DNA of 64,000 nt from Planctomycetota bacterium (GTDB taxonomy: Bacteria > Planctomycetota > UBA1135 > JAKEFM01), in the NCBI GenBank assembly GCA_022616055.1, contig JAKEFM010000223.1, positions 1 through 64,000 on the forward strand, in the 5' to 3' direction. Below the pieces are notes generated by a model. That model was not told the DNA's origin. It did not search any database and saw only the letters and a list, made by a program, of their open reading frames with translations. Numbering within the stretch: position 1 is the stretch's first letter; each line of letters begins with the position of its first letter. This document shows, one piece after another, positions 1 to 64,000 of the stretch. Made by a program: the position numbers and the translations under genes.

Positions 1-294
1 AGGGGGATCCCCGAGGCGCTCGTCGTGCGGCGCCACGCCCTGCGCAACGCCCTCCTCCCGGTCGTCCAGCTCTTCGGCCTGAACCTCCCCCTCCTCTTCG
101 GCGGGTCGGTCCTCGTCGAGTCGGTCTTCGGCTGGCCGGGCGTGGGGCGGGTCCTCGTGGAGGCGGTCCAGCTCCGGGACATCCCCGTCGTCCTCGGGGC
201 GTGCTTCTGGTTGACCCTCCTCGTCGTCGCCGGGAACCTCCTCGCCGACCTGCTCTCGGCGCTCGCGGATCCCCGCGTCCGGAGGGAGGCGTGA
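1..294 (+). CDS. Peptide ABC transporter permease, DppB/OppB-like (5'-truncated by window edge)
   Basis: Frame open from base 1; RGIPEALVVRRHALRNALLPVVQ...ADLLSALADPRVR is a typical DppB/OppB C-terminus; followed by permease, ATPase, ATPase. Confidence 0.85.
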   Translation, partial: RGIPEALVVRRHALRNALLPVVQLFGLNLPLLFGGSVLVESVFGWPGVGRVLVEAVQLRDIPVVLGACFWLTLLVVAGNLLADLLSALADPRVRREA

Positions 295-1100
295 GCCGGG
301 GGATGCGGGCTGGAATCCTCGGCGCGGGGGCCCTCTTCCTCCTCGCGATCCTCGGCCCGTCCCTCGCGCCCCACGATCCGCTCGAGCACATCGGCTTCCC
401 CGGGAACGCGCTCCGTCCGCCGGGGGGAGGATTCCTCCTCGGGACGGACGACTACGGGAGGGACGTCCTCTCCCGCCTCCTCGCCGGGGCGCCCGTCTCC
501 CTCGGGATCGGGTTCGCGTCCGCCGCCCTCGCGGTCAGCCTCGGGACGATCCTCGGCGCCGCCGCGGGGTTCCGGGGTGGCGCGCTCGAGGCCGTCCTCC
601 TTCGCCTCGTCGACCTCCTCCTCGCCTTCCCCCGCCTCGTCCTCCTCCTCCTCCTCGTCGCCCTCTTCGACCGCTCGATCCCCCTCCTCGTCCTCGTCAT
701 CGGCGCGACCGGATGGATGCAGACGGCCCGGATCGTCCGCGCGGAGGTCGCCTCGCTCCGCGCGCGACCCTTCGTCGAGGCGGGGCGCGCTCTCGGCCTC
801 CCCGGCTCCCGCCTCCTCTTCCGGCACATCCTCCCCAACTGCGCGGCGCCGATCCTCGTCTCCGCCTCCCTCGCCGTCGGCGCCGGCATCCTCCTCGAGG
901 CCTCCCTCTCCTTCCTCGGCCTGGGGGTCCCGCCTCCGGCCGCGTCGTGGGGCTGGATGCTGAAGGAGGGGCGCGACGTCCTGCGCCAGGCTCCGTGGAT
1001 CTCGATCTTCCCGGGCCTGATGATCCTCCTCTCGGTGGTCGCCTTCCAGGCGCTCGCGGACGGACTGCGCCGGACCTTCGCCGCGGGCGGGGCCCCGTGA
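291..1100 (+). CDS. Peptide ABC transporter permease, DppC/OppC-like
   Basis: GTG 291 (or ATG 303); LLGTDDYGRDVLSRLLAGAPVSLGIG and EAGRALGLPGSRLLFRHILPN motifs. Confidence 0.88.
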   Translation: MSRGMRAGILGAGALFLLAILGPSLAPHDPLEHIGFPGNALRPPGGGFLLGTDDYGRDVLSRLLAGAPVSLGIGFASAALAVSLGTILGAAAGFRGGALEAVLLRLVDLLLAFPRLVLLLLLVALFDRSIPLLVLVIGATGWMQTARIVRAEVASLRARPFVEAGRALGLPGSRLLFRHILPNCAAPILVSASLAVGAGILLEASLSFLGLGVPPPAASWGWMLKEGRDVLRQAPWISIFPGLMILLSVVAFQALADGLRRTFAAGGAP

Positions 1101-2065
1101 GCCTCGGTCGGGCCGTCCTCCTCCGCGTCCAGGGACTCGCGACCCACTTCCTCACCGGGGAGGGGGTCGCGCCCGCCGTCGACGGGGTTTCCTTCGACCT
1201 CGACGACGGGCAAGTCCTCGGCCTCGTCGGGGAATCGGGCTGCGGGAAGTCGGTGACGGCCCTCTCGATCCTCCGGCTCGTGCCGTCCCCCGGACGGATC
1301 GTCGGGGGGAAGATCCTCTTCCGGGAGCGGAACCTCCTCGATCTCCCCGAGGAGGAGATGCGGCGACTCCGGGGGGGCTCGATCGGGATGGTCTTCCAGG
1401 AGCCCGCCGCCTGCCTCAATCCCGTCCTGACGATCGGCTCCCAGGTGGCGGAGGTCCTCGAGGTACACCGGCGCCTTCCCGGGCGCGAAGCGAGGCGCGA
1501 GGCGGTCGAGTGCCTCCAGCGCGTCGGCATCCCCGACCCGGAGATGCGCTACGGGGAGTACGCCCACCGCCTCTCGGGAGGGATGAAGCAGCGGGCGATG
1601 ATCGCGATCGCGCTCGCCGGGAAGCCCTCCCTCCTCCTCGCCGACGAGCCGACGACCGCCCTCGACGTCACGATCCAGGCCCAGATCCTCGACCTCCTGC
1701 GGCGGCTGCGGGAGGAGACGGGGATGGCGATCCTCCTCATCACCCACAATCTCGGCGTGGTGGCGGAGCTCGCCGATTCCGTCGCCGTCCTCTACGCGGG
1801 GAAGGTCGTCGAGCGCGCCCCCGTCGCGACCCTCTTCGCCCGGCCCGCCCACCCCTACACGGTCGGGCTCTTCCGCTCCCTTCCCGACCTCCAGGACCCG
1901 GGAAAGCGCTTCGAGCCGATCCCGGGGTCCGTGCCGCCCCCGACGCGCTTTCCGATGGGGTGCCGGTTCCGCGACCGCTGTCCGATCGCTGCCGAGGTCT
2001 GCGCGGAGGAGCCGAGACTGAGAGAGATCGAACCGGGGCACCTCGTCGCCTGCCACAAGGTCTGA
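1097..2065 (+). CDS. Peptide ABC transporter ATP-binding protein, OppD/DppD-like
   Basis: GTG 1097 overlapping previous stop; Walker [17 protein letters not shown], Walker [10 protein letters not shown]-terminal oligopeptide/dipeptide Cys motif. Confidence 0.92.
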
Positions 2066-2069
2066 CGGC

Positions 2070-3197
2070 ATGGGCGCCACGAGCCTCCTCGAGGTCCGCG
2101 ACCTGCGCGTCTGTTTCCCGCTCCGCCGCGGGATCCTAGGCCGGCGCGTCGGGCTCGTGCGGGCGGTCGACGGCGTCTCCCTCGACGTCGGGAGAGGGGA
2201 GGCGCTCGGCCTCGTCGGGGAATCGGGCTGCGGGAAGACGACGACGGCGCGCGCGATGCTGCGGCTCGTGCGACCGAGCGCGGGTTCGGTCCGCTTCTTC
2301 CCCGCGGAGCCCGACCCTCGGCTGGCGGGGATCCTGTCGGAGCCCTCCCACCCGGCGCACGTGCGCGACGGGGAGGGGCGGTCGGGGATCGAGGTCCTCC
2401 GTCTCCGAGCCCGCGAGATGCGGGCGCTTCGCCGCCACCTCCAGATCGTCTTCCAGGACCCGTACGGGAGCCTCAACCCGCGGATGACGGTCGGGGCGAT
2501 CCTCGCCGAGCCGCTCCGGGTTCACGGCCTGTCGCGCGGCGACGCGCTGCGGAAGGAGGTCGACGGTCTCCTCGGACGGGTCGGGCTCCACCCGGAGATG
2601 GCCTCCCGCTACCCCCACGAGTTCTCGGGCGGGCAGCGCCAGAGGATCGGGATCGCCCGCGCGCTCTCCCTGCGCCCCTCCTTCCTCGTCCTCGACGAGC
2701 CGGTCTCGGCTCTCGACGTCTCCGTCCAGGCCCAGATCCTCGCCCTCCTCGCCGATCTGCAGGCGCGCGAAGGGCTCGCCTACCTCTTTATCGCGCACGA
2801 CCTCGCCGTCGTGAGCCGCCTCTGTCGGGAAGTCGCCGTCATGTACCTCGGCCGAATCGTCGAGTCGGGGCCGGCCGCCCGGGTGTTCACAGATCCGCTC
2901 CACCCCTACACGAAGGCCCTCCTCTCTGCCGTGCCCGTCCCGGACCCGACGCGGAAGCGGACGCGGATCCTCCTGCCGGGGGAGCCACCGTCCCCCGCGA
3001 ATCCTCCTTCAGGCTGTCACTTCCATCCGAGGTGCCCCGTCGCGGAGGCCCGGTGCCGAGTGGAGGACCCCTTCCTCGGGCGCGCGGCGGACGGGCGCCT
3101 CGTCGCCTGCCACCTGGTCGATCGGAAACCGCTCGGGGTGGCCCCGGAGTCCGGCGCCGGGTCGACCCGCCGCGGCGGTGGATCGGGACCGCCGTAG
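2070..3197 (+). CDS. Peptide ABC transporter ATP-binding protein, OppF/DppF-like
   Basis: [40 protein letters not shown]-terminal GCHFHPRCP. Confidence 0.92.
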
Positions 3198-3210
3198 GAA
3201 CGCGTCCCCT

Positions 3211-3849
3211 TCAGCCGGGCCGAGACCGCGGAGCCCGGCGCCGGAAGCGCCGCGCCTTCTCCCGGTTCCCGCACACCGTCATGCTGCACCAGCGACGGCT
3301 GCCGTTCCGGCTGGTGTCGAGGAACAGCCACGCGCAGTCCCGCGCGCCGCATTCGCGGAGCCGGCCGACCTCCTCGGAGGCGAGCAGTTCCGCGCCGGCG
3401 CGCGCGGCGGGCCACCAGGGGCGGTCGAGATGAGGCTCGCTCGCCCATGTCCACGCCGCCGCTCCCGCCCGACCCGCGGGCGAGAGGCGGAGGCGGACGA
3501 GAGCGCCCGAGAGCGCCTGGTTGATCCGGCCGAGCGCCCCCGGCGGCACGGCCCGGCCGCCGGCGAGCGCCGAGCCGGCCGCGAAGAGGGCCTCGCGCAA
3601 ATCGAGGGCGCGCGCGAGAGCCTTGCGCGCGCCGTCTCGGCGCCGGCCGGCCAGCGCGAGGAGCGCCTTCCCCTGCGCGGCGCCGAGCGCGCGCGCCTGG
3701 ACCGCCCACGAGACGAGGTCGGGGTACGTGTGGAGGAACTCCACGGGCGCGGGGGTGGGACGCCTCTCCTTCGTGTTCGCCAGGTCGAGGGCGAGGTTGC
3801 CTCCGGTGAGCTCGAAGGCGTGCCGCGGATGCGGGAGGGGGACGGCCAT
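3211..3849 (-). CDS. CGNR zinc-finger (ABATE-domain) regulator-like protein
   Basis: C-terminal RECGARDCAWLFLDTSRNGSRRWCSMTVCGNREKARRFRRR. Confidence 0.85.
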   Translation of the reverse strand: MAVPLPHPRHAFELTGGNLALDLANTKERRPTPAPVEFLHTYPDLVSWAVQARALGAAQGKALLALAGRRRDGARKALARALDLREALFAAGSALAGGRAVPPGALGRINQALSGALVRLRLSPAGRAGAAAWTWASEPHLDRPWWPAARAGAELLASEEVGRLRECGARDCAWLFLDTSRNGSRRWCSMTVCGNREKARRFRRRAPRSRPG

Positions 3850-3896
3850 TTCAGGCTGGACAGGGTAGCACGGCCACAATAACCTGTGAAACGCAG

Positions 3897-4844
3897 ATGA
3901 CTGGTTATCCGGAAACGGGTCCGCCGCGCGGGGCGCTCCTCGCCGCGTTCGCGGCCATCTACGTCCTCTGGGGCGCGAACTTCCTCGCCATCCGCTACGC
4001 GGCCGAGGCGATGCCCCCGTTCCTGCTGATGGGGTTCCGCTCCCTCGCGGCGGGCGCGATCCTCTACGGCTGGGCGCGGGTGCGCCGCGGCGAGCGCCCC
4101 GGTCCGGGGCACTGGCGTGTCGCCGCCGGGACGGGCGCGCTCCTGTTCGTCGGCTGTCACGGGCTGCTGGCGTGGGCCGAGCGGACGGTCCCGTCGGGCG
4201 TCGCGGCGCTGTTCATGGCGACGATCCCGGTCTGGATGACCCTCCTCGACGCGGCGTCGGGCGGCCCGCGGCCCGCGCCGGCGGGCCTCGCGGGTCTCGG
4301 GCTGAGCCTCCTCGGCCTCGTCCTCCTCGTCGGGCCGGTCCCGTCGACGGCCCCGGGGCCCGGAATCCTCGCGCTGCTCGTGAGCGCGTTCGCCTGGGCC
4401 TCGGGCTCGATCCTGTCCCGGCGCCTGAACCTCCCCCGCAGCCTGACGCTCGCGACCGGCATGCAGCTCCTCGCCGGCGGGACGGCGCTCGTGGTCGCCG
4501 GCCTCGCCCTCGGCGAGGCGGGGCGCCTCGAGCCCCGGGCGCTCGGGACGAGGGCCCTCCTGTCCCTGGCGTACATGGTGGGCGCGGCGTCGCTGATCGG
4601 GTTCACGGCCTACACCTGGCTGCTGCGCGTCTCGACCCCGGCGCGGGTCGGGACCTACGCGTTCGTGAACCCGGTCGTGGCGCTCCTCGTCGGCTGGGCG
4701 ATCGGCGGCGAGCGCCTCGATGCGCCGACGCTCGGGGCCGCGCTCGTGGTCGTGATGGGCGTCGCGCTCACGGTGAGGACGACCCGCGTCGAGCGAGGAG
4801 GAGAGGGAGCGCGCGCGGCCGATTGCGTGGAGCCGACCTCGTGA
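3897..4844 (+). CDS. EamA/DMT-superfamily transporter
   Basis: About 10 hydrophobic helices; YVLWGANFLAIRYAAEAMPPFLLMGFRSLAAGAIL. Confidence 0.85.
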   Translation: MTGYPETGPPRGALLAAFAAIYVLWGANFLAIRYAAEAMPPFLLMGFRSLAAGAILYGWARVRRGERPGPGHWRVAAGTGALLFVGCHGLLAWAERTVPSGVAALFMATIPVWMTLLDAASGGPRPAPAGLAGLGLSLLGLVLLVGPVPSTAPGPGILALLVSAFAWASGSILSRRLNLPRSLTLATGMQLLAGGTALVVAGLALGEAGRLEPRALGTRALLSLAYMVGAASLIGFTAYTWLLRVSTPARVGTYAFVNPVVALLVGWAIGGERLDAPTLGAALVVVMGVALTVRTTRVERGGEGARAADCVEPTS

Positions 4845-4897
4845 GACCGGACCCGGGGCGCTCGGCAGGCGCCGGGGACGGCGAAAGGAGACCGCCG

Positions 4898-5209
4898 ATG
4901 ATCGCACGCATCTGGAGAGGGACGACACGGACGGAGCAGGCCGACCGGTATCTCGAGGTCCTGAAGAGGACGGGCCTCGCGAAGGCCCGCGGCACGCCGG
5001 GCAACCTGGCCGTCCAGATCCTGCGCCGGACCACCGGGGAGGGCGTGGAGTTCACGTTCCGCTCGGACTGGGAATCGTGGGAGGCGATCCGCCGCTTCGC
5101 GGGGCCGGAGCCCGAGAAGGCGGTCTACTTCCCCGAGGACCGGGAGTTCCTGCTCCGGATGGCGCCGGGCGTGGAGCACCACGAGGTCGCCGTGGACGAG
5201 CGCGCATGA
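4898..5209 (+). CDS. Small protein, antibiotic-biosynthesis-monooxygenase-like fold
   Basis: ATG 4898; 103 aa MIARIWRGTTRTEQADRYLEVLKRTGL...FRSDWESWEAIRRFAG. Confidence 0.6.
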   Translation: MIARIWRGTTRTEQADRYLEVLKRTGLAKARGTPGNLAVQILRRTTGEGVEFTFRSDWESWEAIRRFAGPEPEKAVYFPEDREFLLRMAPGVEHHEVAVDERA

Positions 5210-6684
5210 AGGGGCTCGATCGAGCGGCGTGCCGGGCCTGGGCCGAGCGCGTCCGCGCGACGTACGAACGCTGGCTGCGGCGGCTGGTGGAGATTCCGAG
5301 CGTGTCCTCCGACCCGGCCCGGAGCGCGGACGTCGCGCGCGTCGCGCGAGCGGCGGGGGAACTAGTCCGGAGCGTCGGCGGCCGGGCGCGGGTCGTCGCC
5401 ACGGGCGGCCACCCCATGCTCGTCGGCGAGCTCGCCGGTCCGCCCGGAGCGCCCCGGTTGACGCTCTACAACCATCTCGACGTCCAGCCCGCGGACCGCG
5501 CGGCCGAGGGCTGGAGCAGCGAGCCGTTCCGGCTCGTCCGGCGCCGGGGCCGGTACTTCGGGCGCGGCACCACGGACGACAAGGGTCCGGCGCTCGCCGC
5601 GCTCTTCGGAGCGGTCGCGGCGCGCGACGCGGGCGTGCCGGTGACGGTGAAACTGCTGTGGGAGGGCGAGGAGGAGATCGGCTCGCCCCATCTCGCGCGC
5701 ACGCTGCGGCGGCTGGGTCGCAGCGTCGAGACCGATGCCGTGGTGATCTCCGACAGCGCCTGGCTCACGCGGACCGTCCCGACGGTCACGGCCGGACTGC
5801 GGGGCTGGCAGGGCTTCCTGTTCCGGCTCGAGACCGGAGACGCCGACGCGCACTCCGGCATCGTGGGCGGAGCCGTCCGCAACCCGCTCGGCGAGCTGAT
5901 GGACCTCGCCTGCGCCCTCCACGACCCGCGGAGCGGGAGGGTCAAGGTGCCGGGGTTCTACGACGACGTGCGGCCGCTCACGGCTCGCGAGAGGGAGGAG
6001 TTCCGCCGGTCGGGGTTCACCGTGAGGGCGTTCCGGCGGGACAACCGGGTGCGGCGGCTGCGCAGCGCCGACCCGCTCGAGGTGATGGAGCGGACCTGGG
6101 CGCGGCCCACCTTCGAGGTCCACGGGCTCGTCGGCGGCCACCAGGGGCCGGGGCTCAAGGCGGTGGTGCCGGCGCGCGCGGAGCTGAAGGCGTCGTGCCG
6201 GCTGGCGCCGGGCCAGGACCCCGCGCGGGTGGCCGCGCTCGTCGCCGGCTTCGCGCGCCGGCACAACCGCGACGTCGACGTCGAGGTCGCCCCCGGCGGG
6301 TCGCCGGCGACGCGCTGGGATCCGACCGACCCGCTCGCCGCCGCGGTCCGCGTCGCCGTGGAGTTCGCCTTCGGGCGCGCCCCGGCGTTCGTGAGGGACG
6401 GCGGAACCATCGGCGCCGTCGGCTCGATGCGGGAGATCCTGGGATGCCCGGTCGGGTTCCTCGACCTCTCTCTCCCCGACCACGGCTACCACGGCCCCGA
6501 CGAGAACTTCGAGTGGCCCCAGGCCGAGGGAGGGATCGCCGCGTTCGCGCGTCTGATCCGGGAGTGGGGGGCTGCCCGGAACGCCGGCCCGCGCGCTAGG
6601 CTCGCGCCTTCGCGCGCGAGCGGCGCCGGGCCGGCCGGGCCGGACCGGAGGCGGGCTCGGGAAGCTCCGCGCCGAAGTCCTTGA
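5206..6684 (+). CDS. M20-family metallopeptidase / dipeptidase
   Basis: ATGA overlap with previous gene; LYNHLDVQPAD, GRGTTDDKGP, LWEGEEEIGSPH motifs. Confidence 0.9.
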   Translation: MKGLDRAACRAWAERVRATYERWLRRLVEIPSVSSDPARSADVARVARAAGELVRSVGGRARVVATGGHPMLVGELAGPPGAPRLTLYNHLDVQPADRAAEGWSSEPFRLVRRRGRYFGRGTTDDKGPALAALFGAVAARDAGVPVTVKLLWEGEEEIGSPHLARTLRRLGRSVETDAVVISDSAWLTRTVPTVTAGLRGWQGFLFRLETGDADAHSGIVGGAVRNPLGELMDLACALHDPRSGRVKVPGFYDDVRPLTAREREEFRRSGFTVRAFRRDNRVRRLRSADPLEVMERTWARPTFEVHGLVGGHQGPGLKAVVPARAELKASCRLAPGQDPARVAALVAGFARRHNRDVDVEVAPGGSPATRWDPTDPLAAAVRVAVEFAFGRAPAFVRDGGTIGAVGSMREILGCPVGFLDLSLPDHGYHGPDENFEWPQAEGGIAAFARLIREWGAARNAGPRARLAPSRASGAGPAGPDRRRAREAPRRSP

Positions 6685-7390
6685 CGAGGATGTCGCGGAG
6701 CTCGTGGAAGTTGCGGATCCGGTAGTCGGGCTGGGGGTCGTCGGGGCCGATCTCGAAGCGCCCGGACCGCTGGTGCCAGACCGTCGTCATCCCGATCGCC
6801 CGGCACGGCTCGACGTCGCCGCGCGGGTTGTCCCCGATGTACATCGCCTCCGCCGGCTTCACCCCCGAGTCCTCGCAGGCCCGGGCGTAGAGCTTGGGGT
6901 TGGGCTTGTTGATCCCGATCTGGTCGGAGATGTAGATCGCCCGGCGGTCGAGGAACCCGTAGATCTTGAGGCGGACGAGCTTCTCGGCCTGCTTGACGGC
7001 GAGCCCGGCGGAGATGACGCCGAGGAGGAGGTCGGTCTTCGAGAGGTCGCGCAGCACCTCGTAGACGTCGTCGTAGACCTTGAGCTCGCGCGACTTCGTC
7101 TCGTGGTACGCGACGACGCCGGCCGCGATCAGGATCTCGGGGTTCACCCCCTTCGAGGCCTCGGGACCGAGACGGACGAGGAGCTTGTCGAAGTGGTGCT
7201 CGTAGTTGGAGGAGAACTCCTCGATCACCTCCCGCAGCTCCCGCAGGAGCTCCTCGCGGTCCCCCCTCAGGCCGTGGGCGACCATCGAGTCGATGGCGTT
7301 GCGCCGCGCCGACTCGGCGAACGCGCTCGTCGAGAAGAGCGTGTCGTCGATGTCGAAGAAGATCGCGCGGAGTCGTCCCTTAGCCGTCAA
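6596..7390 (-). CDS. HAD-superfamily hydrolase
   Basis: AIFFDIDDTLFST, GVISAGL, KPNPKLYARA, MYIGDNPRGDV motifs. Confidence 0.88.
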   Translation of the reverse strand: MTAKGRLRAIFFDIDDTLFSTSAFAESARRNAIDSMVAHGLRGDREELLRELREVIEEFSSNYEHHFDKLLVRLGPEASKGVNPEILIAAGVVAYHETKSRELKVYDDVYEVLRDLSKTDLLLGVISAGLAVKQAEKLVRLKIYGFLDRRAIYISDQIGINKPNPKLYARACEDSGVKPAEAMYIGDNPRGDVEPCRAIGMTTVWHQRSGRFEIGPDDPQPDYRIRNFHELRDILVKDFGAELPEPASGPARPARRRSRAKARA

Positions 7391-7429
7391 GCGGCCTCCT
7401 CGGGCCGGGTTAGGAAGGAAGCCGTGGCG

Positions 7430-7457
7430 AGGATAGCCCCGGGGGAGGGCCGGTCAA
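7430..7457 (-). promoter_or_regulatory. Putative sigma70-type promoter for the HAD gene (TTGACC-N16-TATCCT)
   Basis: Reverse complement TTGACC GGCCCTCCCCCGGGGC TATCCT, 40 bp upstream of the HAD start. Confidence 0.5.
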
Positions 7458-7463
7458 GGAAAT

Positions 7464-7493
7464 GGGGGGCCGGCCGGGAACCGGCCTCCCCCC
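7464..7493 (-). terminator. Terminator-like hairpin downstream of secretin 1
   Basis: GGGGGGCCGG-CCGGGAA-CCGGCCTCCC inverted repeat (about 10 bp with one G-U); only a weak T-rich tract follows on the minus strand. Confidence 0.45.
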
Positions 7494-7514
7494 GCGCAAC
7501 GATCTGGCGCGGCG

Positions 7515-10163
7515 CTACTTCCGCGCGATCTTCTTCGCCTCCTCCTTCACGTCCATGATCCAGGCGCGGATCAGGACGGAGAGGGTCTGGTTCTCGTCGG
7601 AGACCCCCTCCTTCTTGAAGAAGGCGGAGATGAGGGGGATGCGCTCGAGGATCGGCGTGGAGGCGCGGCGCTCGACGTTGTGGACCTGCTTCAGGCCGCC
7701 GATCAGGACGGAACCTCCGTCCGGGATGACGACGGTCGTCGCGGCCGACTGGACCCGCAGCTCCGGGATCTGGAACGTGACGGGGATCGAGAGGCCCGAG
7801 AGGGAGGTCGTGAAGGTCGGGATCGGGCGGAGCAGCGTCGCCACCGTCGGCTGGAGCTCCAGGGTGAGGTACTTCCGGTCGTGGTGGATCGTCGGCGTGA
7901 CCTCGAGGACGACCCCGTCGGGGATCACGTTGATCTGGGGGTCGGCGATGAACGCCAGCTGCGCCACCTCGACGTCGAAGTCCTGGATGTAGCTCGTCTG
8001 GTTGATGACGGTGAGGTAGGCGCGCTGCGTGTTGTGGACGGAGAGGATCTGGCTGTTGACGAGCTGGAAGTTCGCCGTCTTCTCGACCGCGCGGAAGATG
8101 AGGGAGATCTGGGCGTCGTCGAGGAGGGTGAACTGGAAGCTCAGCCCCCCGCGGTTGTTGAGGGTGCGCCCGAGCGGGGTCTCGAAGAAGTTCTCCGTGC
8201 GGCCGCGGAACTCGGAGTCCCCCCCCTCGTTGAAGAAGACGCCGCTCGAGGGGTTGTTCCCCGCTCCCGTCGACAGCCCCGTCCCGTTGTTGTCGAGGCC
8301 GAGGGAGGCCATGTCCTCGAGGCCGTTCGTCACGTCGTCGAGGTTCGCCAGCGTCCCCGTCTCGCCCCCGAGCCCGCGGAAGTCGACGCCGATCTCCTGG
8401 AGGAAGTTCTCGGACACCGTGAGGAACTTCGCCTCGACGGTGACGAGGGAGGCGGTGAAGGTCCGCAGGTCCTGGAGGAACTGGGCGACCTGCCCCTGGA
8501 CCTCGAGGTCGTGGACGACGATGAGGTTGCCGTTGAGCGCGTCGATCGAGTGGCCGTCCCCCTCCCAGGTCCCGGGGGCGAGCGACTCCTTGATGACGGT
8601 GATCAGCTGCTCCGCGTTGACGATCGGGGCCGCCTCCCCCGCCCCGCCGAAGAAGCCCCCCTGCTCCTCGTCCGCGGCGGCGCCCGGGAGCCGGATGTCG
8701 CCGATCTTGGGGCCGAAGAAGGTCGTCAGCCCGAAGACGAGGTCCTGGATGTCGTGGTTGCGGACGACGGGGGTCCCCTTCGCCTTCTCCTTCGTCGTGA
8801 CGAGGATCGCGTCGTGCTTGAAGACGTGGGTGATCTCGCCGCCGGCGTACTCGTAGATGAGGTCGAGGGCGTGCCCGGCGGAGATCGGGTGCTGGATGTC
8901 GAGCTGGAAGGTGACGCTCGCCTCGTCGACCTTCGCGACGGCCGCCGGGTCGACGACGATCGGGAGGCCGGTGATCGTCCGGACGAATCCGACGACGGCC
9001 CCGAGGTTCGTCTCGTCCTTCACCTGGAGGGAGGGGAGCCGCGTCGTGCGGAGCAGGTCCCGGAGCCGCCTGGAGTCCTCCGGCTCGGCCGACGCGATCC
9101 CCGCGACCGCCCGGTCCGCCCGCTTCCGGGAGATCTCCTCCCAGAACTCCTCGTCGGGGAGGGTGAGGAGGTCGGCGTAGGGGATCCGCGCCTCGAGGAG
9201 GTCCTCCCGCCACCGGCGGAAGTGCTCGCGCTTCGCCGCCACGTAGTCGCGCCTCCCCTGGTCGAGGGAGGCCTTGAAGGCGGCCTCGCGCAGCTCCTTC
9301 GCCCGCGGGTTCCTCGGGTCCTCGCGCAGCGCGCGGTCGGCCGCCTCGACCGACTCGCGGTAGCGGCCCGCCTCGAACGCCTGGATCCCCCGCGCGAGGA
9401 TCGTGTCGAACAGCGCCTGGCGCCGGGTGCGCTCGCGGCTCTCCTCCGCCTGCAGCCGCTCGAAGGTCTCGCGCTCGCGGTCGCGCCGGACCCGGTCCTC
9501 CTCCTCCTGCTTGCGCCCCCGCGCCTCCTCGAGGCCCTCGCGCGCCCCCGCCTCGATCTCCGTGCCGGCGAGCCCCGTCGGGGCCCACTTCACGTGCTGG
9601 AGGACGAGGCTGAACTCCTCGATGGAGCGGTCGAACTCCTTCGCCGCGAGGGCGGCCCGCCCCCGCTCGAGGGCCTCCGTCGCCTCCGCGCGCAGCGCCT
9701 GGAGCTTCAGATCCCACTGCTCCTCGAGCTCCTTCTGGACGGTCCGGATCTCCGCCCCCCGCTTGCCGAGGAGGGCGCCGATCTCCTCGAGGAGCTCCCG
9801 CGCCTCGCGGTGGTCGGGGTCGACCTCGAGGGCGGCCGCGGCCGAGCGCTCGGCCTCCTCGAGCCTCCCCTGCGAGCGCAGGTCCCGCGCGAGGGAGAGG
9901 TGGCGCTCGATCAGGACGGTTCGCCGCTGCGCCTCGATCGTCCGCTCCTGCGCCCGGCGCTCGAGGAGCTCGGTGGGGGTCTGCTGCGGGGCGGGCGGGG
10001 CGGGCGGGGCGGGCTCCTGCGGCGGGCTCGCCTCGGCCACGGGGCCGGGCTCCCCCGGCGTCGGCTCCGCGGTCTCCGGCGTGGGGCCTCCGCGGCAGGC
10101 GAACAGGAGCGAGGCGGCCAGCAGGGCCGCGCGGGACGACGACATCCTCGGGCTCGGGCTCAT
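7515..10163 (-). CDS. TPR-containing secretin (GspD/PilQ superfamily), predicted lipoprotein
   Basis: N-terminal LLAASLLFAC lipobox; TPR-like N-terminus; secretin core ...VEAKFLTVSENFLQEIGVDFRGLG... and VVIPDGGSVLIGGLKQ...TPILERIPLISAFFKKE. Confidence 0.88.
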   Translation of the reverse strand: MSPSPRMSSSRAALLAASLLFACRGGPTPETAEPTPGEPGPVAEASPPQEPAPPAPPAPQQTPTELLERRAQERTIEAQRRTVLIERHLSLARDLRSQGRLEEAERSAAAALEVDPDHREARELLEEIGALLGKRGAEIRTVQKELEEQWDLKLQALRAEATEALERGRAALAAKEFDRSIEEFSLVLQHVKWAPTGLAGTEIEAGAREGLEEARGRKQEEEDRVRRDRERETFERLQAEESRERTRRQALFDTILARGIQAFEAGRYRESVEAADRALREDPRNPRAKELREAAFKASLDQGRRDYVAAKREHFRRWREDLLEARIPYADLLTLPDEEFWEEISRKRADRAVAGIASAEPEDSRRLRDLLRTTRLPSLQVKDETNLGAVVGFVRTITGLPIVVDPAAVAKVDEASVTFQLDIQHPISAGHALDLIYEYAGGEITHVFKHDAILVTTKEKAKGTPVVRNHDIQDLVFGLTTFFGPKIGDIRLPGAAADEEQGGFFGGAGEAAPIVNAEQLITVIKESLAPGTWEGDGHSIDALNGNLIVVHDLEVQGQVAQFLQDLRTFTASLVTVEAKFLTVSENFLQEIGVDFRGLGGETGTLANLDDVTNGLEDMASLGLDNNGTGLSTGAGNNPSSGVFFNEGGDSEFRGRTENFFETPLGRTLNNRGGLSFQFTLLDDAQISLIFRAVEKTANFQLVNSQILSVHNTQRAYLTVINQTSYIQDFDVEVAQLAFIADPQINVIPDGVVLEVTPTIHHDRKYLTLELQPTVATLLRPIPTFTTSLSGLSIPVTFQIPELRVQSAATTVVIPDGGSVLIGGLKQVHNVERRASTPILERIPLISAFFKKEGVSDENQTLSVLIRAWIMDVKEEAKKIARK

Positions 10164-10304
10164 GGGGTGGTCCTCGAGGGCTCCTCCCTATCCGGAATCC
10201 GGTCGCGTCGCGGGGTCCTTCAGGGGGCGAGGAGATGGGCAGGGTGACCCGCGGCGAAGGGGAGCACTGTAGGGAACGACCGGCCGGGTGTCAAAAGGGG
10301 GGGG

Positions 10305-10838
10305 TCATCCCCTCTCCACCCCGCCGACGAAGGCGATCTCCTGGAACCCGACCTCCGAGGCGAGGTCGAGGACGCGGACGACCTCCCCGTAGCGCACCCC
10401 CGGGCGCGCGTCGATCGCGCAGGGGCGCGGCCGGCCGTCCTCTCCCGGGGTCACCCTCGCCTGCTCGGCGAGCCAGGAGCGGAGCGTGCCGAGGTCCTCC
10501 GTCGCGCGGGGGCCGAGGGAGTAGCGGAGCACCCGGCCGACGAAGTCGTACGCCCGCCCGTCGCGGGAGGGGTCGTAGGGACGGCCGGGGCTCCCCTCCG
10601 CGACCTTCCTCCCCTCCTCGACGACCTCGATCCGCACCCCGACCTTCTCGAGCGGCCCGGCGGCGACCGCGCCGCTCCCGACGTCGCGCGGGAGGTGGGC
10701 GCTCAGCTTCCCCTCGAGGGTCTGGAAGCGCAGCGTGCAGAGGAAGAAGACGAGGAGCTGGAAGGTGACGTCGATCATCGGCGTCGTCTGGAGGGGGACC
10801 TCGCGCTCGGAGACCTCCCGGTTGATCGCGGCGGTCAC
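10305..10838 (-). CDS. ExbD/TolR-family biopolymer transport protein (copy 1)
   Basis: VPLQTTPMIDVTFQLLVFFLCT TM helix with conserved Asp; HLPRD. Confidence 0.85.
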   Translation of the reverse strand: MTAAINREVSEREVPLQTTPMIDVTFQLLVFFLCTLRFQTLEGKLSAHLPRDVGSGAVAAGPLEKVGVRIEVVEEGRKVAEGSPGRPYDPSRDGRAYDFVGRVLRYSLGPRATEDLGTLRSWLAEQARVTPGEDGRPRPCAIDARPGVRYGEVVRVLDLASEVGFQEIAFVGGVERG

Positions 10839-10841
10839 GGC

Positions 10842-11339
10842 CTAGCGCCCCTCCTCCCTCCCCTCGGCGGCCGCCAGCTCGACCTTCCAGATGCGCACCC
10901 CCTCGCGGGCGCACCACTCGAGGACCCGCTGGACGTGGGCGAAGGGGACGTTGCGGTCCGCCCGTACGAGGAGGGGCTCGTCGGGGATCTCCCGCCGGGC
11001 GACCTCGTCGTACCGGCGCGGCATCGCCCGGGCCCACCGGGCGAGCTGCTCCTGCACCTCCCGGGGGTCGCGCAGCCGCGGGTCCGCGCTCGTCGGGTCG
11101 TAGGTGAGGCGGCGGCGGATGAAGACGCGCCCCTCGTGGTCCACGTTGAGGATGGGGCGCTTCGTCGCCGGCTCGTCCGGCACCGCCGCGCGCGCGGGGG
11201 GGAGCTCGAGGCTCTCGAGCTCCTTCTGCCCCATGTCGATCGTGACGATGAAGAAGATGATCAGCTGGAAGCAGCAGTCGATCATCGGGGTCATGTTGAT
11301 CCCGAGGTCGAGGTCGATCGAGCGGCGGGGGGCGGGCAC
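10842..11339 (-). CDS. ExbD/TolR-family biopolymer transport protein (copy 2)
   Basis: GTG at 11339; INMTPMIDCCFQLIIFFIVT; RADRNVPFAHVQRVLEWC. Confidence 0.85.
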   Translation of the reverse strand: MPAPRRSIDLDLGINMTPMIDCCFQLIIFFIVTIDMGQKELESLELPPARAAVPDEPATKRPILNVDHEGRVFIRRRLTYDPTSADPRLRDPREVQEQLARWARAMPRRYDEVARREIPDEPLLVRADRNVPFAHVQRVLEWCAREGVRIWKVELAAAEGREEGR

Positions 11340-11350
11340 CCGGAGGCTCC

Positions 11351-12085
11351 CTACCCCTTCGCGACCCGGAGGCGCTCGAGGAGGTCGACGGCGAGATCCC
11401 CGACCTCGATCGAGAGGCGGGTCACCCGGTTGCGCATCTGGGCGAAGACCGCCGTCACGGGGATCGCGACGAGGAGGCCGAAGAGCGTCGTCAGGAGCGC
11501 GACGGCGATGTCTCCGGCGAAGTCGGCGGGGTTCGCCTGGCCCCGCTTCGCCGCGATCACGTTGAACGCCCCGATCATCCCCTGGACCGTCCCGAGGAGG
11601 CCGAGCATCGGGGCGATGTTCGCGTGCACGGAGAGCCAGCCGACCCGCTGGTGGAGACGGATCGACTCCGCCTCGAGGGCGTCGGCGCTCGCCTTCTCGA
11701 TCGCCTCGTGGGGGTGGCCCGCCTTCGCCAGGCCGGCCGCGACGACGTTCGCGAGGAAGGAGGGGCGGTCCGCGCACAGCTCGAGCGCCTCCCGCACCGC
11801 CTTCTCGTCGAGGAGGGCGTGGAGCTCCTCGAGGAGGTCCGGGGGGGCGAGCTTCTCCCGGCGGATCGTCATCGCCTGCTCGAGGGCGATCGCCCCGACG
11901 AGGACCGACTGGGCGACGATCAGCATCCCGATCACGCCGGAGGCCCGGATCCACCCCCACACCGAGTGGGTCCACGCGAGCGGATCCCTCGCCGCCTCGG
12001 CCTCCTCCTGCGCCAGGGCGCCGCCCGCTGCGAGGGCGAGGAGGAGGGCGGCCGGGAGGAACGGCGAGCGGGCGAGTCGTCTCAT
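11351..12085 (-). CDS. MotA/TolQ/ExbB proton-channel family protein
   Basis: Signal peptide; APMLGLLGTVQGMIGAFNVIA...AVALLTTLFGLLVAIPVTAVFAQMRNRV. Confidence 0.92.
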   Translation of the reverse strand: MRRLARSPFLPAALLLALAAGGALAQEEAEAARDPLAWTHSVWGWIRASGVIGMLIVAQSVLVGAIALEQAMTIRREKLAPPDLLEELHALLDEKAVREALELCADRPSFLANVVAAGLAKAGHPHEAIEKASADALEAESIRLHQRVGWLSVHANIAPMLGLLGTVQGMIGAFNVIAAKRGQANPADFAGDIAVALLTTLFGLLVAIPVTAVFAQMRNRVTRLSIEVGDLAVDLLERLRVAKG

Positions 12086-12119
12086 CCTCCGCTCCTTCCC
12101 GCGCGAGTGGGGACGGGGC

Positions 12120-13184
12120 TCACTCGCCGAGGGCGCGGCGGGCCTTCCCGGCCCAGGGGGAGGAGGGGTGGCGGTTCGCGACCTCGGCGAGGTAGGCCCG
12201 CGCGAGGCGCTCGGCGTCGGGCTCCTCCCCGGAGAGACGGCGGTGGCACTCGGCGAGGAGGTAGGTCGCGCGCGGGACCGAGGGGAGGCCGGCGGGCCCC
12301 GTCGCCCGGGCCTCGGCGAGGGCGTAGATCGCCTCCCGCACCCTCCCGGCGGCGAGGAGCGCCTCCCCCTCGCCGGCCCGCGCGGTCGCGCGCGGCGCGA
12401 ACGCGCTCCCCGCCTCGGCGAGGAGGCCGCGGAAGTGGGAGAGCGCCTCGGCGGCGCGCCCCTCCGCGAGGAGACAGTCCCCCTGCGCGGCGCGCACGCG
12501 CGCGAGGAGGGGGGAGGGCGCGGGGATGCGCGCCTCGAGCGACCCGAGGGTTCTCCGCGCCTCCCCGGCCCGACCCGCGGCGAGGAGCGTCTGCGCCTTC
12601 TCGAAGTCGGCCTCGAGCTGCGCCTCTTCCCCTAGGAGGGAGACGCCCCCGCCCGCCTCCCCGAGGAGGGCGAGAGCCTCGTCGTGGCGCTGGAGGCTCC
12701 GCAGGCACCGGGACCGGCCGAGGAGGGCCGCCGGGAATCGCCGGCTCGAGGCGTGGGCCTCGGCGAACGCCCGGTAGGCCTCCGCCGCCTCCGCCGTCTT
12801 TCCCTCAACGGTCGCTCCCCACGCCTCGAGGAGCCCGGCGGACTCGAACGCGACCTCCTCCCGCAGCCAGGGACGCACTCCCCTCGCCTCGAGCGCCGCG
12901 GCGAGCGCGCGGGAGGCGGCGGCGAACTCGCCCGCCGCGCGCCTCTCGCGCGCGCGGCGGAGGGCCGGCGGCTCGTCCCGCCACTCGATCCTCAGGACCT
13001 GCGAGGCGGGGAGGACCCGCTCGCTCCCCCCCGCGCGGTAGCGCACCCCCGCGAGGGCGTCGGCGAGGACCTCCTCCACGCCGAGGCGCGAGCCGGTCAC
13101 CGTCACGATCACGTCCCGGCGGCCCCCGGGGCCCGAACCGTCCGGTGAACAGGTCGCGAGGAGGAGAGGGACGAGGGGGATCAT
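12120..13184 (-). CDS. TPR-repeat protein, predicted lipoprotein
   Basis: MIPLVPLLLATCSPDG lipobox-like start; helical TPR-like body. Confidence 0.7.
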   Translation of the reverse strand: MIPLVPLLLATCSPDGSGPGGRRDVIVTVTGSRLGVEEVLADALAGVRYRAGGSERVLPASQVLRIEWRDEPPALRRARERRAAGEFAAASRALAAALEARGVRPWLREEVAFESAGLLEAWGATVEGKTAEAAEAYRAFAEAHASSRRFPAALLGRSRCLRSLQRHDEALALLGEAGGGVSLLGEEAQLEADFEKAQTLLAAGRAGEARRTLGSLEARIPAPSPLLARVRAAQGDCLLAEGRAAEALSHFRGLLAEAGSAFAPRATARAGEGEALLAAGRVREAIYALAEARATGPAGLPSVPRATYLLAECHRRLSGEEPDAERLARAYLAEVANRHPSSPWAGKARRALGE

Positions 13185-13257
13185 CCTCTCGATCCCCGGC
13201 GTCCCGGGCTCGGCGCGCCGGGCGCGGGGAGAGGGGGGGATTGTAGGGAGGAGGGGC

Positions 13258-16257
13258 TCACCTCGTCCGATCCATCAACCAGCGGAACCGCGCCGCCGCC
13301 TCGGGGCCCGCGATCGACTCGCCGAGGTCGGGGGCCTGGGAGGCGAAGGCCTCCAGGCTCGAGCGGAGCCGGCGCCCCTGCGCGGGGTCGATCCGGCTCC
13401 ACCTGTGGAGCATGTAGAGGTGCCCGAAGAGGAGATCGAAGAACTCGGCGTCCCGCCACGCTTCGCGGTGGGAGGCGAGGAGCTCGAGCCAGAGGCGGTT
13501 GCACTCCTCGAACTTCGGGGCGCTCGGCGGGACGCCCGGAGGACCCGGCTCGCCCTCCTCCTCCGCCGTGCCGGCGACCTCCACGAAGGGGGGGCGCGTC
13601 CCCCGCAGGTGGCCCCCGAGGCAGCGGGCCAGCAGCAGCTGGGTCTCCCTCGTCCGGCGCTCCGCGAGGACCTCCCGAAGCTCCTCCTCCGCCTTCGCGA
13701 GCCTCCCCTGCGCGAAGAGACAGCGCGCGTGCGCCTCTCGCAGCGCGGCGCGGCGGCCCTCCGCCTCCGGGTCGTCGGCGAACGTCCCGAGGATCGCCTC
13801 GTACAGGGCGCGCGGCCGGTCGAAGTCCCCGGCCCCGCGGCTCGCGAGCTCGAACCAGAGGTCCGCCTCCTTGCGCCAGTTGCGGAACGAGGGCTTCGCG
13901 GTCGAGTTGTAGAGGGAGAGGACCTCCGCCGCCTCCCGGAGCGCGGCCGTGAGGGCCTCCTCGGAGGAGCCGGGCGCTCGCTCCGCCTCCCGCGCGACGA
14001 GCACCTTCTCTTCCAGGGCGGAGAAGACCCTCGCCGCGGCGAGCCCCGTGAACCGGTCCTCTGCGAACCGATCCCGCATCGAGGAGAGGACCCCCTTCGC
14101 CGCCTCGAGGTCCCCGGCCCCGACGTGGGCGACGACGAGCCCGTAGTGGATCCGGGGGTGGTACTCGGAGCGCTCGGGGTGGAGCTCGAGGGCGCGCTCG
14201 AGGAGGGGGACCGCCCGCTCGAAGCCCCTCGCCCGCGCCGCCGCATCGCCCTGCGCCTCCGCCTCCCGCAGGGCGAGGGTCGCGGAGAAGAAGTCCGCCT
14301 CCGCCTGCGCCTCCTTCCGCCGGGCGATCGCGGCCGGGTCGGTGCGGGCGTTCCGGGGATCCTCGACCCGTCGCCGGAACTCGTCGAAGTGGCGCCTCGC
14401 GACCGCGAGGTCCGCGCTCCCGCAGGCGATCACCCCCTTGCGGGCGAGGGCGCGCTCGTACCACTCGCTGTCGGGACCGATCCGCTCGAGGCGGGCGAGC
14501 GCCTCCGCCGACTTCGCCCGCGCCCCCTCGGCATTCCCCTCCTCCTGGAGCGCGAGGGCCTCCTCCCGGAGTCGGACCGCCTGCCGCCACAGGAGGGTGT
14601 CGGCGGAGCCGCCGCGAGAGAACTTCGTGACCTCTTGCTCCGCCTCGGCGAGCAGGGCGCGGGGCGCCTCGTCGTTCCTCCCCGGCCCGCCGCGGCGGAT
14701 CGCCAGCATCGCCCGGTGGAAGCCGTCGGCGTTCCGCTCCGCCGTGGAGGGCTCGGCGGCGAAGTCGCGGGCGCCCATGCGGTACGCCATCGCCGCCTCG
14801 TGGGGCTGGCCGAGGGCCTCGAAGGCGCGGCCGAGGAGGAGGCAGGCCCGTCCTCCGTGCGTCGCCCGGTCGGCCTCCCCGCGCATCTCGCCGAGCGCGC
14901 GGCGGAGGAGCGCGAGCGCGTCATCGGGCTTGCGCAGGCGAAGCTCCCCCTCCGCCGCCGCCAGGAGAACCTCCGGATCGAATCCCCCGCCGGACGCAGC
15001 GATCTCGGCGAGGAAGGCCTGCGCCCGCAGCTCGAGGGTCGTCCGGGGGTTCTCGCGAAGCACGCGCAGCGCCAGCCGGAGGGCCTCCGTCGCGTCCCCC
15101 TCCTCGAGGAGGGAGCGCGCCCCCTCGAGGAGGGCGAGGTATCCCTGGACGCTGGGGGAGCGATCGCCCTCCCGCTCCATCCACTCGAGGAGGCGCCGCC
15201 TCCAGCGCCCCGCCCCCTCCGCGTCCCCCTCGCGATTCGAGAGCGCGAGCGCGATCGCGAAGGCCTCCTCCGTCCTCTCCCGGCGGAACCCCTTCCCCTC
15301 TTCCCCCTCCTCGACCGCGACCTCGCGGAGGACCTCGGGATCCTGGGGGAGGGCGTGCTCCATGACCCACTCGCAGAGCGAGAGGGCGGTCTCGAGCCGC
15401 TCCCGGCGCTCCCGCTCCTCCGACTCGCTCCTGGCCGCCTCGCGGGCGAGCTCCCCGTTCGTCCGGGCGAGGAGGAGGCACCCGAGGAGGCCGAACCACG
15501 AGCCCTCGCCCGAGGAGAGGAGGTAGTCGTTCATCACCCCGGCCGCCGTCCGCAGGTCGTCGGCCCGACGAGACGACCCGAGCGGCGCCGCCGCGCCCCG
15601 GTCGTGGTACGCCTTCCCCTTCACGTACCACGCGCGGAAGAAGGCGACGCGCTGCTCCTCCGACCTCTCTCCCTCCGGGACTTCCTCGATCGCCGCGACG
15701 ACGCGGCTCGCCTCCCGCACGGCGATCGCGAAGGAGGCGTCGGCGGCGGCGACGAGCGCCGCGCGCGGGTCCCCTGGCGGCTCTCCACCCGGGTCCTCCC
15801 GGAGGATCTCCGCCACCTCCGCCTCGATCCCGGCCGTGGGGGGATCTCCCTCCTCGGAGCGCTGGACCTCCTCTGCGAGGAACCGGCCGCGGGAGGCGGC
15901 GACCTCGGCGCAGTCGAGGCGCGCCGGGAGAGTCGCGGTCGTGCCGCCGTGGCGGGAGAGGAACGCCTCGAGCTTCCGGACGGCGAGCGACTGGAACTCG
16001 AGGCGACGCCCGCGGTCGAGTTCCCGCTCGGCGGCGAGCTTGAGGATTCCGCACGAGGCGAGGGCGACCCTGCGCTCCTCCTCCGCGGGGAGGCCCTGGC
16101 GGAGGAGCCTCTCGAGCCTCTCCGAGGCGAGGTCGTGGTAGCCGAGCTCCGAGACGAGAGCGCGGGCGAACGCGATCTCGTCCTCGACGGAGGACCCGGG
16201 GAGAGCCGGCGCCTGCCCGCCGGCGGAGAGGAGGAGGAGAAGCGCGAGGAGCGGCAC
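13258..16257 (-). CDS. Large exported TPR-repeat protein (about 999 aa)
   Basis: Likely GTG start at 16257 followed by signal peptide VPLLALLLLLSAGGQAPALP; many TPR-like helices; the ORF upstream of this start overlaps the divergent gene and is not credible. Confidence 0.72.
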   Translation of the reverse strand: MPLLALLLLLSAGGQAPALPGSSVEDEIAFARALVSELGYHDLASERLERLLRQGLPAEEERRVALASCGILKLAAERELDRGRRLEFQSLAVRKLEAFLSRHGGTTATLPARLDCAEVAASRGRFLAEEVQRSEEGDPPTAGIEAEVAEILREDPGGEPPGDPRAALVAAADASFAIAVREASRVVAAIEEVPEGERSEEQRVAFFRAWYVKGKAYHDRGAAAPLGSSRRADDLRTAAGVMNDYLLSSGEGSWFGLLGCLLLARTNGELAREAARSESEERERRERLETALSLCEWVMEHALPQDPEVLREVAVEEGEEGKGFRRERTEEAFAIALALSNREGDAEGAGRWRRRLLEWMEREGDRSPSVQGYLALLEGARSLLEEGDATEALRLALRVLRENPRTTLELRAQAFLAEIAASGGGFDPEVLLAAAEGELRLRKPDDALALLRRALGEMRGEADRATHGGRACLLLGRAFEALGQPHEAAMAYRMGARDFAAEPSTAERNADGFHRAMLAIRRGGPGRNDEAPRALLAEAEQEVTKFSRGGSADTLLWRQAVRLREEALALQEEGNAEGARAKSAEALARLERIGPDSEWYERALARKGVIACGSADLAVARRHFDEFRRRVEDPRNARTDPAAIARRKEAQAEADFFSATLALREAEAQGDAAARARGFERAVPLLERALELHPERSEYHPRIHYGLVVAHVGAGDLEAAKGVLSSMRDRFAEDRFTGLAAARVFSALEEKVLVAREAERAPGSSEEALTAALREAAEVLSLYNSTAKPSFRNWRKEADLWFELASRGAGDFDRPRALYEAILGTFADDPEAEGRRAALREAHARCLFAQGRLAKAEEELREVLAERRTRETQLLLARCLGGHLRGTRPPFVEVAGTAEEEGEPGPPGVPPSAPKFEECNRLWLELLASHREAWRDAEFFDLLFGHLYMLHRWSRIDPAQGRRLRSSLEAFASQAPDLGESIAGPEAAARFRWLMDRTR

Positions 16258-16402
16258 GCGAAGGGCGCGGAGGAGTAGCGTCCCTCCTCCGGGCTCGGGG
16301 AGGAGAGCGCCCCCGAGTCTCTCCCTAGTCGCCGAGGCGGGGAAGTTTCGCGTTCCCCCGAACCGTCGGCCTCCCCGCGCCGTTGATCCGCGCCGGCCTC
16401 GA

Positions 16403-16435
16403 GGACCCCGGTCCGAGGGGAAGGTCCCGTGGCCC
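16403..16435. promoter_or_regulatory. GGACCCC...GGTCCCG inverted-repeat element upstream of toroid gene 1
   Basis: GGACCCCGGTCCGAGGGGAAGGTCCCGTGGCCC about 65 nt before ATG 16478; related element before toroid gene 2. Confidence 0.35.
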
Positions 16436-16477
16436 GCGATCCGCTCCCCTCGGAAGCGCAGCCACCTCCTCGTCCTC

Positions 16478-18115
16478 ATGAACAACTCGAGCGATCGACC
16501 GGAGTCCGTCGCGCCCGGGACCGGAGCGCCCTCTCCGCCGTTCTTCCGGACCCTCGTCCGCAACGCGCCGTGGACCATCATCGCGGGGATGATCCACGTC
16601 GTCCTGATCGCGGTGCTGAGCGTGATCTACGTCGCGCACGTCCGCAGCAGGGAGGAGGCGAGGCCGACCACCGTCGCGATCCGCGAGGTCCGCGACGAGC
16701 CGGTGATCCCCCCCGTCGAGCCCCCCGAGAGCTTCAAGCGCGACGCTCTCCCGAAGCTCGCGGAGAAGAGTCTCGACCCCACCCCGCCCGTCGAGGACCC
16801 CTTCCTCGAGTTGGGGAAGGTGCTCCCCGAGGACCAGGTCTTCGAGGACGCCACGGTGAACGAAATCCGCGGGGACCCGACCGCGCTCGATCTCATTCTC
16901 CCCCCCGGCGACACCACCGGGGGGACGCCGATCGGAGTCGGCCGCATCGGGCGCTACGGGACTGGAATCCCCGACTCGATGGGGATCGGGAAGGTCGGAT
17001 CGCCCTACGGCGACCGCGACGGGGGGCAGCAGAGGGCCCGCAGGACTTGGCGAGGAGTCGAGACCGAGGGGCCGCTCGAGGACGCCCTCGAGTGGCTGAG
17101 GAAGCACCAGGACCCCGGAGGGAGGTGGGACTGCGATGGGTTCTCCAAGCACTGCAGGCAGAACACGTGCGACGGGCCCGGCGAGGGGCTCCACGACATC
17201 GGGGTCACAGGCCTCGCCCTCCTCGCCTTCCTCGGGGACGGCAACACGCTCAACACCGGACGCTACCGCGCCGTCGTCGCGCGGTCGGTCAAGTGGCTGA
17301 TCAACCAGCAGAACCGGGAGAACGGGCTCCTCGGTGATCCGGCCGGTCAGGCCTACCTCTACTCGCACGCGATCGGCACGCTCGCCCTCTGCGAGGCCTA
17401 CCATCTGAGCGGCAGGCCGGCGGCCCTCCGGGAGCCTGCGCAGCGCTCGCTCAACCTGATCCTCGCCTCGCGCAACCCCTACAAGGCCTGGCGCTACAGC
17501 CACCTCCCGAACGGGGACAACGACACCTCGGTGACCGGGTGGATGGTCTTCGCGCTCAAGGCGGGGGAGGAGGCGGGGCTGAACATCGACAAGACCGCCT
17601 ACGACGCGGCGCTCGCCTGGTTCGACGAAATGACCGACATGCAGACGGGCCGGTGCGGCTACCAGCAGAAGGGGGAAGCCTCCTCGAGGCGCACCGGGTC
17701 CGAGAAGCGCTTTCCGCAGGAGAAGACGGAGTCCCTCACGGCCGTGGCGCTGCTGTGCCGCTTCTTCCTCGGCCAGACGCCGGACAGGGTGCCGACGATG
17801 CGGCTGCACGCCGACCGGCTGCGCAAGACCCTCCCGGTCTGGGAGGTGACTCCGGAGCGCTCCCTGGTGGACGAGTACTACTGGTACTACGGCACCTTCG
17901 CGATGTTCCAGATGGGGGGGGAGGACTGGAAGCTCTGGAACGGGGCGATGAAGAAGGCGATCGTCGAGCACCAGCGGCAGGGGGGGGACGAGAACGGGTC
18001 GTGGGACCCCGTCGGCGCGTGGGGGAAGGACGGGGGCCGCGTGTACATGACCGCGATGAGCGCCCTCTGCATGGAGGTCTACTACCGATACGTGAGGGTC
18101 CTCGGGGGGCGGTAG
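16478..18115 (+). CDS. TonB-like membrane-anchored prenyltransferase/squalene-oxidase-repeat (alpha-toroid) protein, copy 1
   Basis: N-terminal TM WTIIAGMIHVVLIAVLSVIYVAHV, Pro/Glu-rich linker, then toroid repeats (ALEWLRKHQDPGGRWDCD; DTSVTGWMVFALKAGEEAGL; MTAMSALCMEVYYRY). Confidence 0.85.
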   Translation: MNNSSDRPESVAPGTGAPSPPFFRTLVRNAPWTIIAGMIHVVLIAVLSVIYVAHVRSREEARPTTVAIREVRDEPVIPPVEPPESFKRDALPKLAEKSLDPTPPVEDPFLELGKVLPEDQVFEDATVNEIRGDPTALDLILPPGDTTGGTPIGVGRIGRYGTGIPDSMGIGKVGSPYGDRDGGQQRARRTWRGVETEGPLEDALEWLRKHQDPGGRWDCDGFSKHCRQNTCDGPGEGLHDIGVTGLALLAFLGDGNTLNTGRYRAVVARSVKWLINQQNRENGLLGDPAGQAYLYSHAIGTLALCEAYHLSGRPAALREPAQRSLNLILASRNPYKAWRYSHLPNGDNDTSVTGWMVFALKAGEEAGLNIDKTAYDAALAWFDEMTDMQTGRCGYQQKGEASSRRTGSEKRFPQEKTESLTAVALLCRFFLGQTPDRVPTMRLHADRLRKTLPVWEVTPERSLVDEYYWYYGTFAMFQMGGEDWKLWNGAMKKAIVEHQRQGGDENGSWDPVGAWGKDGGRVYMTAMSALCMEVYYRYVRVLGGR

Positions 18116-18172
18116 TCGACCGGAGGCCCCCCCGAACCCGCGACCCCTCCGCTCCGTTGTTCCGGTCCGCGC

Positions 18173-18205
18173 GGGGACCCCGCCCGAGGGAGGGTCCCGC
18201 GGGCC
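18173..18205. promoter_or_regulatory. GGGACCC...GGGTCCC inverted-repeat element upstream of toroid gene 2
   Basis: GGGGACCCCGCCCGAGGGAGGGTCCCGCGGGCC; 7-bp perfect arms, about 70 nt before ATG 18251. Confidence 0.35.
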
Positions 18206-18250
18206 AACCTTGCCCTCTCCTCGGGCGTCCCGGTACCCTTCCTACCTGCC

Positions 18251-19888
18251 ATGAATGCGCCGAACGAACGACCGGAGTCCGTCGAGCCGGGGACCGAGGC
18301 GCCGTCTCCGCCGTTCCTCCAGACCGTCGTCCGCAACGCGCCGTGGGCCATCATCGCGCTGATGATCCACGTCGTCCTGATCGCGGTGCTGAGCGTGATC
18401 TACGTCGCGCACGCCCGCAAGAAGGAGGAGCTGACGGCGACTTCCGTCGCGATCAGCCAGCCCCGCAACGAGGAGGACCTCGCCCCCGTCGAGCCCCCGC
18501 CGATCATCGAGCGCAACGCGATCCCGAAGCTCGCGGACACGAACCTCGACCCGACGGAGAGCATCAAGGACGTCTTCCTCGAGCCCGGGAAGGTCATCCC
18601 GGAGAACGAGGTCTTCGACGACGCCACGGAGAACGACCTGCGCGGCGATCCCACCGCCCTCGACCTGAACATCCCGCGCGGCGACACGACCGGCGGCACG
18701 GCGGCCGGCGTCGGGACGGTCGGGCACTACGGGACGGGGATCCCCGACACGGTGGGAGGCTCGAAGGTCGGCTCGAGGTACGGCAGCCGGTTCGGGGGGA
18801 AGCAGGGAGCCCGCGGGACCGGCGGGGGATCGGGGACGGAGCAGTCGCTCCGGGACGCCCTCGAGTGGCTGAGGAAGCACCAGGACCCCGACGGGAGATG
18901 GGACTGCGACGAGTTCTCGAAGCACTGCAAGCAGAACACCTGCGACGGGGCCGGGGAGGGGCTCCACGACATCGGGATCACCGGCCTCGCCCTCCTCGCG
19001 TTCCTCGGGGACGGCAACACGCTGCAGGTCGGGCCCTACCGCGCCGTCGTCGCGCGGTCGGTCAAGTGGCTGATCGCCCAGCAGAACCGGGAGAACGGGC
19101 TCCTCGGCGAGCCGGCCGGGACGAGCTACCTCTACTCCCACTCGATCGGGGCGCTGGCGCTGTGCGAGGCCTACAGCCTCAGCAACAAACCGGCGGCCCT
19201 GCGGGAGCCGGCGCAGCGCGCGATCAACCTGATCCTCGCCGCGCGCAACCCCTACAAGGCCTGGCGCTACAACTATCCGCCGAACGGGGACAACGACACC
19301 TCGGTGACGGGGTGGATGGTCTTCGCCCTGAAGGCGGGAGAGGAGGCGGGGCTCAACATCGACAAGACCGCCTACGACGCCTCGCTCGCCTGGTTCGACG
19401 AGATGACCGACCTGCAGACGGGTCGGTGCGGCTACCAGCAGAAGGGGGAGGCCTCCTCCCGGCGCACGGGCTCGGAGAAGCGCTTCCCGCAGGACAAGAC
19501 CGAGTCCCTCACGGCGGTGGCTCTGCTCTGTCGCTTCTTCCTCGGCCAGACGCCGGAGAAGGTGCCGACGATGCGGCTGCACGCCGACCGGCTGCGCAAG
19601 ACCCTCCCGGTGTGGGAGGTGACGCCCGAGACCTCCCTGATCGACGAGTACTACTGGTACTACGGCACCTTCGCGATGTTCCAGATGGGAGGGGAGGACT
19701 GGAAGCTCTGGAACGGGGCGATGAAGAAGGCGATCGTCGAGCACCAGCGGCACGGGGGGGACGAGAACGGGTCGTGGGACCCGATCGGCGCGTGGGGGAA
19801 GGACGGCGGGCGGGTGTACATGACGGCCATCGGCGCCCTCTGCCTGGAGGTCTACTTCCGCTACGCGAAGGTCCTCGGGGCGCGGTAG
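18251..19888 (+). CDS. TonB-like membrane-anchored prenyltransferase/squalene-oxidase-repeat (alpha-toroid) protein, copy 2
   Basis: Same 545-aa length and architecture as copy 1 with long identical blocks, e.g. FFLGQTP(D/E)(R/K)VPTMRLHADRLRKTLPVWEVTPE. Confidence 0.85.
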   Translation: MNAPNERPESVEPGTEAPSPPFLQTVVRNAPWAIIALMIHVVLIAVLSVIYVAHARKKEELTATSVAISQPRNEEDLAPVEPPPIIERNAIPKLADTNLDPTESIKDVFLEPGKVIPENEVFDDATENDLRGDPTALDLNIPRGDTTGGTAAGVGTVGHYGTGIPDTVGGSKVGSRYGSRFGGKQGARGTGGGSGTEQSLRDALEWLRKHQDPDGRWDCDEFSKHCKQNTCDGAGEGLHDIGITGLALLAFLGDGNTLQVGPYRAVVARSVKWLIAQQNRENGLLGEPAGTSYLYSHSIGALALCEAYSLSNKPAALREPAQRAINLILAARNPYKAWRYNYPPNGDNDTSVTGWMVFALKAGEEAGLNIDKTAYDASLAWFDEMTDLQTGRCGYQQKGEASSRRTGSEKRFPQDKTESLTAVALLCRFFLGQTPEKVPTMRLHADRLRKTLPVWEVTPETSLIDEYYWYYGTFAMFQMGGEDWKLWNGAMKKAIVEHQRHGGDENGSWDPIGAWGKDGGRVYMTAIGALCLEVYFRYAKVLGAR

Positions 19889-19899
19889 TCGAGCACGGG

Positions 19900-22791
19900 A
19901 TGGCGACCCTCCGCGCGCCCGACCGGCGCCGAGCCCTGCTGTGTCGCGGGACCGCCCTCTTCGCCGCGTGGGTCGCGTCCGGCGCCCCCGCGCTCGGGCA
20001 GAGCGCCCGGATCCTCGGCCGCGACGACGCGGAGTTCGCCCGCCTCCTCCTCGAGGCGAACTATCCCGACCTGGCGCAGGGGCTCCTCGCCCTCCTCGAG
20101 AAATCGGCCAAGCCCGGCGCGACCGGGACGGCCGGGGCGGAGGCGGCCAAGCTCGACCTGCGCCTCGAGCTCGCCCGCCAGGAGCCCGACCTCGCGAAGC
20201 GCTCGGACCTGATCGGGAGGGTCCTCGAGGACCGGCAGGTTTTCCTGCGCCAGCACGCCGGCACCCCCGAGGCGGAGGCGGTCTGGATCGGGCTCCCCGA
20301 GGTCTTCGGGCGGCTCGCCGAGGTCCTCGCCGCGCTCCTCGAGAAGGAGAGCGACCCGGTCGCGCTCGAGCGGATCCGGGGCCGCTTCGGGAATTCCTTC
20401 GTCGACTACGAGGCCGAGCTGCGGGACAGGATCGCCGCCCTCGAGATCGACCGGGCGGCGGACCCGGAGGGGGAGGCCGAGCGGCAGTACATGATCGCCT
20501 CCTTCAACCTCGGGCGGATCTACTTCCATCACGCGCGCCTCTACCCCCCGGAGAACCCCCTCCACCTCGACCTCCTCCGGCGGACGATCGACGCCTACCA
20601 GCAGTTCAGCATCGAGTACAGCGACCGGCTCCTCGCCTTCGAGGGGTTCCTCTACCAGGGGCTCGCGCTGAAGGAGCTCGGGCGGCTCGACGAGGCGCGC
20701 AAGTGCCTCGACGACGCGATCGGGCTGCGGGAGACCTACGAGCGGGACGTGAAGGGGGTCTACCTCCTCCCCCCCGAGGCGGCCGACATCGTCGTCGCCG
20801 CCTTCCTCCAGAAGGTCCTCCTCCTCTCGGAGAACAAGGACTACGCGGCGGTGTCGCTCGTGGCGAAGGAGTTCCTGAGGTGCGTGCCCCGCCCCCTCTC
20901 CACGCCGACGGGGCTCGCCGTCCTCGGCGCCCAGGCGAGGGCGCAGGTCGACGCGGGGGACACGGCGGGTGCGACGGAGACGGCGCGGGCGCTCCTCGCC
21001 GCCGATCCGAGGGGCCCCTGGGGGGCGCTCGGCCGCGACATCCTGGGGGGGAACGTCATGACCCCGGGGCCGGGGAAGGGGCTGCGCCTCGAGGAGACGC
21101 TCGAGATCGCGAAGTCCCTCGCGAGCCAGGGGGAGTACGACAAGGCGATCGCCGTCTGCCACCAGCTCCTCGCGAGCGCGCGCGGCGCCGAGAAGGAGGC
21201 CGACTTCGGGGCCGAGGCGTTCCACCTCGTGGGGATGATCTACGCCACCCGCAACCTCCTCGCCGAGGCCTCCGTCGCCTTCGACGCGGCCGTCCAGCGC
21301 TATCCCAAGGGGGAGAAGGCCTCCGACGCGCTGTACGGGGGGATCCGCTGCTACCAGAGGCTCAACGCCCAGGAGAAGCGCCCCTTCTACAAGCGCCGGA
21401 TGGAGGAGCGGATGCGCGAGCTCGCGACGAAGTACCCCGAGAGCCCCTTCGCCGCCTCGGTCCAGCTCGTCGAGGCGCAGGACCTCGAGGACGCGGAGGA
21501 CTTCGCCGGGGCCGTGGCGCTCTACGAGAAGATCCGGCCGGGCTCCGCCGCCTACGAGGAGGCGCAGTACCGGGCCGGGAGCGGCTACGCCAAGATCGGC
21601 CGCCGCGCCTTCGCCGAGGGGAAGAAGGAGGAGGCGCGCGCCCAGTTCGCGAAGGGGGAGGCGCTCCTCAAGAAGGCGATCGCCGAGCTCGACTCCGCGC
21701 GCACGAGGACCGTCGACTCGCGGCGCCTCGCCCTCCTCGGGGAGATCGCCTTCGCCGCGCGCCTCTCCCTCGCGGGGCTCCTCCTCCACGAGGGGGTCGC
21801 GCGCGGGTCCGACGCGATGCCGGTCCTCGACGCGGCCGAGGAGCGCGCGGGGACCGACGCGGAGAAGCTCGCCTCGGTCTGGGGGATGCGGATCAAGGCG
21901 TTCGAGGCGCAGGGGAAGCTCGACGACGCCGCGAAGCTCCTCGACGGGCTCCTCCAGAAGAACCCGGACACCCGGGGCCTCGGGGCCGCCGCGAGCGCGA
22001 TCGGGAGGGCCTTCGACGTCCGCTCGGCGGAGGAGAGGGCGAAGGACCCCAACTCCCCCGTCGCGCAGGACCTTCTTCGGAAGGCGGCGCGCTACTACGG
22101 CCTCGGCGCGAAGTCCCTCGCCCGGGGCGAGGAGGTCGTCCGGACGGAGGACCTCGAGGAGATCGCGAAGCGCCTCTTCGCGATCGCCCTCCAGTTCAAC
22201 GAGGTCCCGGACAGCGCCGGGGGGACCTTCGTCAACTGGCAGGCGACGGGCCGCAAGGCGCCCGAGCCCTGGGAGCAGGCGGCCCTCCTCTTCGAGGCGG
22301 CGGTGAGCCGAAGCCCCTCCCACCGTCCCCGGCTGAACCTCGGGCGGTGCTACGGGTTCCTCGGCCGGTGGAGGGAGGCCGCGCGCGTCTACGCGGAGCT
22401 GTTCGAGCACGAGCCGCTCGTCGACCGGGAGGCCCGGCGGCTCGATGCGGGGGTCCTCCGCGCGAAGCCGGAGCTCCTCCCGGCCTACCTCGAGTGGGGG
22501 GTCGCGGAGCACCGCTCCGGCGTCTCGGACGGGGACGCCGACGGCTTCCGGCGCGCCTCCGAGATCTACACGCTCCTGTGCTCGAATCTCCCGGAGGGGC
22601 ACCCGATGTGGTGGGAGGCGAAGTACCTCCAGATCCGCGTCCTCGTCGACCAGGGGGACTACGCGCAGGCCGAGTTCCTCCTGCGGGACCTCAAGCGCAG
22701 CACCGGGGAGTTCCCCCCGGGGTGGAAGGAACGCTTCCGGGCCGTCGAGGAGGAGCTCTCGGGGAAGGTCTTCCGCCAGAACCCGAAGTAG
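19900..22791 (+). CDS. Large exported TPR-repeat protein (about 963 aa)
   Basis: MATLRAPDRRRALLCRGTALFAAWVASGAPALGQ signal peptide; TPR-like repeats; N-terminal similarity to the 13258-16257 product. Confidence 0.78.
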   Translation: MATLRAPDRRRALLCRGTALFAAWVASGAPALGQSARILGRDDAEFARLLLEANYPDLAQGLLALLEKSAKPGATGTAGAEAAKLDLRLELARQEPDLAKRSDLIGRVLEDRQVFLRQHAGTPEAEAVWIGLPEVFGRLAEVLAALLEKESDPVALERIRGRFGNSFVDYEAELRDRIAALEIDRAADPEGEAERQYMIASFNLGRIYFHHARLYPPENPLHLDLLRRTIDAYQQFSIEYSDRLLAFEGFLYQGLALKELGRLDEARKCLDDAIGLRETYERDVKGVYLLPPEAADIVVAAFLQKVLLLSENKDYAAVSLVAKEFLRCVPRPLSTPTGLAVLGAQARAQVDAGDTAGATETARALLAADPRGPWGALGRDILGGNVMTPGPGKGLRLEETLEIAKSLASQGEYDKAIAVCHQLLASARGAEKEADFGAEAFHLVGMIYATRNLLAEASVAFDAAVQRYPKGEKASDALYGGIRCYQRLNAQEKRPFYKRRMEERMRELATKYPESPFAASVQLVEAQDLEDAEDFAGAVALYEKIRPGSAAYEEAQYRAGSGYAKIGRRAFAEGKKEEARAQFAKGEALLKKAIAELDSARTRTVDSRRLALLGEIAFAARLSLAGLLLHEGVARGSDAMPVLDAAEERAGTDAEKLASVWGMRIKAFEAQGKLDDAAKLLDGLLQKNPDTRGLGAAASAIGRAFDVRSAEERAKDPNSPVAQDLLRKAARYYGLGAKSLARGEEVVRTEDLEEIAKRLFAIALQFNEVPDSAGGTFVNWQATGRKAPEPWEQAALLFEAAVSRSPSHRPRLNLGRCYGFLGRWREAARVYAELFEHEPLVDREARRLDAGVLRAKPELLPAYLEWGVAEHRSGVSDGDADGFRRASEIYTLLCSNLPEGHPMWWEAKYLQIRVLVDQGDYAQAEFLLRDLKRSTGEFPPGWKERFRAVEEELSGKVFRQNPK

Positions 22792-22817
22792 CCTCGCCCC
22801 CTCCGGGCGCCACAGGC

Positions 22818-23885
22818 CTACTTCGGTGCGAGCGGATCGGTCTCAGGCTTGTCCCGCCCCCGCTCGTCGACCAGGGTCGAGGAGAGGGTGAACGTCTTCC
22901 ACTTCGCGGGATCGTCCTTGATCCGGTTGAAGACCTCGATCCACGCCTTCGCGACGTGCCGGTTCCACTTCGCCGAGTCCGGGTCGGTCTTGCTTCGGAA
23001 CTGGAAGGTCTTCCCGCCCGCCAACTCCTCGAGCATCCGGTTGACCGCGTAGCCGGTCTCGACGTCGGGGGCCTTGTCGTAGTCGAGGCTCTTGAGGGCG
23101 TTGAGGATCGCGGGGAAGGCGGGCTTCCCGATCGCGATGAGGCGCACGCGCGCCCGGCTCCCCTTGGCGCCGCTGTAGGGGTCGATCACGGCGGCGAGGG
23201 CGTCGCGGATCTCCTTCTCCAGCTCCGCCGGCGTGTCCTTCAGGGTGGGGACGTCGGGGATCGTCGAGAGGTCGATCTCCGGCAGGATCCGCTCGGCGGG
23301 CTTGGAGGCGGCTGCGACGGTCGGGTCCGCCACCACCTTCTCCCCTCCTTCAACCGCCGGGGGGCTCGCGGCGGCTCCCGTGCCGGACGGCTTCCCCGCC
23401 GCAGGTGACGGCGGCGGGGGGGCGGGGGGCTTCGCGGCGGCGGCGAGGGGGGGAGGGGAGGCCGCGGGGGCGGCGGGGCGCTCCGCGACCGGTCCGGCCG
23501 GCGGCTTCGCCGGCGACGCGGTCCCCTCGGAGGAGTCCTTCCCCGAGATGAGGATCAGGAGGAGGATCGCGACGGCGCCGGTTGCCGCCACCGAGACCCA
23601 CATCCCGGTCGCGGCCCGGTTGCGGCGCGAGGAGCCCGCCTGGACGGCGATCGCGCGGTGGCCGCTCCCCCGGGCGGGGGGCCGAGCGGGGGGCGGGGAG
23701 GCGGGCGCAGCGCCGCGAGCGGCCGGACGGGGAGCGCTCGTCCCGGCGCCCACCGCGGGTTGCGAGGGCGCCTCGGAGACCTCCAGGGTCCCTCCGCACT
23801 TCGGACACCGCGGGGAGGTCCCCGGGGCGGTCGCGCCGAGGCGGAACCTCGAACCGCATCCGCTGCAGGTGCCGATGCTCGTCAT
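22818..23885 (-). CDS. Zinc-ribbon, single-TM protein with C-terminal helical domain
   Basis: CSGCGSRFRLGATAPGTSPRCPKCGG; TM WVSVAATGAVAILLLILIS; conserved-looking C-terminus. Confidence 0.6.
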   Translation of the reverse strand: MTSIGTCSGCGSRFRLGATAPGTSPRCPKCGGTLEVSEAPSQPAVGAGTSAPRPAARGAAPASPPPARPPARGSGHRAIAVQAGSSRRNRAATGMWVSVAATGAVAILLLILISGKDSSEGTASPAKPPAGPVAERPAAPAASPPPLAAAAKPPAPPPPSPAAGKPSGTGAAASPPAVEGGEKVVADPTVAAASKPAERILPEIDLSTIPDVPTLKDTPAELEKEIRDALAAVIDPYSGAKGSRARVRLIAIGKPAFPAILNALKSLDYDKAPDVETGYAVNRMLEELAGGKTFQFRSKTDPDSAKWNRHVAKAWIEVFNRIKDDPAKWKTFTLSSTLVDERGRDKPETDPLAPK

Positions 23886-23996
23886 GGGGTCTCGCCTCCT
23901 CCGAGGCGTCGCGCGATCCGGCCGCGAATCCCGCCGGGATCGGCCGCCGGAAGCGGGGTCAACGGACCCGCTCCGGCGAGGTTCGACGGATCGTAG

Positions 23997-24026
23997 GACC
24001 CCCCGCGGAGGGGGGCAAGGTCCCGC
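23997..24026. terminator. CCCCCC-GCGGA-GGGGGG hairpin, possible terminator of secretin-2 operon
   Basis: Perfect 6-bp stem with outer GGACC/GGTCC arms, between the secretin-2 stop and the zinc-ribbon start. Confidence 0.4.
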
Positions 24027-24038
24027 GCGAGGGCGGGC

Positions 24039-26651
24039 CTACCGGTTCGAGCCGCCCGCGAGGAGAGGCTCGTGCTCGACCGGGATGACGACCTTAGCCC
24101 GCAGGAGGATCAGGAGCTTGCGGTTGCTCACGAAGGTCCCCTTCCGCGAGAAGAAGGAGGAGACGAGAGGGATCTTGTTGAGGAGCGGGACGCCCGACTG
24201 GAAGTCCTGCTGCTCGCTGATCTTCAGGCCCCCGAGCACGATCGTGGAGCCGTCCGGCATCGAGACGGTCGTCCGCGCGCGCTGGATCTCGAGCTCGGGG
24301 AGCTGGATCGTGACCGGGGACCCGACGCCGAGGCTGGTCGAGGTCTGCTGGATCGGCCGGCGGAGCACCGCGACCGTCGGGCGCAGCTCCATCGTGATGA
24401 ACTTGCGGTCGGCGGAGACGACCGGCTTCACGTCGAGGAAGATCCCGTCGTTGACGACGTCGATGATCGGGTCGGCGACCGCGGCCGCCTGGGCGATCTC
24501 GACGTCGAAGTCCTTCACGTAGGTGACCTGGTTCAGGACCTTCAGGCTCGCCCGCTCCGTGTTGAAGACGAGGAGGTGGGGGGCCGTGACCTCCTCGACC
24601 CTCTCCGACTTCGTGACGGCGCGGAGGATGAGCTCGAGCTGGGTGTCGTCGAGGAGGGTGTACTGGACGGAGAGCCCCCCCGATCCCTGCAGGATGTTCG
24701 CGTTCCCGAGGCCGAGGTCGAAGAGGTGCTCCGCGCGGCCGCGCAGGTCCGCGTCGTTCCCCTCCTGGAAGAAGCCTCCGACGTCGGGCCCGGTCCCGAT
24801 CTCCCCCGGGTCCGAGGGGGAGCCGGGGGTGTTCCCGAAGTCGTCGAGGATGGCCCCCGACCCGACCCCGGGCACCCCGAGCCCGCCGGAGTCGTCGCCG
24901 AGCCCGCGCCAGTCGACGCCGATGTCCTCGAGGAAGGAGTCCTGGACCTTCAGGAAGCGGGCCTGGATGTCCACCATGATCCCGGTCGCCTCGCGCAGGT
25001 CGTCGAGGAGGCTCGAGATCTTCTCCTGGACCTCCGGGGTCTGGCGGACGACGAGGGTCCCGTTCTGGACGTTGATCGTGTTCCGCTCGTCGGCCGTCCA
25101 GGACTCGGCGGCGATGTTCGCCTTGATCAGCTCGACCAGCTTGTCCGCGTTGATGACGAGGAACTCCCGCTGCTCCCCCGCCTCCGGCTCCGGGCGCTGG
25201 TCCGTGCTCCCGAAGAGGTTGATCTCCGGCGCCGGGAAGTCGCGGACGGGGTGGACGATGTCCCGCACCTCGTACTGGGCGAGGACCTGGCCCCCCTTCA
25301 GCTCCTCCTTGTGGACGATCTGGACGACGCCGTTGCGGATCCGCCAGCCGAGGGGGAGGAGCTCGCTCATCAGGTCGAGGACCTTCGCGACGGAGGTCGA
25401 CTTGAGGTCGATCCCGCGCAGCGTCTTCTCCTCCGCGCTCACCTCCTCGCGCACGCGCCGGGAGACGAGGAAGTTCACCCCCGTCAGGTTCTGGAAGAAG
25501 GAGGCCGCCTCCTCGATCGAGGCCTCGTCGAACTTCGCGGGGAAGACGGTCTCGGCGAGGCGCCGCCGGATCGCCTCCTCCTCGGCCCCCTCGGGCGCGG
25601 CGACGGGGCGGATCTGGCGGGGCTCGCGGGCGGCGACCTCGCGCCACCGGTCGAGGTCGAAGCGGAAGGTCTCCGTCTGCGGCACGTCCATCGCGTCGAG
25701 CTCGGCGAAGGTCCGCTGCCACTCCTCCGCCAGCCGCTTGCGCAGGTCGCGGTCCGTCGACTCGTGGCGGGCGGCGACGACGATCTGGAGCAGGTCCTGC
25801 GCCTGGGCGTTCTCCGGCTCCATCGCCAGGATCTGGCCGAGGAGCGCCTCGGCCTCGGCGAAGCGCCCGGCGGAGAAGGCCCCGTCCGCCTCGCGGTAGA
25901 GCGCGCGGACGCGGGTCTGGCGCGACTCCCGGTCCTCCCGCTCGCGGCGCTCCTGCTCCGCACGCGCGCGCGCCTCCGTCTGCTCCGCCATCTCCCGCTC
26001 GGCGGTCTCGGCGGTCGCGGACGCCTCGTCCATCTTCTGGCGGATGACCGCCTCGGAGAGCTCGGGGGTCTGGAGGAGGGGGTTGTAGCGGAGGATGAGG
26101 AGCGCCTCCCGGTACTTGTCGATCGCCTCCTGGTAGCGGCCGGCGCGGGCGGCGTTGTCCGCGTCGAGGACCGCCTGCTCGGCGGCGATCCTCGCCTGGG
26201 CGCGGCGCACGCTGCTCAACTGGGCGGCGTCCTCGACGAACTCGGCGGCGGAGGCTCCCCGCTCCCCGAGGATCGCCTCCGTCCGGCGCAGCCCCTCGCG
26301 GGCCGCCTGGGAGGTCGGGTCGACGTCGAGCGCCTGGGCGTACTGGACGAGCGCCTCCTGGAAGTCCGCCCGGTCGAAGGCCTCCTTCGCCCGCTCGACG
26401 TACTGGTTCGCGAGAACGGCTGCCCGCTCCTGCCGCAGGCGCAGGCCCTCCGCCTCCTGCCGGAGGAAGCGCCCCGGATCCTCCTGGGCCGCGGGCTCCC
26501 CCTGCCGGGGAGGCGTCCGCTCCGCGCCCGGGCCGGCCGCCGCCGTCTCCCCGGGAGGGGGCTCGAACTCGGGCGGGGGGGCCGTCCCCCTGCAGCCGAT
26601 CGCGAGGACCGCCAGCGGAGCGGAGAGGAACAGACAGGTGAACCTGCTCAT
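24039..26651 (-). CDS. TPR-containing secretin (GspD/PilQ superfamily), predicted lipoprotein, paralog of 7515-10163
   Basis: MSRFTCLFLSAPLAVLAIGC lipobox; TPR; secretin core VDIQARFLKVQDSFLEDIGVDWRGLG...MPDGSTIVLGGLKISEQQDF...VPLLNKIPLVSSFFSRKG. Confidence 0.88.
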   Translation of the reverse strand: MSRFTCLFLSAPLAVLAIGCRGTAPPPEFEPPPGETAAAGPGAERTPPRQGEPAAQEDPGRFLRQEAEGLRLRQERAAVLANQYVERAKEAFDRADFQEALVQYAQALDVDPTSQAAREGLRRTEAILGERGASAAEFVEDAAQLSSVRRAQARIAAEQAVLDADNAARAGRYQEAIDKYREALLILRYNPLLQTPELSEAVIRQKMDEASATAETAEREMAEQTEARARAEQERREREDRESRQTRVRALYREADGAFSAGRFAEAEALLGQILAMEPENAQAQDLLQIVVAARHESTDRDLRKRLAEEWQRTFAELDAMDVPQTETFRFDLDRWREVAAREPRQIRPVAAPEGAEEEAIRRRLAETVFPAKFDEASIEEAASFFQNLTGVNFLVSRRVREEVSAEEKTLRGIDLKSTSVAKVLDLMSELLPLGWRIRNGVVQIVHKEELKGGQVLAQYEVRDIVHPVRDFPAPEINLFGSTDQRPEPEAGEQREFLVINADKLVELIKANIAAESWTADERNTINVQNGTLVVRQTPEVQEKISSLLDDLREATGIMVDIQARFLKVQDSFLEDIGVDWRGLGDDSGGLGVPGVGSGAILDDFGNTPGSPSDPGEIGTGPDVGGFFQEGNDADLRGRAEHLFDLGLGNANILQGSGGLSVQYTLLDDTQLELILRAVTKSERVEEVTAPHLLVFNTERASLKVLNQVTYVKDFDVEIAQAAAVADPIIDVVNDGIFLDVKPVVSADRKFITMELRPTVAVLRRPIQQTSTSLGVGSPVTIQLPELEIQRARTTVSMPDGSTIVLGGLKISEQQDFQSGVPLLNKIPLVSSFFSRKGTFVSNRKLLILLRAKVVIPVEHEPLLAGGSNR

Positions 26652-26715
26652 CGGGCCTATCCTCGGTTCGATCTCGATCGGAGGAGCGATTCCCCGTGCC
26701 GGTCCGCCGGGTGGC

Positions 26716-27684
26716 TCACCTCGGGGCGGCGGGCGAGCCGGCGGTCGCGGTCCGGACGACTCCACAGGCGTCCCGGAACCGCACGGAGGGGTAGGAAACG
26801 GACCGGACGACCGTCCGCGTGCGGAAGACGGGGCGTCCGTCCTCCACCTCGCGGGAGCCGTCGGGGCGAAACACGGGGAACCGGAGTTCGACGTCCTCCT
26901 CGCGCGGGGTCGAGCCGACCTCCTCGAGGACGAAGCCCGTCGGCGCTCCGGCGTCGGTGCGGATGGTATCCCCGGAGGAGGCGGAAGTTTCGAAGGTCCG
27001 CCCGCCGAGGGCGGTGGCCCGGAGGCGGGCCCTCCCCTCCTCGACTCCCAGGAGTTCGAGCCGGTACCGGTCCCCGACGGCCACCACGACCGGTTCGCTC
27101 CGGCGGCTGCGGCGGACCTCCACCCCCTCGACCTGACTGCGCAGGACGGTCACGACGCAGTAGAAGTACCGAATCGAAGGGCAGACATCGGGGTCGAGAC
27201 GCTCGAGCCCCGCCGTCTCCCCCTCCAGGCTCCGCACGCCCTCGTTGTCCCTCCACCGGTAGACTTCGTAGGTCACTCCCTCGCGCGGATTGCGGTCGTC
27301 GTGGAGCCACCGGAGGGTGACGCCGTGTTCGTCGACTTCTCCGCGCAACCCGGGAGGAGGGAACACGTCGGCCGCGCCGGCGGGTTCCGCGGGGGCCTTC
27401 GCCCCGAGCGCCACCCAACGCACCGGGGGGTCCGGAGAGGAGGGCGCGGGCGCGGACCACCGCTCGGCGAAGGTCACGGGCGGCCGGGCTCCGTTGGCGC
27501 GCCCGCTCGGTTCGACGAATCGCGCCGCGGCGCCCGTCACGACGGATTGCGCTCGAACCTCGCTCCTCGCGATCCCGCCGTGCAGGCGCACGTGGAAGGC
27601 GAAGACCATACCGGCGAAGGCCGCGAGGGTCAACAAGGAGAGCCGCGCCGCCTCCCCTCGGGGGATGCCGGGGGAGCCGCTCAC
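26716..27684 (-). CDS. Single-TM protein with fibronectin-III-like segment, in the PilP/GspC position
   Basis: GTG at 27684; N-terminal TM LSLLTLAAFAGMVFAF; GVTLRWLHDDRNPREGVTYEVYRW resembles FnIII. Confidence 0.55.
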   Translation of the reverse strand: MSGSPGIPRGEAARLSLLTLAAFAGMVFAFHVRLHGGIARSEVRAQSVVTGAAARFVEPSGRANGARPPVTFAERWSAPAPSSPDPPVRWVALGAKAPAEPAGAADVFPPPGLRGEVDEHGVTLRWLHDDRNPREGVTYEVYRWRDNEGVRSLEGETAGLERLDPDVCPSIRYFYCVVTVLRSQVEGVEVRRSRRSEPVVVAVGDRYRLELLGVEEGRARLRATALGGRTFETSASSGDTIRTDAGAPTGFVLEEVGSTPREEDVELRFPVFRPDGSREVEDGRPVFRTRTVVRSVSYPSVRFRDACGVVRTATAGSPAAPR

Positions 27685-28418
27685 CTCGGCCCCGACCCGA
27701 GGAGGGGGACATGCGCCTCGAGGAGGGCGCGAACCCGGTCCGGGCCTCCCCCCGCGGGGTCGGCGACGAGCTGGAGGCGGTCCGGGAGGAAGAAGGGACC
27801 TCTCTCCCGCCGGCCCACGAGGGCCTGGTACGCCTCCGCATGCACCGCCACCGGGGCCGCGTACTGGATCCGGACGCGCACGCGACGGTTCCCGGCCTCG
27901 CCCGGGACCTCCCGAGCCCGATCCGGGAAGACGAGGAAGTCGAAGTCGGCCACCCCTTTCCCGGCGAGCGTCTCGAGGAGGGAGGAGGCGAGCCGGAGCT
28001 TGCGCCAGGCGAGAAGGTTCTCCTCGGCGGAGGGGGCCCTCCCCTCCCGTTCCCAGTCCTCCTCGGGCAGGAGGTGGCCGAGGAGCTGCTCGGGGAGCCT
28101 CGGCCGGGCGAGCGCCCCGAGGATCCGCCGGCGCTCCTCCCGGAGGTCCTCCGGCGCCCGCGGCGTCTCGGCGAGGGCGCCGGCGAGGAAGCCCGCCGCC
28201 TCGAGCCGCCGCCGCCTCCAGTCGGCCGCATCCTCCGCGTCCTCCCCCGTCTCGGCGGGGATGCGCGCGAGCCCCTCCTCGGCGCTCTCCAGGACCTCGC
28301 GCGCCTCCCCGAAGGCCACGCGCGCCCCGAGGGCGTTCGGCGCGGTCCGGACCGCGAAGAGGGCGAAGCACCCGAGGGCGATCCCCCCGACGAGCGTCCG
28401 GACGGGCCTCGGGCTCAT
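27681..28418 (-). CDS. PilO/GspM-like membrane protein (positional call)
   Basis: N-terminal TM, coiled-coil-like helices, small C-terminal domain; ATGA overlap with the PilM-N gene. Confidence 0.5.
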   Translation of the reverse strand: MSPRPVRTLVGGIALGCFALFAVRTAPNALGARVAFGEAREVLESAEEGLARIPAETGEDAEDAADWRRRRLEAAGFLAGALAETPRAPEDLREERRRILGALARPRLPEQLLGHLLPEEDWEREGRAPSAEENLLAWRKLRLASSLLETLAGKGVADFDFLVFPDRAREVPGEAGNRRVRVRIQYAAPVAVHAEAYQALVGRRERGPFFLPDRLQLVADPAGGGPDRVRALLEAHVPLLGSGPR

Positions 28419-30022
28419 TCCCCGCCTCCGAAGAAGGCCGAGCCGTGCAGGATGCGCGCTCCCGGCTCGCTCCCCGGCTCGACGGGGGCCTCCTCGACCT
28501 CGCGGAGGGTGACGCCCCTCGCTCCCGCCCGCGAGCGGAGCACCTCCGCCACGCGGGACTGGAACGCGCGCTCCGGGTCGGGGAGCGCGCCGCGGACGAG
28601 GACCGAGAACTCGAGCCTCAGCCCTCCTCCGTCGGAGCGGACGTCGCACGACCCGATCTCCCCGGCGGCGCCGAGGGCGGCCAGCGCGCGCGCCGGGGCG
28701 ATCTCCCACAGGGCGCGGGCCTCGAGCTCCGGGGCGAGCCCCAGGACCGCCGCGCGGTCCTTCCGCACTTCCTCCCGGCGCCGCCAGCGCTCCTGCGTCT
28801 CGACGACCGCGGAGCGCGCGCGCTGAGTGCGCTCGACGAGCGCCTCCGCCCGCTCCCGCTCCCTCGAGGCGGAGAGGTCGCCGAGCAGGGCCGTCCCGAG
28901 GAGGATCGCTCCGGCCGCCGCCAGCGCCGGGACGCTCCGGGCGCTCGCCCGCGTCCGGTCGGGATCGGCGAAGGAGACGGGGAAACGGACCCGCTCCAGG
29001 CCCTGGAGGGCGGCCCCGAGCGCGACGACGAAGGAGGGGAGGTCCCTCAGCTCCGAGGACGCGTAGGCCTGGTGGGAGATCCGGACCCGGTTCAGGCGGA
29101 CGACGGGCTCGACCTGGACGTGGAAGACCTCGGCGAGGTGCGCCGCGGCTCCCGGGATCCTCGCGACGTCGCCCGTGAGGAAGATCCGCGAGGGGAGGAA
29201 CGCGCCGATGCGGCGGCGGTGGAAGTCGAGCGCGCGCCGGACCTCCCCGACGAGGCGATCGAGGAAGGCCCGCGACGCCTCCTCCGAGCCCGAGACCGCC
29301 TCGCCCCGGGTGATCGAGATCCGCGCCGCCTCGGCGGCCCTCGACTCCGCCCCGGGCGCCGCGGCCATCGCCCGCGCGAGCACCCGCGATCCGAAGGGGA
29401 GGCTCCGGAACCAGACGGAGTCCCCGGGCAGGCAGACGACCGCCGTCTCCTCCGACCCGACGTGAAGGAGGAGGGCGTCCTCGACGCCGCGCAGGTCGAA
29501 GTCGAGGAAGCTCGCCAGGGCGAGGGGGGCCGGGACGACCGCGTCGGGGGCGAGGCCGACCGGGCCCGCGGCGGCGAGGATCTCCTCGAGGGCCGCCGCC
29601 GGGTGGGAGGCGACGAGGACCCGCTTCTCGTTCACGGAGATCCGCGGGAGGACGTGGAAGGCGTGCCGGGCGCCCTGGCCCGGGGAGGCGTTCAGGGTCA
29701 GCGCCTCCGCCCTCGCCAGCTCGACCAGCCGGGGGCCGGCGACCGGAGGGAGCGAGACGACGCGGTTGTCCGTCTCGACGCCGGAGATCGCGATCACGAC
29801 CACGTCCCGCCGGCGGACGACGTGGCTCACCGAGAAGAGGGCGAAGGCGCGCCGCAGCGCGGCGGCCCGCGCGTCGGGGCTCCCGGCCGATCCCTCCCCG
29901 GGAATCTCGAGGCGGTCGAGCCTCCGGACGACGAGCCTCCCGCCGGGACCCCGCCGCATCTCGGCCACCCGCAGCGCCGTCGGTCCGACCTCGAGCCCGA
30001 ACGAAGAGAGGCTTCCGATCAA
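28415..30022 (-). CDS. PilM-PilN fusion / GspL-like protein
   Basis: Actin-like PilM part (FGLEVGPTALRVAEM...EDALLLHVGSEETAVVCLPG...IFLTGDVARIPG) followed by a PilN-like TM and periplasmic region; probable TTG start at 30022. Confidence 0.7.
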   Translation of the reverse strand: MIGSLSSFGLEVGPTALRVAEMRRGPGGRLVVRRLDRLEIPGEGSAGSPDARAAALRRAFALFSVSHVVRRRDVVVIAISGVETDNRVVSLPPVAGPRLVELARAEALTLNASPGQGARHAFHVLPRISVNEKRVLVASHPAAALEEILAAAGPVGLAPDAVVPAPLALASFLDFDLRGVEDALLLHVGSEETAVVCLPGDSVWFRSLPFGSRVLARAMAAAPGAESRAAEAARISITRGEAVSGSEEASRAFLDRLVGEVRRALDFHRRRIGAFLPSRIFLTGDVARIPGAAAHLAEVFHVQVEPVVRLNRVRISHQAYASSELRDLPSFVVALGAALQGLERVRFPVSFADPDRTRASARSVPALAAAGAILLGTALLGDLSASRERERAEALVERTQRARSAVVETQERWRRREEVRKDRAAVLGLAPELEARALWEIAPARALAALGAAGEIGSCDVRSDGGGLRLEFSVLVRGALPDPERAFQSRVAEVLRSRAGARGVTLREVEEAPVEPGSEPGARILHGSAFFGGGE

Positions 30023-30081
30023 GGAGGGAGGGGGGAGGCCGCGGGAAGCGGCGGATGCTAGCGATCCCGTGGGGGGCGCCG

Positions 30082-30897
30082 CTACCCCCGCCGGCGGTCG
30101 GGGATCGGGAGCCCGATCTCGCGCATCGCCACCTGGATGTCCTCCCAGACCTCCCTCTTGGCGGGAGGGTTCCGCAGCAGGTAGGCGGGGTGGTAGGTCG
30201 GCACGACCGTCCGCCCCTCCCGGTGGAAGACCTTGCCCCGGAGCTTCCCCATCGGCTCGTCCGTCTCGAGGATGGCTCCCGTCGCCGGCCTGCCCAGGGT
30301 CACGATCAGCTCGGGATTCACGGCGGCGATCTGGCGGTGGAGGTAGGGGAGGCAGGCGGCGGCCTCGTCGGGGAGCGGCACGCGGTTCTCGGGGGGGCGG
30401 CACTTGACCACGTTCGCGATGAAGACCGCCTCCCGCTTCAGGCCCATCCCCCCCTCGACGATCTTCGTCAGGAGCTCGCCCGCCCGCCCGACGAACGGGC
30501 GCCCCTGGAGGTCCTCGTTCTCCCCGGGACCTTCCCCGATGAAGAGGATCCGCGCGTCCGGGTTCCCTTCCCCGGGAACGGCGTTCGTCCGTCCCTTGTG
30601 GAGCCGGCACTTCGTGCAGGCGCGGACCTCGGCGGCGATCGCCTCGAGGGCCGCGGCTTTCTCCCCCGTGGAGAGAGCGGGAGCCGCCTTCGCGGCCGCG
30701 TCGAAGAGGCCGCTCCCTTGCGGAGGACGTTCCGGCGCAGGGCTCGGGGGGCTCGCGGGGGACGCTCCCCGCGGCGCCGTCGCCGTCTTCGGGGCCTCGA
30801 TCCGGATCGCGTCGATCCCCGCCTCGACGGCGTTCATCAGGCGCATCCGGATGGCGGCGATCAGCTCGAGGGCCTCCGCGCGGGGATCTTCCTTCAC
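30082..30897 (-). CDS. Uracil-DNA glycosylase, family 4/5-like (Fe-S)
   Basis: CTKCRLHKGRTNAVPGEGNPDARILFIGEGPGENEDLQGRPFVGRAG, CRPPENRVP, PTYHPAYLLR. Confidence 0.9.
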   Translation of the reverse strand: MKEDPRAEALELIAAIRMRLMNAVEAGIDAIRIEAPKTATAPRGASPASPPSPAPERPPQGSGLFDAAAKAAPALSTGEKAAALEAIAAEVRACTKCRLHKGRTNAVPGEGNPDARILFIGEGPGENEDLQGRPFVGRAGELLTKIVEGGMGLKREAVFIANVVKCRPPENRVPLPDEAAACLPYLHRQIAAVNPELIVTLGRPATGAILETDEPMGKLRGKVFHREGRTVVPTYHPAYLLRNPPAKREVWEDIQVAMREIGLPIPDRRRG

Positions 30898-30959
30898 GGG
30901 CCGAATTCTACGGCCGCCGGTTCCGCGCTCCTGGCCGGAGCCGGCTCCTCCGGCCGCAC

Positions 30960-30987
30960 TTGACGGTAGGGGGGAACTCGCTAGATT
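30960..30987 (+). promoter_or_regulatory. Putative sigma70-type promoter TTGACG-N16-TAGATT
   Basis: Located at the start of the >300-nt untranslated region ahead of the glycan operon. Confidence 0.55.
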
Positions 30988-31322
30988 CCGCTCGAACGTT
31001 GTAGGCGGTCCATGCCGATTCGGCCGTTGTGTGCCGCTCGTACCGGTCGCGCCGGAGGATCCCGGCGCAAGGAGGCCCCTGGAGGGGTCCCGGGGACCGG
31101 GCCGCGGTTCGGGCACCAGCGCGCCGGCGATGGCCTGGGCGCCACCGGGCTCGGGCGGGCTCGACTCTGGGAGGGGAAGGGCGCCAGCATGCGGAGGGTC
31201 CGTGAAGCGGGTCGTGGGCCGGTTCCCGCGCGGAAGATCCCCCAGGGATCCGGATGTCGCCGGGCGATCGACGTCGAGACCGGGCGCGAGGGAAGCGAGG
31301 TGAGGGGCAGATCAGCCCCTGA

Positions 31323-34145
31323 ATGATCCCCGCGCCAGAAGGGTCGCTCCCGCGGGAAGGGCACGCCCGCGGTCCTCGGCGCAGTCCAGGAAACGTCAGG
31401 TTCGCGATCGATCGAGTCCTCTCGACCGGTCCCCGTCTCTCGACTCGGAATCGGCGGCTGCCGGAGCGCCGCGAAGTGCCCCTCGAACGCTCCTCGACCT
31501 TCCCTCTCATCTCCATCCCCCCGGCGGAGCCGGGGGCGCGCTCTCCTCTCGCTCCGGCGCGGGAACCTTCCCCAGCGGAACGACGGGTCCGGGCGGATTC
31601 CGCGGTCCCTCCGTTCGAGGCGGAGCGCCCCCTCCGCCCCCATGTCCGCGGCCCCTTCCTGTTCCTTGGAGAGCGGAAGTGCACGGTCCACGGCGTCACG
31701 TACGGCACCTTCGCGGCGGACGCGAACGGGGACCTCTATCCGCCCCGAGAGGTCGTCCGGGCGGACTTCGCGCGGATGCGGAGCGCGCAGGTCGACACGG
31801 TCCGCACCTACACTCCCCCGCCCGATTGGCTCTTGGAGGAGGCCCGGGCCGCCGGGCTGAGAGTCCTGGTCGGGATCCACTGGGAGGGGCGCGGCTGCGA
31901 CTTCGACGACCCCCGGACGTTCCGCGCGGCCGAGGCCGCCGTGCGGGTCGCCGTCGCCCGGTGCCGGCGATTCCCGGACGTCGTCCTCGCCTACGCGATC
32001 GCCAACGAGATCCCCCCCCTCACCGTCCGGTTCCACGGGAGGCGCGTGATCGAGCGCTTCCTCCGGCGGCTCTACCTCGTGGCGAAGTCGGAGGACCCGG
32101 AGGGGCTCGTCACCTACGCGAACTATCCGACGACCGAGTTCCTCGACCTCGACTTCCTCGACTTCCACCTCTTCAACGTCTACCTCCTCGAGCCGCGGGA
32201 GATGGGGAAGTACCTCGACCGGATGCTGATCCAGGTCAAGGGGAAGCCGCTCGTCCTGGGCGAGGTCGGCGACGACTCGCTGCGGAAGGGGGAGGAGAGC
32301 CAGGCGGCCCTCCTCGACTGGACGATCCCTCTCGCGCTCGGGAAGGGATGCGCCGGGGTCTTCGTCTTCTCCTGGACGGACGAGTGGGTGGTCGGAGGCC
32401 ACTCCGTCGGGGACTGGCGCTTCGGACTCGTCGACCGGAAGCGCGGCCCGAAGGCCGCCCTCGCGGTCGCCCGGGCCCGCTTCGGGGAGGGGCCCTTCTC
32501 CCGCCGAAGGTCCTGGCCGCGCGTCTCCGTCGTCGTCTGCACCTACAACGGGGAGGCGACCCTCGCGGAGACGCTCGCCTCGCTCGTGGACCTCGACTAC
32601 CCCGATTTCGAGGTGATCTACGTCGACGACGGATCGACCGACCGAAGCCTCGACGTCGCCCGGCGCTTCGAGGGCCGCATCCGCATCCTGCGCCAGGAGA
32701 ACCGCGGCCTCTCCGTCGCGCGCAACGTCGGCGCGGAGGCGGCGACCGGGGAGGTCGTCGCCTACATCGACTCGGACGCCTACGCCGATCGCGACTGGCT
32801 GCGCCACCTCGTGGCGACCCTCGGGTCGGGCCCCTTCATCGGCTGCGGGGGACCCAGCCTCGCGCCGGCCTCCGACGGAGCGATGGCGCGGTTCATCGCC
32901 GCCTGCCCGGGCAACCCGACGGTCGTGCTGAGGGACAACGTGGAGGCCGACCACCTCGCGGGCGTGAACATGGCGTTCCGGCGCGACGCGCTCCTCGCGA
33001 TCGGGGGCTTCGACCCGGTCCACGCCCGGGCGGGGGACGACGTCGACATCGGATGGCGGCTCCAGGACGCCGGCATGCGACTCGGCTACAGTCCGGCGGC
33101 GATCGTCTGGCACCACGCGAGGCCGTCGATCCGGCGCTACCTCCGCCAGCAGTTCGGCTACGGCGAGGCCGAGAACCAGCTCGAGAGGAAGCACCCCGAG
33201 CGCTTCAACCTCGGCGGCTACATCCGCTGGGCCGGGAAGATCTACGGGAGCGGGACGCAGCGCACCTCGGCTCTCTTCCGGCCCTTCATCTATCACGGGC
33301 GGCTCGGCTCGGCCCTGTTCCAGACCCTCTACCAGAAGGACCCCTCCTCCCTCCTCTCCGGACCGGCGATGGTCCACTGGTACTTCGCCTGGATCCTCCT
33401 CCTCGCGCTGACGCCGCTCTCCCCCTGGCTCGGCGCGGTCGGCGGCGTCCTCCTCCTCCTCTCGGCCGGGGCGGCGCTCGTCGCCGGCTGGACGACGGAC
33501 GTGCCGGGGCCGCTTTCCAGGCGCGAGAGGATCCGCAAGGTCGTCGCGGTCTCGATGCTCCACTTCCTCCACCCGCTCGTGCGCTGGGCGGGGAGGGTGG
33601 CGCCGCGGAGGCGCCGGCCGGTCGAGCCGCGACCCGAGGAGAGGAGCGCCGACCGCTGGACCCTGCGCGGCTGGGCGCGCGAGATCCGGCACCTCGGCCC
33701 GCGCCGCAAGGAGCAGCGGCGCTACTGGGGACCGGGCGGAGGCGACCGCGAGGCCCTCGTGCGCGAGCTCTACCGGGAGCTGAAGTCGAGGGGGGCCAAC
33801 GTCACCTACGGCCTGGAGTGGGTGAACTGGGACCTCGCCGTCAACGGCTCCCTCCTCGCGTCCGGGCGCATCTACACCGCCCCCGAGAACTACGACCGGT
33901 CCCTCTGCTTCGGCTTCCTCGCGCGAACGGGCCGCTCCGCGCGCTTCGCCCTCCTCCTCCTCTGCGCGGCGGCCGCCTTTCTGACCTGGCGCAGCGCCCT
34001 CTTCCTGCCGGTCTGGCTCCTGCCGCTTTGCCTCTTCGCGTGGATCGTCGCGCGCCGCGCGCGCCTCCGGGGCGCGGCGTGGGAGGCGATCGACGCGGTC
34101 CTCGAGCGGCGGGGCGCGAAGCGGTTCGAGCGGAGGGGGGCGTGA
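31323..34145 (+). CDS. Glycosyl hydrolase (clan GH-A-like) / family-2 glycosyltransferase fusion
   Basis: TIM-barrel-like region with AIANEIPP and VLGEVGDD, followed by GT2 core VSVVVCTYNGEATLAETLASL...YVDDGSTDRS and TM segments; start codon uncertain (first ~100 aa look non-globular). Confidence 0.8.
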   Translation: MIPAPEGSLPREGHARGPRRSPGNVRFAIDRVLSTGPRLSTRNRRLPERREVPLERSSTFPLISIPPAEPGARSPLAPAREPSPAERRVRADSAVPPFEAERPLRPHVRGPFLFLGERKCTVHGVTYGTFAADANGDLYPPREVVRADFARMRSAQVDTVRTYTPPPDWLLEEARAAGLRVLVGIHWEGRGCDFDDPRTFRAAEAAVRVAVARCRRFPDVVLAYAIANEIPPLTVRFHGRRVIERFLRRLYLVAKSEDPEGLVTYANYPTTEFLDLDFLDFHLFNVYLLEPREMGKYLDRMLIQVKGKPLVLGEVGDDSLRKGEESQAALLDWTIPLALGKGCAGVFVFSWTDEWVVGGHSVGDWRFGLVDRKRGPKAALAVARARFGEGPFSRRRSWPRVSVVVCTYNGEATLAETLASLVDLDYPDFEVIYVDDGSTDRSLDVARRFEGRIRILRQENRGLSVARNVGAEAATGEVVAYIDSDAYADRDWLRHLVATLGSGPFIGCGGPSLAPASDGAMARFIAACPGNPTVVLRDNVEADHLAGVNMAFRRDALLAIGGFDPVHARAGDDVDIGWRLQDAGMRLGYSPAAIVWHHARPSIRRYLRQQFGYGEAENQLERKHPERFNLGGYIRWAGKIYGSGTQRTSALFRPFIYHGRLGSALFQTLYQKDPSSLLSGPAMVHWYFAWILLLALTPLSPWLGAVGGVLLLLSAGAALVAGWTTDVPGPLSRRERIRKVVAVSMLHFLHPLVRWAGRVAPRRRRPVEPRPEERSADRWTLRGWAREIRHLGPRRKEQRRYWGPGGGDREALVRELYRELKSRGANVTYGLEWVNWDLAVNGSLLASGRIYTAPENYDRSLCFGFLARTGRSARFALLLLCAAAAFLTWRSALFLPVWLLPLCLFAWIVARRARLRGAAWEAIDAVLERRGAKRFERRGA

Positions 34146-35905
34146 CCGGCGGCGGCGCGCGGGCGGGCGACCGGCTCCTCTGGCGGCGGCTCCTGCGGCA
34201 GGGCCGGCCCTACGCCCCGCATGTCGCCCTCCTCCTCCTCCTCGGGCTCGCGGCGACGCCCCTCACGCTGCTGCAGCCCTACCCGCTCAAGATCGCCATC
34301 GACAGCGTGATCGGGGATCACCCGCTGCCGCGCTTCCTGGAGGCCCTGGTTCCCGACCTCCTCGCCGGGTCGAAGGAGGGGCGCCTCGCCCTCGCCGTCG
34401 TCCTGCTCGTCGGGACGGCGCTCCTCGTGCGCCTCCAGGGGCTCGGCACGTGGCTCCTCACGACCTGGACGTCGCAGCGCATGGTCCTCGACTTCCGGGC
34501 GCGCCTCTTCCGGCACGCCCAGCGCGTCTCCCTCGCCTACCACGACACGAAGGGGACGACCGACTCGAGCTACCGGATCCTGTACGACGCCCCCTCGATC
34601 CAGCACCTGGCGATCGACGGCGCCCTTCCGTTCCTCTCCTCGGCGGTCGCCTTCGCGTGCATGCTCCTCGCGATCGCGCTCCTCAGCCTCGAGATCGCCG
34701 CCGTGGCGCTCGCGATCGCCCCCCTCCTCTTCCTCGCGACGCACGTCTACGGGAAGAGGCTCCGCCAGCGCTGGCGCAGCGTGAAGAAGCTCGAGAGCGC
34801 CTCCCTGTCGGTCGTCCAGGAGGCGCTCGCGGCGGTGCGGGTCGTGAAGGCGTTCGGGCGGGAGGAGCGCGAGGAGAGCCGGTTCGAGGAGGTGTCGAAC
34901 CGCGGGATCCGCGAGAACCTCGCCGTCGCGCGGGCCGAGAGCGTCTTCGGGATCGTGATCGGCCTGACGACGGCCGTGGGGACGGCGGCCGTCCTCTGGA
35001 TCGGCGTGCGTCGCGTGGGGGCGCAGGCGATGACCGTCGGCGACCTGCTCCTCGTCATGGCCTACCTGGGGCACATGTACGAGCCGCTGAAGACGATGAG
35101 CAAGAAGCTCGCCGGGCTGCAGGGGTCGCTGGCGAGCGCCGAGAGGGCCTTCGAGCTCCTCGACGAGGCGAAGGAGGTGGCGGAGAGGCCCGACGCGCGG
35201 CCGCTCCTGCGGGCGCGCGGGGACGTCCGGTTCGAGGGCGTGTCGTTCTCCTACGACGGGGGCCGGCCGGCGCTCGAGGAGATCGCCTTCGAGGTCCCCG
35301 CCGGCGCCCGCGTCGGCATCGCGGGGCACACGGGAGCCGGAAAGACGACGCTCGTGAGCCTGCTGATGCGCTTCTACGACCCGACGTCGGGCGCCGTCCG
35401 GCTCGACGGCGCCGACCTCCGCGACTGGCGGCTGCGCGACCTGCGGAACCAGTTCGCGATCGTCCTGCAGGAGCCGGTCCTCTTCTCCGCGAGCATCGCC
35501 GAGAACATCGCCTACGCCCGGCCCGACGCCCGCCCCGAGGAGATCGTCGCCGCCGCCCGGGCGGCGAACGCCGACGAGTTCATCGCGCGGCTCCCCGAGG
35601 GGTACGAGACCCCGGTGGGGGAGCGCGGCATGAAGCTCTCGGGCGGCGAGCGCCAGCGGATCTCGCTCGCCCGGGCCTTCCTCAAGGACGCGCCGGTCCT
35701 CGTGCTCGACGAGCCGACGAGCGCCGTCGACCCGCGGACCGAGGAGGGGATCTTCGCGGCGATGGAGCGCCTGATGGCGGGGCGGACGACGTTCATCATC
35801 GCGCACCGGCCCGGGACGCTGGAGGGGTGCGACCTGCGGCTCGAGCTCGCGCGGGGGAGGCTCGTCGAGTCGCGCGCCCGCGTCGCGGAGGAGGCTCGGC
35901 CATGA
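34142..35905 (+). CDS. ABC exporter, fused permease and ATPase
   Basis: GTG at 34142; ABC TM domain; GHTGAGKTTL, LSGGERQRISLARAFL, LVLDEPTSAVD. Confidence 0.92.
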   Translation: MTGGGARAGDRLLWRRLLRQGRPYAPHVALLLLLGLAATPLTLLQPYPLKIAIDSVIGDHPLPRFLEALVPDLLAGSKEGRLALAVVLLVGTALLVRLQGLGTWLLTTWTSQRMVLDFRARLFRHAQRVSLAYHDTKGTTDSSYRILYDAPSIQHLAIDGALPFLSSAVAFACMLLAIALLSLEIAAVALAIAPLLFLATHVYGKRLRQRWRSVKKLESASLSVVQEALAAVRVVKAFGREEREESRFEEVSNRGIRENLAVARAESVFGIVIGLTTAVGTAAVLWIGVRRVGAQAMTVGDLLLVMAYLGHMYEPLKTMSKKLAGLQGSLASAERAFELLDEAKEVAERPDARPLLRARGDVRFEGVSFSYDGGRPALEEIAFEVPAGARVGIAGHTGAGKTTLVSLLMRFYDPTSGAVRLDGADLRDWRLRDLRNQFAIVLQEPVLFSASIAENIAYARPDARPEEIVAAARAANADEFIARLPEGYETPVGERGMKLSGGERQRISLARAFLKDAPVLVLDEPTSAVDPRTEEGIFAAMERLMAGRTTFIIAHRPGTLEGCDLRLELARGRLVESRARVAEEARP

Positions 35906-37119
35906 GCGAGTCCCTGCGCGTGGTCGTGACCGGACTCGCCGCGACCTATCCCTTCGGCGGCGTCTTCTGGGACTACGTCCAGTACCCCCTCGGCCTCCTG
36001 CGCCTCGGCCACGACGTCCTCTACCTCGAGGACACCGGCCAGTGGTGCTACGACCCGGCGCGGGGGACCTACGTCGAGGACGGCGCCGCCAACGCGCGCG
36101 TCCTCGGCGAGTCCCTCTCGCGCCTCGAGGGCCGGCTCGCGGGGCGCTGGTACTTCCGCGACGCGGGCGGCCGGTCCTTCGGGCGTCCGTGGCGCGAGGT
36201 CGCCGCGTTCGTCCGCTCGGCCGACCTCTTCCTCAACGTCTCGGCCGCCTGCTGGATGCGGGAGGAGTACCTCTCCGCCCGGCGGCTCGCTTTCCTCGAC
36301 AGCGACCCGATGTACACGCAGGCCTCCGTCCCCGGCTACGTGGCGGGGGACCTCGAGCCTCGGGCGCGCGCGCGGGTCGAGGGGCTGCGCCGCCACGACG
36401 TCTTCTTCACGTTCGGAGAGAGCGTGGGCCGGGCCGAGTGCCGGATCCCCACGGAGATGTTCGACTGGATCCCGACAAGACAGCCGATCGTCCTCGACTG
36501 CTTCGAGCCCGTCGCGGTCGCGCGGCGGCGGCCCGTGATGACGACCGTCGGATCGTGGGAGCCGCACGAGCGCGGCCCCCGGGTGCGGGGCGTCGAGTAC
36601 GGGGGGAAGAGCCGGGAGTTCCTGCGCTTCCTCGACCTCCCGGCGAGGTCCCCGATCCCCCTCGAGGTCGCGATGAGCGGGCGCGCCCCGCGCGAGACGC
36701 TCCTGCGCCATGGCTGGCAGGTCCGCGACGGACTCGAGGTCTCGCGGGATCCCTGGGTCTACCGCGAATACCTGGCGAACTCGCTCGGCGAGGTGAGCGT
36801 CGCCAAGAACGCCTACGTCGAGGGGGGGACGGGCTGGTTCTCCTGTCGCACGGCCTGCTACCTCGCCCTCGGCGTGCCGGCGGTCGTCCAGGACACCGGC
36901 TTCTCCCGCCACCTCCCGACCGGCGAGGGGCTCTTCGCATTCACGACGGTGGAGGAGGCGCGGGCGGGGATCGAGGCGATCCGCGCCGAGCCGGAGCGCC
37001 ACGCCCGGGCCGCGCTCGAGATCGCCCGGGAGTTCCTCGACTCGGGCCGCGTCCTCGGCGCGCTGCTCGACCGGGCCCTCGCGAGCCCGGAGCCGGCGGC
37101 GGGACGGGGGAAGTCCTGA
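35902..37119 (+). CDS. Glycosyltransferase-like protein (paralog A)
   Basis: 405 aa; C-terminal TGWFSCRTACYLALGVPAVVQDTGFSRHLPTGEGLFAF typical of GT1/GT4-like enzymes. Confidence 0.7.
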   Translation: MSESLRVVVTGLAATYPFGGVFWDYVQYPLGLLRLGHDVLYLEDTGQWCYDPARGTYVEDGAANARVLGESLSRLEGRLAGRWYFRDAGGRSFGRPWREVAAFVRSADLFLNVSAACWMREEYLSARRLAFLDSDPMYTQASVPGYVAGDLEPRARARVEGLRRHDVFFTFGESVGRAECRIPTEMFDWIPTRQPIVLDCFEPVAVARRRPVMTTVGSWEPHERGPRVRGVEYGGKSREFLRFLDLPARSPIPLEVAMSGRAPRETLLRHGWQVRDGLEVSRDPWVYREYLANSLGEVSVAKNAYVEGGTGWFSCRTACYLALGVPAVVQDTGFSRHLPTGEGLFAFTTVEEARAGIEAIRAEPERHARAALEIAREFLDSGRVLGALLDRALASPEPAAGRGKS

Positions 37120-38009
37120 TGCACGCGCTCGTCACGGGCTGGTTCAGCTTCGAGGGGATGGGGGCGACGGCAGGGGACCTCCTGGCGCGCGACGTCGTCT
37201 GCGGCTGGCTCGAGCGCGCCGGGCTCCCGCACGACGTCGCCCTCGCCCCGCCGTTCCGCGGCGGCGTGGCGCTCGCGGCCGTCGATCCCCGGCGCTACAC
37301 GCACCTCCTCTTCGTCTGCGGCCCCTTCGGCAACGACGAGAGGACGGCCGGGCTCCTCGCGCGCTTCGCCCACTGCCGCCGCATCGGGGTCAACCTGTCG
37401 ATGCTCCACGACCTCGAGGAGTGGAACCCCTTCGACCTCCTCCTCGCGCGGGACGGCTCGCGCGGGGCGGCCCCCGACCTGAGCCTCGCCGCGCGCTCCC
37501 TCGCCGTTCCCGTCGCGGGCCTCGTCCTCGTCGCGCCGCAGAAGGAGTACAGGAGGCGCGGATGCCACGAGGAGGCGAACGCCGCCCTCCGCGGGGTCCT
37601 CGCCTCGCGCGAGGTGGCGGCCGTGACGATCGACACGCGGCTCGACGCGAACGCGACCGGCCTTCGCACGGCGCGCGAGGTCGAGTCCCTGATCGCCCGG
37701 ATGGACGTCGTCCTGACGACCCGACTGCACGGCCTCGTCCTGGCGCTGAAGCACGGCGTCCCGGCGCTCGCCGTCGACCCGGTCGCGGGCGGCGCCAAGA
37801 TCGCGGCGCAGGCCCGGGTGCTCGGCTGGCCCCGCGCCTTCCTCCCCGGGGAGCTCGACCCCGGAGCCCTCCTTCGCGCGTTCGACGCGTGCCTGACCGA
37901 GGAGGCCCGCCGCACCGCGCGCGAGTGCGCCGCGCGCGGCCGGAGCGCGATCGAGGAGACGGAGCGCCGCTTCCTCGACGAGGTCCGGGGCTCGGAGGCG
38001 AGGGTCTGA
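37119..38009 (+). CDS. Polysaccharide pyruvyltransferase-like protein
   Basis: ARMDVVLTTRLHGLVLALKHGVPALAVDPVAGGAKI. Confidence 0.75.
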   Translation: MHALVTGWFSFEGMGATAGDLLARDVVCGWLERAGLPHDVALAPPFRGGVALAAVDPRRYTHLLFVCGPFGNDERTAGLLARFAHCRRIGVNLSMLHDLEEWNPFDLLLARDGSRGAAPDLSLAARSLAVPVAGLVLVAPQKEYRRRGCHEEANAALRGVLASREVAAVTIDTRLDANATGLRTAREVESLIARMDVVLTTRLHGLVLALKHGVPALAVDPVAGGAKIAAQARVLGWPRAFLPGELDPGALLRAFDACLTEEARRTARECAARGRSAIEETERRFLDEVRGSEARV

Positions 38010-39187
38010 TGGGCGCCCGCGTCGTCCTCGCCTCCTACATGGTCCGCTACCCGCTCGGCGGGATGCTCTCCTGGGTCCTCCAGTACCTCGTCGGGTTCCG
38101 GCGCCTGGGCCACGAGATCGTCCACGTCGAGAAGGCGGGCTGGGCGAACGCCTGCTTCGACCCCTCGCGCGAGGCGATGACCGACGACTGCGCGTTCGGG
38201 ACGCGGGCGGTCGGCGAGCTCCTCGCCCGGCACGGGCTCGGAGACCGCTGGTGCTTCGTCGACGCCGCCGGCCGCACCCACGGCATGAGCCGGGCGCGGG
38301 TCGAGGAGGCCTGCGCCGGGGCCGACGTCTTCATCGACATGGGGGCGCACGGCGATTGGGACGCCGAGACGCAGCGGGCGGGAGTTCGCGTGCTCCTCGA
38401 GGCCGAGCCGGGCTTCACCCAGGTCAAGCGCGCGCGCGCGCGGGCCGCCGGCCGATCCCTCGCCGCCTACGACTTCCTCTACACGGTCGGGCAGAACGTG
38501 GCGAAGGGAGGGAGCGCCGCACCGACGGAGGAGGAGGTCTGGCGGGCGATCCTCCCTCCCGTCGACCTCGACCTGTTCCCCGTCACCGCGCCCCCCGCCG
38601 GCGCCCCGTTCACGACCGTCATGAACTGGAAGTCCTACGAGCCGGTCGTGTGGGGGGACCTCACCCTGCGGCACAAGGACGTCGAGTTCGAGAAGTTCGC
38701 GGACCTGCCCCGACGGGCGCGGGTGCCCCTCGAGATCGCCGTCTCCGGCCGCGGCCCCTCGCGCGAGAGGCTCGAGGCCCTCGGCTGGCGCGTCGAGTCC
38801 GCCCACGCGGTCACCCCCACCGTCGACGCGTTCCTCTCCTACGTGCGGCGCTCGCGCGGGGAGTTCGCCGTGGCAAAGCACGGCTTCGTCGTGACCCGCA
38901 GCGGCTGGTTCAGCGACCGGACCTCCGCGTACCTCGCGAGCGGCCGTCCCGCCGTCCTCGAGGAGACCGGCTTCAGCGCCCACCTCCCCTGCGGCGAGGG
39001 GCTCTTCGCCGTCACCCGCCCGGAGGAAGCCGCCGCGGCGCTCGAGGAGATCGCCGGAGACTGGCCCCGCCACGCCCGCGCGGCTCGCGAGATCGCCCGC
39101 GAGCACCTCGACGTCCGCCGCGTGCTGCCCCGCTTCCTCGAGGAGGTCGGCGTCGGCCGCGCCCGGCCCCTCCCGTCCCCCGGCTAG
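38009..39187 (+). CDS. Glycosyltransferase-like protein (paralog B of 35902-37119)
   Basis: Collinear motifs with paralog A: SGWFSDRTSAYLASGRPAVLEETGFSAHLPCGEGLFAVT. Confidence 0.7.
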   Translation: MGARVVLASYMVRYPLGGMLSWVLQYLVGFRRLGHEIVHVEKAGWANACFDPSREAMTDDCAFGTRAVGELLARHGLGDRWCFVDAAGRTHGMSRARVEEACAGADVFIDMGAHGDWDAETQRAGVRVLLEAEPGFTQVKRARARAAGRSLAAYDFLYTVGQNVAKGGSAAPTEEEVWRAILPPVDLDLFPVTAPPAGAPFTTVMNWKSYEPVVWGDLTLRHKDVEFEKFADLPRRARVPLEIAVSGRGPSRERLEALGWRVESAHAVTPTVDAFLSYVRRSRGEFAVAKHGFVVTRSGWFSDRTSAYLASGRPAVLEETGFSAHLPCGEGLFAVTRPEEAAAALEEIAGDWPRHARAAREIAREHLDVRRVLPRFLEEVGVGRARPLPSPG

Positions 39188-39906
39188 CGCGCGGCGGGGT
39201 GCGCGGCGGCGAAGTCCGCGACGGCCTGGTCGAGCAACCCGAGAGCGGCGTCGCGCCCGGCGAAGCCGCCTGCGGCCATCTTGCCAGGCCCCTTGTAGTT
39301 CGCGAACCAGGTCTCGAGGATCTTCGTCACGCCCGGGAACCCGGCCTCGAGGTCGGAGAGGTCGTTGATCCCCTCGAAGGGCGAGTCCGCGACGACGGCG
39401 AGGAGCTTGTCGTCGAGCTCCCCCGAGTCCTTGAGGTGGATCAGCCCGACGACGCGCGTCTCGACGACCGAGCCGCGCGGGAGCGCGGCCCCGAGGACGA
39501 GGATGTCGAGCGGGTCGCCGTCGCCGCCCCTCTCCTTCGAGAGGACGGTGCGCGGGACCATCCCGTAGTTCGTCGGGTAGCCGAGGTACTTCACGACCCG
39601 CGGTTTGCCGTCCTTCATGTCCCAGTGGAGGAGGCCGTCCTCGTTCTTGACCTCCCACTTGTCGAGGCGGCCGGCCGGGATCTCGACGACGGCGCGGACG
39701 CCTCCCCCCTCCGTGCGCGCCTCCCAGCCGGAGAGGAAGTCGCGCTCCCCCTCGATCGTCTTCTCGTCGACGAAGCGCGCGCCGGGCGCGATCTCCTGGG
39801 AGGGCTCGGGGGCGGCCGTCCGGGGGGAGGCCGCCGGACGGCCCACCGCGGCGAGGGCGCAGAGGACCGCCGTCGAGGCGAGGAGGGAGAGGGTTCGGGT
39901 CGACAT
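39184..39906 (-). CDS. Inorganic pyrophosphatase (family I) with N-terminal signal peptide
   Basis: GYPTNYGMVPRT, GDGDPLDILVLG, VVGLIHLKDSGELDDKLLAV; N-terminus MSTRTLSLLASTAVLCALAAVG. Confidence 0.85.
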   Translation of the reverse strand: MSTRTLSLLASTAVLCALAAVGRPAASPRTAAPEPSQEIAPGARFVDEKTIEGERDFLSGWEARTEGGGVRAVVEIPAGRLDKWEVKNEDGLLHWDMKDGKPRVVKYLGYPTNYGMVPRTVLSKERGGDGDPLDILVLGAALPRGSVVETRVVGLIHLKDSGELDDKLLAVVADSPFEGINDLSDLEAGFPGVTKILETWFANYKGPGKMAAGGFAGRDAALGLLDQAVADFAAAHPAAR

Positions 39907-39995
39907 CTTTGGGGCAGGTCTCCGGGAGTGAAAAAACCTATCGGCCCGCTGCAAACCGGGGATGAAGGCTCGGTGAGGAAGGCGCCGGGGGGCCC

Positions 39996-41069
39996 CTATC
40001 CCCCGAGTGCCCTCAGTCGAGCGGGGACCTCGGGGTCCCGACCGCCTCGCCGGAGGTACTCCCGGTAGCAATCCCGCGCCCGGTCCCGGTCCCCGGCCGC
40101 CTCCGCCAGCCGCCCGAGGTGCTTCCAGCACTCCTTGAAGATGGCGTCCTCCCTCGCCTCGGGGTCGAGCGCCAGGACGCGCTCGAAGGCGCTCTTCGCC
40201 TCCGGTCCGTTCCCGAGGTTCGCCGCGGCGAGGCCGAGGTGGTAGTGGGCCCTCGTGTAGCGAGGGTCGAGGCGCACCGCCTCGCGGTAGGACTCCGCCG
40301 CCGCCCGGAGGTCGCCGCGCGCGCGGCGGGCCTCCCCCTCGTGGAATCGCCCGCGGGCGAAGCCCGGATCGACCTCGACCGACTTCGCGAAGGCCGCCTC
40401 CGCCTGCCCCCCCTCCCCGGCCTCCATCCAGGCGAGACCCAGCCCCAGCCAGGCGAGCGGGTCGCGGGGGTTCTCCCGGACCTGGGCCTTCCGCGTCTCG
40501 AGTGCGCGGAGCCAGAGGTCCTTCTTCTCGGAGAGGCGGCGGTGCTCCCGCGCCTTCTCGGGCTCTCCCGCCCGCGCGCAGATCTGCCCGAGCATCGCGT
40601 GCGCGCGGGGCGCGTCGCGGTGGCTCGGGGCGCGGGCGAGCATCCGCTCGAGGGGGCCCCGCGCGTCCGCCGGGCGTCCCGAACGCACGGAGGCGAGCCC
40701 CGAGGCGAAGAGGAGGTCGGGGTCCTCCGGATGCCGGAGGAGGGCCTGGGCGAGGAGCGTCCCGGCCTCCTCGAGCCGGTCCGCCTCGAGGAGGACGCGA
40801 CTGAGCGCGTTCGCGACCCTCGCGTCGGAGGGGTCGAGGGCCCGGGCCTTCTCGAGCGTCTGCGCCGCCTCCTCGAGCCGGTGGAGGTCCTGGAGGCAGA
40901 GCCCGGCGTAGAGGAGCGGGCGCAGGTCCTTCGGGTCGGCCGCGGCCGCACGGGCGAGCGGCGCGAGGGCGGCGCTACGTTTCCCGGCTTCGTAGAGGGC
41001 GATCCCGTCCTCGAGGTCCCCGCAGGCGGGGAGCGGCGCGCCGAGGAGGGCGAGGGCGACCGCGATCAC
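39996..41069 (-). CDS. TPR-repeat protein, probable exported/lipoprotein
   Basis: GTG at 41069; VIAVALALLGAPLPAC lipobox; repeated TPR motifs. Confidence 0.78.
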   Translation of the reverse strand: MIAVALALLGAPLPACGDLEDGIALYEAGKRSAALAPLARAAAADPKDLRPLLYAGLCLQDLHRLEEAAQTLEKARALDPSDARVANALSRVLLEADRLEEAGTLLAQALLRHPEDPDLLFASGLASVRSGRPADARGPLERMLARAPSHRDAPRAHAMLGQICARAGEPEKAREHRRLSEKKDLWLRALETRKAQVRENPRDPLAWLGLGLAWMEAGEGGQAEAAFAKSVEVDPGFARGRFHEGEARRARGDLRAAAESYREAVRLDPRYTRAHYHLGLAAANLGNGPEAKSAFERVLALDPEAREDAIFKECWKHLGRLAEAAGDRDRARDCYREYLRRGGRDPEVPARLRALGG

Positions 41070-43135
41070 TTCCCCACGGGGGTCCAGAGGTAGTCGTCGA
41101 CGAACGCGGCCTCCGCGGCCATCGGCCCAACGAGCGCGGTGTCGGGCCGCGGGCCCTTCCCGGGGCCCGCGCAGGAGGCGTCGACCCTCCGGCGAGGGAG
41201 GCCGGCCGGGCGGATCCAGAACGCGTTCACGCCGGTCGAGCCGTACTGGAGCGGCCAGGCGTAGCCCTCCCACAGGCGCTCCGCCAGGTTCGTCTCGGGA
41301 GGCACGTCAGCGCGGAAGAGATAGCCCATCGCCTGGGCCTCGCCGGTCCCCTCCGCGAGCGAGAGTCCCTTCGGGAGGAGGGAGGCCGCCGCCAGGTCCG
41401 CGAGCGTGCCGTACTCCGGCAGCCCGTCGCCGTCGCGGTCGCGGATCCCGCGCCCGCGGAACTCCTCCTCCGCCTCCCGCAGCGCGAGGAGGGAGGCGAG
41501 CGCCTTCTCCTCGGCGGGGCGCAGCCCCTGGGTCCGCGCGGCGAGCCGATCCCCGAGGAAGGCATCCGTCGTGAACAGTTCGAAGTAGGAGAGGGGGGAG
41601 ACCCCGAGCCAGAAACGGAGGGTCCCGGACTCCTCGACGGTTTCGAAGCCGATGGCCAGGCGATCCGTCCGCTTCGAGAGGGAGGCGATCCCGGGCACGG
41701 AGAGGCGGAGCAATCCCAGGAGCGACTCGATGCGGAGGTAGAGCCACTTCGAGCGGGCACGGCCGGGGGGGATCAGGTCGTGGAACAGGGGCTCCGTCGA
41801 GAGCGAGGACTTGGAGGAGCGGGCCTCCCTCATCCGGCGGACCATGTCCGGAGCGGCCCCGCCGACCACCGCCGCCCCGTCCCGGGCGAAGAAGACGGGG
41901 GGGAGGCCGGGGATCCGCGCGGTGAACAGTCCTCCCTCCACCTCCTCGACCGGGATCCCGAGGCCCGGGAGGTTCGCCGGGATCGAGTCGAAGAGGTCGG
42001 GGGAGGAGAGGCCGAGGGCGAAGCCGACTCCGCGCCGGTCCGCCCGGCCCGCGACGAGCGCGGGCAGCGCCTGGTTCGTGAAGAAGACCGCCTCCCCGTC
42101 GAGGACCGAGGCGAGCCATCCGAGCTTCCCCGCGACCTCCGGATCGGAAAGGAGGGAGCCGAGCCCTTTCCCGAAGGAGCGCGCGATCGAGAGGGCGGGA
42201 TCGTCCCCGCCCCCCTCCGGGGGACGGAAGTCCCCGACCCTCTGGAGGAGGGAGACCGCGTCCAAGCGCCAGCCCACGGCGAAGGTCGCGTCGCCGGGGA
42301 CGCGGTCGGGAAGCCGGGGCTCCTTCGGTTCCTGCCGCACCGCCTCGTAGACCGGGAAGAGCGGGTGGGAGGGGTCGAGGAGGAACCGGAAGTCGGTCCG
42401 CTTCTTCCCCGGGCGGGCGGCGTCGTCGACGAACGTGCCGAGACCTCCGCCGAGGAGGTCGAGGATCCGACGGACGGCCCGCACGTTCTTCTCCACCGTG
42501 GCGGGATCGGCCCCGGGTGGGGGGACGAACTTGGAGGCGAACATCTCCCCCCACGAGACGACGGGGAGGTAGAAGAACTCCTCCTGGGCGCCGAGCGCGC
42601 GGCGCGCCCGCTGGAAGGCCGGGTCGTCGAGGAGGGAGCGGGAGGGCTCCTCGCCCCTCGCGCGCCGGAGCATGGCCTCGAGCCGCCCGCGGTCGCTCGA
42701 CGCGAGGACGAGGTCGCCGTGCACGGCGTAGGCGGCCTCGCCGTAGAAGGTCCGCGGCGCCGATCGCTCGCTGCGGGGCAGGCGATCGTCCGGGAGTCCC
42801 TCGATCGCGAGATCGAAGACCGCCTCGTAGGGGGAGTCCCCGCCGGGGAAGAAGGTGGCCTGGTGGAGGACGATGCCGCCCCGGAGCCCTTTCATCTCCT
42901 CCGGCGGGATATCCAGCTCCCAGGCCGCGGCGATCTCGAGGACCTCGTAGAACTCCTCCACGGCCGGGCGGCCGGCCGACTCCTTCGCGAAGGAGTTCTC
43001 CAGGAAGCAGGAGAGGTTGGGATGCTTCTGGCGGACGTAGACCATCGGATCCGCCGGGAAGAGCGCCGCCGGGTCGATTCCCGACCTGCCGGCCGCGGGG
43101 GAAACGCCGAGGAGGAGACCGAGGACCCCCCTCAT
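41066..43135 (-). CDS. Exported protein of unknown function (690 aa)
   Basis: ATG 43135 overlapping kinase stop; signal peptide MRGVLGLLLGVSPAAG; no family recognised. Confidence 0.7.
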   Translation of the reverse strand: MRGVLGLLLGVSPAAGRSGIDPAALFPADPMVYVRQKHPNLSCFLENSFAKESAGRPAVEEFYEVLEIAAAWELDIPPEEMKGLRGGIVLHQATFFPGGDSPYEAVFDLAIEGLPDDRLPRSERSAPRTFYGEAAYAVHGDLVLASSDRGRLEAMLRRARGEEPSRSLLDDPAFQRARRALGAQEEFFYLPVVSWGEMFASKFVPPPGADPATVEKNVRAVRRILDLLGGGLGTFVDDAARPGKKRTDFRFLLDPSHPLFPVYEAVRQEPKEPRLPDRVPGDATFAVGWRLDAVSLLQRVGDFRPPEGGGDDPALSIARSFGKGLGSLLSDPEVAGKLGWLASVLDGEAVFFTNQALPALVAGRADRRGVGFALGLSSPDLFDSIPANLPGLGIPVEEVEGGLFTARIPGLPPVFFARDGAAVVGGAAPDMVRRMREARSSKSSLSTEPLFHDLIPPGRARSKWLYLRIESLLGLLRLSVPGIASLSKRTDRLAIGFETVEESGTLRFWLGVSPLSYFELFTTDAFLGDRLAARTQGLRPAEEKALASLLALREAEEEFRGRGIRDRDGDGLPEYGTLADLAAASLLPKGLSLAEGTGEAQAMGYLFRADVPPETNLAERLWEGYAWPLQYGSTGVNAFWIRPAGLPRRRVDASCAGPGKGPRPDTALVGPMAAEAAFVDDYLWTPVGK

Positions 43136-46100
43136 CGTCGACCCACGAGCTCGAGGAGTCGGGCATCCTCGAATCCGTTGGAGGCCGAACCGAGGAGGGC
43201 GTAAGGGGGATACCCCGCGTCGAGGGCCCGGCGCAGCAGTTCGTACGTCCGACCCTCCTCCCCGAGCGCCTGGCAGGCGCGGGCGGCGACGACCAGCGTC
43301 TCGGGGTCGGAGGCGCCCCGCGCCAGGGCGAAGTCGAGGTGGGGCCGCGCCTTCTCCTTTTCCCCGGCGCCGGCGAGCGCCGACGCCAGACGCGCGTGCG
43401 CGACGGGGTCCTCGGGTCGGAGGGCGGCGAGGCGTCCGAACGCCTCGACGGCGGACCCGCAGTGCGCCTTGCAGCGGAGGCGGTGCGCTCCGAGGAGCTC
43501 GAGGCTCGCCGGCTCGTCGCCGCTCCCGCCGGCGGTGGCGAGGGCGAGGTGGCCGGCTTCCCCCTCCCCGTGCTCCGTGCGGAGGACCGCGGCGCGGACG
43601 CGGGCGAGGGTCCACTCGGGCGCCACCTCGGCGGCGCGATCGAAGAACCGGAGCGCCTCCTTCCAGCGCCCCCCCGGGAGCGCGTCCCCCTCGAGGTAGA
43701 GCGTCTCGGCGGCGGCCCGCCGGGCGGCGGGAGGAAGGGTGCAGAGATCGAAGCGGGCCTCCGCCGGCGGCGCCGCGCCGCTGACACGAGCGAGGGACCG
43801 CGCCGCGAGCTTCGCCTCGAGGAGGGTTCCCTCCTCGGCAACGCGAGCGAGCTTCGCGAACGCGCTCCCGTCCCCCGCCCGGGCCAGGGTCTCGAAGGCG
43901 GCGATCCGCACGCGAGGGTCCCCCTTGAGGAGCCCCCCGGCGAAGTCGAACACCAGGGCGCCGAACGACCGGACCGCCGCCCCGGTCCCGCCGGGCAGGC
44001 TCCGCCCGCTCCAGAACTCGGAGAGGGCTCGCACGGCGCCGGCCTGGGTGTGCACGTCGGGATCGCGCAGGGCGCGCGCGAGGTAGGAGGGGACGGCGAG
44101 GTCCGAGGCGATGCGGGTGACCTCGGATGCCTCCCCCTGCTCCTCCGGCGGGGCGGGCGCGCCCGAGAAGAGGGCGAAGCCGATCGGCGAGCCGAACCCC
44201 GCGTCCGCCGGCCGCTTCTCGACGTAGGCGAGGAGCATCAAGCCCATGCGATCCCCGAAGCCGGCGAGTTCCCGGACGGCGTACTCCCGGACGAAGGCAT
44301 CGGCCTCGGTTCGAAGGACCTGGCGGAGCTGCGCCACCGATTCCGGACCGGCGGCCGCCGCGAGGGCGTGCACCGCGTAGGCGCGGAGGACGGCGTCCTT
44401 GTCCTCCAGGGCGACTTCGATCGCGGAAACGGTCGAGGGGTCGGCGAGCTCGGCGAGTCCGACCAGCGCGTGGAGCCTCGACTCGCGGCCGGGCGCCCGG
44501 AGGGTCTGGGCGAGGGCGTCGGCCGCCTCCTGCCCGCCGATCCGGAGGAGGGCCTCTCTCGCTCGCGCGCCGACGATCGTCTCGGGGAAGCGGAGGAGGG
44601 CCCGGACGAGCCAGCCCGGGGCGCGGCCCTTGAGCGCCTGGACGGCGGGAGGGACGGGATCCTCGGAATGGCAGAGCCATTCCCCGACGAGGGCGTCCGC
44701 CGCCCGGTCGAGCGCCTTCGTCCGCGTCTCCCAGAGGCGCTTCGCCTCCTCCCCGCCCCGGTGTCCGCGCGAGGCCTCCTCGAGGACCGGGAGGGCCTCC
44801 GCGCCGGCCTCCGTCAGCTCCTTCTCGGCGATCTCGCGGGGCTCCCCGCCGAGCCCGAGGGCCCGGGTGAAGCCGAGGAGCTCCTCCTTCCGGCGCGGAG
44901 TCGCGGTCCCGGGCCGCCCCAGGAGGAACTCGGGCCCGACCGTCTCCCGCGGGTCGAGGGACAGGCGGAGCTCCTTCAGTCGCTTCTCCATTTCCTCCGG
45001 GCCGGCGTCCGCGGGTCTCTCCTCCTCCTCCAGCGCGGCGCGGAGGAGGGCCCCGTGCTCCTTCTCCCCTCCGTGGACGACGAGGTCGAGGGTCTCCGCG
45101 AAGCGCCGGCTGCTCCGGTCGAGCGCCGCGTCCAGGTCGTCCCACGCCTCCGAGAGCCTCCCCATCCGGAACAGGGAGAAGGCGCGGCGCACGCGCGCCT
45201 CCGGGGGACTCGCGGGCGTGGCGATGGCGGCGCTGAAGTGGAGGGCCGCCGCCTCGGCCTCGTTCGCCGCGGCCGCCGCGACGCCGGCGAGGAGGAGGGC
45301 GGACGCGTCGTTGCGGTCGGCGGCGATCGCGCGCTCGAGGATGTCCCGGGACCCCGTCGCGTCCCCCATCGCGAGGGCGCAGACGGCGCTCGCGAGGAGC
45401 GCGCGCCGTCCCGACCGTCCCGAGTCGACGGCCGCGGCCTGGAAGTCCTCGCGCGCGCCCTTGCCATCCCCGCTCTCGAAGCGCGCCGCCCCGCGCCTGA
45501 GGAGCGCGGCGACGGACCGCGGATCGCGGCGGACCGCCTTGTCCGCGTCCTCGCGCGCGCCCTCGGCCTTCCCGAGCCGCGACCGTAGCTCGGAGCGGAG
45601 GAGGAGGGCCCCGACGTGGTCGGGGTCGAGGTCGAGGGCGTCGTCGACCGCCCCGAGCGCACCCCGTCCCATCCCGTCCTTTCCGCTCCCGGTGAGTTCC
45701 CCCATGAGGGTGAGGGCGCGCGCCCTCCCGAGGTGGGCCTCGACCAGACCCTCGTTCGCCCGAAGCAGTTCGTCGAATCGTCCCATCGCGTCCTCCGCCC
45801 GTTTCGCGGCGAGGTCCGCGTAGGCGAGGTGGAGGTTCGCCCGGGCGTTCGACGGGTCGAACTCCTGCGCCTTGCGCGCGAGATCGACCTGGTCCTTCGT
45901 GATCGGCGCCGACGGGTCGGCGGGGAACGTCGCGAGGAGCGCGTCCGCGCGGGCGCGCCGGGCCTCCGCCTCCTTCGAGAGATCCTCGATCGCCTCCTTC
46001 TTCCGCCCGAGCGCGTTGTGGGCGAGTCCGCGGCCGTGGAGCGCCTCGAAGTGGTCGGGGCGCTCGGCGAGGATCGCCGTCCACTCCCGGATCGCGTCCG

Positions 46101-47571
46101 TGTGCCTCCCCGCCTCCGCGAGGAGGGAGGCGTACCGGACATGCAGCCTCAGGGTGTCCGTCGCGGAGGAGGCGGTCCGCTTGAGCGCGAGGGCCCGCCC
46201 GATGGCGTCCGCCGCCTCTCCGGGATTCCCGGCCTTCTCGTAGGCGTCTCCCAGCGTCTCGAGGAGCTCGGGCTCGTCGGGCTCCAGCTCCACGGCTCGG
46301 CGGGCCTCGTCGACCGCGGCGACGAAGTTCTCCTCCTTGAGGTGGTCCCGCGCCCGCGTGTTCGCCTCGCTCGCCGCGCTTCCCAGGACGCCGGGCCGTC
46401 CCGGGCTGCCGCCCCCGAAGAGGGTGAGCACGAGGAGAAAGATGGCGACGGCGGCGGCCGTCGCGATGCCGATCGAGGCGGCGATCGAGACGCGGGCGCT
46501 GCGGGTCTTCTTCCAGATCCGGTAGCCGAAAGACGCGCGCCGGGCCTGGATCGGCTCCTCGCGGAGGAAGCGGTGGAGGTCCTCGGCGAGCTCGAGGGAG
46601 GTCCGGTACCGCCGCTCCGGGTTCTTCTCGATGCTCTTGAGGACGATCGTCTCGAGGTCGCGGGGGATCCGCGGGTTGCTCCTTCTCGGCGCGGCGGGAT
46701 CGGCGAAGAGGATCTGGCGGATGACCTCCTGGGAGGACTCCCCTTCGAAAGGGGGGCGCAGGGTGAGGGCCTGGTAGAGGGAGACCCCCAGCGAGTAGAC
46801 GTCGGTCCGCCGGTCGATCGGGATGCGCTTCGCCGTGAGCTGCTCCGGGCTCATGTAGAGGGGGGTCCCGAGCATGTCCCCCGTCCGCGTGAGGGAGGCG
46901 GTCCCCTCCTCGTGCGCGAGCCCGAAGTCCGTGATCCGCGGCTCCCCGGCCATGTCGAGGAGGATGTTCCCGGGCTTCACGTCCCGGTGGATGATCCCCT
47001 GCTCGTGGGCGTGGTGGAGGGCGCGGGCGACCTTCTCGAAGAGCTCGGTCATCCGCGTCGTGTGGGCCCGCTCGAGCGCGGCGGGGGAGATCGAACGCTC
47101 GCGCTGGACGGTCCCCGCCGGCGCCGGCTTGGCCGGCGCCCCGGGCCGCCAGGGCGCCCCCTCGGCGTCGAGGAGGTCCCCCTTCGCCTCCGTCAGGACG
47201 AGGGAGACGTCCGAGTCCCCGGGCGCCCCCTTCCGGGCGCGCATCCCGTCGAGGAGCCGGTCGAGGGAGGTCCCCTCGACGAACTCCATCGCGATCCAGT
47301 GCTGCCCCTCCTCCGCCCCCGCCGCGAAGATCGGGACGATGTTCGAGTGGTGCAGCCGCGCCGCGGCCTCGGCCTCGCGCTTGAACCGCTCGACGCGGGC
47401 CGGGGATGCGGTCAGGTCGATCGGCAAGACCTTCAGGGCGACGGTCCGCCGCAGGGTCTCCTGCTCGGCGACGTAGACGACCCCCATCCCGCCGCGCCCG
47501 ATCTCGCGGATCAGCCGGAATTCTCCGAGCGTGCGGAGGCTCGCGTCGGGGTCTCGTCCCTCGGGGGGCAT
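43132..47571 (-). CDS. Transmembrane Ser/Thr protein kinase with C-terminal TPR and HEAT-like repeats
   Basis: IGRGGMGVVYVAE, HRDVKPGNILLD, DFGLA, GTPLYMSPEQ; TM VSIAASIGIATAAAVAIFLLVLTLF; long repeat region. Confidence 0.92.
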   Translation of the reverse strand: MPPEGRDPDASLRTLGEFRLIREIGRGGMGVVYVAEQETLRRTVALKVLPIDLTASPARVERFKREAEAAARLHHSNIVPIFAAGAEEGQHWIAMEFVEGTSLDRLLDGMRARKGAPGDSDVSLVLTEAKGDLLDAEGAPWRPGAPAKPAPAGTVQRERSISPAALERAHTTRMTELFEKVARALHHAHEQGIIHRDVKPGNILLDMAGEPRITDFGLAHEEGTASLTRTGDMLGTPLYMSPEQLTAKRIPIDRRTDVYSLGVSLYQALTLRPPFEGESSQEVIRQILFADPAAPRRSNPRIPRDLETIVLKSIEKNPERRYRTSLELAEDLHRFLREEPIQARRASFGYRIWKKTRSARVSIAASIGIATAAAVAIFLLVLTLFGGGSPGRPGVLGSAASEANTRARDHLKEENFVAAVDEARRAVELEPDEPELLETLGDAYEKAGNPGEAADAIGRALALKRTASSATDTLRLHVRYASLLAEAGRHTDAIREWTAILAERPDHFEALHGRGLAHNALGRKKEAIEDLSKEAEARRARADALLATFPADPSAPITKDQVDLARKAQEFDPSNARANLHLAYADLAAKRAEDAMGRFDELLRANEGLVEAHLGRARALTLMGELTGSGKDGMGRGALGAVDDALDLDPDHVGALLLRSELRSRLGKAEGAREDADKAVRRDPRSVAALLRRGAARFESGDGKGAREDFQAAAVDSGRSGRRALLASAVCALAMGDATGSRDILERAIAADRNDASALLLAGVAAAAANEAEAAALHFSAAIATPASPPEARVRRAFSLFRMGRLSEAWDDLDAALDRSSRRFAETLDLVVHGGEKEHGALLRAALEEEERPADAGPEEMEKRLKELRLSLDPRETVGPEFLLGRPGTATPRRKEELLGFTRALGLGGEPREIAEKELTEAGAEALPVLEEASRGHRGGEEAKRLWETRTKALDRAADALVGEWLCHSEDPVPPAVQALKGRAPGWLVRALLRFPETIVGARAREALLRIGGQEAADALAQTLRAPGRESRLHALVGLAELADPSTVSAIEVALEDKDAVLRAYAVHALAAAAGPESVAQLRQVLRTEADAFVREYAVRELAGFGDRMGLMLLAYVEKRPADAGFGSPIGFALFSGAPAPPEEQGEASEVTRIASDLAVPSYLARALRDPDVHTQAGAVRALSEFWSGRSLPGGTGAAVRSFGALVFDFAGGLLKGDPRVRIAAFETLARAGDGSAFAKLARVAEEGTLLEAKLAARSLARVSGAAPPAEARFDLCTLPPAARRAAAETLYLEGDALPGGRWKEALRFFDRAAEVAPEWTLARVRAAVLRTEHGEGEAGHLALATAGGSGDEPASLELLGAHRLRCKAHCGSAVEAFGRLAALRPEDPVAHARLASALAGAGEKEKARPHLDFALARGASDPETLVVAARACQALGEEGRTYELLRRALDAGYPPYALLGSASNGFEDARLLELVGRR

Positions 47572-47795
47572 CGCGGAGGTCCATGCTACCGGCAGGCGGG
47601 GCCGGAAGCGGGCGCGCCCGGAGGGATGCGGAGAGCGTCGCGGGGTATGAGCCTCGGAGCGGAGCCGGCCGGAGGCTCGCTATCGTAGCCCGGAGGCCAC
47701 CCCGCCTCCCTTCCGGCCGACTCCGCGAGCGTCCGGCGCCCGGCGGCCCGGGACTTCGAGGAGGAGGGAGATCGGCCACGTCGGAGGGTGACTCG

Positions 47796-48641
47796 TTGGA
47801 GAAGAACGCGACCGAACCGCGCCCCCTCCGGGTGATGCTCGTGGTCCTCGGGACCCTGATCGGGGTGACCCCGTTCCTCCTCCTCGCGGGCTGGGCGAAG
47901 GGGCAGGCGCCGCCGATCGCGGCCGCCTGCTCGATCCCCGCGGGCGTCCTCACGATCGTCGCGGTGGGCGCGATCGGCGAGTGGCTCGTCCACCGCTGCG
48001 CGATGCACGGCGGGCGGCGATTCCCGTTGTTCCGGCTGGCGACCGACCTGCACCACCGGGCCCATCACTGGGTGCACTTCACCCCCGATCGCTACGTGCA
48101 CGCGGGCCGGATCGAGTATCCCTCCCCCTTCGGGCGCGGGAGGGCGGGGCCCTGCCGGACCCCGTCCGGCCGGGCGCTCACCGTCGCGTCGCACGGGGCG
48201 TTCTACACCTTGTTCGCCGCGCCGATCGTGATCGCCGGCCGGACCGTCACGGCGAACGCCTGGTTCACGGCCTCCGCGGCGGCGGCCTCGGTCGCCCTGA
48301 TCGGGCTCTTCATCCGGGTCCACGACGCCGTCCACTACCCCGGCGCGAGCCGGATGGAGCGCTTCCGCTGGTTCTGGTTCCTCGACCGCCACCACTACAT
48401 CCATCACATCGACAACGGCGCGAACACCAACTTCCTCCTCCCGCTCGGGGACCTGCTCATGGGGACGCTGCGGCTCCGGCTGACCCCGGCCGAGCAGGGG
48501 AGGTGGCCGAGCTACGAGGAGGCGCGCCGCCGGCTCTTCGATCCCGCCTCCCGCGCGACGAGCGCCGGGGTCGGGGGGGTCCCCGCGCGGCCCCGGCGAG
48601 GGCGCGAGCGGGTTCAGAGCGGAGCGCGCACGGAGGCGTAG
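47796..48641 (+). CDS. Fatty-acid hydroxylase/sterol-desaturase superfamily membrane protein
   Basis: His clusters HRCAMH, HHRAHH, HHYIHH; four TM-like segments; TTG 47796 or ATG 47835 start. Confidence 0.75.
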   Translation: MEKNATEPRPLRVMLVVLGTLIGVTPFLLLAGWAKGQAPPIAAACSIPAGVLTIVAVGAIGEWLVHRCAMHGGRRFPLFRLATDLHHRAHHWVHFTPDRYVHAGRIEYPSPFGRGRAGPCRTPSGRALTVASHGAFYTLFAAPIVIAGRTVTANAWFTASAAAASVALIGLFIRVHDAVHYPGASRMERFRWFWFLDRHHYIHHIDNGANTNFLLPLGDLLMGTLRLRLTPAEQGRWPSYEEARRRLFDPASRATSAGVGGVPARPRRGRERVQSGARTEA

Positions 48642-49774
48642 ACCGCCGTCAGGTACCTCGACTCGGGGAAGTTCGGCGCGACGGGGTGGTCGGGGGCGGC
48701 CCCCCCGATCTCGTGGAACCGGATCTCGCACCCGCTCGAGGCGGCGGCCTTGCGCAGGGCGGCGAGGAAGGCCTCCTCCGAGACGAGCCCGGTGCAGCAG
48801 CAGGAGAGGAGGAGCCCGTTGTTCCGCAGCACCCGCATCGCGAGGGCGTTCAAGTCGCGCAGGAAGGCGAAGGCCCGGGGGAGGTCCCCCTTCGCGGTCG
48901 CCAGCTTCGGCGGGTCGAGGACGGCGAGGTCGAACTTGGGCCCCGAGGAGGCCTGCCGCAGGTAGTCGAAGAGGTCGGCGTGGACGAACTCGACGGCGGC
49001 GCCGTTCGCGGAGGCGTTCTCGCGCGCCACGGCGAGGGCCTTCTCGTCGAGGTCGACGCCGACGACGCGCCCCGCCCCGCCGCGGACGCGGGCGTGGAGG
49101 CCGAACCCTCCCGTGTAGCAGCAGCCGTCGAGGACCGTCTTCCCCCGGCAGTAGCGGGCGAAGCGCTCGCGGTGGTCGCGCTGGTCGAGGAAGAACCCGG
49201 TCTTGTGCCCCGCCCCGGCGTCGACGCGGAAGCGCACGCCCGCCTCCGTGATCGTCGTCCGGCGGGGGGCGGGAGGCGGCCCCGGGTCGAACCCCTCCAG
49301 CCGGGCGACGCGATCGTCGACCCGGACGATCGCCTCCGAGCCCGGGAACATCTCGCAGAGGAGGGAGGCGACCTGCGGCGCCAGGCGCCAGAAGCCGACC
49401 GAGGTCGGCTCGATCACGAGGAGGTCGGCGTACCGGTCGACGATCAGGCCCGACAGCCCGTCCCCCTCGGCGTGGACGACCCGGTAAGCGTCGGTCACGG
49501 CGTCGAGGTCGAGGGCGCTGCGACGCACGTAGACGGCGTCCCTGAGCGCGCGGCGGAGCCACAGCTCGTCGATCTCGCCCCGCGCCCCCCGGTCGAGGAA
49601 GCGGACCGCGACGGTCGAGCGGCCGTTGTAGAAGCCCGTCCCGACGAACCGCCCCGAGCGGTCGAGGACCTCGACGATCTCCCCGTCCTCGACGTCCCGC
49701 GGCCGCGCGACCATCTTCCGGAAGACCCAGGGGCGGCCGCCGAACTTGTCCGTCTTCAGGCGGACCTGCTTCAC
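48614..49774 (-). CDS. Class I SAM-dependent (RlmI-like) RNA methyltransferase with PUA domain
   Basis: PWVFRKMV PUA-like N-terminus; VLDGCCYTGGFGLHA, DLAVLDPPKLA. Confidence 0.85.
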   Translation of the reverse strand: MKQVRLKTDKFGGRPWVFRKMVARPRDVEDGEIVEVLDRSGRFVGTGFYNGRSTVAVRFLDRGARGEIDELWLRRALRDAVYVRRSALDLDAVTDAYRVVHAEGDGLSGLIVDRYADLLVIEPTSVGFWRLAPQVASLLCEMFPGSEAIVRVDDRVARLEGFDPGPPPAPRRTTITEAGVRFRVDAGAGHKTGFFLDQRDHRERFARYCRGKTVLDGCCYTGGFGLHARVRGGAGRVVGVDLDEKALAVARENASANGAAVEFVHADLFDYLRQASSGPKFDLAVLDPPKLATAKGDLPRAFAFLRDLNALAMRVLRNNGLLLSCCCTGLVSEEAFLAALRKAAASSGCEIRFHEIGGAAPDHPVAPNFPESRYLTAVYASVRAPL

Positions 49775-51447
49775 GGGAGAGTCTCCTCCTCGACGACCCC
49801 CGCGCCCTCGACGAGCCGGTAGCGCCGTCCCGGGAGGAGGGGCCCCGCGGCGTCGAGCCGTCCCGAGGGCCAGCGCACCTCGACGCGCCCGGACCCCGCC
49901 ACGCCGAAGACGAGGCGCGGGTCGCTCGAGGACTGGAAGGAGGCATTCCTCCGGACCTCGCGGGCCTGGCTCGTTCCCCCCGCCTCGAGCCGGACGAGGG
50001 CGCCGAGGGCGTCGCGGCTCGACCGGACGCCGCGCAGGTCGAGGACGATCCTCCCCGCCGTCCCGGCGTCGTTCCGCAGGAGGGCAGGGGCGGCATCGAT
50101 CGGGAGGACGACGACATCCGTGTCGCCGTCGCCGTCGACGTCGCCGAAGGCGGCGCCGCGGCCCCCGCGCACCGAATCGACCGCCTCCTCCGACTTCCCC
50201 CGCCGCTCGAGGAATCGCCGCCCGGACGGGCCGGGGACGTTCTCGAAGAGCTGGCAGCGCTGGCGGTAGGCCGTCCCCGTGTCCGGGTCGTCGGCCTGCG
50301 GGTAGACGTGGCCGTTCGCGACGAACAAGTCGAGGTCGGCGTCGAGGTCGACGTCGAGGAAGGAGAGGCCCCAGGAGAGGTAGGGGAGGGTCGGGGCCCC
50401 GAGCCCCGTCGAGTAGGTGGCGTTGTCGAAGAGGAGGCCCCCGGTGTTCCGGTAGAGCGTCGTCGTCTCGTCGCTGAAGTTCCCGACGACGAGGTCGGGG
50501 AGCCCGTCGCCGTCGAAGTCCCCCGCGTCGACCCCCATCCCCGCCTGGGCGAGCCCGGTCTCGGAGAGCGCGACGCCCGCCTCCACGCCGACCTCGACCA
50601 GGGTCCCGGCGTCGTTGCGGAAGAGGAGGTTCGGCATCGAGTCGTTGGCGACGTAGATCTCGTCGTCCCCGTCGAGGTCGAGGTCGGCGGCGACGGCGCC
50701 GAGCCCGTAGGAGGCGGCGGCCGCGCCGGCTCCGCAGCGCTTCGAGACGTCCTCGAAGCGGCCGTCCCCGAGGTTGCGGTAGACCCGGTCCGGCGTCGGG
50801 GCGAAGCCGTGGGGTCCGCAGAAGACCTCCCGTCCCTTCCAGCGGCACGGGACGCGGTCGATCGACCCCTTCGGGGGACGGTGGGCGTCGAAGTCGAGGT
50901 AGTTGGCAACGTAGAGGTCGAGGGACCCGTCGAGGTCGAGGTCGAACCAGACGGCGGAGGTGCTCCAGGCGGGGTCGTCGACTCCGGCCGCCGCCCCGAC
51001 CTCCCGGAACCGGCCCCCGTCGTTACGAAAGAGTGCGTCGTGTCCGTAGGCCGTAACGTGGACGTCGACGTCCCCGTCCCCGTCGAAGTCGGCCGCCGCG
51101 GCCCCGTTCCACCATCCGCGCCGCTCGAGGCCGCTCGCGCCCGTGGCGTCCTCGAACCGCCACCCCCCGAGGTTGCGGTAGAGGCGGTTCCCCTCCCCCT
51201 CTCCCCGGACCCACGACTCGATCGTGGTCCCCTGGGTGACGAACAGATCCAGGTCCCCGTCGCCGTCGAAGTCCGCGAGAGCCGGCCCGTTCCCGTTCGC
51301 CTCGAGGATGTAGGCCTTCGCCGGGGAGCCGCAGACGTTGCGGAGGTCGACCCCCGAGGCCGCGCCCACGTCCGAGAAGGTCGGTCTTCCCCGCTCCTGA
51401 ATCGGGAAGGCGGCCGCGAGGAGGAGGAGGGGAGAGGGTCGAGCCAC
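49771..51447 (-). CDS. CRTAC1-like FG-GAP/VCBS-repeat protein with ASPIC/UnbV C-terminus
   Basis: Repeated ADFDGDGDLDLFVT / DLDLDGDDEIYVAND motifs; signal peptide; VEVRWPSGR. Confidence 0.88.
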   Translation of the reverse strand: MARPSPLLLLAAAFPIQERGRPTFSDVGAASGVDLRNVCGSPAKAYILEANGNGPALADFDGDGDLDLFVTQGTTIESWVRGEGEGNRLYRNLGGWRFEDATGASGLERRGWWNGAAAADFDGDGDVDVHVTAYGHDALFRNDGGRFREVGAAAGVDDPAWSTSAVWFDLDLDGSLDLYVANYLDFDAHRPPKGSIDRVPCRWKGREVFCGPHGFAPTPDRVYRNLGDGRFEDVSKRCGAGAAAASYGLGAVAADLDLDGDDEIYVANDSMPNLLFRNDAGTLVEVGVEAGVALSETGLAQAGMGVDAGDFDGDGLPDLVVGNFSDETTTLYRNTGGLLFDNATYSTGLGAPTLPYLSWGLSFLDVDLDADLDLFVANGHVYPQADDPDTGTAYRQRCQLFENVPGPSGRRFLERRGKSEEAVDSVRGGRGAAFGDVDGDGDTDVVVLPIDAAPALLRNDAGTAGRIVLDLRGVRSSRDALGALVRLEAGGTSQAREVRRNASFQSSSDPRLVFGVAGSGRVEVRWPSGRLDAAGPLLPGRRYRLVEGAGVVEEETLP

Positions 51448-51791
51448 GCGGGGATTCTAGGAGGCGGGAGATCCCCCCCGTCCGGCTGGGCATCCGATTT
51501 GGATTGCGGTCCTCCGTTCCGGTCTCGGAGCTCGGCTGGAGCGCCCCGGGAGTTCGGGGGCCGGGCTCCGGGGCCGTTTGAACAGGCAGCCGCGCTTCGT
51601 GCGGGCGCGCACGCCCGTGCCTCCTCGGCGCACATGACCTGTGTCGGAGAGGGACAGACGAGGGGCTTCCCCACCTCAACCTGCCCGGCACTTGGTTTGG
51701 GGCGTCCCTCGTGGCGCTCTGACGGAATTCCCCGCGCGGCCGGCCCGGCCGTCCCGCGGAAGGGGTTCTCTGCCCCTGAAGAGGACGTCCC

Positions 51792-54700
51792 ATGTCCTTC
51801 TCCAGGGCGATTGGCCTCGCGTGCTTCGCGGCGGCGGTCTCGTGCGGCGGCGGGGGGGACGGCGGTTCCTCGGGGGGCCTCGTCCTCGAGGAGATCCGGT
51901 GGGGGAGGCTCGTCGAGGTCCGGGACGCCGCCGACGCGATCCTCCACCCGGAGTTCTTGGTCGCCGAGGGGATCTCGACCGACCTCCTCGACTACGAGAT
52001 GACGACCTTTCCGGTGACGGGGGGGACGGTCCTCCGGATCCTCCCCGCCCCCGGCACTCCGGCCTACGACGCGGCGCTCGCCGCGCTGGAGACGGGGCTG
52101 GGGTTCGTCGCGCCGAAGGGGCCCGACTCGCCTCCTCCGTACTCGATGGTCCCGCGGAACGCGGCGCTCCGCCTCCGGTTCAACCAGCCGGTCAACCCCG
52201 CGACCGTGACGGCGCAGAACCTGCGCGTCCTCTCGGGCGAGGTCTCGCTGGAGGTCCGGCTCGAGGTCGACCCCGAGGATCGCCGCGCGATCCTCCTCGA
52301 CCCCGTCATCTCCGCGGCCGAGAGCTCGGCGAGCGGGCTCGCGGTGAACGCCCTCGGATTCCCCGCCGCCGCGACCGCGGTCGTCCCGAACCTCGAGCTG
52401 CGGATCCCGACCCGACGCGACCCGTCCGCCGGCCAGAACACCCTCCTCCGCGCCGCCTCCGGCTCCTCCCTCGAGGACGACGACGCCGAGGACGGCGCCG
52501 ACCTGGTGCGCGTCTTCCGCTCCGGGGGGACGGCCACGGCGGACCCCAACCGCGGTTTCCTCACGGACTACGTCCCGCCGGCCCTCATCGGGGTGCAGCC
52601 GGTGTCGATCTGCGCCGTGGCGCCGGGGCCGGGCGGGAGGCAAGCGGTCTCCTTCGGGTACCTCGTCGGCTCCTGCGCGATGGCCCCGGAGCGCGGCGAC
52701 GTGATCCAGCAGGGGGACGCCCTCGCCCTCGTCGTGTCGGTCCTCGCGACGATCGCCTCCTGCGGGCCCCCCGCCTTTTCGGTCGCCGAGGTCCTCGTCC
52801 AGCCGCTGCGCGCGGGGGGCGCGGGCCCGCTCCTCCCCCTCGAGACGGGCGGCGCCTCGATCCACCTCCGGTTCGAGCCGGGGGAGGACGACCCCCCGGC
52901 GTGCTTCGTCCAGTTCGTGCCGGAGCCCCTCGCGCCGCCCGCCGGGGGGATCGACCCCGCCGCCGTCGCCCGCCTGCGCTTCTCCGAGCCGATGGACCCC
53001 GCGACGCTCGGGGCGTTCGACGGGCTGACGATGACGACGGTCGACCCGGACCTGGCGGGCACCCCCGCGCCGCGAGACTTCGTCATCGGGGAGGTCGCTC
53101 CCTCCGTCGACCTCCAGGAGTTCGCCTTCGTCCCCGCGCTCCCGATCCCGCACGTCGCGGGAGCCGGCGAGCCCCGCTACCTGAACCTCGCCTCGGGCGC
53201 CGCGGGACCGACCGACCTCGCGGGGAACCCGGTGGCGGGGTCGGGGATCTCCCTCCTCTTCACGATCGACCCGTCCGCGCCGACGGCGAACATGGGAGGC
53301 TTCGCGCTCCGGTTCGGCTCCGTCAACGAGACGAGCTTCGACCTCGGGCCCCCCGACCTCGGGGGAGACCCGCCCGTTCCGGAAGGAGGGCTGCCCGACA
53401 TCTCCGGGCAGGTCGTCCTCTCGCCTGGAGAGCTGCGGGGGCGCGGGGTGCTGCGATTCTCGCGGGCCGCCGACCCGGGCAACCTCTTCGTGGGGGCCGC
53501 TCCGGTCCAGCTCGCGGTCGGGCTGATCACCCCGCTCACTTCCTGGGGGAGCCGTCTCCTCACGCTCTGGCGACACGTCGACCTCGGGCTCGGAGGACAG
53601 GAGGTGGGGGAGATGAACCTCGACGTGGAGCGGCTCGCCTGGGCCCCCTTCCAGTCGGGCGTGGGCCCCCAGGGCCCGCCCGTCTTCCCGAACCTCCTGC
53701 CGCGAGTGCGGATCGACCTCGCCCACGCCTACTACTTCCCCGACGAGGCGATCAACCCCGTCACGCTCCTCCCGCAGTGGCCCGCCTCGGGGCTCGACCT
53801 GGCGAAGTTCCAGCCGACGATCCCTCCGACCGCGACGAATCCGGGGGGGGAGATCTCGAACGTCTTCGCCTACCACCGCTGGAACCCGGCGGCGAACGGC
53901 GGGCTCGGGGGGGTCGAGGTGAACCCGCCCCTCACGGTCTTCGACGGGCCCTACGCGATCAACCCGCTCGACCTCTTCGCCGTGCCGGAGTCCGGGTTCC
54001 TGATGCTCCCCTATCCCTCCTTCACGCAGACCTACACGTGGCGCGACACGGGCTACCCCTTCCGCCGGAAGGGAGCGCCGGGAGGGGACGGCGTCGAGCC
54101 CGAGCGCTGGCTCACCGTCCTCGGGGCGCCGCGACCCCGCCTCTACGCGGCGGGCCAGGTCCCCTCGGTCTGCCTCCCCCTCCTCCTCCAGATCCGGTCC
54201 TACCCGCAGGCCGACGCCGGCCCGTTCGCGACCGTCAACCAGCTCCAGGTCTCGCTGATGGTCAACTCCTCCACGAACCCCCAGCTCGCGCCTCCCTTCT
54301 TCCGGATCTTCTCCACGGGAGGGTTCAACGGCGCCGGCACCCTCGTCCTCAAGGACCCCGAGGCGAACGTCCCGGACGGCGGCTTCAACGCGGCCGGAGC
54401 GCCGACGGCCCCCGCGGGCCCCGAGCTCTACTGGGGACGGGCCGACTTCGTCACGCGCGTGACCCGGTGCTTCACCCACTGGTTCGACCTCGGCGCCGGG
54501 AGCCCGGGGGGCCCGACCTTCGTCCCTCCGCTGATCGAGCCGCGGGCGGAGGGCCAGCCGGCCGGCACGAGCGTGAAGGTCGAGTTCCGCGGGGCGAGCG
54601 GGGTCGCGGGGAGCTGCCTGGGCCCGTCGCCCGCCTGCCCGGAGCTGAACGACGCCTCCTCCGCGAACGTCTACGGCATCTACCTGCAGAGCCCGCTGGG

Positions 54701-54914
54701 CGAGCCTCCGAACCAGGCGCCGACGACGCGGATCACGGGCGTGGCGCCCCCCTTCGCCTCGGGCCCGCAGGCGGCCGTCCTCGACGAGTGGACCGACGAC
54801 CTCACGTGGCTCAACGGCCGGCGTTATCTCCAGATCCGGTTCACGTTCCTCTCGAACCGGACGACGGGGGAGGTGCCGAGGATCTCCTCCCTCGGGGTGG
54901 CCTACGCCCGCTAG
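51792..54914 (+). CDS. Large lipoprotein with Big_5/SbsA Ig-like domains
   Basis: Lipobox FAAAVSCGGGG; LRLRFNQPVNPATVTAQNLRV and ARLRFSEPMDPATL motifs. Confidence 0.75.
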   Translation: MSFSRAIGLACFAAAVSCGGGGDGGSSGGLVLEEIRWGRLVEVRDAADAILHPEFLVAEGISTDLLDYEMTTFPVTGGTVLRILPAPGTPAYDAALAALETGLGFVAPKGPDSPPPYSMVPRNAALRLRFNQPVNPATVTAQNLRVLSGEVSLEVRLEVDPEDRRAILLDPVISAAESSASGLAVNALGFPAAATAVVPNLELRIPTRRDPSAGQNTLLRAASGSSLEDDDAEDGADLVRVFRSGGTATADPNRGFLTDYVPPALIGVQPVSICAVAPGPGGRQAVSFGYLVGSCAMAPERGDVIQQGDALALVVSVLATIASCGPPAFSVAEVLVQPLRAGGAGPLLPLETGGASIHLRFEPGEDDPPACFVQFVPEPLAPPAGGIDPAAVARLRFSEPMDPATLGAFDGLTMTTVDPDLAGTPAPRDFVIGEVAPSVDLQEFAFVPALPIPHVAGAGEPRYLNLASGAAGPTDLAGNPVAGSGISLLFTIDPSAPTANMGGFALRFGSVNETSFDLGPPDLGGDPPVPEGGLPDISGQVVLSPGELRGRGVLRFSRAADPGNLFVGAAPVQLAVGLITPLTSWGSRLLTLWRHVDLGLGGQEVGEMNLDVERLAWAPFQSGVGPQGPPVFPNLLPRVRIDLAHAYYFPDEAINPVTLLPQWPASGLDLAKFQPTIPPTATNPGGEISNVFAYHRWNPAANGGLGGVEVNPPLTVFDGPYAINPLDLFAVPESGFLMLPYPSFTQTYTWRDTGYPFRRKGAPGGDGVEPERWLTVLGAPRPRLYAAGQVPSVCLPLLLQIRSYPQADAGPFATVNQLQVSLMVNSSTNPQLAPPFFRIFSTGGFNGAGTLVLKDPEANVPDGGFNAAGAPTAPAGPELYWGRADFVTRVTRCFTHWFDLGAGSPGGPTFVPPLIEPRAEGQPAGTSVKVEFRGASGVAGSCLGPSPACPELNDASSANVYGIYLQSPLGEPPNQAPTTRITGVAPPFASGPQAAVLDEWTDDLTWLNGRRYLQIRFTFLSNRTTGEVPRISSLGVAYAR

Positions 54915-54927
54915 GGACTCCGCGCGG

Positions 54928-54955
54928 TTGACAGGGGGAACTCCCCCGCTACCTT
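54928..54955 (+). promoter_or_regulatory. Putative sigma70-type promoter TTGACA-N16-TACCTT
   Basis: Immediately upstream of the ORF at 54978. Confidence 0.5.
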
Positions 54956-54977
54956 CTCCGCGCATTCAGGGGCGGCC

Positions 54978-55595
54978 ATGGCATCCAAGAAGATCCTCCT
55001 CGAGGTCCTCACGACCGATCGCAACCGCGTGGCGCCGGCGCCGCCGCGCCCGAAGAAGGATAAGGAGGAGAGACGGCGCGAGAAGCGCGCGTCCCGTCCC
55101 ATCTCGCTCCCGCACCCGACGACCCAGAGCCTCCTCCTCGTCCTCGCGGGGGTCGTGGTCATGGTGGTCGCGTACGGCGTCGGATTCTGGCGGGGCCGAA
55201 ACGCCGGCTCGACCCCTCCGGACCTCTCCACGGCCGCCCGGGTCCCGGACCTCCTCGACCGGGTCGGGGACGAGCCCGTCCCGCCGAAGCCGATCGCCCC
55301 GAACCCGCCGCCCGCCAAGTCGCCTTCCGGGTTGGGCTGGGTGGTCCAGCTCGTCTCCTACGAGAAGAGCCCGAAGAACGAGACGCTCGCGCTCCACGTG
55401 AAGGACGAGCTGACGAAGGCCGGCCTTCCCCACGCGGGAGCCTGGGAGGTGGGAGGCATGTTCGTCGTCACCGTCGGTTCCTTCGCCACGAAAGACGACC
55501 CCGCCCTCGCGGCGCTCCTGGCGAGGGTGAAGGAGATGCCCTTCGAGCGGGAGAAGGCCCCGTTCGCCGGGGCCCGGATCCGGGAACTTCAGTAG
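54978..55595 (+). CDS. SPOR-domain-like membrane protein
   Basis: TM LLLVLAGVVVMVVAYGVGFW; C-terminal WVVQLVSYEKSP...AGLPHAGAWEVGGMFVVTVGSF. Confidence 0.6.
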   Translation: MASKKILLEVLTTDRNRVAPAPPRPKKDKEERRREKRASRPISLPHPTTQSLLLVLAGVVVMVVAYGVGFWRGRNAGSTPPDLSTAARVPDLLDRVGDEPVPPKPIAPNPPPAKSPSGLGWVVQLVSYEKSPKNETLALHVKDELTKAGLPHAGAWEVGGMFVVTVGSFATKDDPALAALLARVKEMPFEREKAPFAGARIRELQ

Positions 55596-55638
55596 CCCCG
55601 TTCCCTCCGGTAGACTTCCGGGCCACCCGGAGTCCCCG

Positions 55639-55977
55639 ATGTCGATCCACGCGAGTCTCCGCACGCGGGGAAAGCTCACCCGCGAGCGGAACGTCTGGTC
55701 CCGCCTCGAACGCCTCCTCTTCCTCGAGAAGGAGGGGAAGTGGAAGGACGGGGACTCCATCTTCGGCCTGCCCAAGGTGCGCACGCGCCTCAAGGGGGCG
55801 GCGAAGAAGAAGGCGAAGAAGGCGGCGGCCGAGCCGGGCGCCGAGGGCGCGGCGGCGGCGACGACGGTCGCCTCCCCCGAGCCGGCGGCGAAGCCCTCCC
55901 AGGCGTCGGTGAAGGCGGCGGCGAAGGCAGCGGCCGCCGAGAAGAAGAAGGAGCGGGGCGGCAAGGGAGCGAAGTAG
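55639..55977 (+). CDS. PVC-type small basic protein (TIGR04137-like) with Ala/Lys-rich C-terminal extension
   Basis: MSIHASLRTRGKLTRERNVWSRLERLLFLEKEGKWKDGDSIFGLPKVRT followed by KKKAKKAAA...AAAKAAAAEKKKERGGKGAK. Confidence 0.8.
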   Translation: MSIHASLRTRGKLTRERNVWSRLERLLFLEKEGKWKDGDSIFGLPKVRTRLKGAAKKKAKKAAAEPGAEGAAAATTVASPEPAAKPSQASVKAAAKAAAAEKKKERGGKGAK

Positions 55978-56099
55978 CGCGGGTCGCTTTGTCCCCGCGA
56001 ACCCCCTCCGAGCGGACCCGGCCCGGGCGCAGGCCTCCCCCCCCTCCCGGAGGGGGCGTCGAACGCGCGCGTTCCTCCCCCGTCCGCCTCGCCTCCCGG

Positions 56100-57287
56100 A
56101 TGTCGGGGATCGAGGCGAGCGGGATCCGGAAGATGTTCGAGCTCGTCTCCTCGATGGAGGACCCGATCAACCTCTCGATCGGGCAGCCCGACTTCGACGC
56201 GCCGCCGGAAGTGAAGGAGGCGGCGATCCGGGCGATCCGCGACGGGCGCAACAAGTACACGGTCACCCAGGGGCTCCCCGAGCTGAACGAGCGGATCCTC
56301 GCGCGCCTGGCGGCGCGCGACGGCCGCCGCCCGGAGAGCTCGATCCTCACGGCGGGCGTCTCGGGGGGGCTCACGCTCGCCTTCCTCGTCCTCCTCGAGG
56401 CGGGGGACGAGGTCCTCCTCCCCGACCCGGGCTTCGTCCTCTACCGCCACCTCGCGCGCGTCGCGGGGGCGAGCCCGGTCTTCTACGACCTCTATCCCGA
56501 CTTCCGGATCGACGTCGCGAAGATCGAGGCCGCCCTCACGCCGCGGACGAAGGTCCTCCTCGTCAACACCCCGAACAACCCGACGGGGGCCGTCGTCTCG
56601 GAGGAGGAGTCCCGCGCCCTCGTCGACCTCGCCGAGCGGCGGGGCCTCTTCCTCGTCGCCGACGAGATCTACGAGGCGTTCGTCTACGACGCCCCCTTCC
56701 GGTCGGTCGGGGCCTTCAGCGACCGCGTGCTCCTCCTCGGGGGATTCTCGAAGACCTACGGCGTCCCCGGGTGGAGGCTCGGCTGGGCGGCGGGGCCGCA
56801 CGCCGTCGTCGACGCGATGCGGACGCTCCAGCAGTTCACCTTCGTCTGCGCCCCCTCGATCGCGCAGCACGCCGCCCTCGCCGCCCTCGACCTCGACGTC
56901 CGCCCCTGGATCGAGGCGTACCGCCGAAAGCGCGACCTCGTCGTCGAGGGCCTCCGGGGCGCCTACCGCCTCGTCGAGCCGGGGGGATCCTTCTACGCCT
57001 TCCCCGAGCTGCCCCCGGGCGTGGCCGAATCGGACTTCGTCGCGCGCGCGCTCGAGCGACGCCTCCTCCTCGTCCCCGGCTCGGCCTTCTCAGCGCGCGC
57101 CACGCACTTCCGCATCTCCTTCGCCGCTCCCGACGAGGAGCTGCGCCGCGGCCTCGGGGTGCTCCGCTCCCTCGCGGGGGAGCGCCCCCCGTCGCGGACC
57201 GGTGGGCGAGGGCTCGACTCCCGGCCCGGAGGAGGGAAGATGCGAGCCGAGGGGTCCGCCCCGGGGGCCCCGGGAGTCCTGCGATGA
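56100..57287 (+). CDS. Class I/II PLP-dependent aminotransferase
   Basis: SIGQPDFDAP, NTPNNPTGAVV, VADEIYEAFVYD, GGFSKTYGVPGWRLGW. Confidence 0.92.
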   Translation: MSGIEASGIRKMFELVSSMEDPINLSIGQPDFDAPPEVKEAAIRAIRDGRNKYTVTQGLPELNERILARLAARDGRRPESSILTAGVSGGLTLAFLVLLEAGDEVLLPDPGFVLYRHLARVAGASPVFYDLYPDFRIDVAKIEAALTPRTKVLLVNTPNNPTGAVVSEEESRALVDLAERRGLFLVADEIYEAFVYDAPFRSVGAFSDRVLLLGGFSKTYGVPGWRLGWAAGPHAVVDAMRTLQQFTFVCAPSIAQHAALAALDLDVRPWIEAYRRKRDLVVEGLRGAYRLVEPGGSFYAFPELPPGVAESDFVARALERRLLLVPGSAFSARATHFRISFAAPDEELRRGLGVLRSLAGERPPSRTGGRGLDSRPGGGKMRAEGSAPGAPGVLR

Positions 57288-59380
57288 GCCTGATCCTCCT
57301 CCCCGTCCTGCTTCCGGTGCTCCTTTCCTCGCCCGCCTCCGGCGGGCCCGGTCGGGGGATCACGGCGGAGGACCTCTACGGGCTGGCCGAGGTCCGCGAC
57401 GCGCGGATCTCCCCCGACGGCTCGAAGGTCCTCTTCACCCTGGTCCGGGCCGTCCGGGATCGGAACGCCTACGATGCGGACCTCCACCTCGTCCCCACCT
57501 CCGGCGGGGAGGGGCAGCGGCTGACGACCGCCGAGGCGATGGACGAGGGGGGGCGCTGGTCCCCGGACGGGCGCACGATCGCCTTCACGAGCGACCGCAC
57601 GGGGACCTCCCAGGTCTGGCTGATCCCGGTCGCCGGCGGGGAGGCGCGGGCGCGGACGAACCGCCCGCTCGGCGCCCGCAATCCCGCCTTCTCCCCCGAC
57701 GGCGAGCGGATCGCCTTCCTCGGGAAGGTCGCCCCGGAGGGGAAGGCCCGGGCGGGGCGGGAGCCGGCGGCGAAGGGCGCCGCGGGCCCGGGGATCGAGA
57801 AGGACGAGGAGGGGCGGGAGTTCGCGGGCGACGTGCAGGTGATCGACCGGATGGTCTACCGGCGGGAGACGCACAACCTCGACGGCTCCCGGACCCACCT
57901 CTTCGTCGTCCCGGTCGCCGGGGGGGAGCCGGTGCAGGTGACCGTCGGGGACTTCGACGTCCGCGAGTTCGCCTGGGCGCCGACGGGCGCCTCCCTCGCG
58001 TTCGTCGCGAACCGCAACGGAGACCCCGACCTCGACCAGAACGACGACATCTGGGTCGTCTCCGCGGAGGGGGGAGGGGAGCCGCGGCGCCTGACCCTCA
58101 ACGACGGGCCCGACTTCTCCCCCGCCTGGTCGCCCGACGGGAAGTGGATCGCCTACGTCGGGACCGAGGCGATCGACGACCTCAAGGCGGAGGAGGACCT
58201 CTGGGTCGTGCCGGCCGAGGGGGGGAAGCCGGTGAACCTCACGGCCTCCTTCTCGAACGATCCCGAGTCGCCGGTCTTCTCCCCCAACGGCGGATCGATC
58301 CTCTTCCGCGCGAGCGCGCGCGGGAACGCCCATGTCTTCACCGTCCCGCGCGAGGGAGGGGAGGTCGAGCAGCGGATCGGCGGGGACCGGGTGATCTCCG
58401 ACTTCTCCGTGTCGAGGGACGGGAACACGATCGCCTTCGTCGCCTCCGATCCGATGCGCCCCCCCGCGCTCTCGGTCATCCTCCGGGACGGGACGGGGGA
58501 GAAGCCCCTCCACGACCCGAACGCGGAGCTCCTCGCCGGGCGCCTCGCCAAGCCCGAGGAGATCCGCGTCGCGACCCCCGACGGGCACCAGGTCCACGGC
58601 TGGGTGCTGCGGCCTCCGAACTCCGACCCCTCCCGGAAGTACCCCTGCGTCCTCTACGTCCACGGGGGGCCCTACTCCTTCTTCGGGAACCGCTTCTCCC
58701 AGGAGTTCCAGTTCCTCGCCGCGCGCGGATTCGTCGTCCTCTACGTGAACCCGCGGCTGTCGGCGGGCTACGGCGAGGGGTGGAGGCGGGCGGCGGGAGG
58801 GGAGTGGGGGGCTCCCGTGTTCCGGGACCTCACGACCGCGCTCGACCACCTCCTCTCCCTCGGCTTCGTGGACGAGGAGCGGCTCGGGATCGCGGGCGGG
58901 TCCTTCGGCGGCTACATGGCGGCGTGGGCGATCGGCCACACGGGCCGCTTCAAGGCGGCGGTCGTCGAGCGCTGCGTGAGCGACCTCCTCTCGTTCTGGG
59001 GGACCACGGACGTCCCGCGGTTCGTCGAGATGGAGTTCGGCGGCCTCCCCTGGGACAACCTCGACCGCCTGCGCAGCCAGTCCCCCCTCTCCTACCTCGA
59101 GAGCGCGAAGACCCCGACGCTCCTCATCGCCGGGGAGAAGGACGCGCGCACCCCGCCTTCGCAGACGGAGCTCGTCCACCGGGCGCTCCGCCGGCTCGGC
59201 GTGCCGGCGCGGATGGTCGTCTATCCGCGCGAGGGGCACGATCTGTCGCGGCGGGGCGAGCCGGTCCACCGCGTCGACCGGATGAACCGGATCGCCGGCT
59301 GGTTCGAGACCTACCTGATGCCGAAGAGCCCGACCGAGACCGTCTCCCCGTCCCCGGATATCGGCGGCGCGAACAAGTGA
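57284..59380 (+). CDS. S9-family (prolyl oligopeptidase-like) serine peptidase
   Basis: WD40/TolB-like propeller; YVHGGPYSFFGN, IAGGSFGGYMAAWAIGHT, LIAGEKDARTP, EGHDLSRRG. Confidence 0.92.
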   Translation: MSLILLPVLLPVLLSSPASGGPGRGITAEDLYGLAEVRDARISPDGSKVLFTLVRAVRDRNAYDADLHLVPTSGGEGQRLTTAEAMDEGGRWSPDGRTIAFTSDRTGTSQVWLIPVAGGEARARTNRPLGARNPAFSPDGERIAFLGKVAPEGKARAGREPAAKGAAGPGIEKDEEGREFAGDVQVIDRMVYRRETHNLDGSRTHLFVVPVAGGEPVQVTVGDFDVREFAWAPTGASLAFVANRNGDPDLDQNDDIWVVSAEGGGEPRRLTLNDGPDFSPAWSPDGKWIAYVGTEAIDDLKAEEDLWVVPAEGGKPVNLTASFSNDPESPVFSPNGGSILFRASARGNAHVFTVPREGGEVEQRIGGDRVISDFSVSRDGNTIAFVASDPMRPPALSVILRDGTGEKPLHDPNAELLAGRLAKPEEIRVATPDGHQVHGWVLRPPNSDPSRKYPCVLYVHGGPYSFFGNRFSQEFQFLAARGFVVLYVNPRLSAGYGEGWRRAAGGEWGAPVFRDLTTALDHLLSLGFVDEERLGIAGGSFGGYMAAWAIGHTGRFKAAVVERCVSDLLSFWGTTDVPRFVEMEFGGLPWDNLDRLRSQSPLSYLESAKTPTLLIAGEKDARTPPSQTELVHRALRRLGVPARMVVYPREGHDLSRRGEPVHRVDRMNRIAGWFETYLMPKSPTETVSPSPDIGGANK

Positions 59381-60528
59381 TCGCACTCGTCCTCCTCCTC
59401 CTCGGCGGGGACGACCTTGCCGCGCGCGCCGCCCGCCTCCACCGCGAAGCGATCGTCGCCGACGGACACGTCGACACGCTCCAGCGCGTCCTCCTCGACG
59501 ACTCCGACCTCGGGCGGCGCCTCCCCGACGGGCACGGCGACCTCGTCCGCTTCGCGGAGGGGGGGCTCGACGTGCCGTTCCTCGCCCTCTGGGTCGACCC
59601 GGTCTTCCTCGGCCCGGCGGCGGTGAAGCGGACGCTGCGCCTAGCCGACGCCTTCCGCCGCGTCTGCGACGCCTTTCCCGACCGGATCGGCCAGGCCCGC
59701 ACCGCCAAGGAGGCGGAATCCCTCGTCGCCGCGGGGAAGGTCGCGGCGGTGATGACGATCGAGGGAGGGCACGCGATCGACGACGATCTCGCCGTGCTCC
59801 GGGAGTTCCACCGGATGGGGGTCCGGGCGATGACCCTCACCCACACGAACACGAACAACTGGTGCGACTCCTCCGGGGACAAGCCCCGTCACGGGGGCCT
59901 CTCCGACCTCGGCCGGTCGGTCGTCGCCGAGATGAACCGGATCGGGATGCTCGTCGACGTCTCCCACGTCTCGGACGAGGCGTTCTTCGACGCCCTCGAG
60001 GCGACGAGGAGGCCCGCCATCGCGACCCACTCCTGCAGCCGGGCCCTCGCGAACCACCCGCGGAACCTGACGGACGACCAGCTCCGCGCCCTCGGGAAGA
60101 ACGGCGGCGTCGCCTGCATCACCTTCGTCGCCTCCTTCGTCGACGAGGGGTACCGCAAGGCGACCGAGTCGACCTACGACCCGCAGGGGGAGGAGAAGGA
60201 CCTGCTCCAGAAGTTCGGCTCCGATCTCGAGGGGTTCGCGCGCGCCTCCTACGCCCGGTTCCGGAAGGAGACGCCGAAGGCGCCCCGCCCTCCGCTCGAG
60301 AGCCTCCTCGCCCAGATCGACCACGCGGCGAAGGTCGCCGGCTTCGACCACGTCGGGATCGGATCCGACTTCGACGGGATGACGGCGACCCCCGAGGGGA
60401 TCGAGGACGCCTCCTCCCTCCCGAGGATCACCGAGGCCCTCCTGCGCCGCGGCTGGAGCGAGGAGAACGTGAAGAAGCTCCTCGGCGGGAACGTCCTCCG
60501 CGTCATGCGGGAGTCATTCGGGGAGTAG
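59377..60528 (+). CDS. Membrane dipeptidase (M19 / renal dipeptidase family)
   Basis: DGHVDT, TIEGGHAIDDDL, LTHTNTNNWCDS, VDVSHVSD, ATHSCSRAL, IGSDFDGM. Confidence 0.92.
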   Translation: MIALVLLLLGGDDLAARAARLHREAIVADGHVDTLQRVLLDDSDLGRRLPDGHGDLVRFAEGGLDVPFLALWVDPVFLGPAAVKRTLRLADAFRRVCDAFPDRIGQARTAKEAESLVAAGKVAAVMTIEGGHAIDDDLAVLREFHRMGVRAMTLTHTNTNNWCDSSGDKPRHGGLSDLGRSVVAEMNRIGMLVDVSHVSDEAFFDALEATRRPAIATHSCSRALANHPRNLTDDQLRALGKNGGVACITFVASFVDEGYRKATESTYDPQGEEKDLLQKFGSDLEGFARASYARFRKETPKAPRPPLESLLAQIDHAAKVAGFDHVGIGSDFDGMTATPEGIEDASSLPRITEALLRRGWSEENVKKLLGGNVLRVMRESFGE

Positions 60529-60546
60529 GTCCCCTCGAGTCCGGCC

Positions 60547-61302
60547 GTGCGCACCTCCGGCCCGACCGCCCCGCTCGTCGAGGTCTTCACCTCGGTCCAG
60601 GGGGAGGGCTCCTTCGTCGGGGAACTCCAGACCTTCCTCCGTCTCGCGGTCTGCCCCCTGCGCTGCCTCTACTGCGACTCGGAGCGGACCTGGCGCGCCG
60701 GGCCGACCTACCGCGTCTACGTGAACGGGCGCTCGAGCGTCCGCCGGAACCCCGTCGCCCCCGACCTCGCGCTCGAGGCCATCCGCGCGGCGGGCGAGGG
60801 GTTTCCCGCCCCGCTCCCCGTCTCGATCACGGGCGGGGAGCCCCTGGTCCACGCCGACTTCCTCGCCGCGCTCGCACCGATCCTGCGCGCGGAAGGCCGG
60901 GCGATCCGACTCGAGACGGCGGGCGTCCACCCCGACGGGATGCGCAAGCTGCGGGGCCTCGTCGACCACGTCTCGGCCGACTGGAAGGCCCCGTCGACGA
61001 TGGAGCGCGGCGACTTCCGCGAGCTGCACCGCCGCTTCCTCGCCGAGGCGGCCGACCACGACCTCGCGGTCAAGTTCGTCGTGACCCAGGCGATGAAGGA
61101 GAAGGAGTTCCTCGAGGGGGTGGAGGCGGTCGCCTCGCTTGCGCCGCGCGCCTCGATTGTCGTCCAGCCGGCGACGCCGTTTCGGAAGATCCGCCGGGCG
61201 CCGTCGATGAAACAGGTCCTCCGCCTGGCCTCCCTCGCCCTCGAGCGGCACCCGCGGGTGCGCGTGCTCCCTCAGGTGCACCGCAGGCTCGGGATGAGGT
61301 GA
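60547..61302 (+). CDS. queE: 7-carboxy-7-deazaguanine synthase (radical SAM)
   Basis: EVFTSVQGEGSFVGELQTFLRLAVCPLRCLYCDSERTW, ITGGEPL. Confidence 0.85.
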   Translation: MRTSGPTAPLVEVFTSVQGEGSFVGELQTFLRLAVCPLRCLYCDSERTWRAGPTYRVYVNGRSSVRRNPVAPDLALEAIRAAGEGFPAPLPVSITGGEPLVHADFLAALAPILRAEGRAIRLETAGVHPDGMRKLRGLVDHVSADWKAPSTMERGDFRELHRRFLAEAADHDLAVKFVVTQAMKEKEFLEGVEAVASLAPRASIVVQPATPFRKIRRAPSMKQVLRLASLALERHPRVRVLPQVHRRLGMR

Positions 61303-61321
61303 GAGAGGAGGCGCACCCCAG

Positions 61322-61352
61322 CGATCCTCCGACGTCGGCCGTCCGAGGATCG
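61322..61352 (+). terminator. CGATCCTC/GAGGATCG inverted repeat downstream of queE
   Basis: 8-bp perfect arms, 15-nt spacer; no T tract. Confidence 0.3.
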
Positions 61353-61499
61353 GAGCCGGTCGAGTCCTCCTTGCCCGGCGCTTCCTCGAGGGGTCGCACC
61401 GCGCCCTCGCTGGCTCCGCGGTCGAGGTCCCGTGAAGCTGGTCGTCGGGAGTCCGCTCAAGGTACGAGGCGACGTGCTCGCCCACCGCCCCGCCTTCGG

Positions 61500-61829
61500 T
61501 CAGCCGGCGATTCTCCCCGCAAGGGAGAGCCGCCTCCGGAGGCGACGAGCTCGATCCTTCTCCCGCCGCGAAGCCAAGTACTCCCGACTCTGGCGCCGAT
61601 CCGAGACGTGGACGAAGAATGTGGGCTCTTCGTCCCCGTACATCTTCCCCACGAGGTCGTCCGCGAATCCCTGGATCGCGCGCGCGTCCCGCGCACGCAC
61701 GTTGAGCACTTCGATCCACCAGCAGATCGAGGGGTCGTCGGGACAACCCCACTGCTCGACGACGACGCGCGACTCCGGGTAGCGGGTCTCGATCGCGCGT
61801 GCGAGCCGCCAGATCCTCTGCCGCTTCAT
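61500..61829 (-). CDS. Small protein of unknown function, partner of HEPN gene
   Basis: 109 aa, translationally coupled to the HEPN-like gene. Confidence 0.6.
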   Translation of the reverse strand: MKRQRIWRLARAIETRYPESRVVVEQWGCPDDPSICWWIEVLNVRARDARAIQGFADDLVGKMYGDEEPTFFVHVSDRRQSREYLASRREKDRARRLRRRLSLAGRIAG

Positions 61830-62179
61830 TCCGTGACCTCTTCGACGAACCGAATCGCCTCGTGGCGGAGGACCTCCACGTCTCGTCGTAGGACGACCCC
61901 GGGACGGTAGTCCGCGAGGATCCTCAGGCTACGAAGCTCTCTCAGGAGGTCCCGATCCTCCCTCCTGCCTCGGACGAGCGCAACCTCCCTCAAGACCGCC
62001 GCGTGGCTCCAGTAGGGCCGGCCCATCCGGCCGACGGGCGGTACCTTCCCCAGGCGATCCAGGCCGTAAGTGGCCGCCTGGAACACCGCGAAGTAGAGGC
62101 GGCTCACTCCGTCGTCGAGCCGACCCTGATCGATGAGCCGGAGTGCCGTGTCGAGCGTGCGTCGGGCCTTCCTTCTCAT
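61826..62179 (-). CDS. HEPN-domain-like protein
   Basis: 117 aa: RTLDTALRLIDQGRLDDGVSRLYFAVFQAATYGLDR...LRSLRILADYRPGVVLRRDVEVLRHEAIRFVEEV. Confidence 0.6.
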   Translation of the reverse strand: MRRKARRTLDTALRLIDQGRLDDGVSRLYFAVFQAATYGLDRLGKVPPVGRMGRPYWSHAAVLREVALVRGRREDRDLLRELRSLRILADYRPGVVLRRDVEVLRHEAIRFVEEVTE

Positions 62180-62319
62180 CCCCCCGTGGGAGGGCCCCTC
62201 GCCGAGATAGGTCCTCCAAGGAATAGACGCAGGGGGTTACACCGGTGGGTACGAGGCGCGGATCCTCCGCTCGCCTTGTTCGGCTCCTGGCATGGGAATA
62301 GAGTGACTCGCCCCGAGCC

Positions 62320-63654
62320 GTGAACCTCCCCCGCGTCGCCATCGTCGGCCGCCCGAACGTCGGGAAGTCGAGCCTCTTCAACCGGCTCGCGGGGAGACGG
62401 CTCGCCATCGTCGAGCCGACGGCGGGGGTGACCCGGGACCGGATCGAGGCGGAAGTGACGCTCGGGCGGAGGCCATTCGTCGCGGTGGATACCGGGGGGA
62501 TCGGCCTCGTCGACGAGGAGGGGCTGGCGGCGCTCGTCCAGACCCAGATCGACCACGCCATCGAGACGGCCGACGTCCTCGTCTTCGTCGTCGACGCGCG
62601 GGACGGGATCACGCCGCTCGACCGGGAGATCGCGGAGCGGTTCCGGGGGATCGAGAAGCCCCTCGTCCTGGTCGCGAACAAGGGAGAGACGAGCGGGGCG
62701 AGGATCGCGGCCGGGGAGTTCCACGCCCTCGGGCTCGGGGAGCCGAGGGTCGTCTCGGCCCTCGACGGCCACGGGCTGGACGAGCTGGTCGCCCGGATCG
62801 TCCGGCTCCTGCCGAAGGCGGAGCGGACGCGGAAGAGGAAGGAGGAGGCCCCGCTGCGGCTCGCGATCGTCGGGAGGCGCAACGCCGGGAAGTCGACGCT
62901 CGTCAACCGCCTGGCGGGGGAGGAGCGGGTGATCGTCTCGGACGTCCCCGGGACGACGCGGGACGCCGTCGACGTCGAGGTCGAGTTCGAGGGGAAGCGG
63001 CTCGTCGTGATCGACACGGCGGGGCTGAGGCGGCGCAAGTCCATCCAGCACGCGATCGACCTCTTCTCCCTGGCGAGGGCCTCGCGCGCGATCCGGCGGG
63101 CGGACGTCGTCCTCCACCTCTTCGACTGCACGGACGAGATCTCGGAGGTCGACAAGCACCTCGCCGACGAGATCGTGAAGCTCCGCAAGCCCTGCGTGCT
63201 GGGGGCGAACAAGTGGGACCTCGCGGGGGACGCCGATCCGGGGAGGTTCCGCGGCTACCTCGACGCGAAGCTGCCGGGCCTCTCCTTCGCCCCGGTGTCG
63301 TTCCTCTCGGCGCAGAGCGGGTTCCACGTGAAGGAGACGATCGGCCTCGCCTTCGAGCTGCACGACCAGGCCGGCGCGCGGGTGCCGACGACCGAACTCA
63401 ACGCGGCGCTCGAGGCGGCGCGGACCGAGCGCGTGCCGCGGGCGAGGGGCGGGGAGCCCAAGCTCTACTACGCGACGCAGGTCGGCGTGCGGCCGCCGAC
63501 GGTCCTCGTCTTCGTCAACCACCGGCGGCTCTTCGGGGACGCCTACGACCGCTTCCTCCAGAAGAGGCTGCGCGAGGCGACCCCGTGGGCCGAGGTCCCG
63601 ATCCGGCTCGTCTACAGGGAGAGGGTCCGGACGCGCCCGAAGGTGCGCGCGTGA
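62320..63654 (+). CDS. der: Ribosome biogenesis GTPase Der (EngA)
   Basis: Two GTPase domains: GRPNVGKSSLFNRL and GRRNAGKSTLVNRL; C-terminal KH-like region ending EVPIRLVYRER. Confidence 0.95.
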   Translation: MNLPRVAIVGRPNVGKSSLFNRLAGRRLAIVEPTAGVTRDRIEAEVTLGRRPFVAVDTGGIGLVDEEGLAALVQTQIDHAIETADVLVFVVDARDGITPLDREIAERFRGIEKPLVLVANKGETSGARIAAGEFHALGLGEPRVVSALDGHGLDELVARIVRLLPKAERTRKRKEEAPLRLAIVGRRNAGKSTLVNRLAGEERVIVSDVPGTTRDAVDVEVEFEGKRLVVIDTAGLRRRKSIQHAIDLFSLARASRAIRRADVVLHLFDCTDEISEVDKHLADEIVKLRKPCVLGANKWDLAGDADPGRFRGYLDAKLPGLSFAPVSFLSAQSGFHVKETIGLAFELHDQAGARVPTTELNAALEAARTERVPRARGGEPKLYYATQVGVRPPTVLVFVNHRRLFGDAYDRFLQKRLREATPWAEVPIRLVYRERVRTRPKVRA

Positions 63655-64000
63655 GGGGACTCCTCCTCGTCGCGATCGGCGCCCTCGCCGGGTGCCGGGT
63701 CCTCGGCCTCGCCGGGCCCCCGCCGCGCTGGCAGGATGTGGCGGTCAGGGGCGTCGGCGTCGACGACCTCTGGACGGTCGTCACGACCACCCTCAACCAG
63801 CACGACTTCCACCGGCTCGAGGTCGACCGCGCCGCGGGGACGGGGAAGACGGGGTGGGACGTCTCCCTCCACCCCTACTCGGGGGGGGGCTGGCGCGAGC
63901 GCGCGCACGTCCGCGTCGAGGGGATGGGCGAGCGGAGGTGGAAGTTGGGGGTCCGGATCGAGCGAGAGCGCAACGAGACCCTCAAGCACCCGCTCGAGGA
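63651..64000 (+). CDS. Predicted lipoprotein (3'-truncated by window edge)
   Basis: VRGLLLVAIGALAGCRVLG lipobox; open to end of window. Confidence 0.6.
   Translation, partial: MRGLLLVAIGALAGCRVLGLAGPPPRWQDVAVRGVGVDDLWTVVTTTLNQHDFHRLEVDRAAGTGKTGWDVSLHPYSGGGWRERAHVRVEGMGERRWKLGVRIERERNETLKHPLE

Follow-up and report, generated by a model that had tools for sequence, protein, structure and literature searches.

Force transducers other than TonB have been described in PVC and other bacteria, where the vWA proteins of Williams-Jones et al. (2025) act as non-TonB transducers on a TPR-tolQ-tolR-tolR motor (PMC12204202). According to the same study, SHLS is the motor-binding site in cryo-EM of TonB and TolA; its main text does not mention a toroid or a secretin (PMC12204202). 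In ExeA/ExeB (GspA/GspB), a secretin is acted on by a TonB-like protein (PMC4098917). A literature search, mostly of open-access work, returned no account of toroid transducers, or of a cassette combining ExbBD with a secretin, in Planctomycetes, and a paper on crateriform structures and fibres in this group makes no mention of secretin, TonB or ExbB. The secretin assembly factors ExeA/ExeB form a peptidoglycan-binding complex that is not known to have an ExbBD-type motor; the toroid tip described below is unrelated to theirs. The Agl-Glt gliding motor of Myxococcus, which combines a single TolQ-like subunit with two that are TolR-like and has TPR proteins as partners, is likened to the present locus by description only.

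The DNA analysed here (the window) is a stretch of 64,000 nucleotides from a Planctomycetota bacterium (GCA_022616055.1, contig JAKEFM010000223.1). An earlier note, made from the letters of this stretch, had described a divergent run of TPR, ExbB, ExbD, secretin and toroid genes at 7515-22791, and this gene content and order have been borne out by coordinates, Pfam matches and third-position GC (0.93-0.99), all genes being present at or near these positions. On the minus strand, a long TPR protein of 999 aa (T9; 13258-16257; TPR_19 1.8e-13) is followed by a short TPR protein (T4; 12120-13184; TPR_16 1.6e-12), an ExbB/TolQ-like channel protein with a signal-peptide-like N-terminus (11351-12085; PF01618 2.8e-26), two different ExbD/TolR-like proteins and a TPR-lipoprotein secretin; the positions of both TPR genes are conserved. 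ExbD 1 (10842-11354; PF02472 4.1e-17) has a GTG start and overlaps the ExbB gene by 4 bases, and ExbD 2 lies at 10305-10838 (PF02472 5.5e-12). The secretin at 7515-10163 (secretin 2) has a lipobox-like N-terminus (...SLLFACRGG) and consists of a TPR N-terminus, N-domains and a secretin domain (PF00263 3e-20, with TPR matches). The 999-aa frame starts with GTG at 16257; with the alternative ATG at 16479 it would run into toroid 1. The plus strand of this region carries toroid 1 (16478-18115), toroid 2 (18251-19888) and a second long, T9-like TPR protein of 963 aa (19900-22791; TPR matches on the frame from 19924), which scores 804 bits against the T9 family model, of which it is itself a seed.

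The locus extends beyond 7515-22791. Secretin 1 (24039-26651, minus strand; PF00263 1.5e-25) is a TPR lipoprotein and a paralogue of secretin 2, with 32% identity, and it matches the Amuc_1098 family NF042912 at 4.6e-33, under the cut-off. A protein with a PilM domain and a C-terminal TM region, which may be a PilM-PilN fusion, is encoded at 28415-29968 (minus strand; PF11104 9.5e-9). Between these two are genes for small membrane proteins on the minus strand: a candidate PilP/GspC-like protein with one N-terminal TM helix in its translation (26716-27684) and a candidate PilO-like single-TM protein from the gene call (27681-28418), and Pfam searches of both products gave no match. At the other end, a HAD-family hydrolase gene (6596-7390, minus strand; TIGR02253 2.1e-53), found in most of 80 named loci, closes the conserved cassette. 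Outside the window, gene boundaries were taken from a simple gene caller based on codon usage and from HMM matches to stop-to-stop frames. Other genes were seen in passing. The gap between secretin 1 and the TPR gene of the plus strand holds a gene for a zinc-ribbon protein with one TM helix (22818-23885, minus strand). A further zinc-ribbon/TM protein comes after the ExbBD genes in L012 (L012:15326-16819) and has no significant sequence match to the former. A uracil-DNA glycosylase is encoded at 30082-30897 (minus strand; PF03167 1.7e-39), and by eye such genes precede secretin 1 also in L219, L221, L238 and L243. A large serine/threonine-kinase-like protein with a TM helix was recognized by eye at 43132-47571 (minus strand).

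The toroid proteins are 79% identical to each other and share one layout, which is a cytoplasmic tail, a TM helix with His40, a Gly/Pro/acidic linker and an alpha-toroid domain (toroid 1 by family HMM, 2e-183, and TM alignment; toroid 2 by the family profile). From single sequences the assignment of the alpha-toroid is weak, since a domain search of toroid 1 gave no toroid-fold match and toroid 2 matched SQHop_cyclase_C at 3.8e-5, below the cut-off. As a family profile, which matches squalene-hopene cyclase in the PDB at 3.8e-18, the sequence-based assignment is firm. A model made from the two window sequences is poor (mean pLDDT 41); at this low confidence it contains a TM helix, a disordered linker and about 13 helices, and its fold matches are transcobalamin, complement C5 and a terpene cyclase, none of which reaches E 0.001 and all of which we take to be of the alpha-toroid type. 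Searches of toroids 1 and 2 for TonB_C at E 0.05 and of the window toroids for vWA gave no match, and the DxDDT motif of the squalene-hopene cyclases occurs in 0/80 anchored toroids. Homologues were found in 123/150 sampled genomes of the phylum by a single-protein search and in 124/150 by profile at 1e-60, both counts including toroids without a TM anchor.

Among 80 anchored toroids from 65 loci, a His is present in the TM helix in 75 and a Ser four residues before it in 71; eight have Ala instead of this Ser, including both window toroids, which read Ala-xxx-His40. The His and Ser columns of the TM core are polar in 97% and 89% of the sequences, and the remaining columns in at most 4%, or 15-19% near the periplasmic end. 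At the position that matches the Leu of SHLS (His+7) the residues are hydrophobic, in most cases Leu, Met or Phe; the final Ser of the motif shows no conservation. Five of the 80 proteins lack the His, two of them in ExbB-linked loci (L051 and L094). The SxxxH motif is also kept in 5/5 propeller-TM-toroid fusions encoded beside ExbB-ExbD. These fusions (L011:10452-14423, L141, L149, L153 and L163) join a PD40 propeller, SxxxH TM helices, a long linker and a toroid, and lie beside TPR-ExbB-ExbD; the propeller was recognized by Pfam only in L163, and a PDZ domain follows the toroid in L153. Together, the near-invariant TM His, the lack of TonB_C and the cyclase profile match uphold the claim of the earlier note that the toroid proteins have a TonB-like layout in which an alpha-toroid replaces the TonB C-terminal domain. 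An SHLS-type TM helix, a disordered linker and a globular tip unrelated to TonB_C are likewise features of the vWA transducers (PMC12204202), whose TPR-tolQ-tolR-tolR neighbors are matched in the window and in the context A loci. In contrast to the vWA transducers, the tip is an alpha-toroid, two TPR-lipoprotein secretins are part of the cassette, and the toroid is often encoded away from the motor. As candidate transducers, the toroids would be a sister class to the published vWA proteins, and the idea of a non-TonB transducer is already known.

The motor genes are related to tolQ and tolR. The best NCBIfam match of ExbB is TolQ (7.6e-19, 68 of 221 bits) and that of ExbD 1 is TolR (8e-10, 39 of 127 bits), both far under the curated cut-offs; by that test they are therefore relatives and not orthologues of TolQ and TolR. 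A pair of channel Thr residues and a proton-path Asp are established functional residues in ExbB/ExbD and TolQ/TolR. Both Thr residues are kept among the fetched relatives of ExbB (T165 in 98/99 and T199 in 97/99), and the Asp is kept in 212/215 members of the ExbD family. The motor family, the TM His and the disordered periplasmic linker are shared with the Ton system (TonB-ExbB-ExbD), whereas the toroid system differs in lacking the TonB C-terminal domain, in having two different ExbDs and in being separate from a Ton-like locus on contig C319 of the same genome. This locus (L013:7770-10362) is by eye an ordinary-looking TonB-ExbD-ExbB locus adjoining a large TonB-receptor-like gene, and the genome of the window probably has a classical Ton system besides. 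A vWA-like protein was seen by eye directly after the ExbB gene in another genome (L157:1704-4124, G012) and perhaps belongs to the published vWA transducer class.

The conserved neighborhood of the motor in Planctomycetota is a cassette of the order secretin-TPR-TPR-ExbB-ExbD-ExbD-secretin-HAD, with a sulfatase before the second secretin in some loci. The same gene order as in the window is found at the ExbB loci of genomes in which the toroid is encoded elsewhere; in the window, two toroid genes and a TPR gene are inserted within the cassette. A scan of named genomes with the secretin profile gave 80 loci, some cut by contig ends and some from genomes present in both sets, among which the cassette from secretin to secretin is complete in 39 and ExbB is present in 47; the ExbBD-TPR-secretin neighborhood is conserved in Planctomycetota. 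The complete genome of Saltatorellus ferox Poly30, a strain named in PMC10896814, carries the full cassette and two SxxxH toroids. In some lineages (L219, L221, L228, L237, L238 and L243) the secretin pair has no recognizable ExbB-ExbD between its members, and some of these pairs keep the long TPR gene only. A model of secretin 2 built from 31 sequences with AF2 (mean pLDDT 70) has a beta domain besides its TPR region and N-domains, and its significant fold matches are secretins, BfpB first, except for one TPR protein near the threshold. No TonB-dependent outer-membrane transporter was noticed within the cassette.

The linkage between toroid and motor genes is recurrent and not general. ExbB lies near 6/60 anchored-toroid loci, with about 1.4% expected per locus (binomial 1.9e-4; the distance of 10 kb was our choice, and contig ends truncate several of the 60 loci). 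In the genome of the window, three of four anchored-toroid loci lie beside one of its four ExbB genes, for which the chance is ~1e-5, and the fourth locus ends at a contig edge. In a toroid tree (FastTree, midpoint rooted), ExbB-linked proteins fall in at least three places, namely the window pair, L061/L066/L094 and L012/L049/L050/L051. The remaining 54/60 anchored-toroid loci have no ExbB within about 9 kb. Many of the other anchored toroids have mfd- and PpiC-like (peptidyl-prolyl-isomerase-like) genes nearby, named by sequence inspection; a large cluster of antisense ORFs was set aside in the neighbor clustering. Unanchored toroids have ExbB near 0/20, and the difference between anchored and unanchored proteins is not significant (p 0.33). 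With these two results, adjacency was dropped as the sole criterion for coupling between toroid and motor. With ExbB away from most anchored toroids, the coupling would usually be in trans.

At the level of whole genomes, the secretin (A2) and toroid (A4) profiles at 1e-60 are found together in 113 of 150 genomes, with 12 having the secretin only, 11 the toroid only and 14 neither (Fisher 9e-7); counted by family, the figures are 62/5/4/4 (p 0.006). Stricter cut-offs gave a stronger association (79/3/8/60). As three cut-off pairs were compared and the thresholds track relatedness to the seeds, only the loosest result should be weighed, and the test is confounded by relatedness. Two genomes, G007 and G080, have a secretin-ExbBDD core in which no anchored toroid was found; both TPR genes were unrecognized there too. 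The conserved co-occurrence that had been expected is seen, with this confounding, in the 150 genomes and not among gene neighbors, where anchored toroids are found mainly without ExbBD and secretins, an outcome that the earlier note had named as refuting its idea. For the central claim of the earlier note, that the toroid is a force transducer coupling ExbBD to the secretin and TPR proteins, the TM His and the repeated, above-chance ExbBD linkage speak in favor, and the 54 unlinked loci speak against.

The motif and the cassette are conserved across the compared sequences, the motor residues are intact and the linkage is repeated; the docking, force, target and purpose of the toroid machine are what we infer. 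The locus may encode a proton-driven trans-envelope machine, in which the ExbB/TolQ-like channel and the two different ExbD/TolR-like subunits would form an inner-membrane motor of the 5:2 type, as homology suggests. The toroid would dock on the side of this motor via its single TM helix and conserved His, like TonB and TolA, the disordered acidic, Gly/Pro-rich linker would carry motion across the periplasm, and the alpha-toroid would be the gripping tip that replaces the TonB/TolA C-terminal domain. The likeliest target would be the co-encoded outer-membrane module of TPR-lipoprotein secretins and soluble TPR proteins, and a pull on the secretin pair would assemble, position or gate it. Judged by comparison, the toroid proteins are probably motor-coupled transducers. 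That the secretin/TPR module is their target is a tentative reading, slightly short of even odds, suggested by gene order, the conserved cassette and the genome-level co-occurrence. The whole reading, a toroid transducer driven by a TolQR-type motor and acting on the secretin/TPR module, is the best explanation, and we give it about an even chance. As its purpose we favor gating or assembly of the secretin pair, with outer-membrane tethering and service to an ATPase-driven system as the main alternatives.

In the second of these alternatives, an ordinary type IV pilus or type II secretion system, powered by an ATPase and with its other genes elsewhere, would have the cassette as its outer-membrane part. 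The motor, the TPR proteins and the toroid would then only aid secretin assembly through the peptidoglycan, in the manner of ExeA/ExeB, or the toroid would be uninvolved. The likeness to the outer-membrane complexes of such systems (PilM-Q, GspD and the Amuc_1098 locus) lies in the secretin domain, the N-domains and the PilM beside secretin 1, which resembles the Amuc_1098 type IV pilus secretin; by coordinates from genome searches compared by eye, the window and 13 other genomes have PilM upstream of a secretin at a distance of no more than about 3 kb. The TonB-like ExeB of Aeromonas, which binds the secretin ExeD (PMC4098917), also fits. T2SSE-family matches number 7-17 per genome in 11/11 genomes searched, and among the genomes compared G012 alone has T2SSE close to the cassette, some 5.5 kb from PilM, so an ATPase-driven system could use these secretins from elsewhere; a T2SSE search of the window's contig (C102) gave no match. 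The fusion of TPR to the secretin, the ExbBDD motor within the cassette and the near absence of T2SSE around it set the locus apart from these systems, and we know of no ordinary secretin system with an ExbBDD motor. We consider this explanation rather unlikely.

Outer-membrane tethering would make the locus a stand-in for Tol-Pal, in which the TolQ/TolR-like motor and the toroid pull on outer-membrane TPR lipoproteins and so tether the outer membrane or constrict it, as in budding, and the secretins are anchors and not gates. The best matches of the motor proteins to TolQ and TolR agree with this, as does the short TPR protein, which is weakly CpoB/YbgF-like (TIGR02795 YbgF 5.7e-10); all of these scores, however, are under the curated cut-offs. 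TolB_N was not found in 24/25 genomes, the window's included, and its sole match reached 22.7 bits against a cut-off of 22.4; the secretins and the cassette, moreover, are very widespread. The stand-in leaves the two paralogous secretins and PilM unexplained and is judged unlikely. No TolA C-terminal domain was recognized, which is a further difference from Tol-Pal itself, and the lack of TonB_C in the toroids and of TolB_N in these genomes agrees with the proposal that the system is distinct from canonical Ton and Tol. A role of the toroids as enzymes or binding proteins anchored in the membrane, to which ExbBD is close by coincidence, is highly improbable; the family does resemble terpene cyclases and most anchored toroids are not beside ExbB, but this would give no role to the near-invariant buried His and Ser of the TM helix, the ExbB linkage recurs in the toroid tree, and DxDDT is lacking from all 80 proteins.

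The motor-driven toroid transducer remains the preferred reading, and it points to a so far undescribed route by which energy would cross the cell envelope in Planctomycetota. The lack of TolB in most genomes of this phylum that were checked raises the question of how energy from the inner membrane is coupled to the outer membrane in these bacteria. The strongest form of the reading is doubtful, if possible: a widespread Planctomycetota machine in which a PMF motor mechanically drives outer-membrane secretins via an alpha-toroid transducer, replacing a cytoplasmic ATPase or alongside one. Saltatorellus ferox Poly30 offers a named strain in which the cassette and two toroids are present in a complete genome. 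Should the toroids prove to be force transducers, non-TonB tips would form a family that extends beyond vWA, and the conserved motor-plus-secretin cassette would become a direct genetic target.
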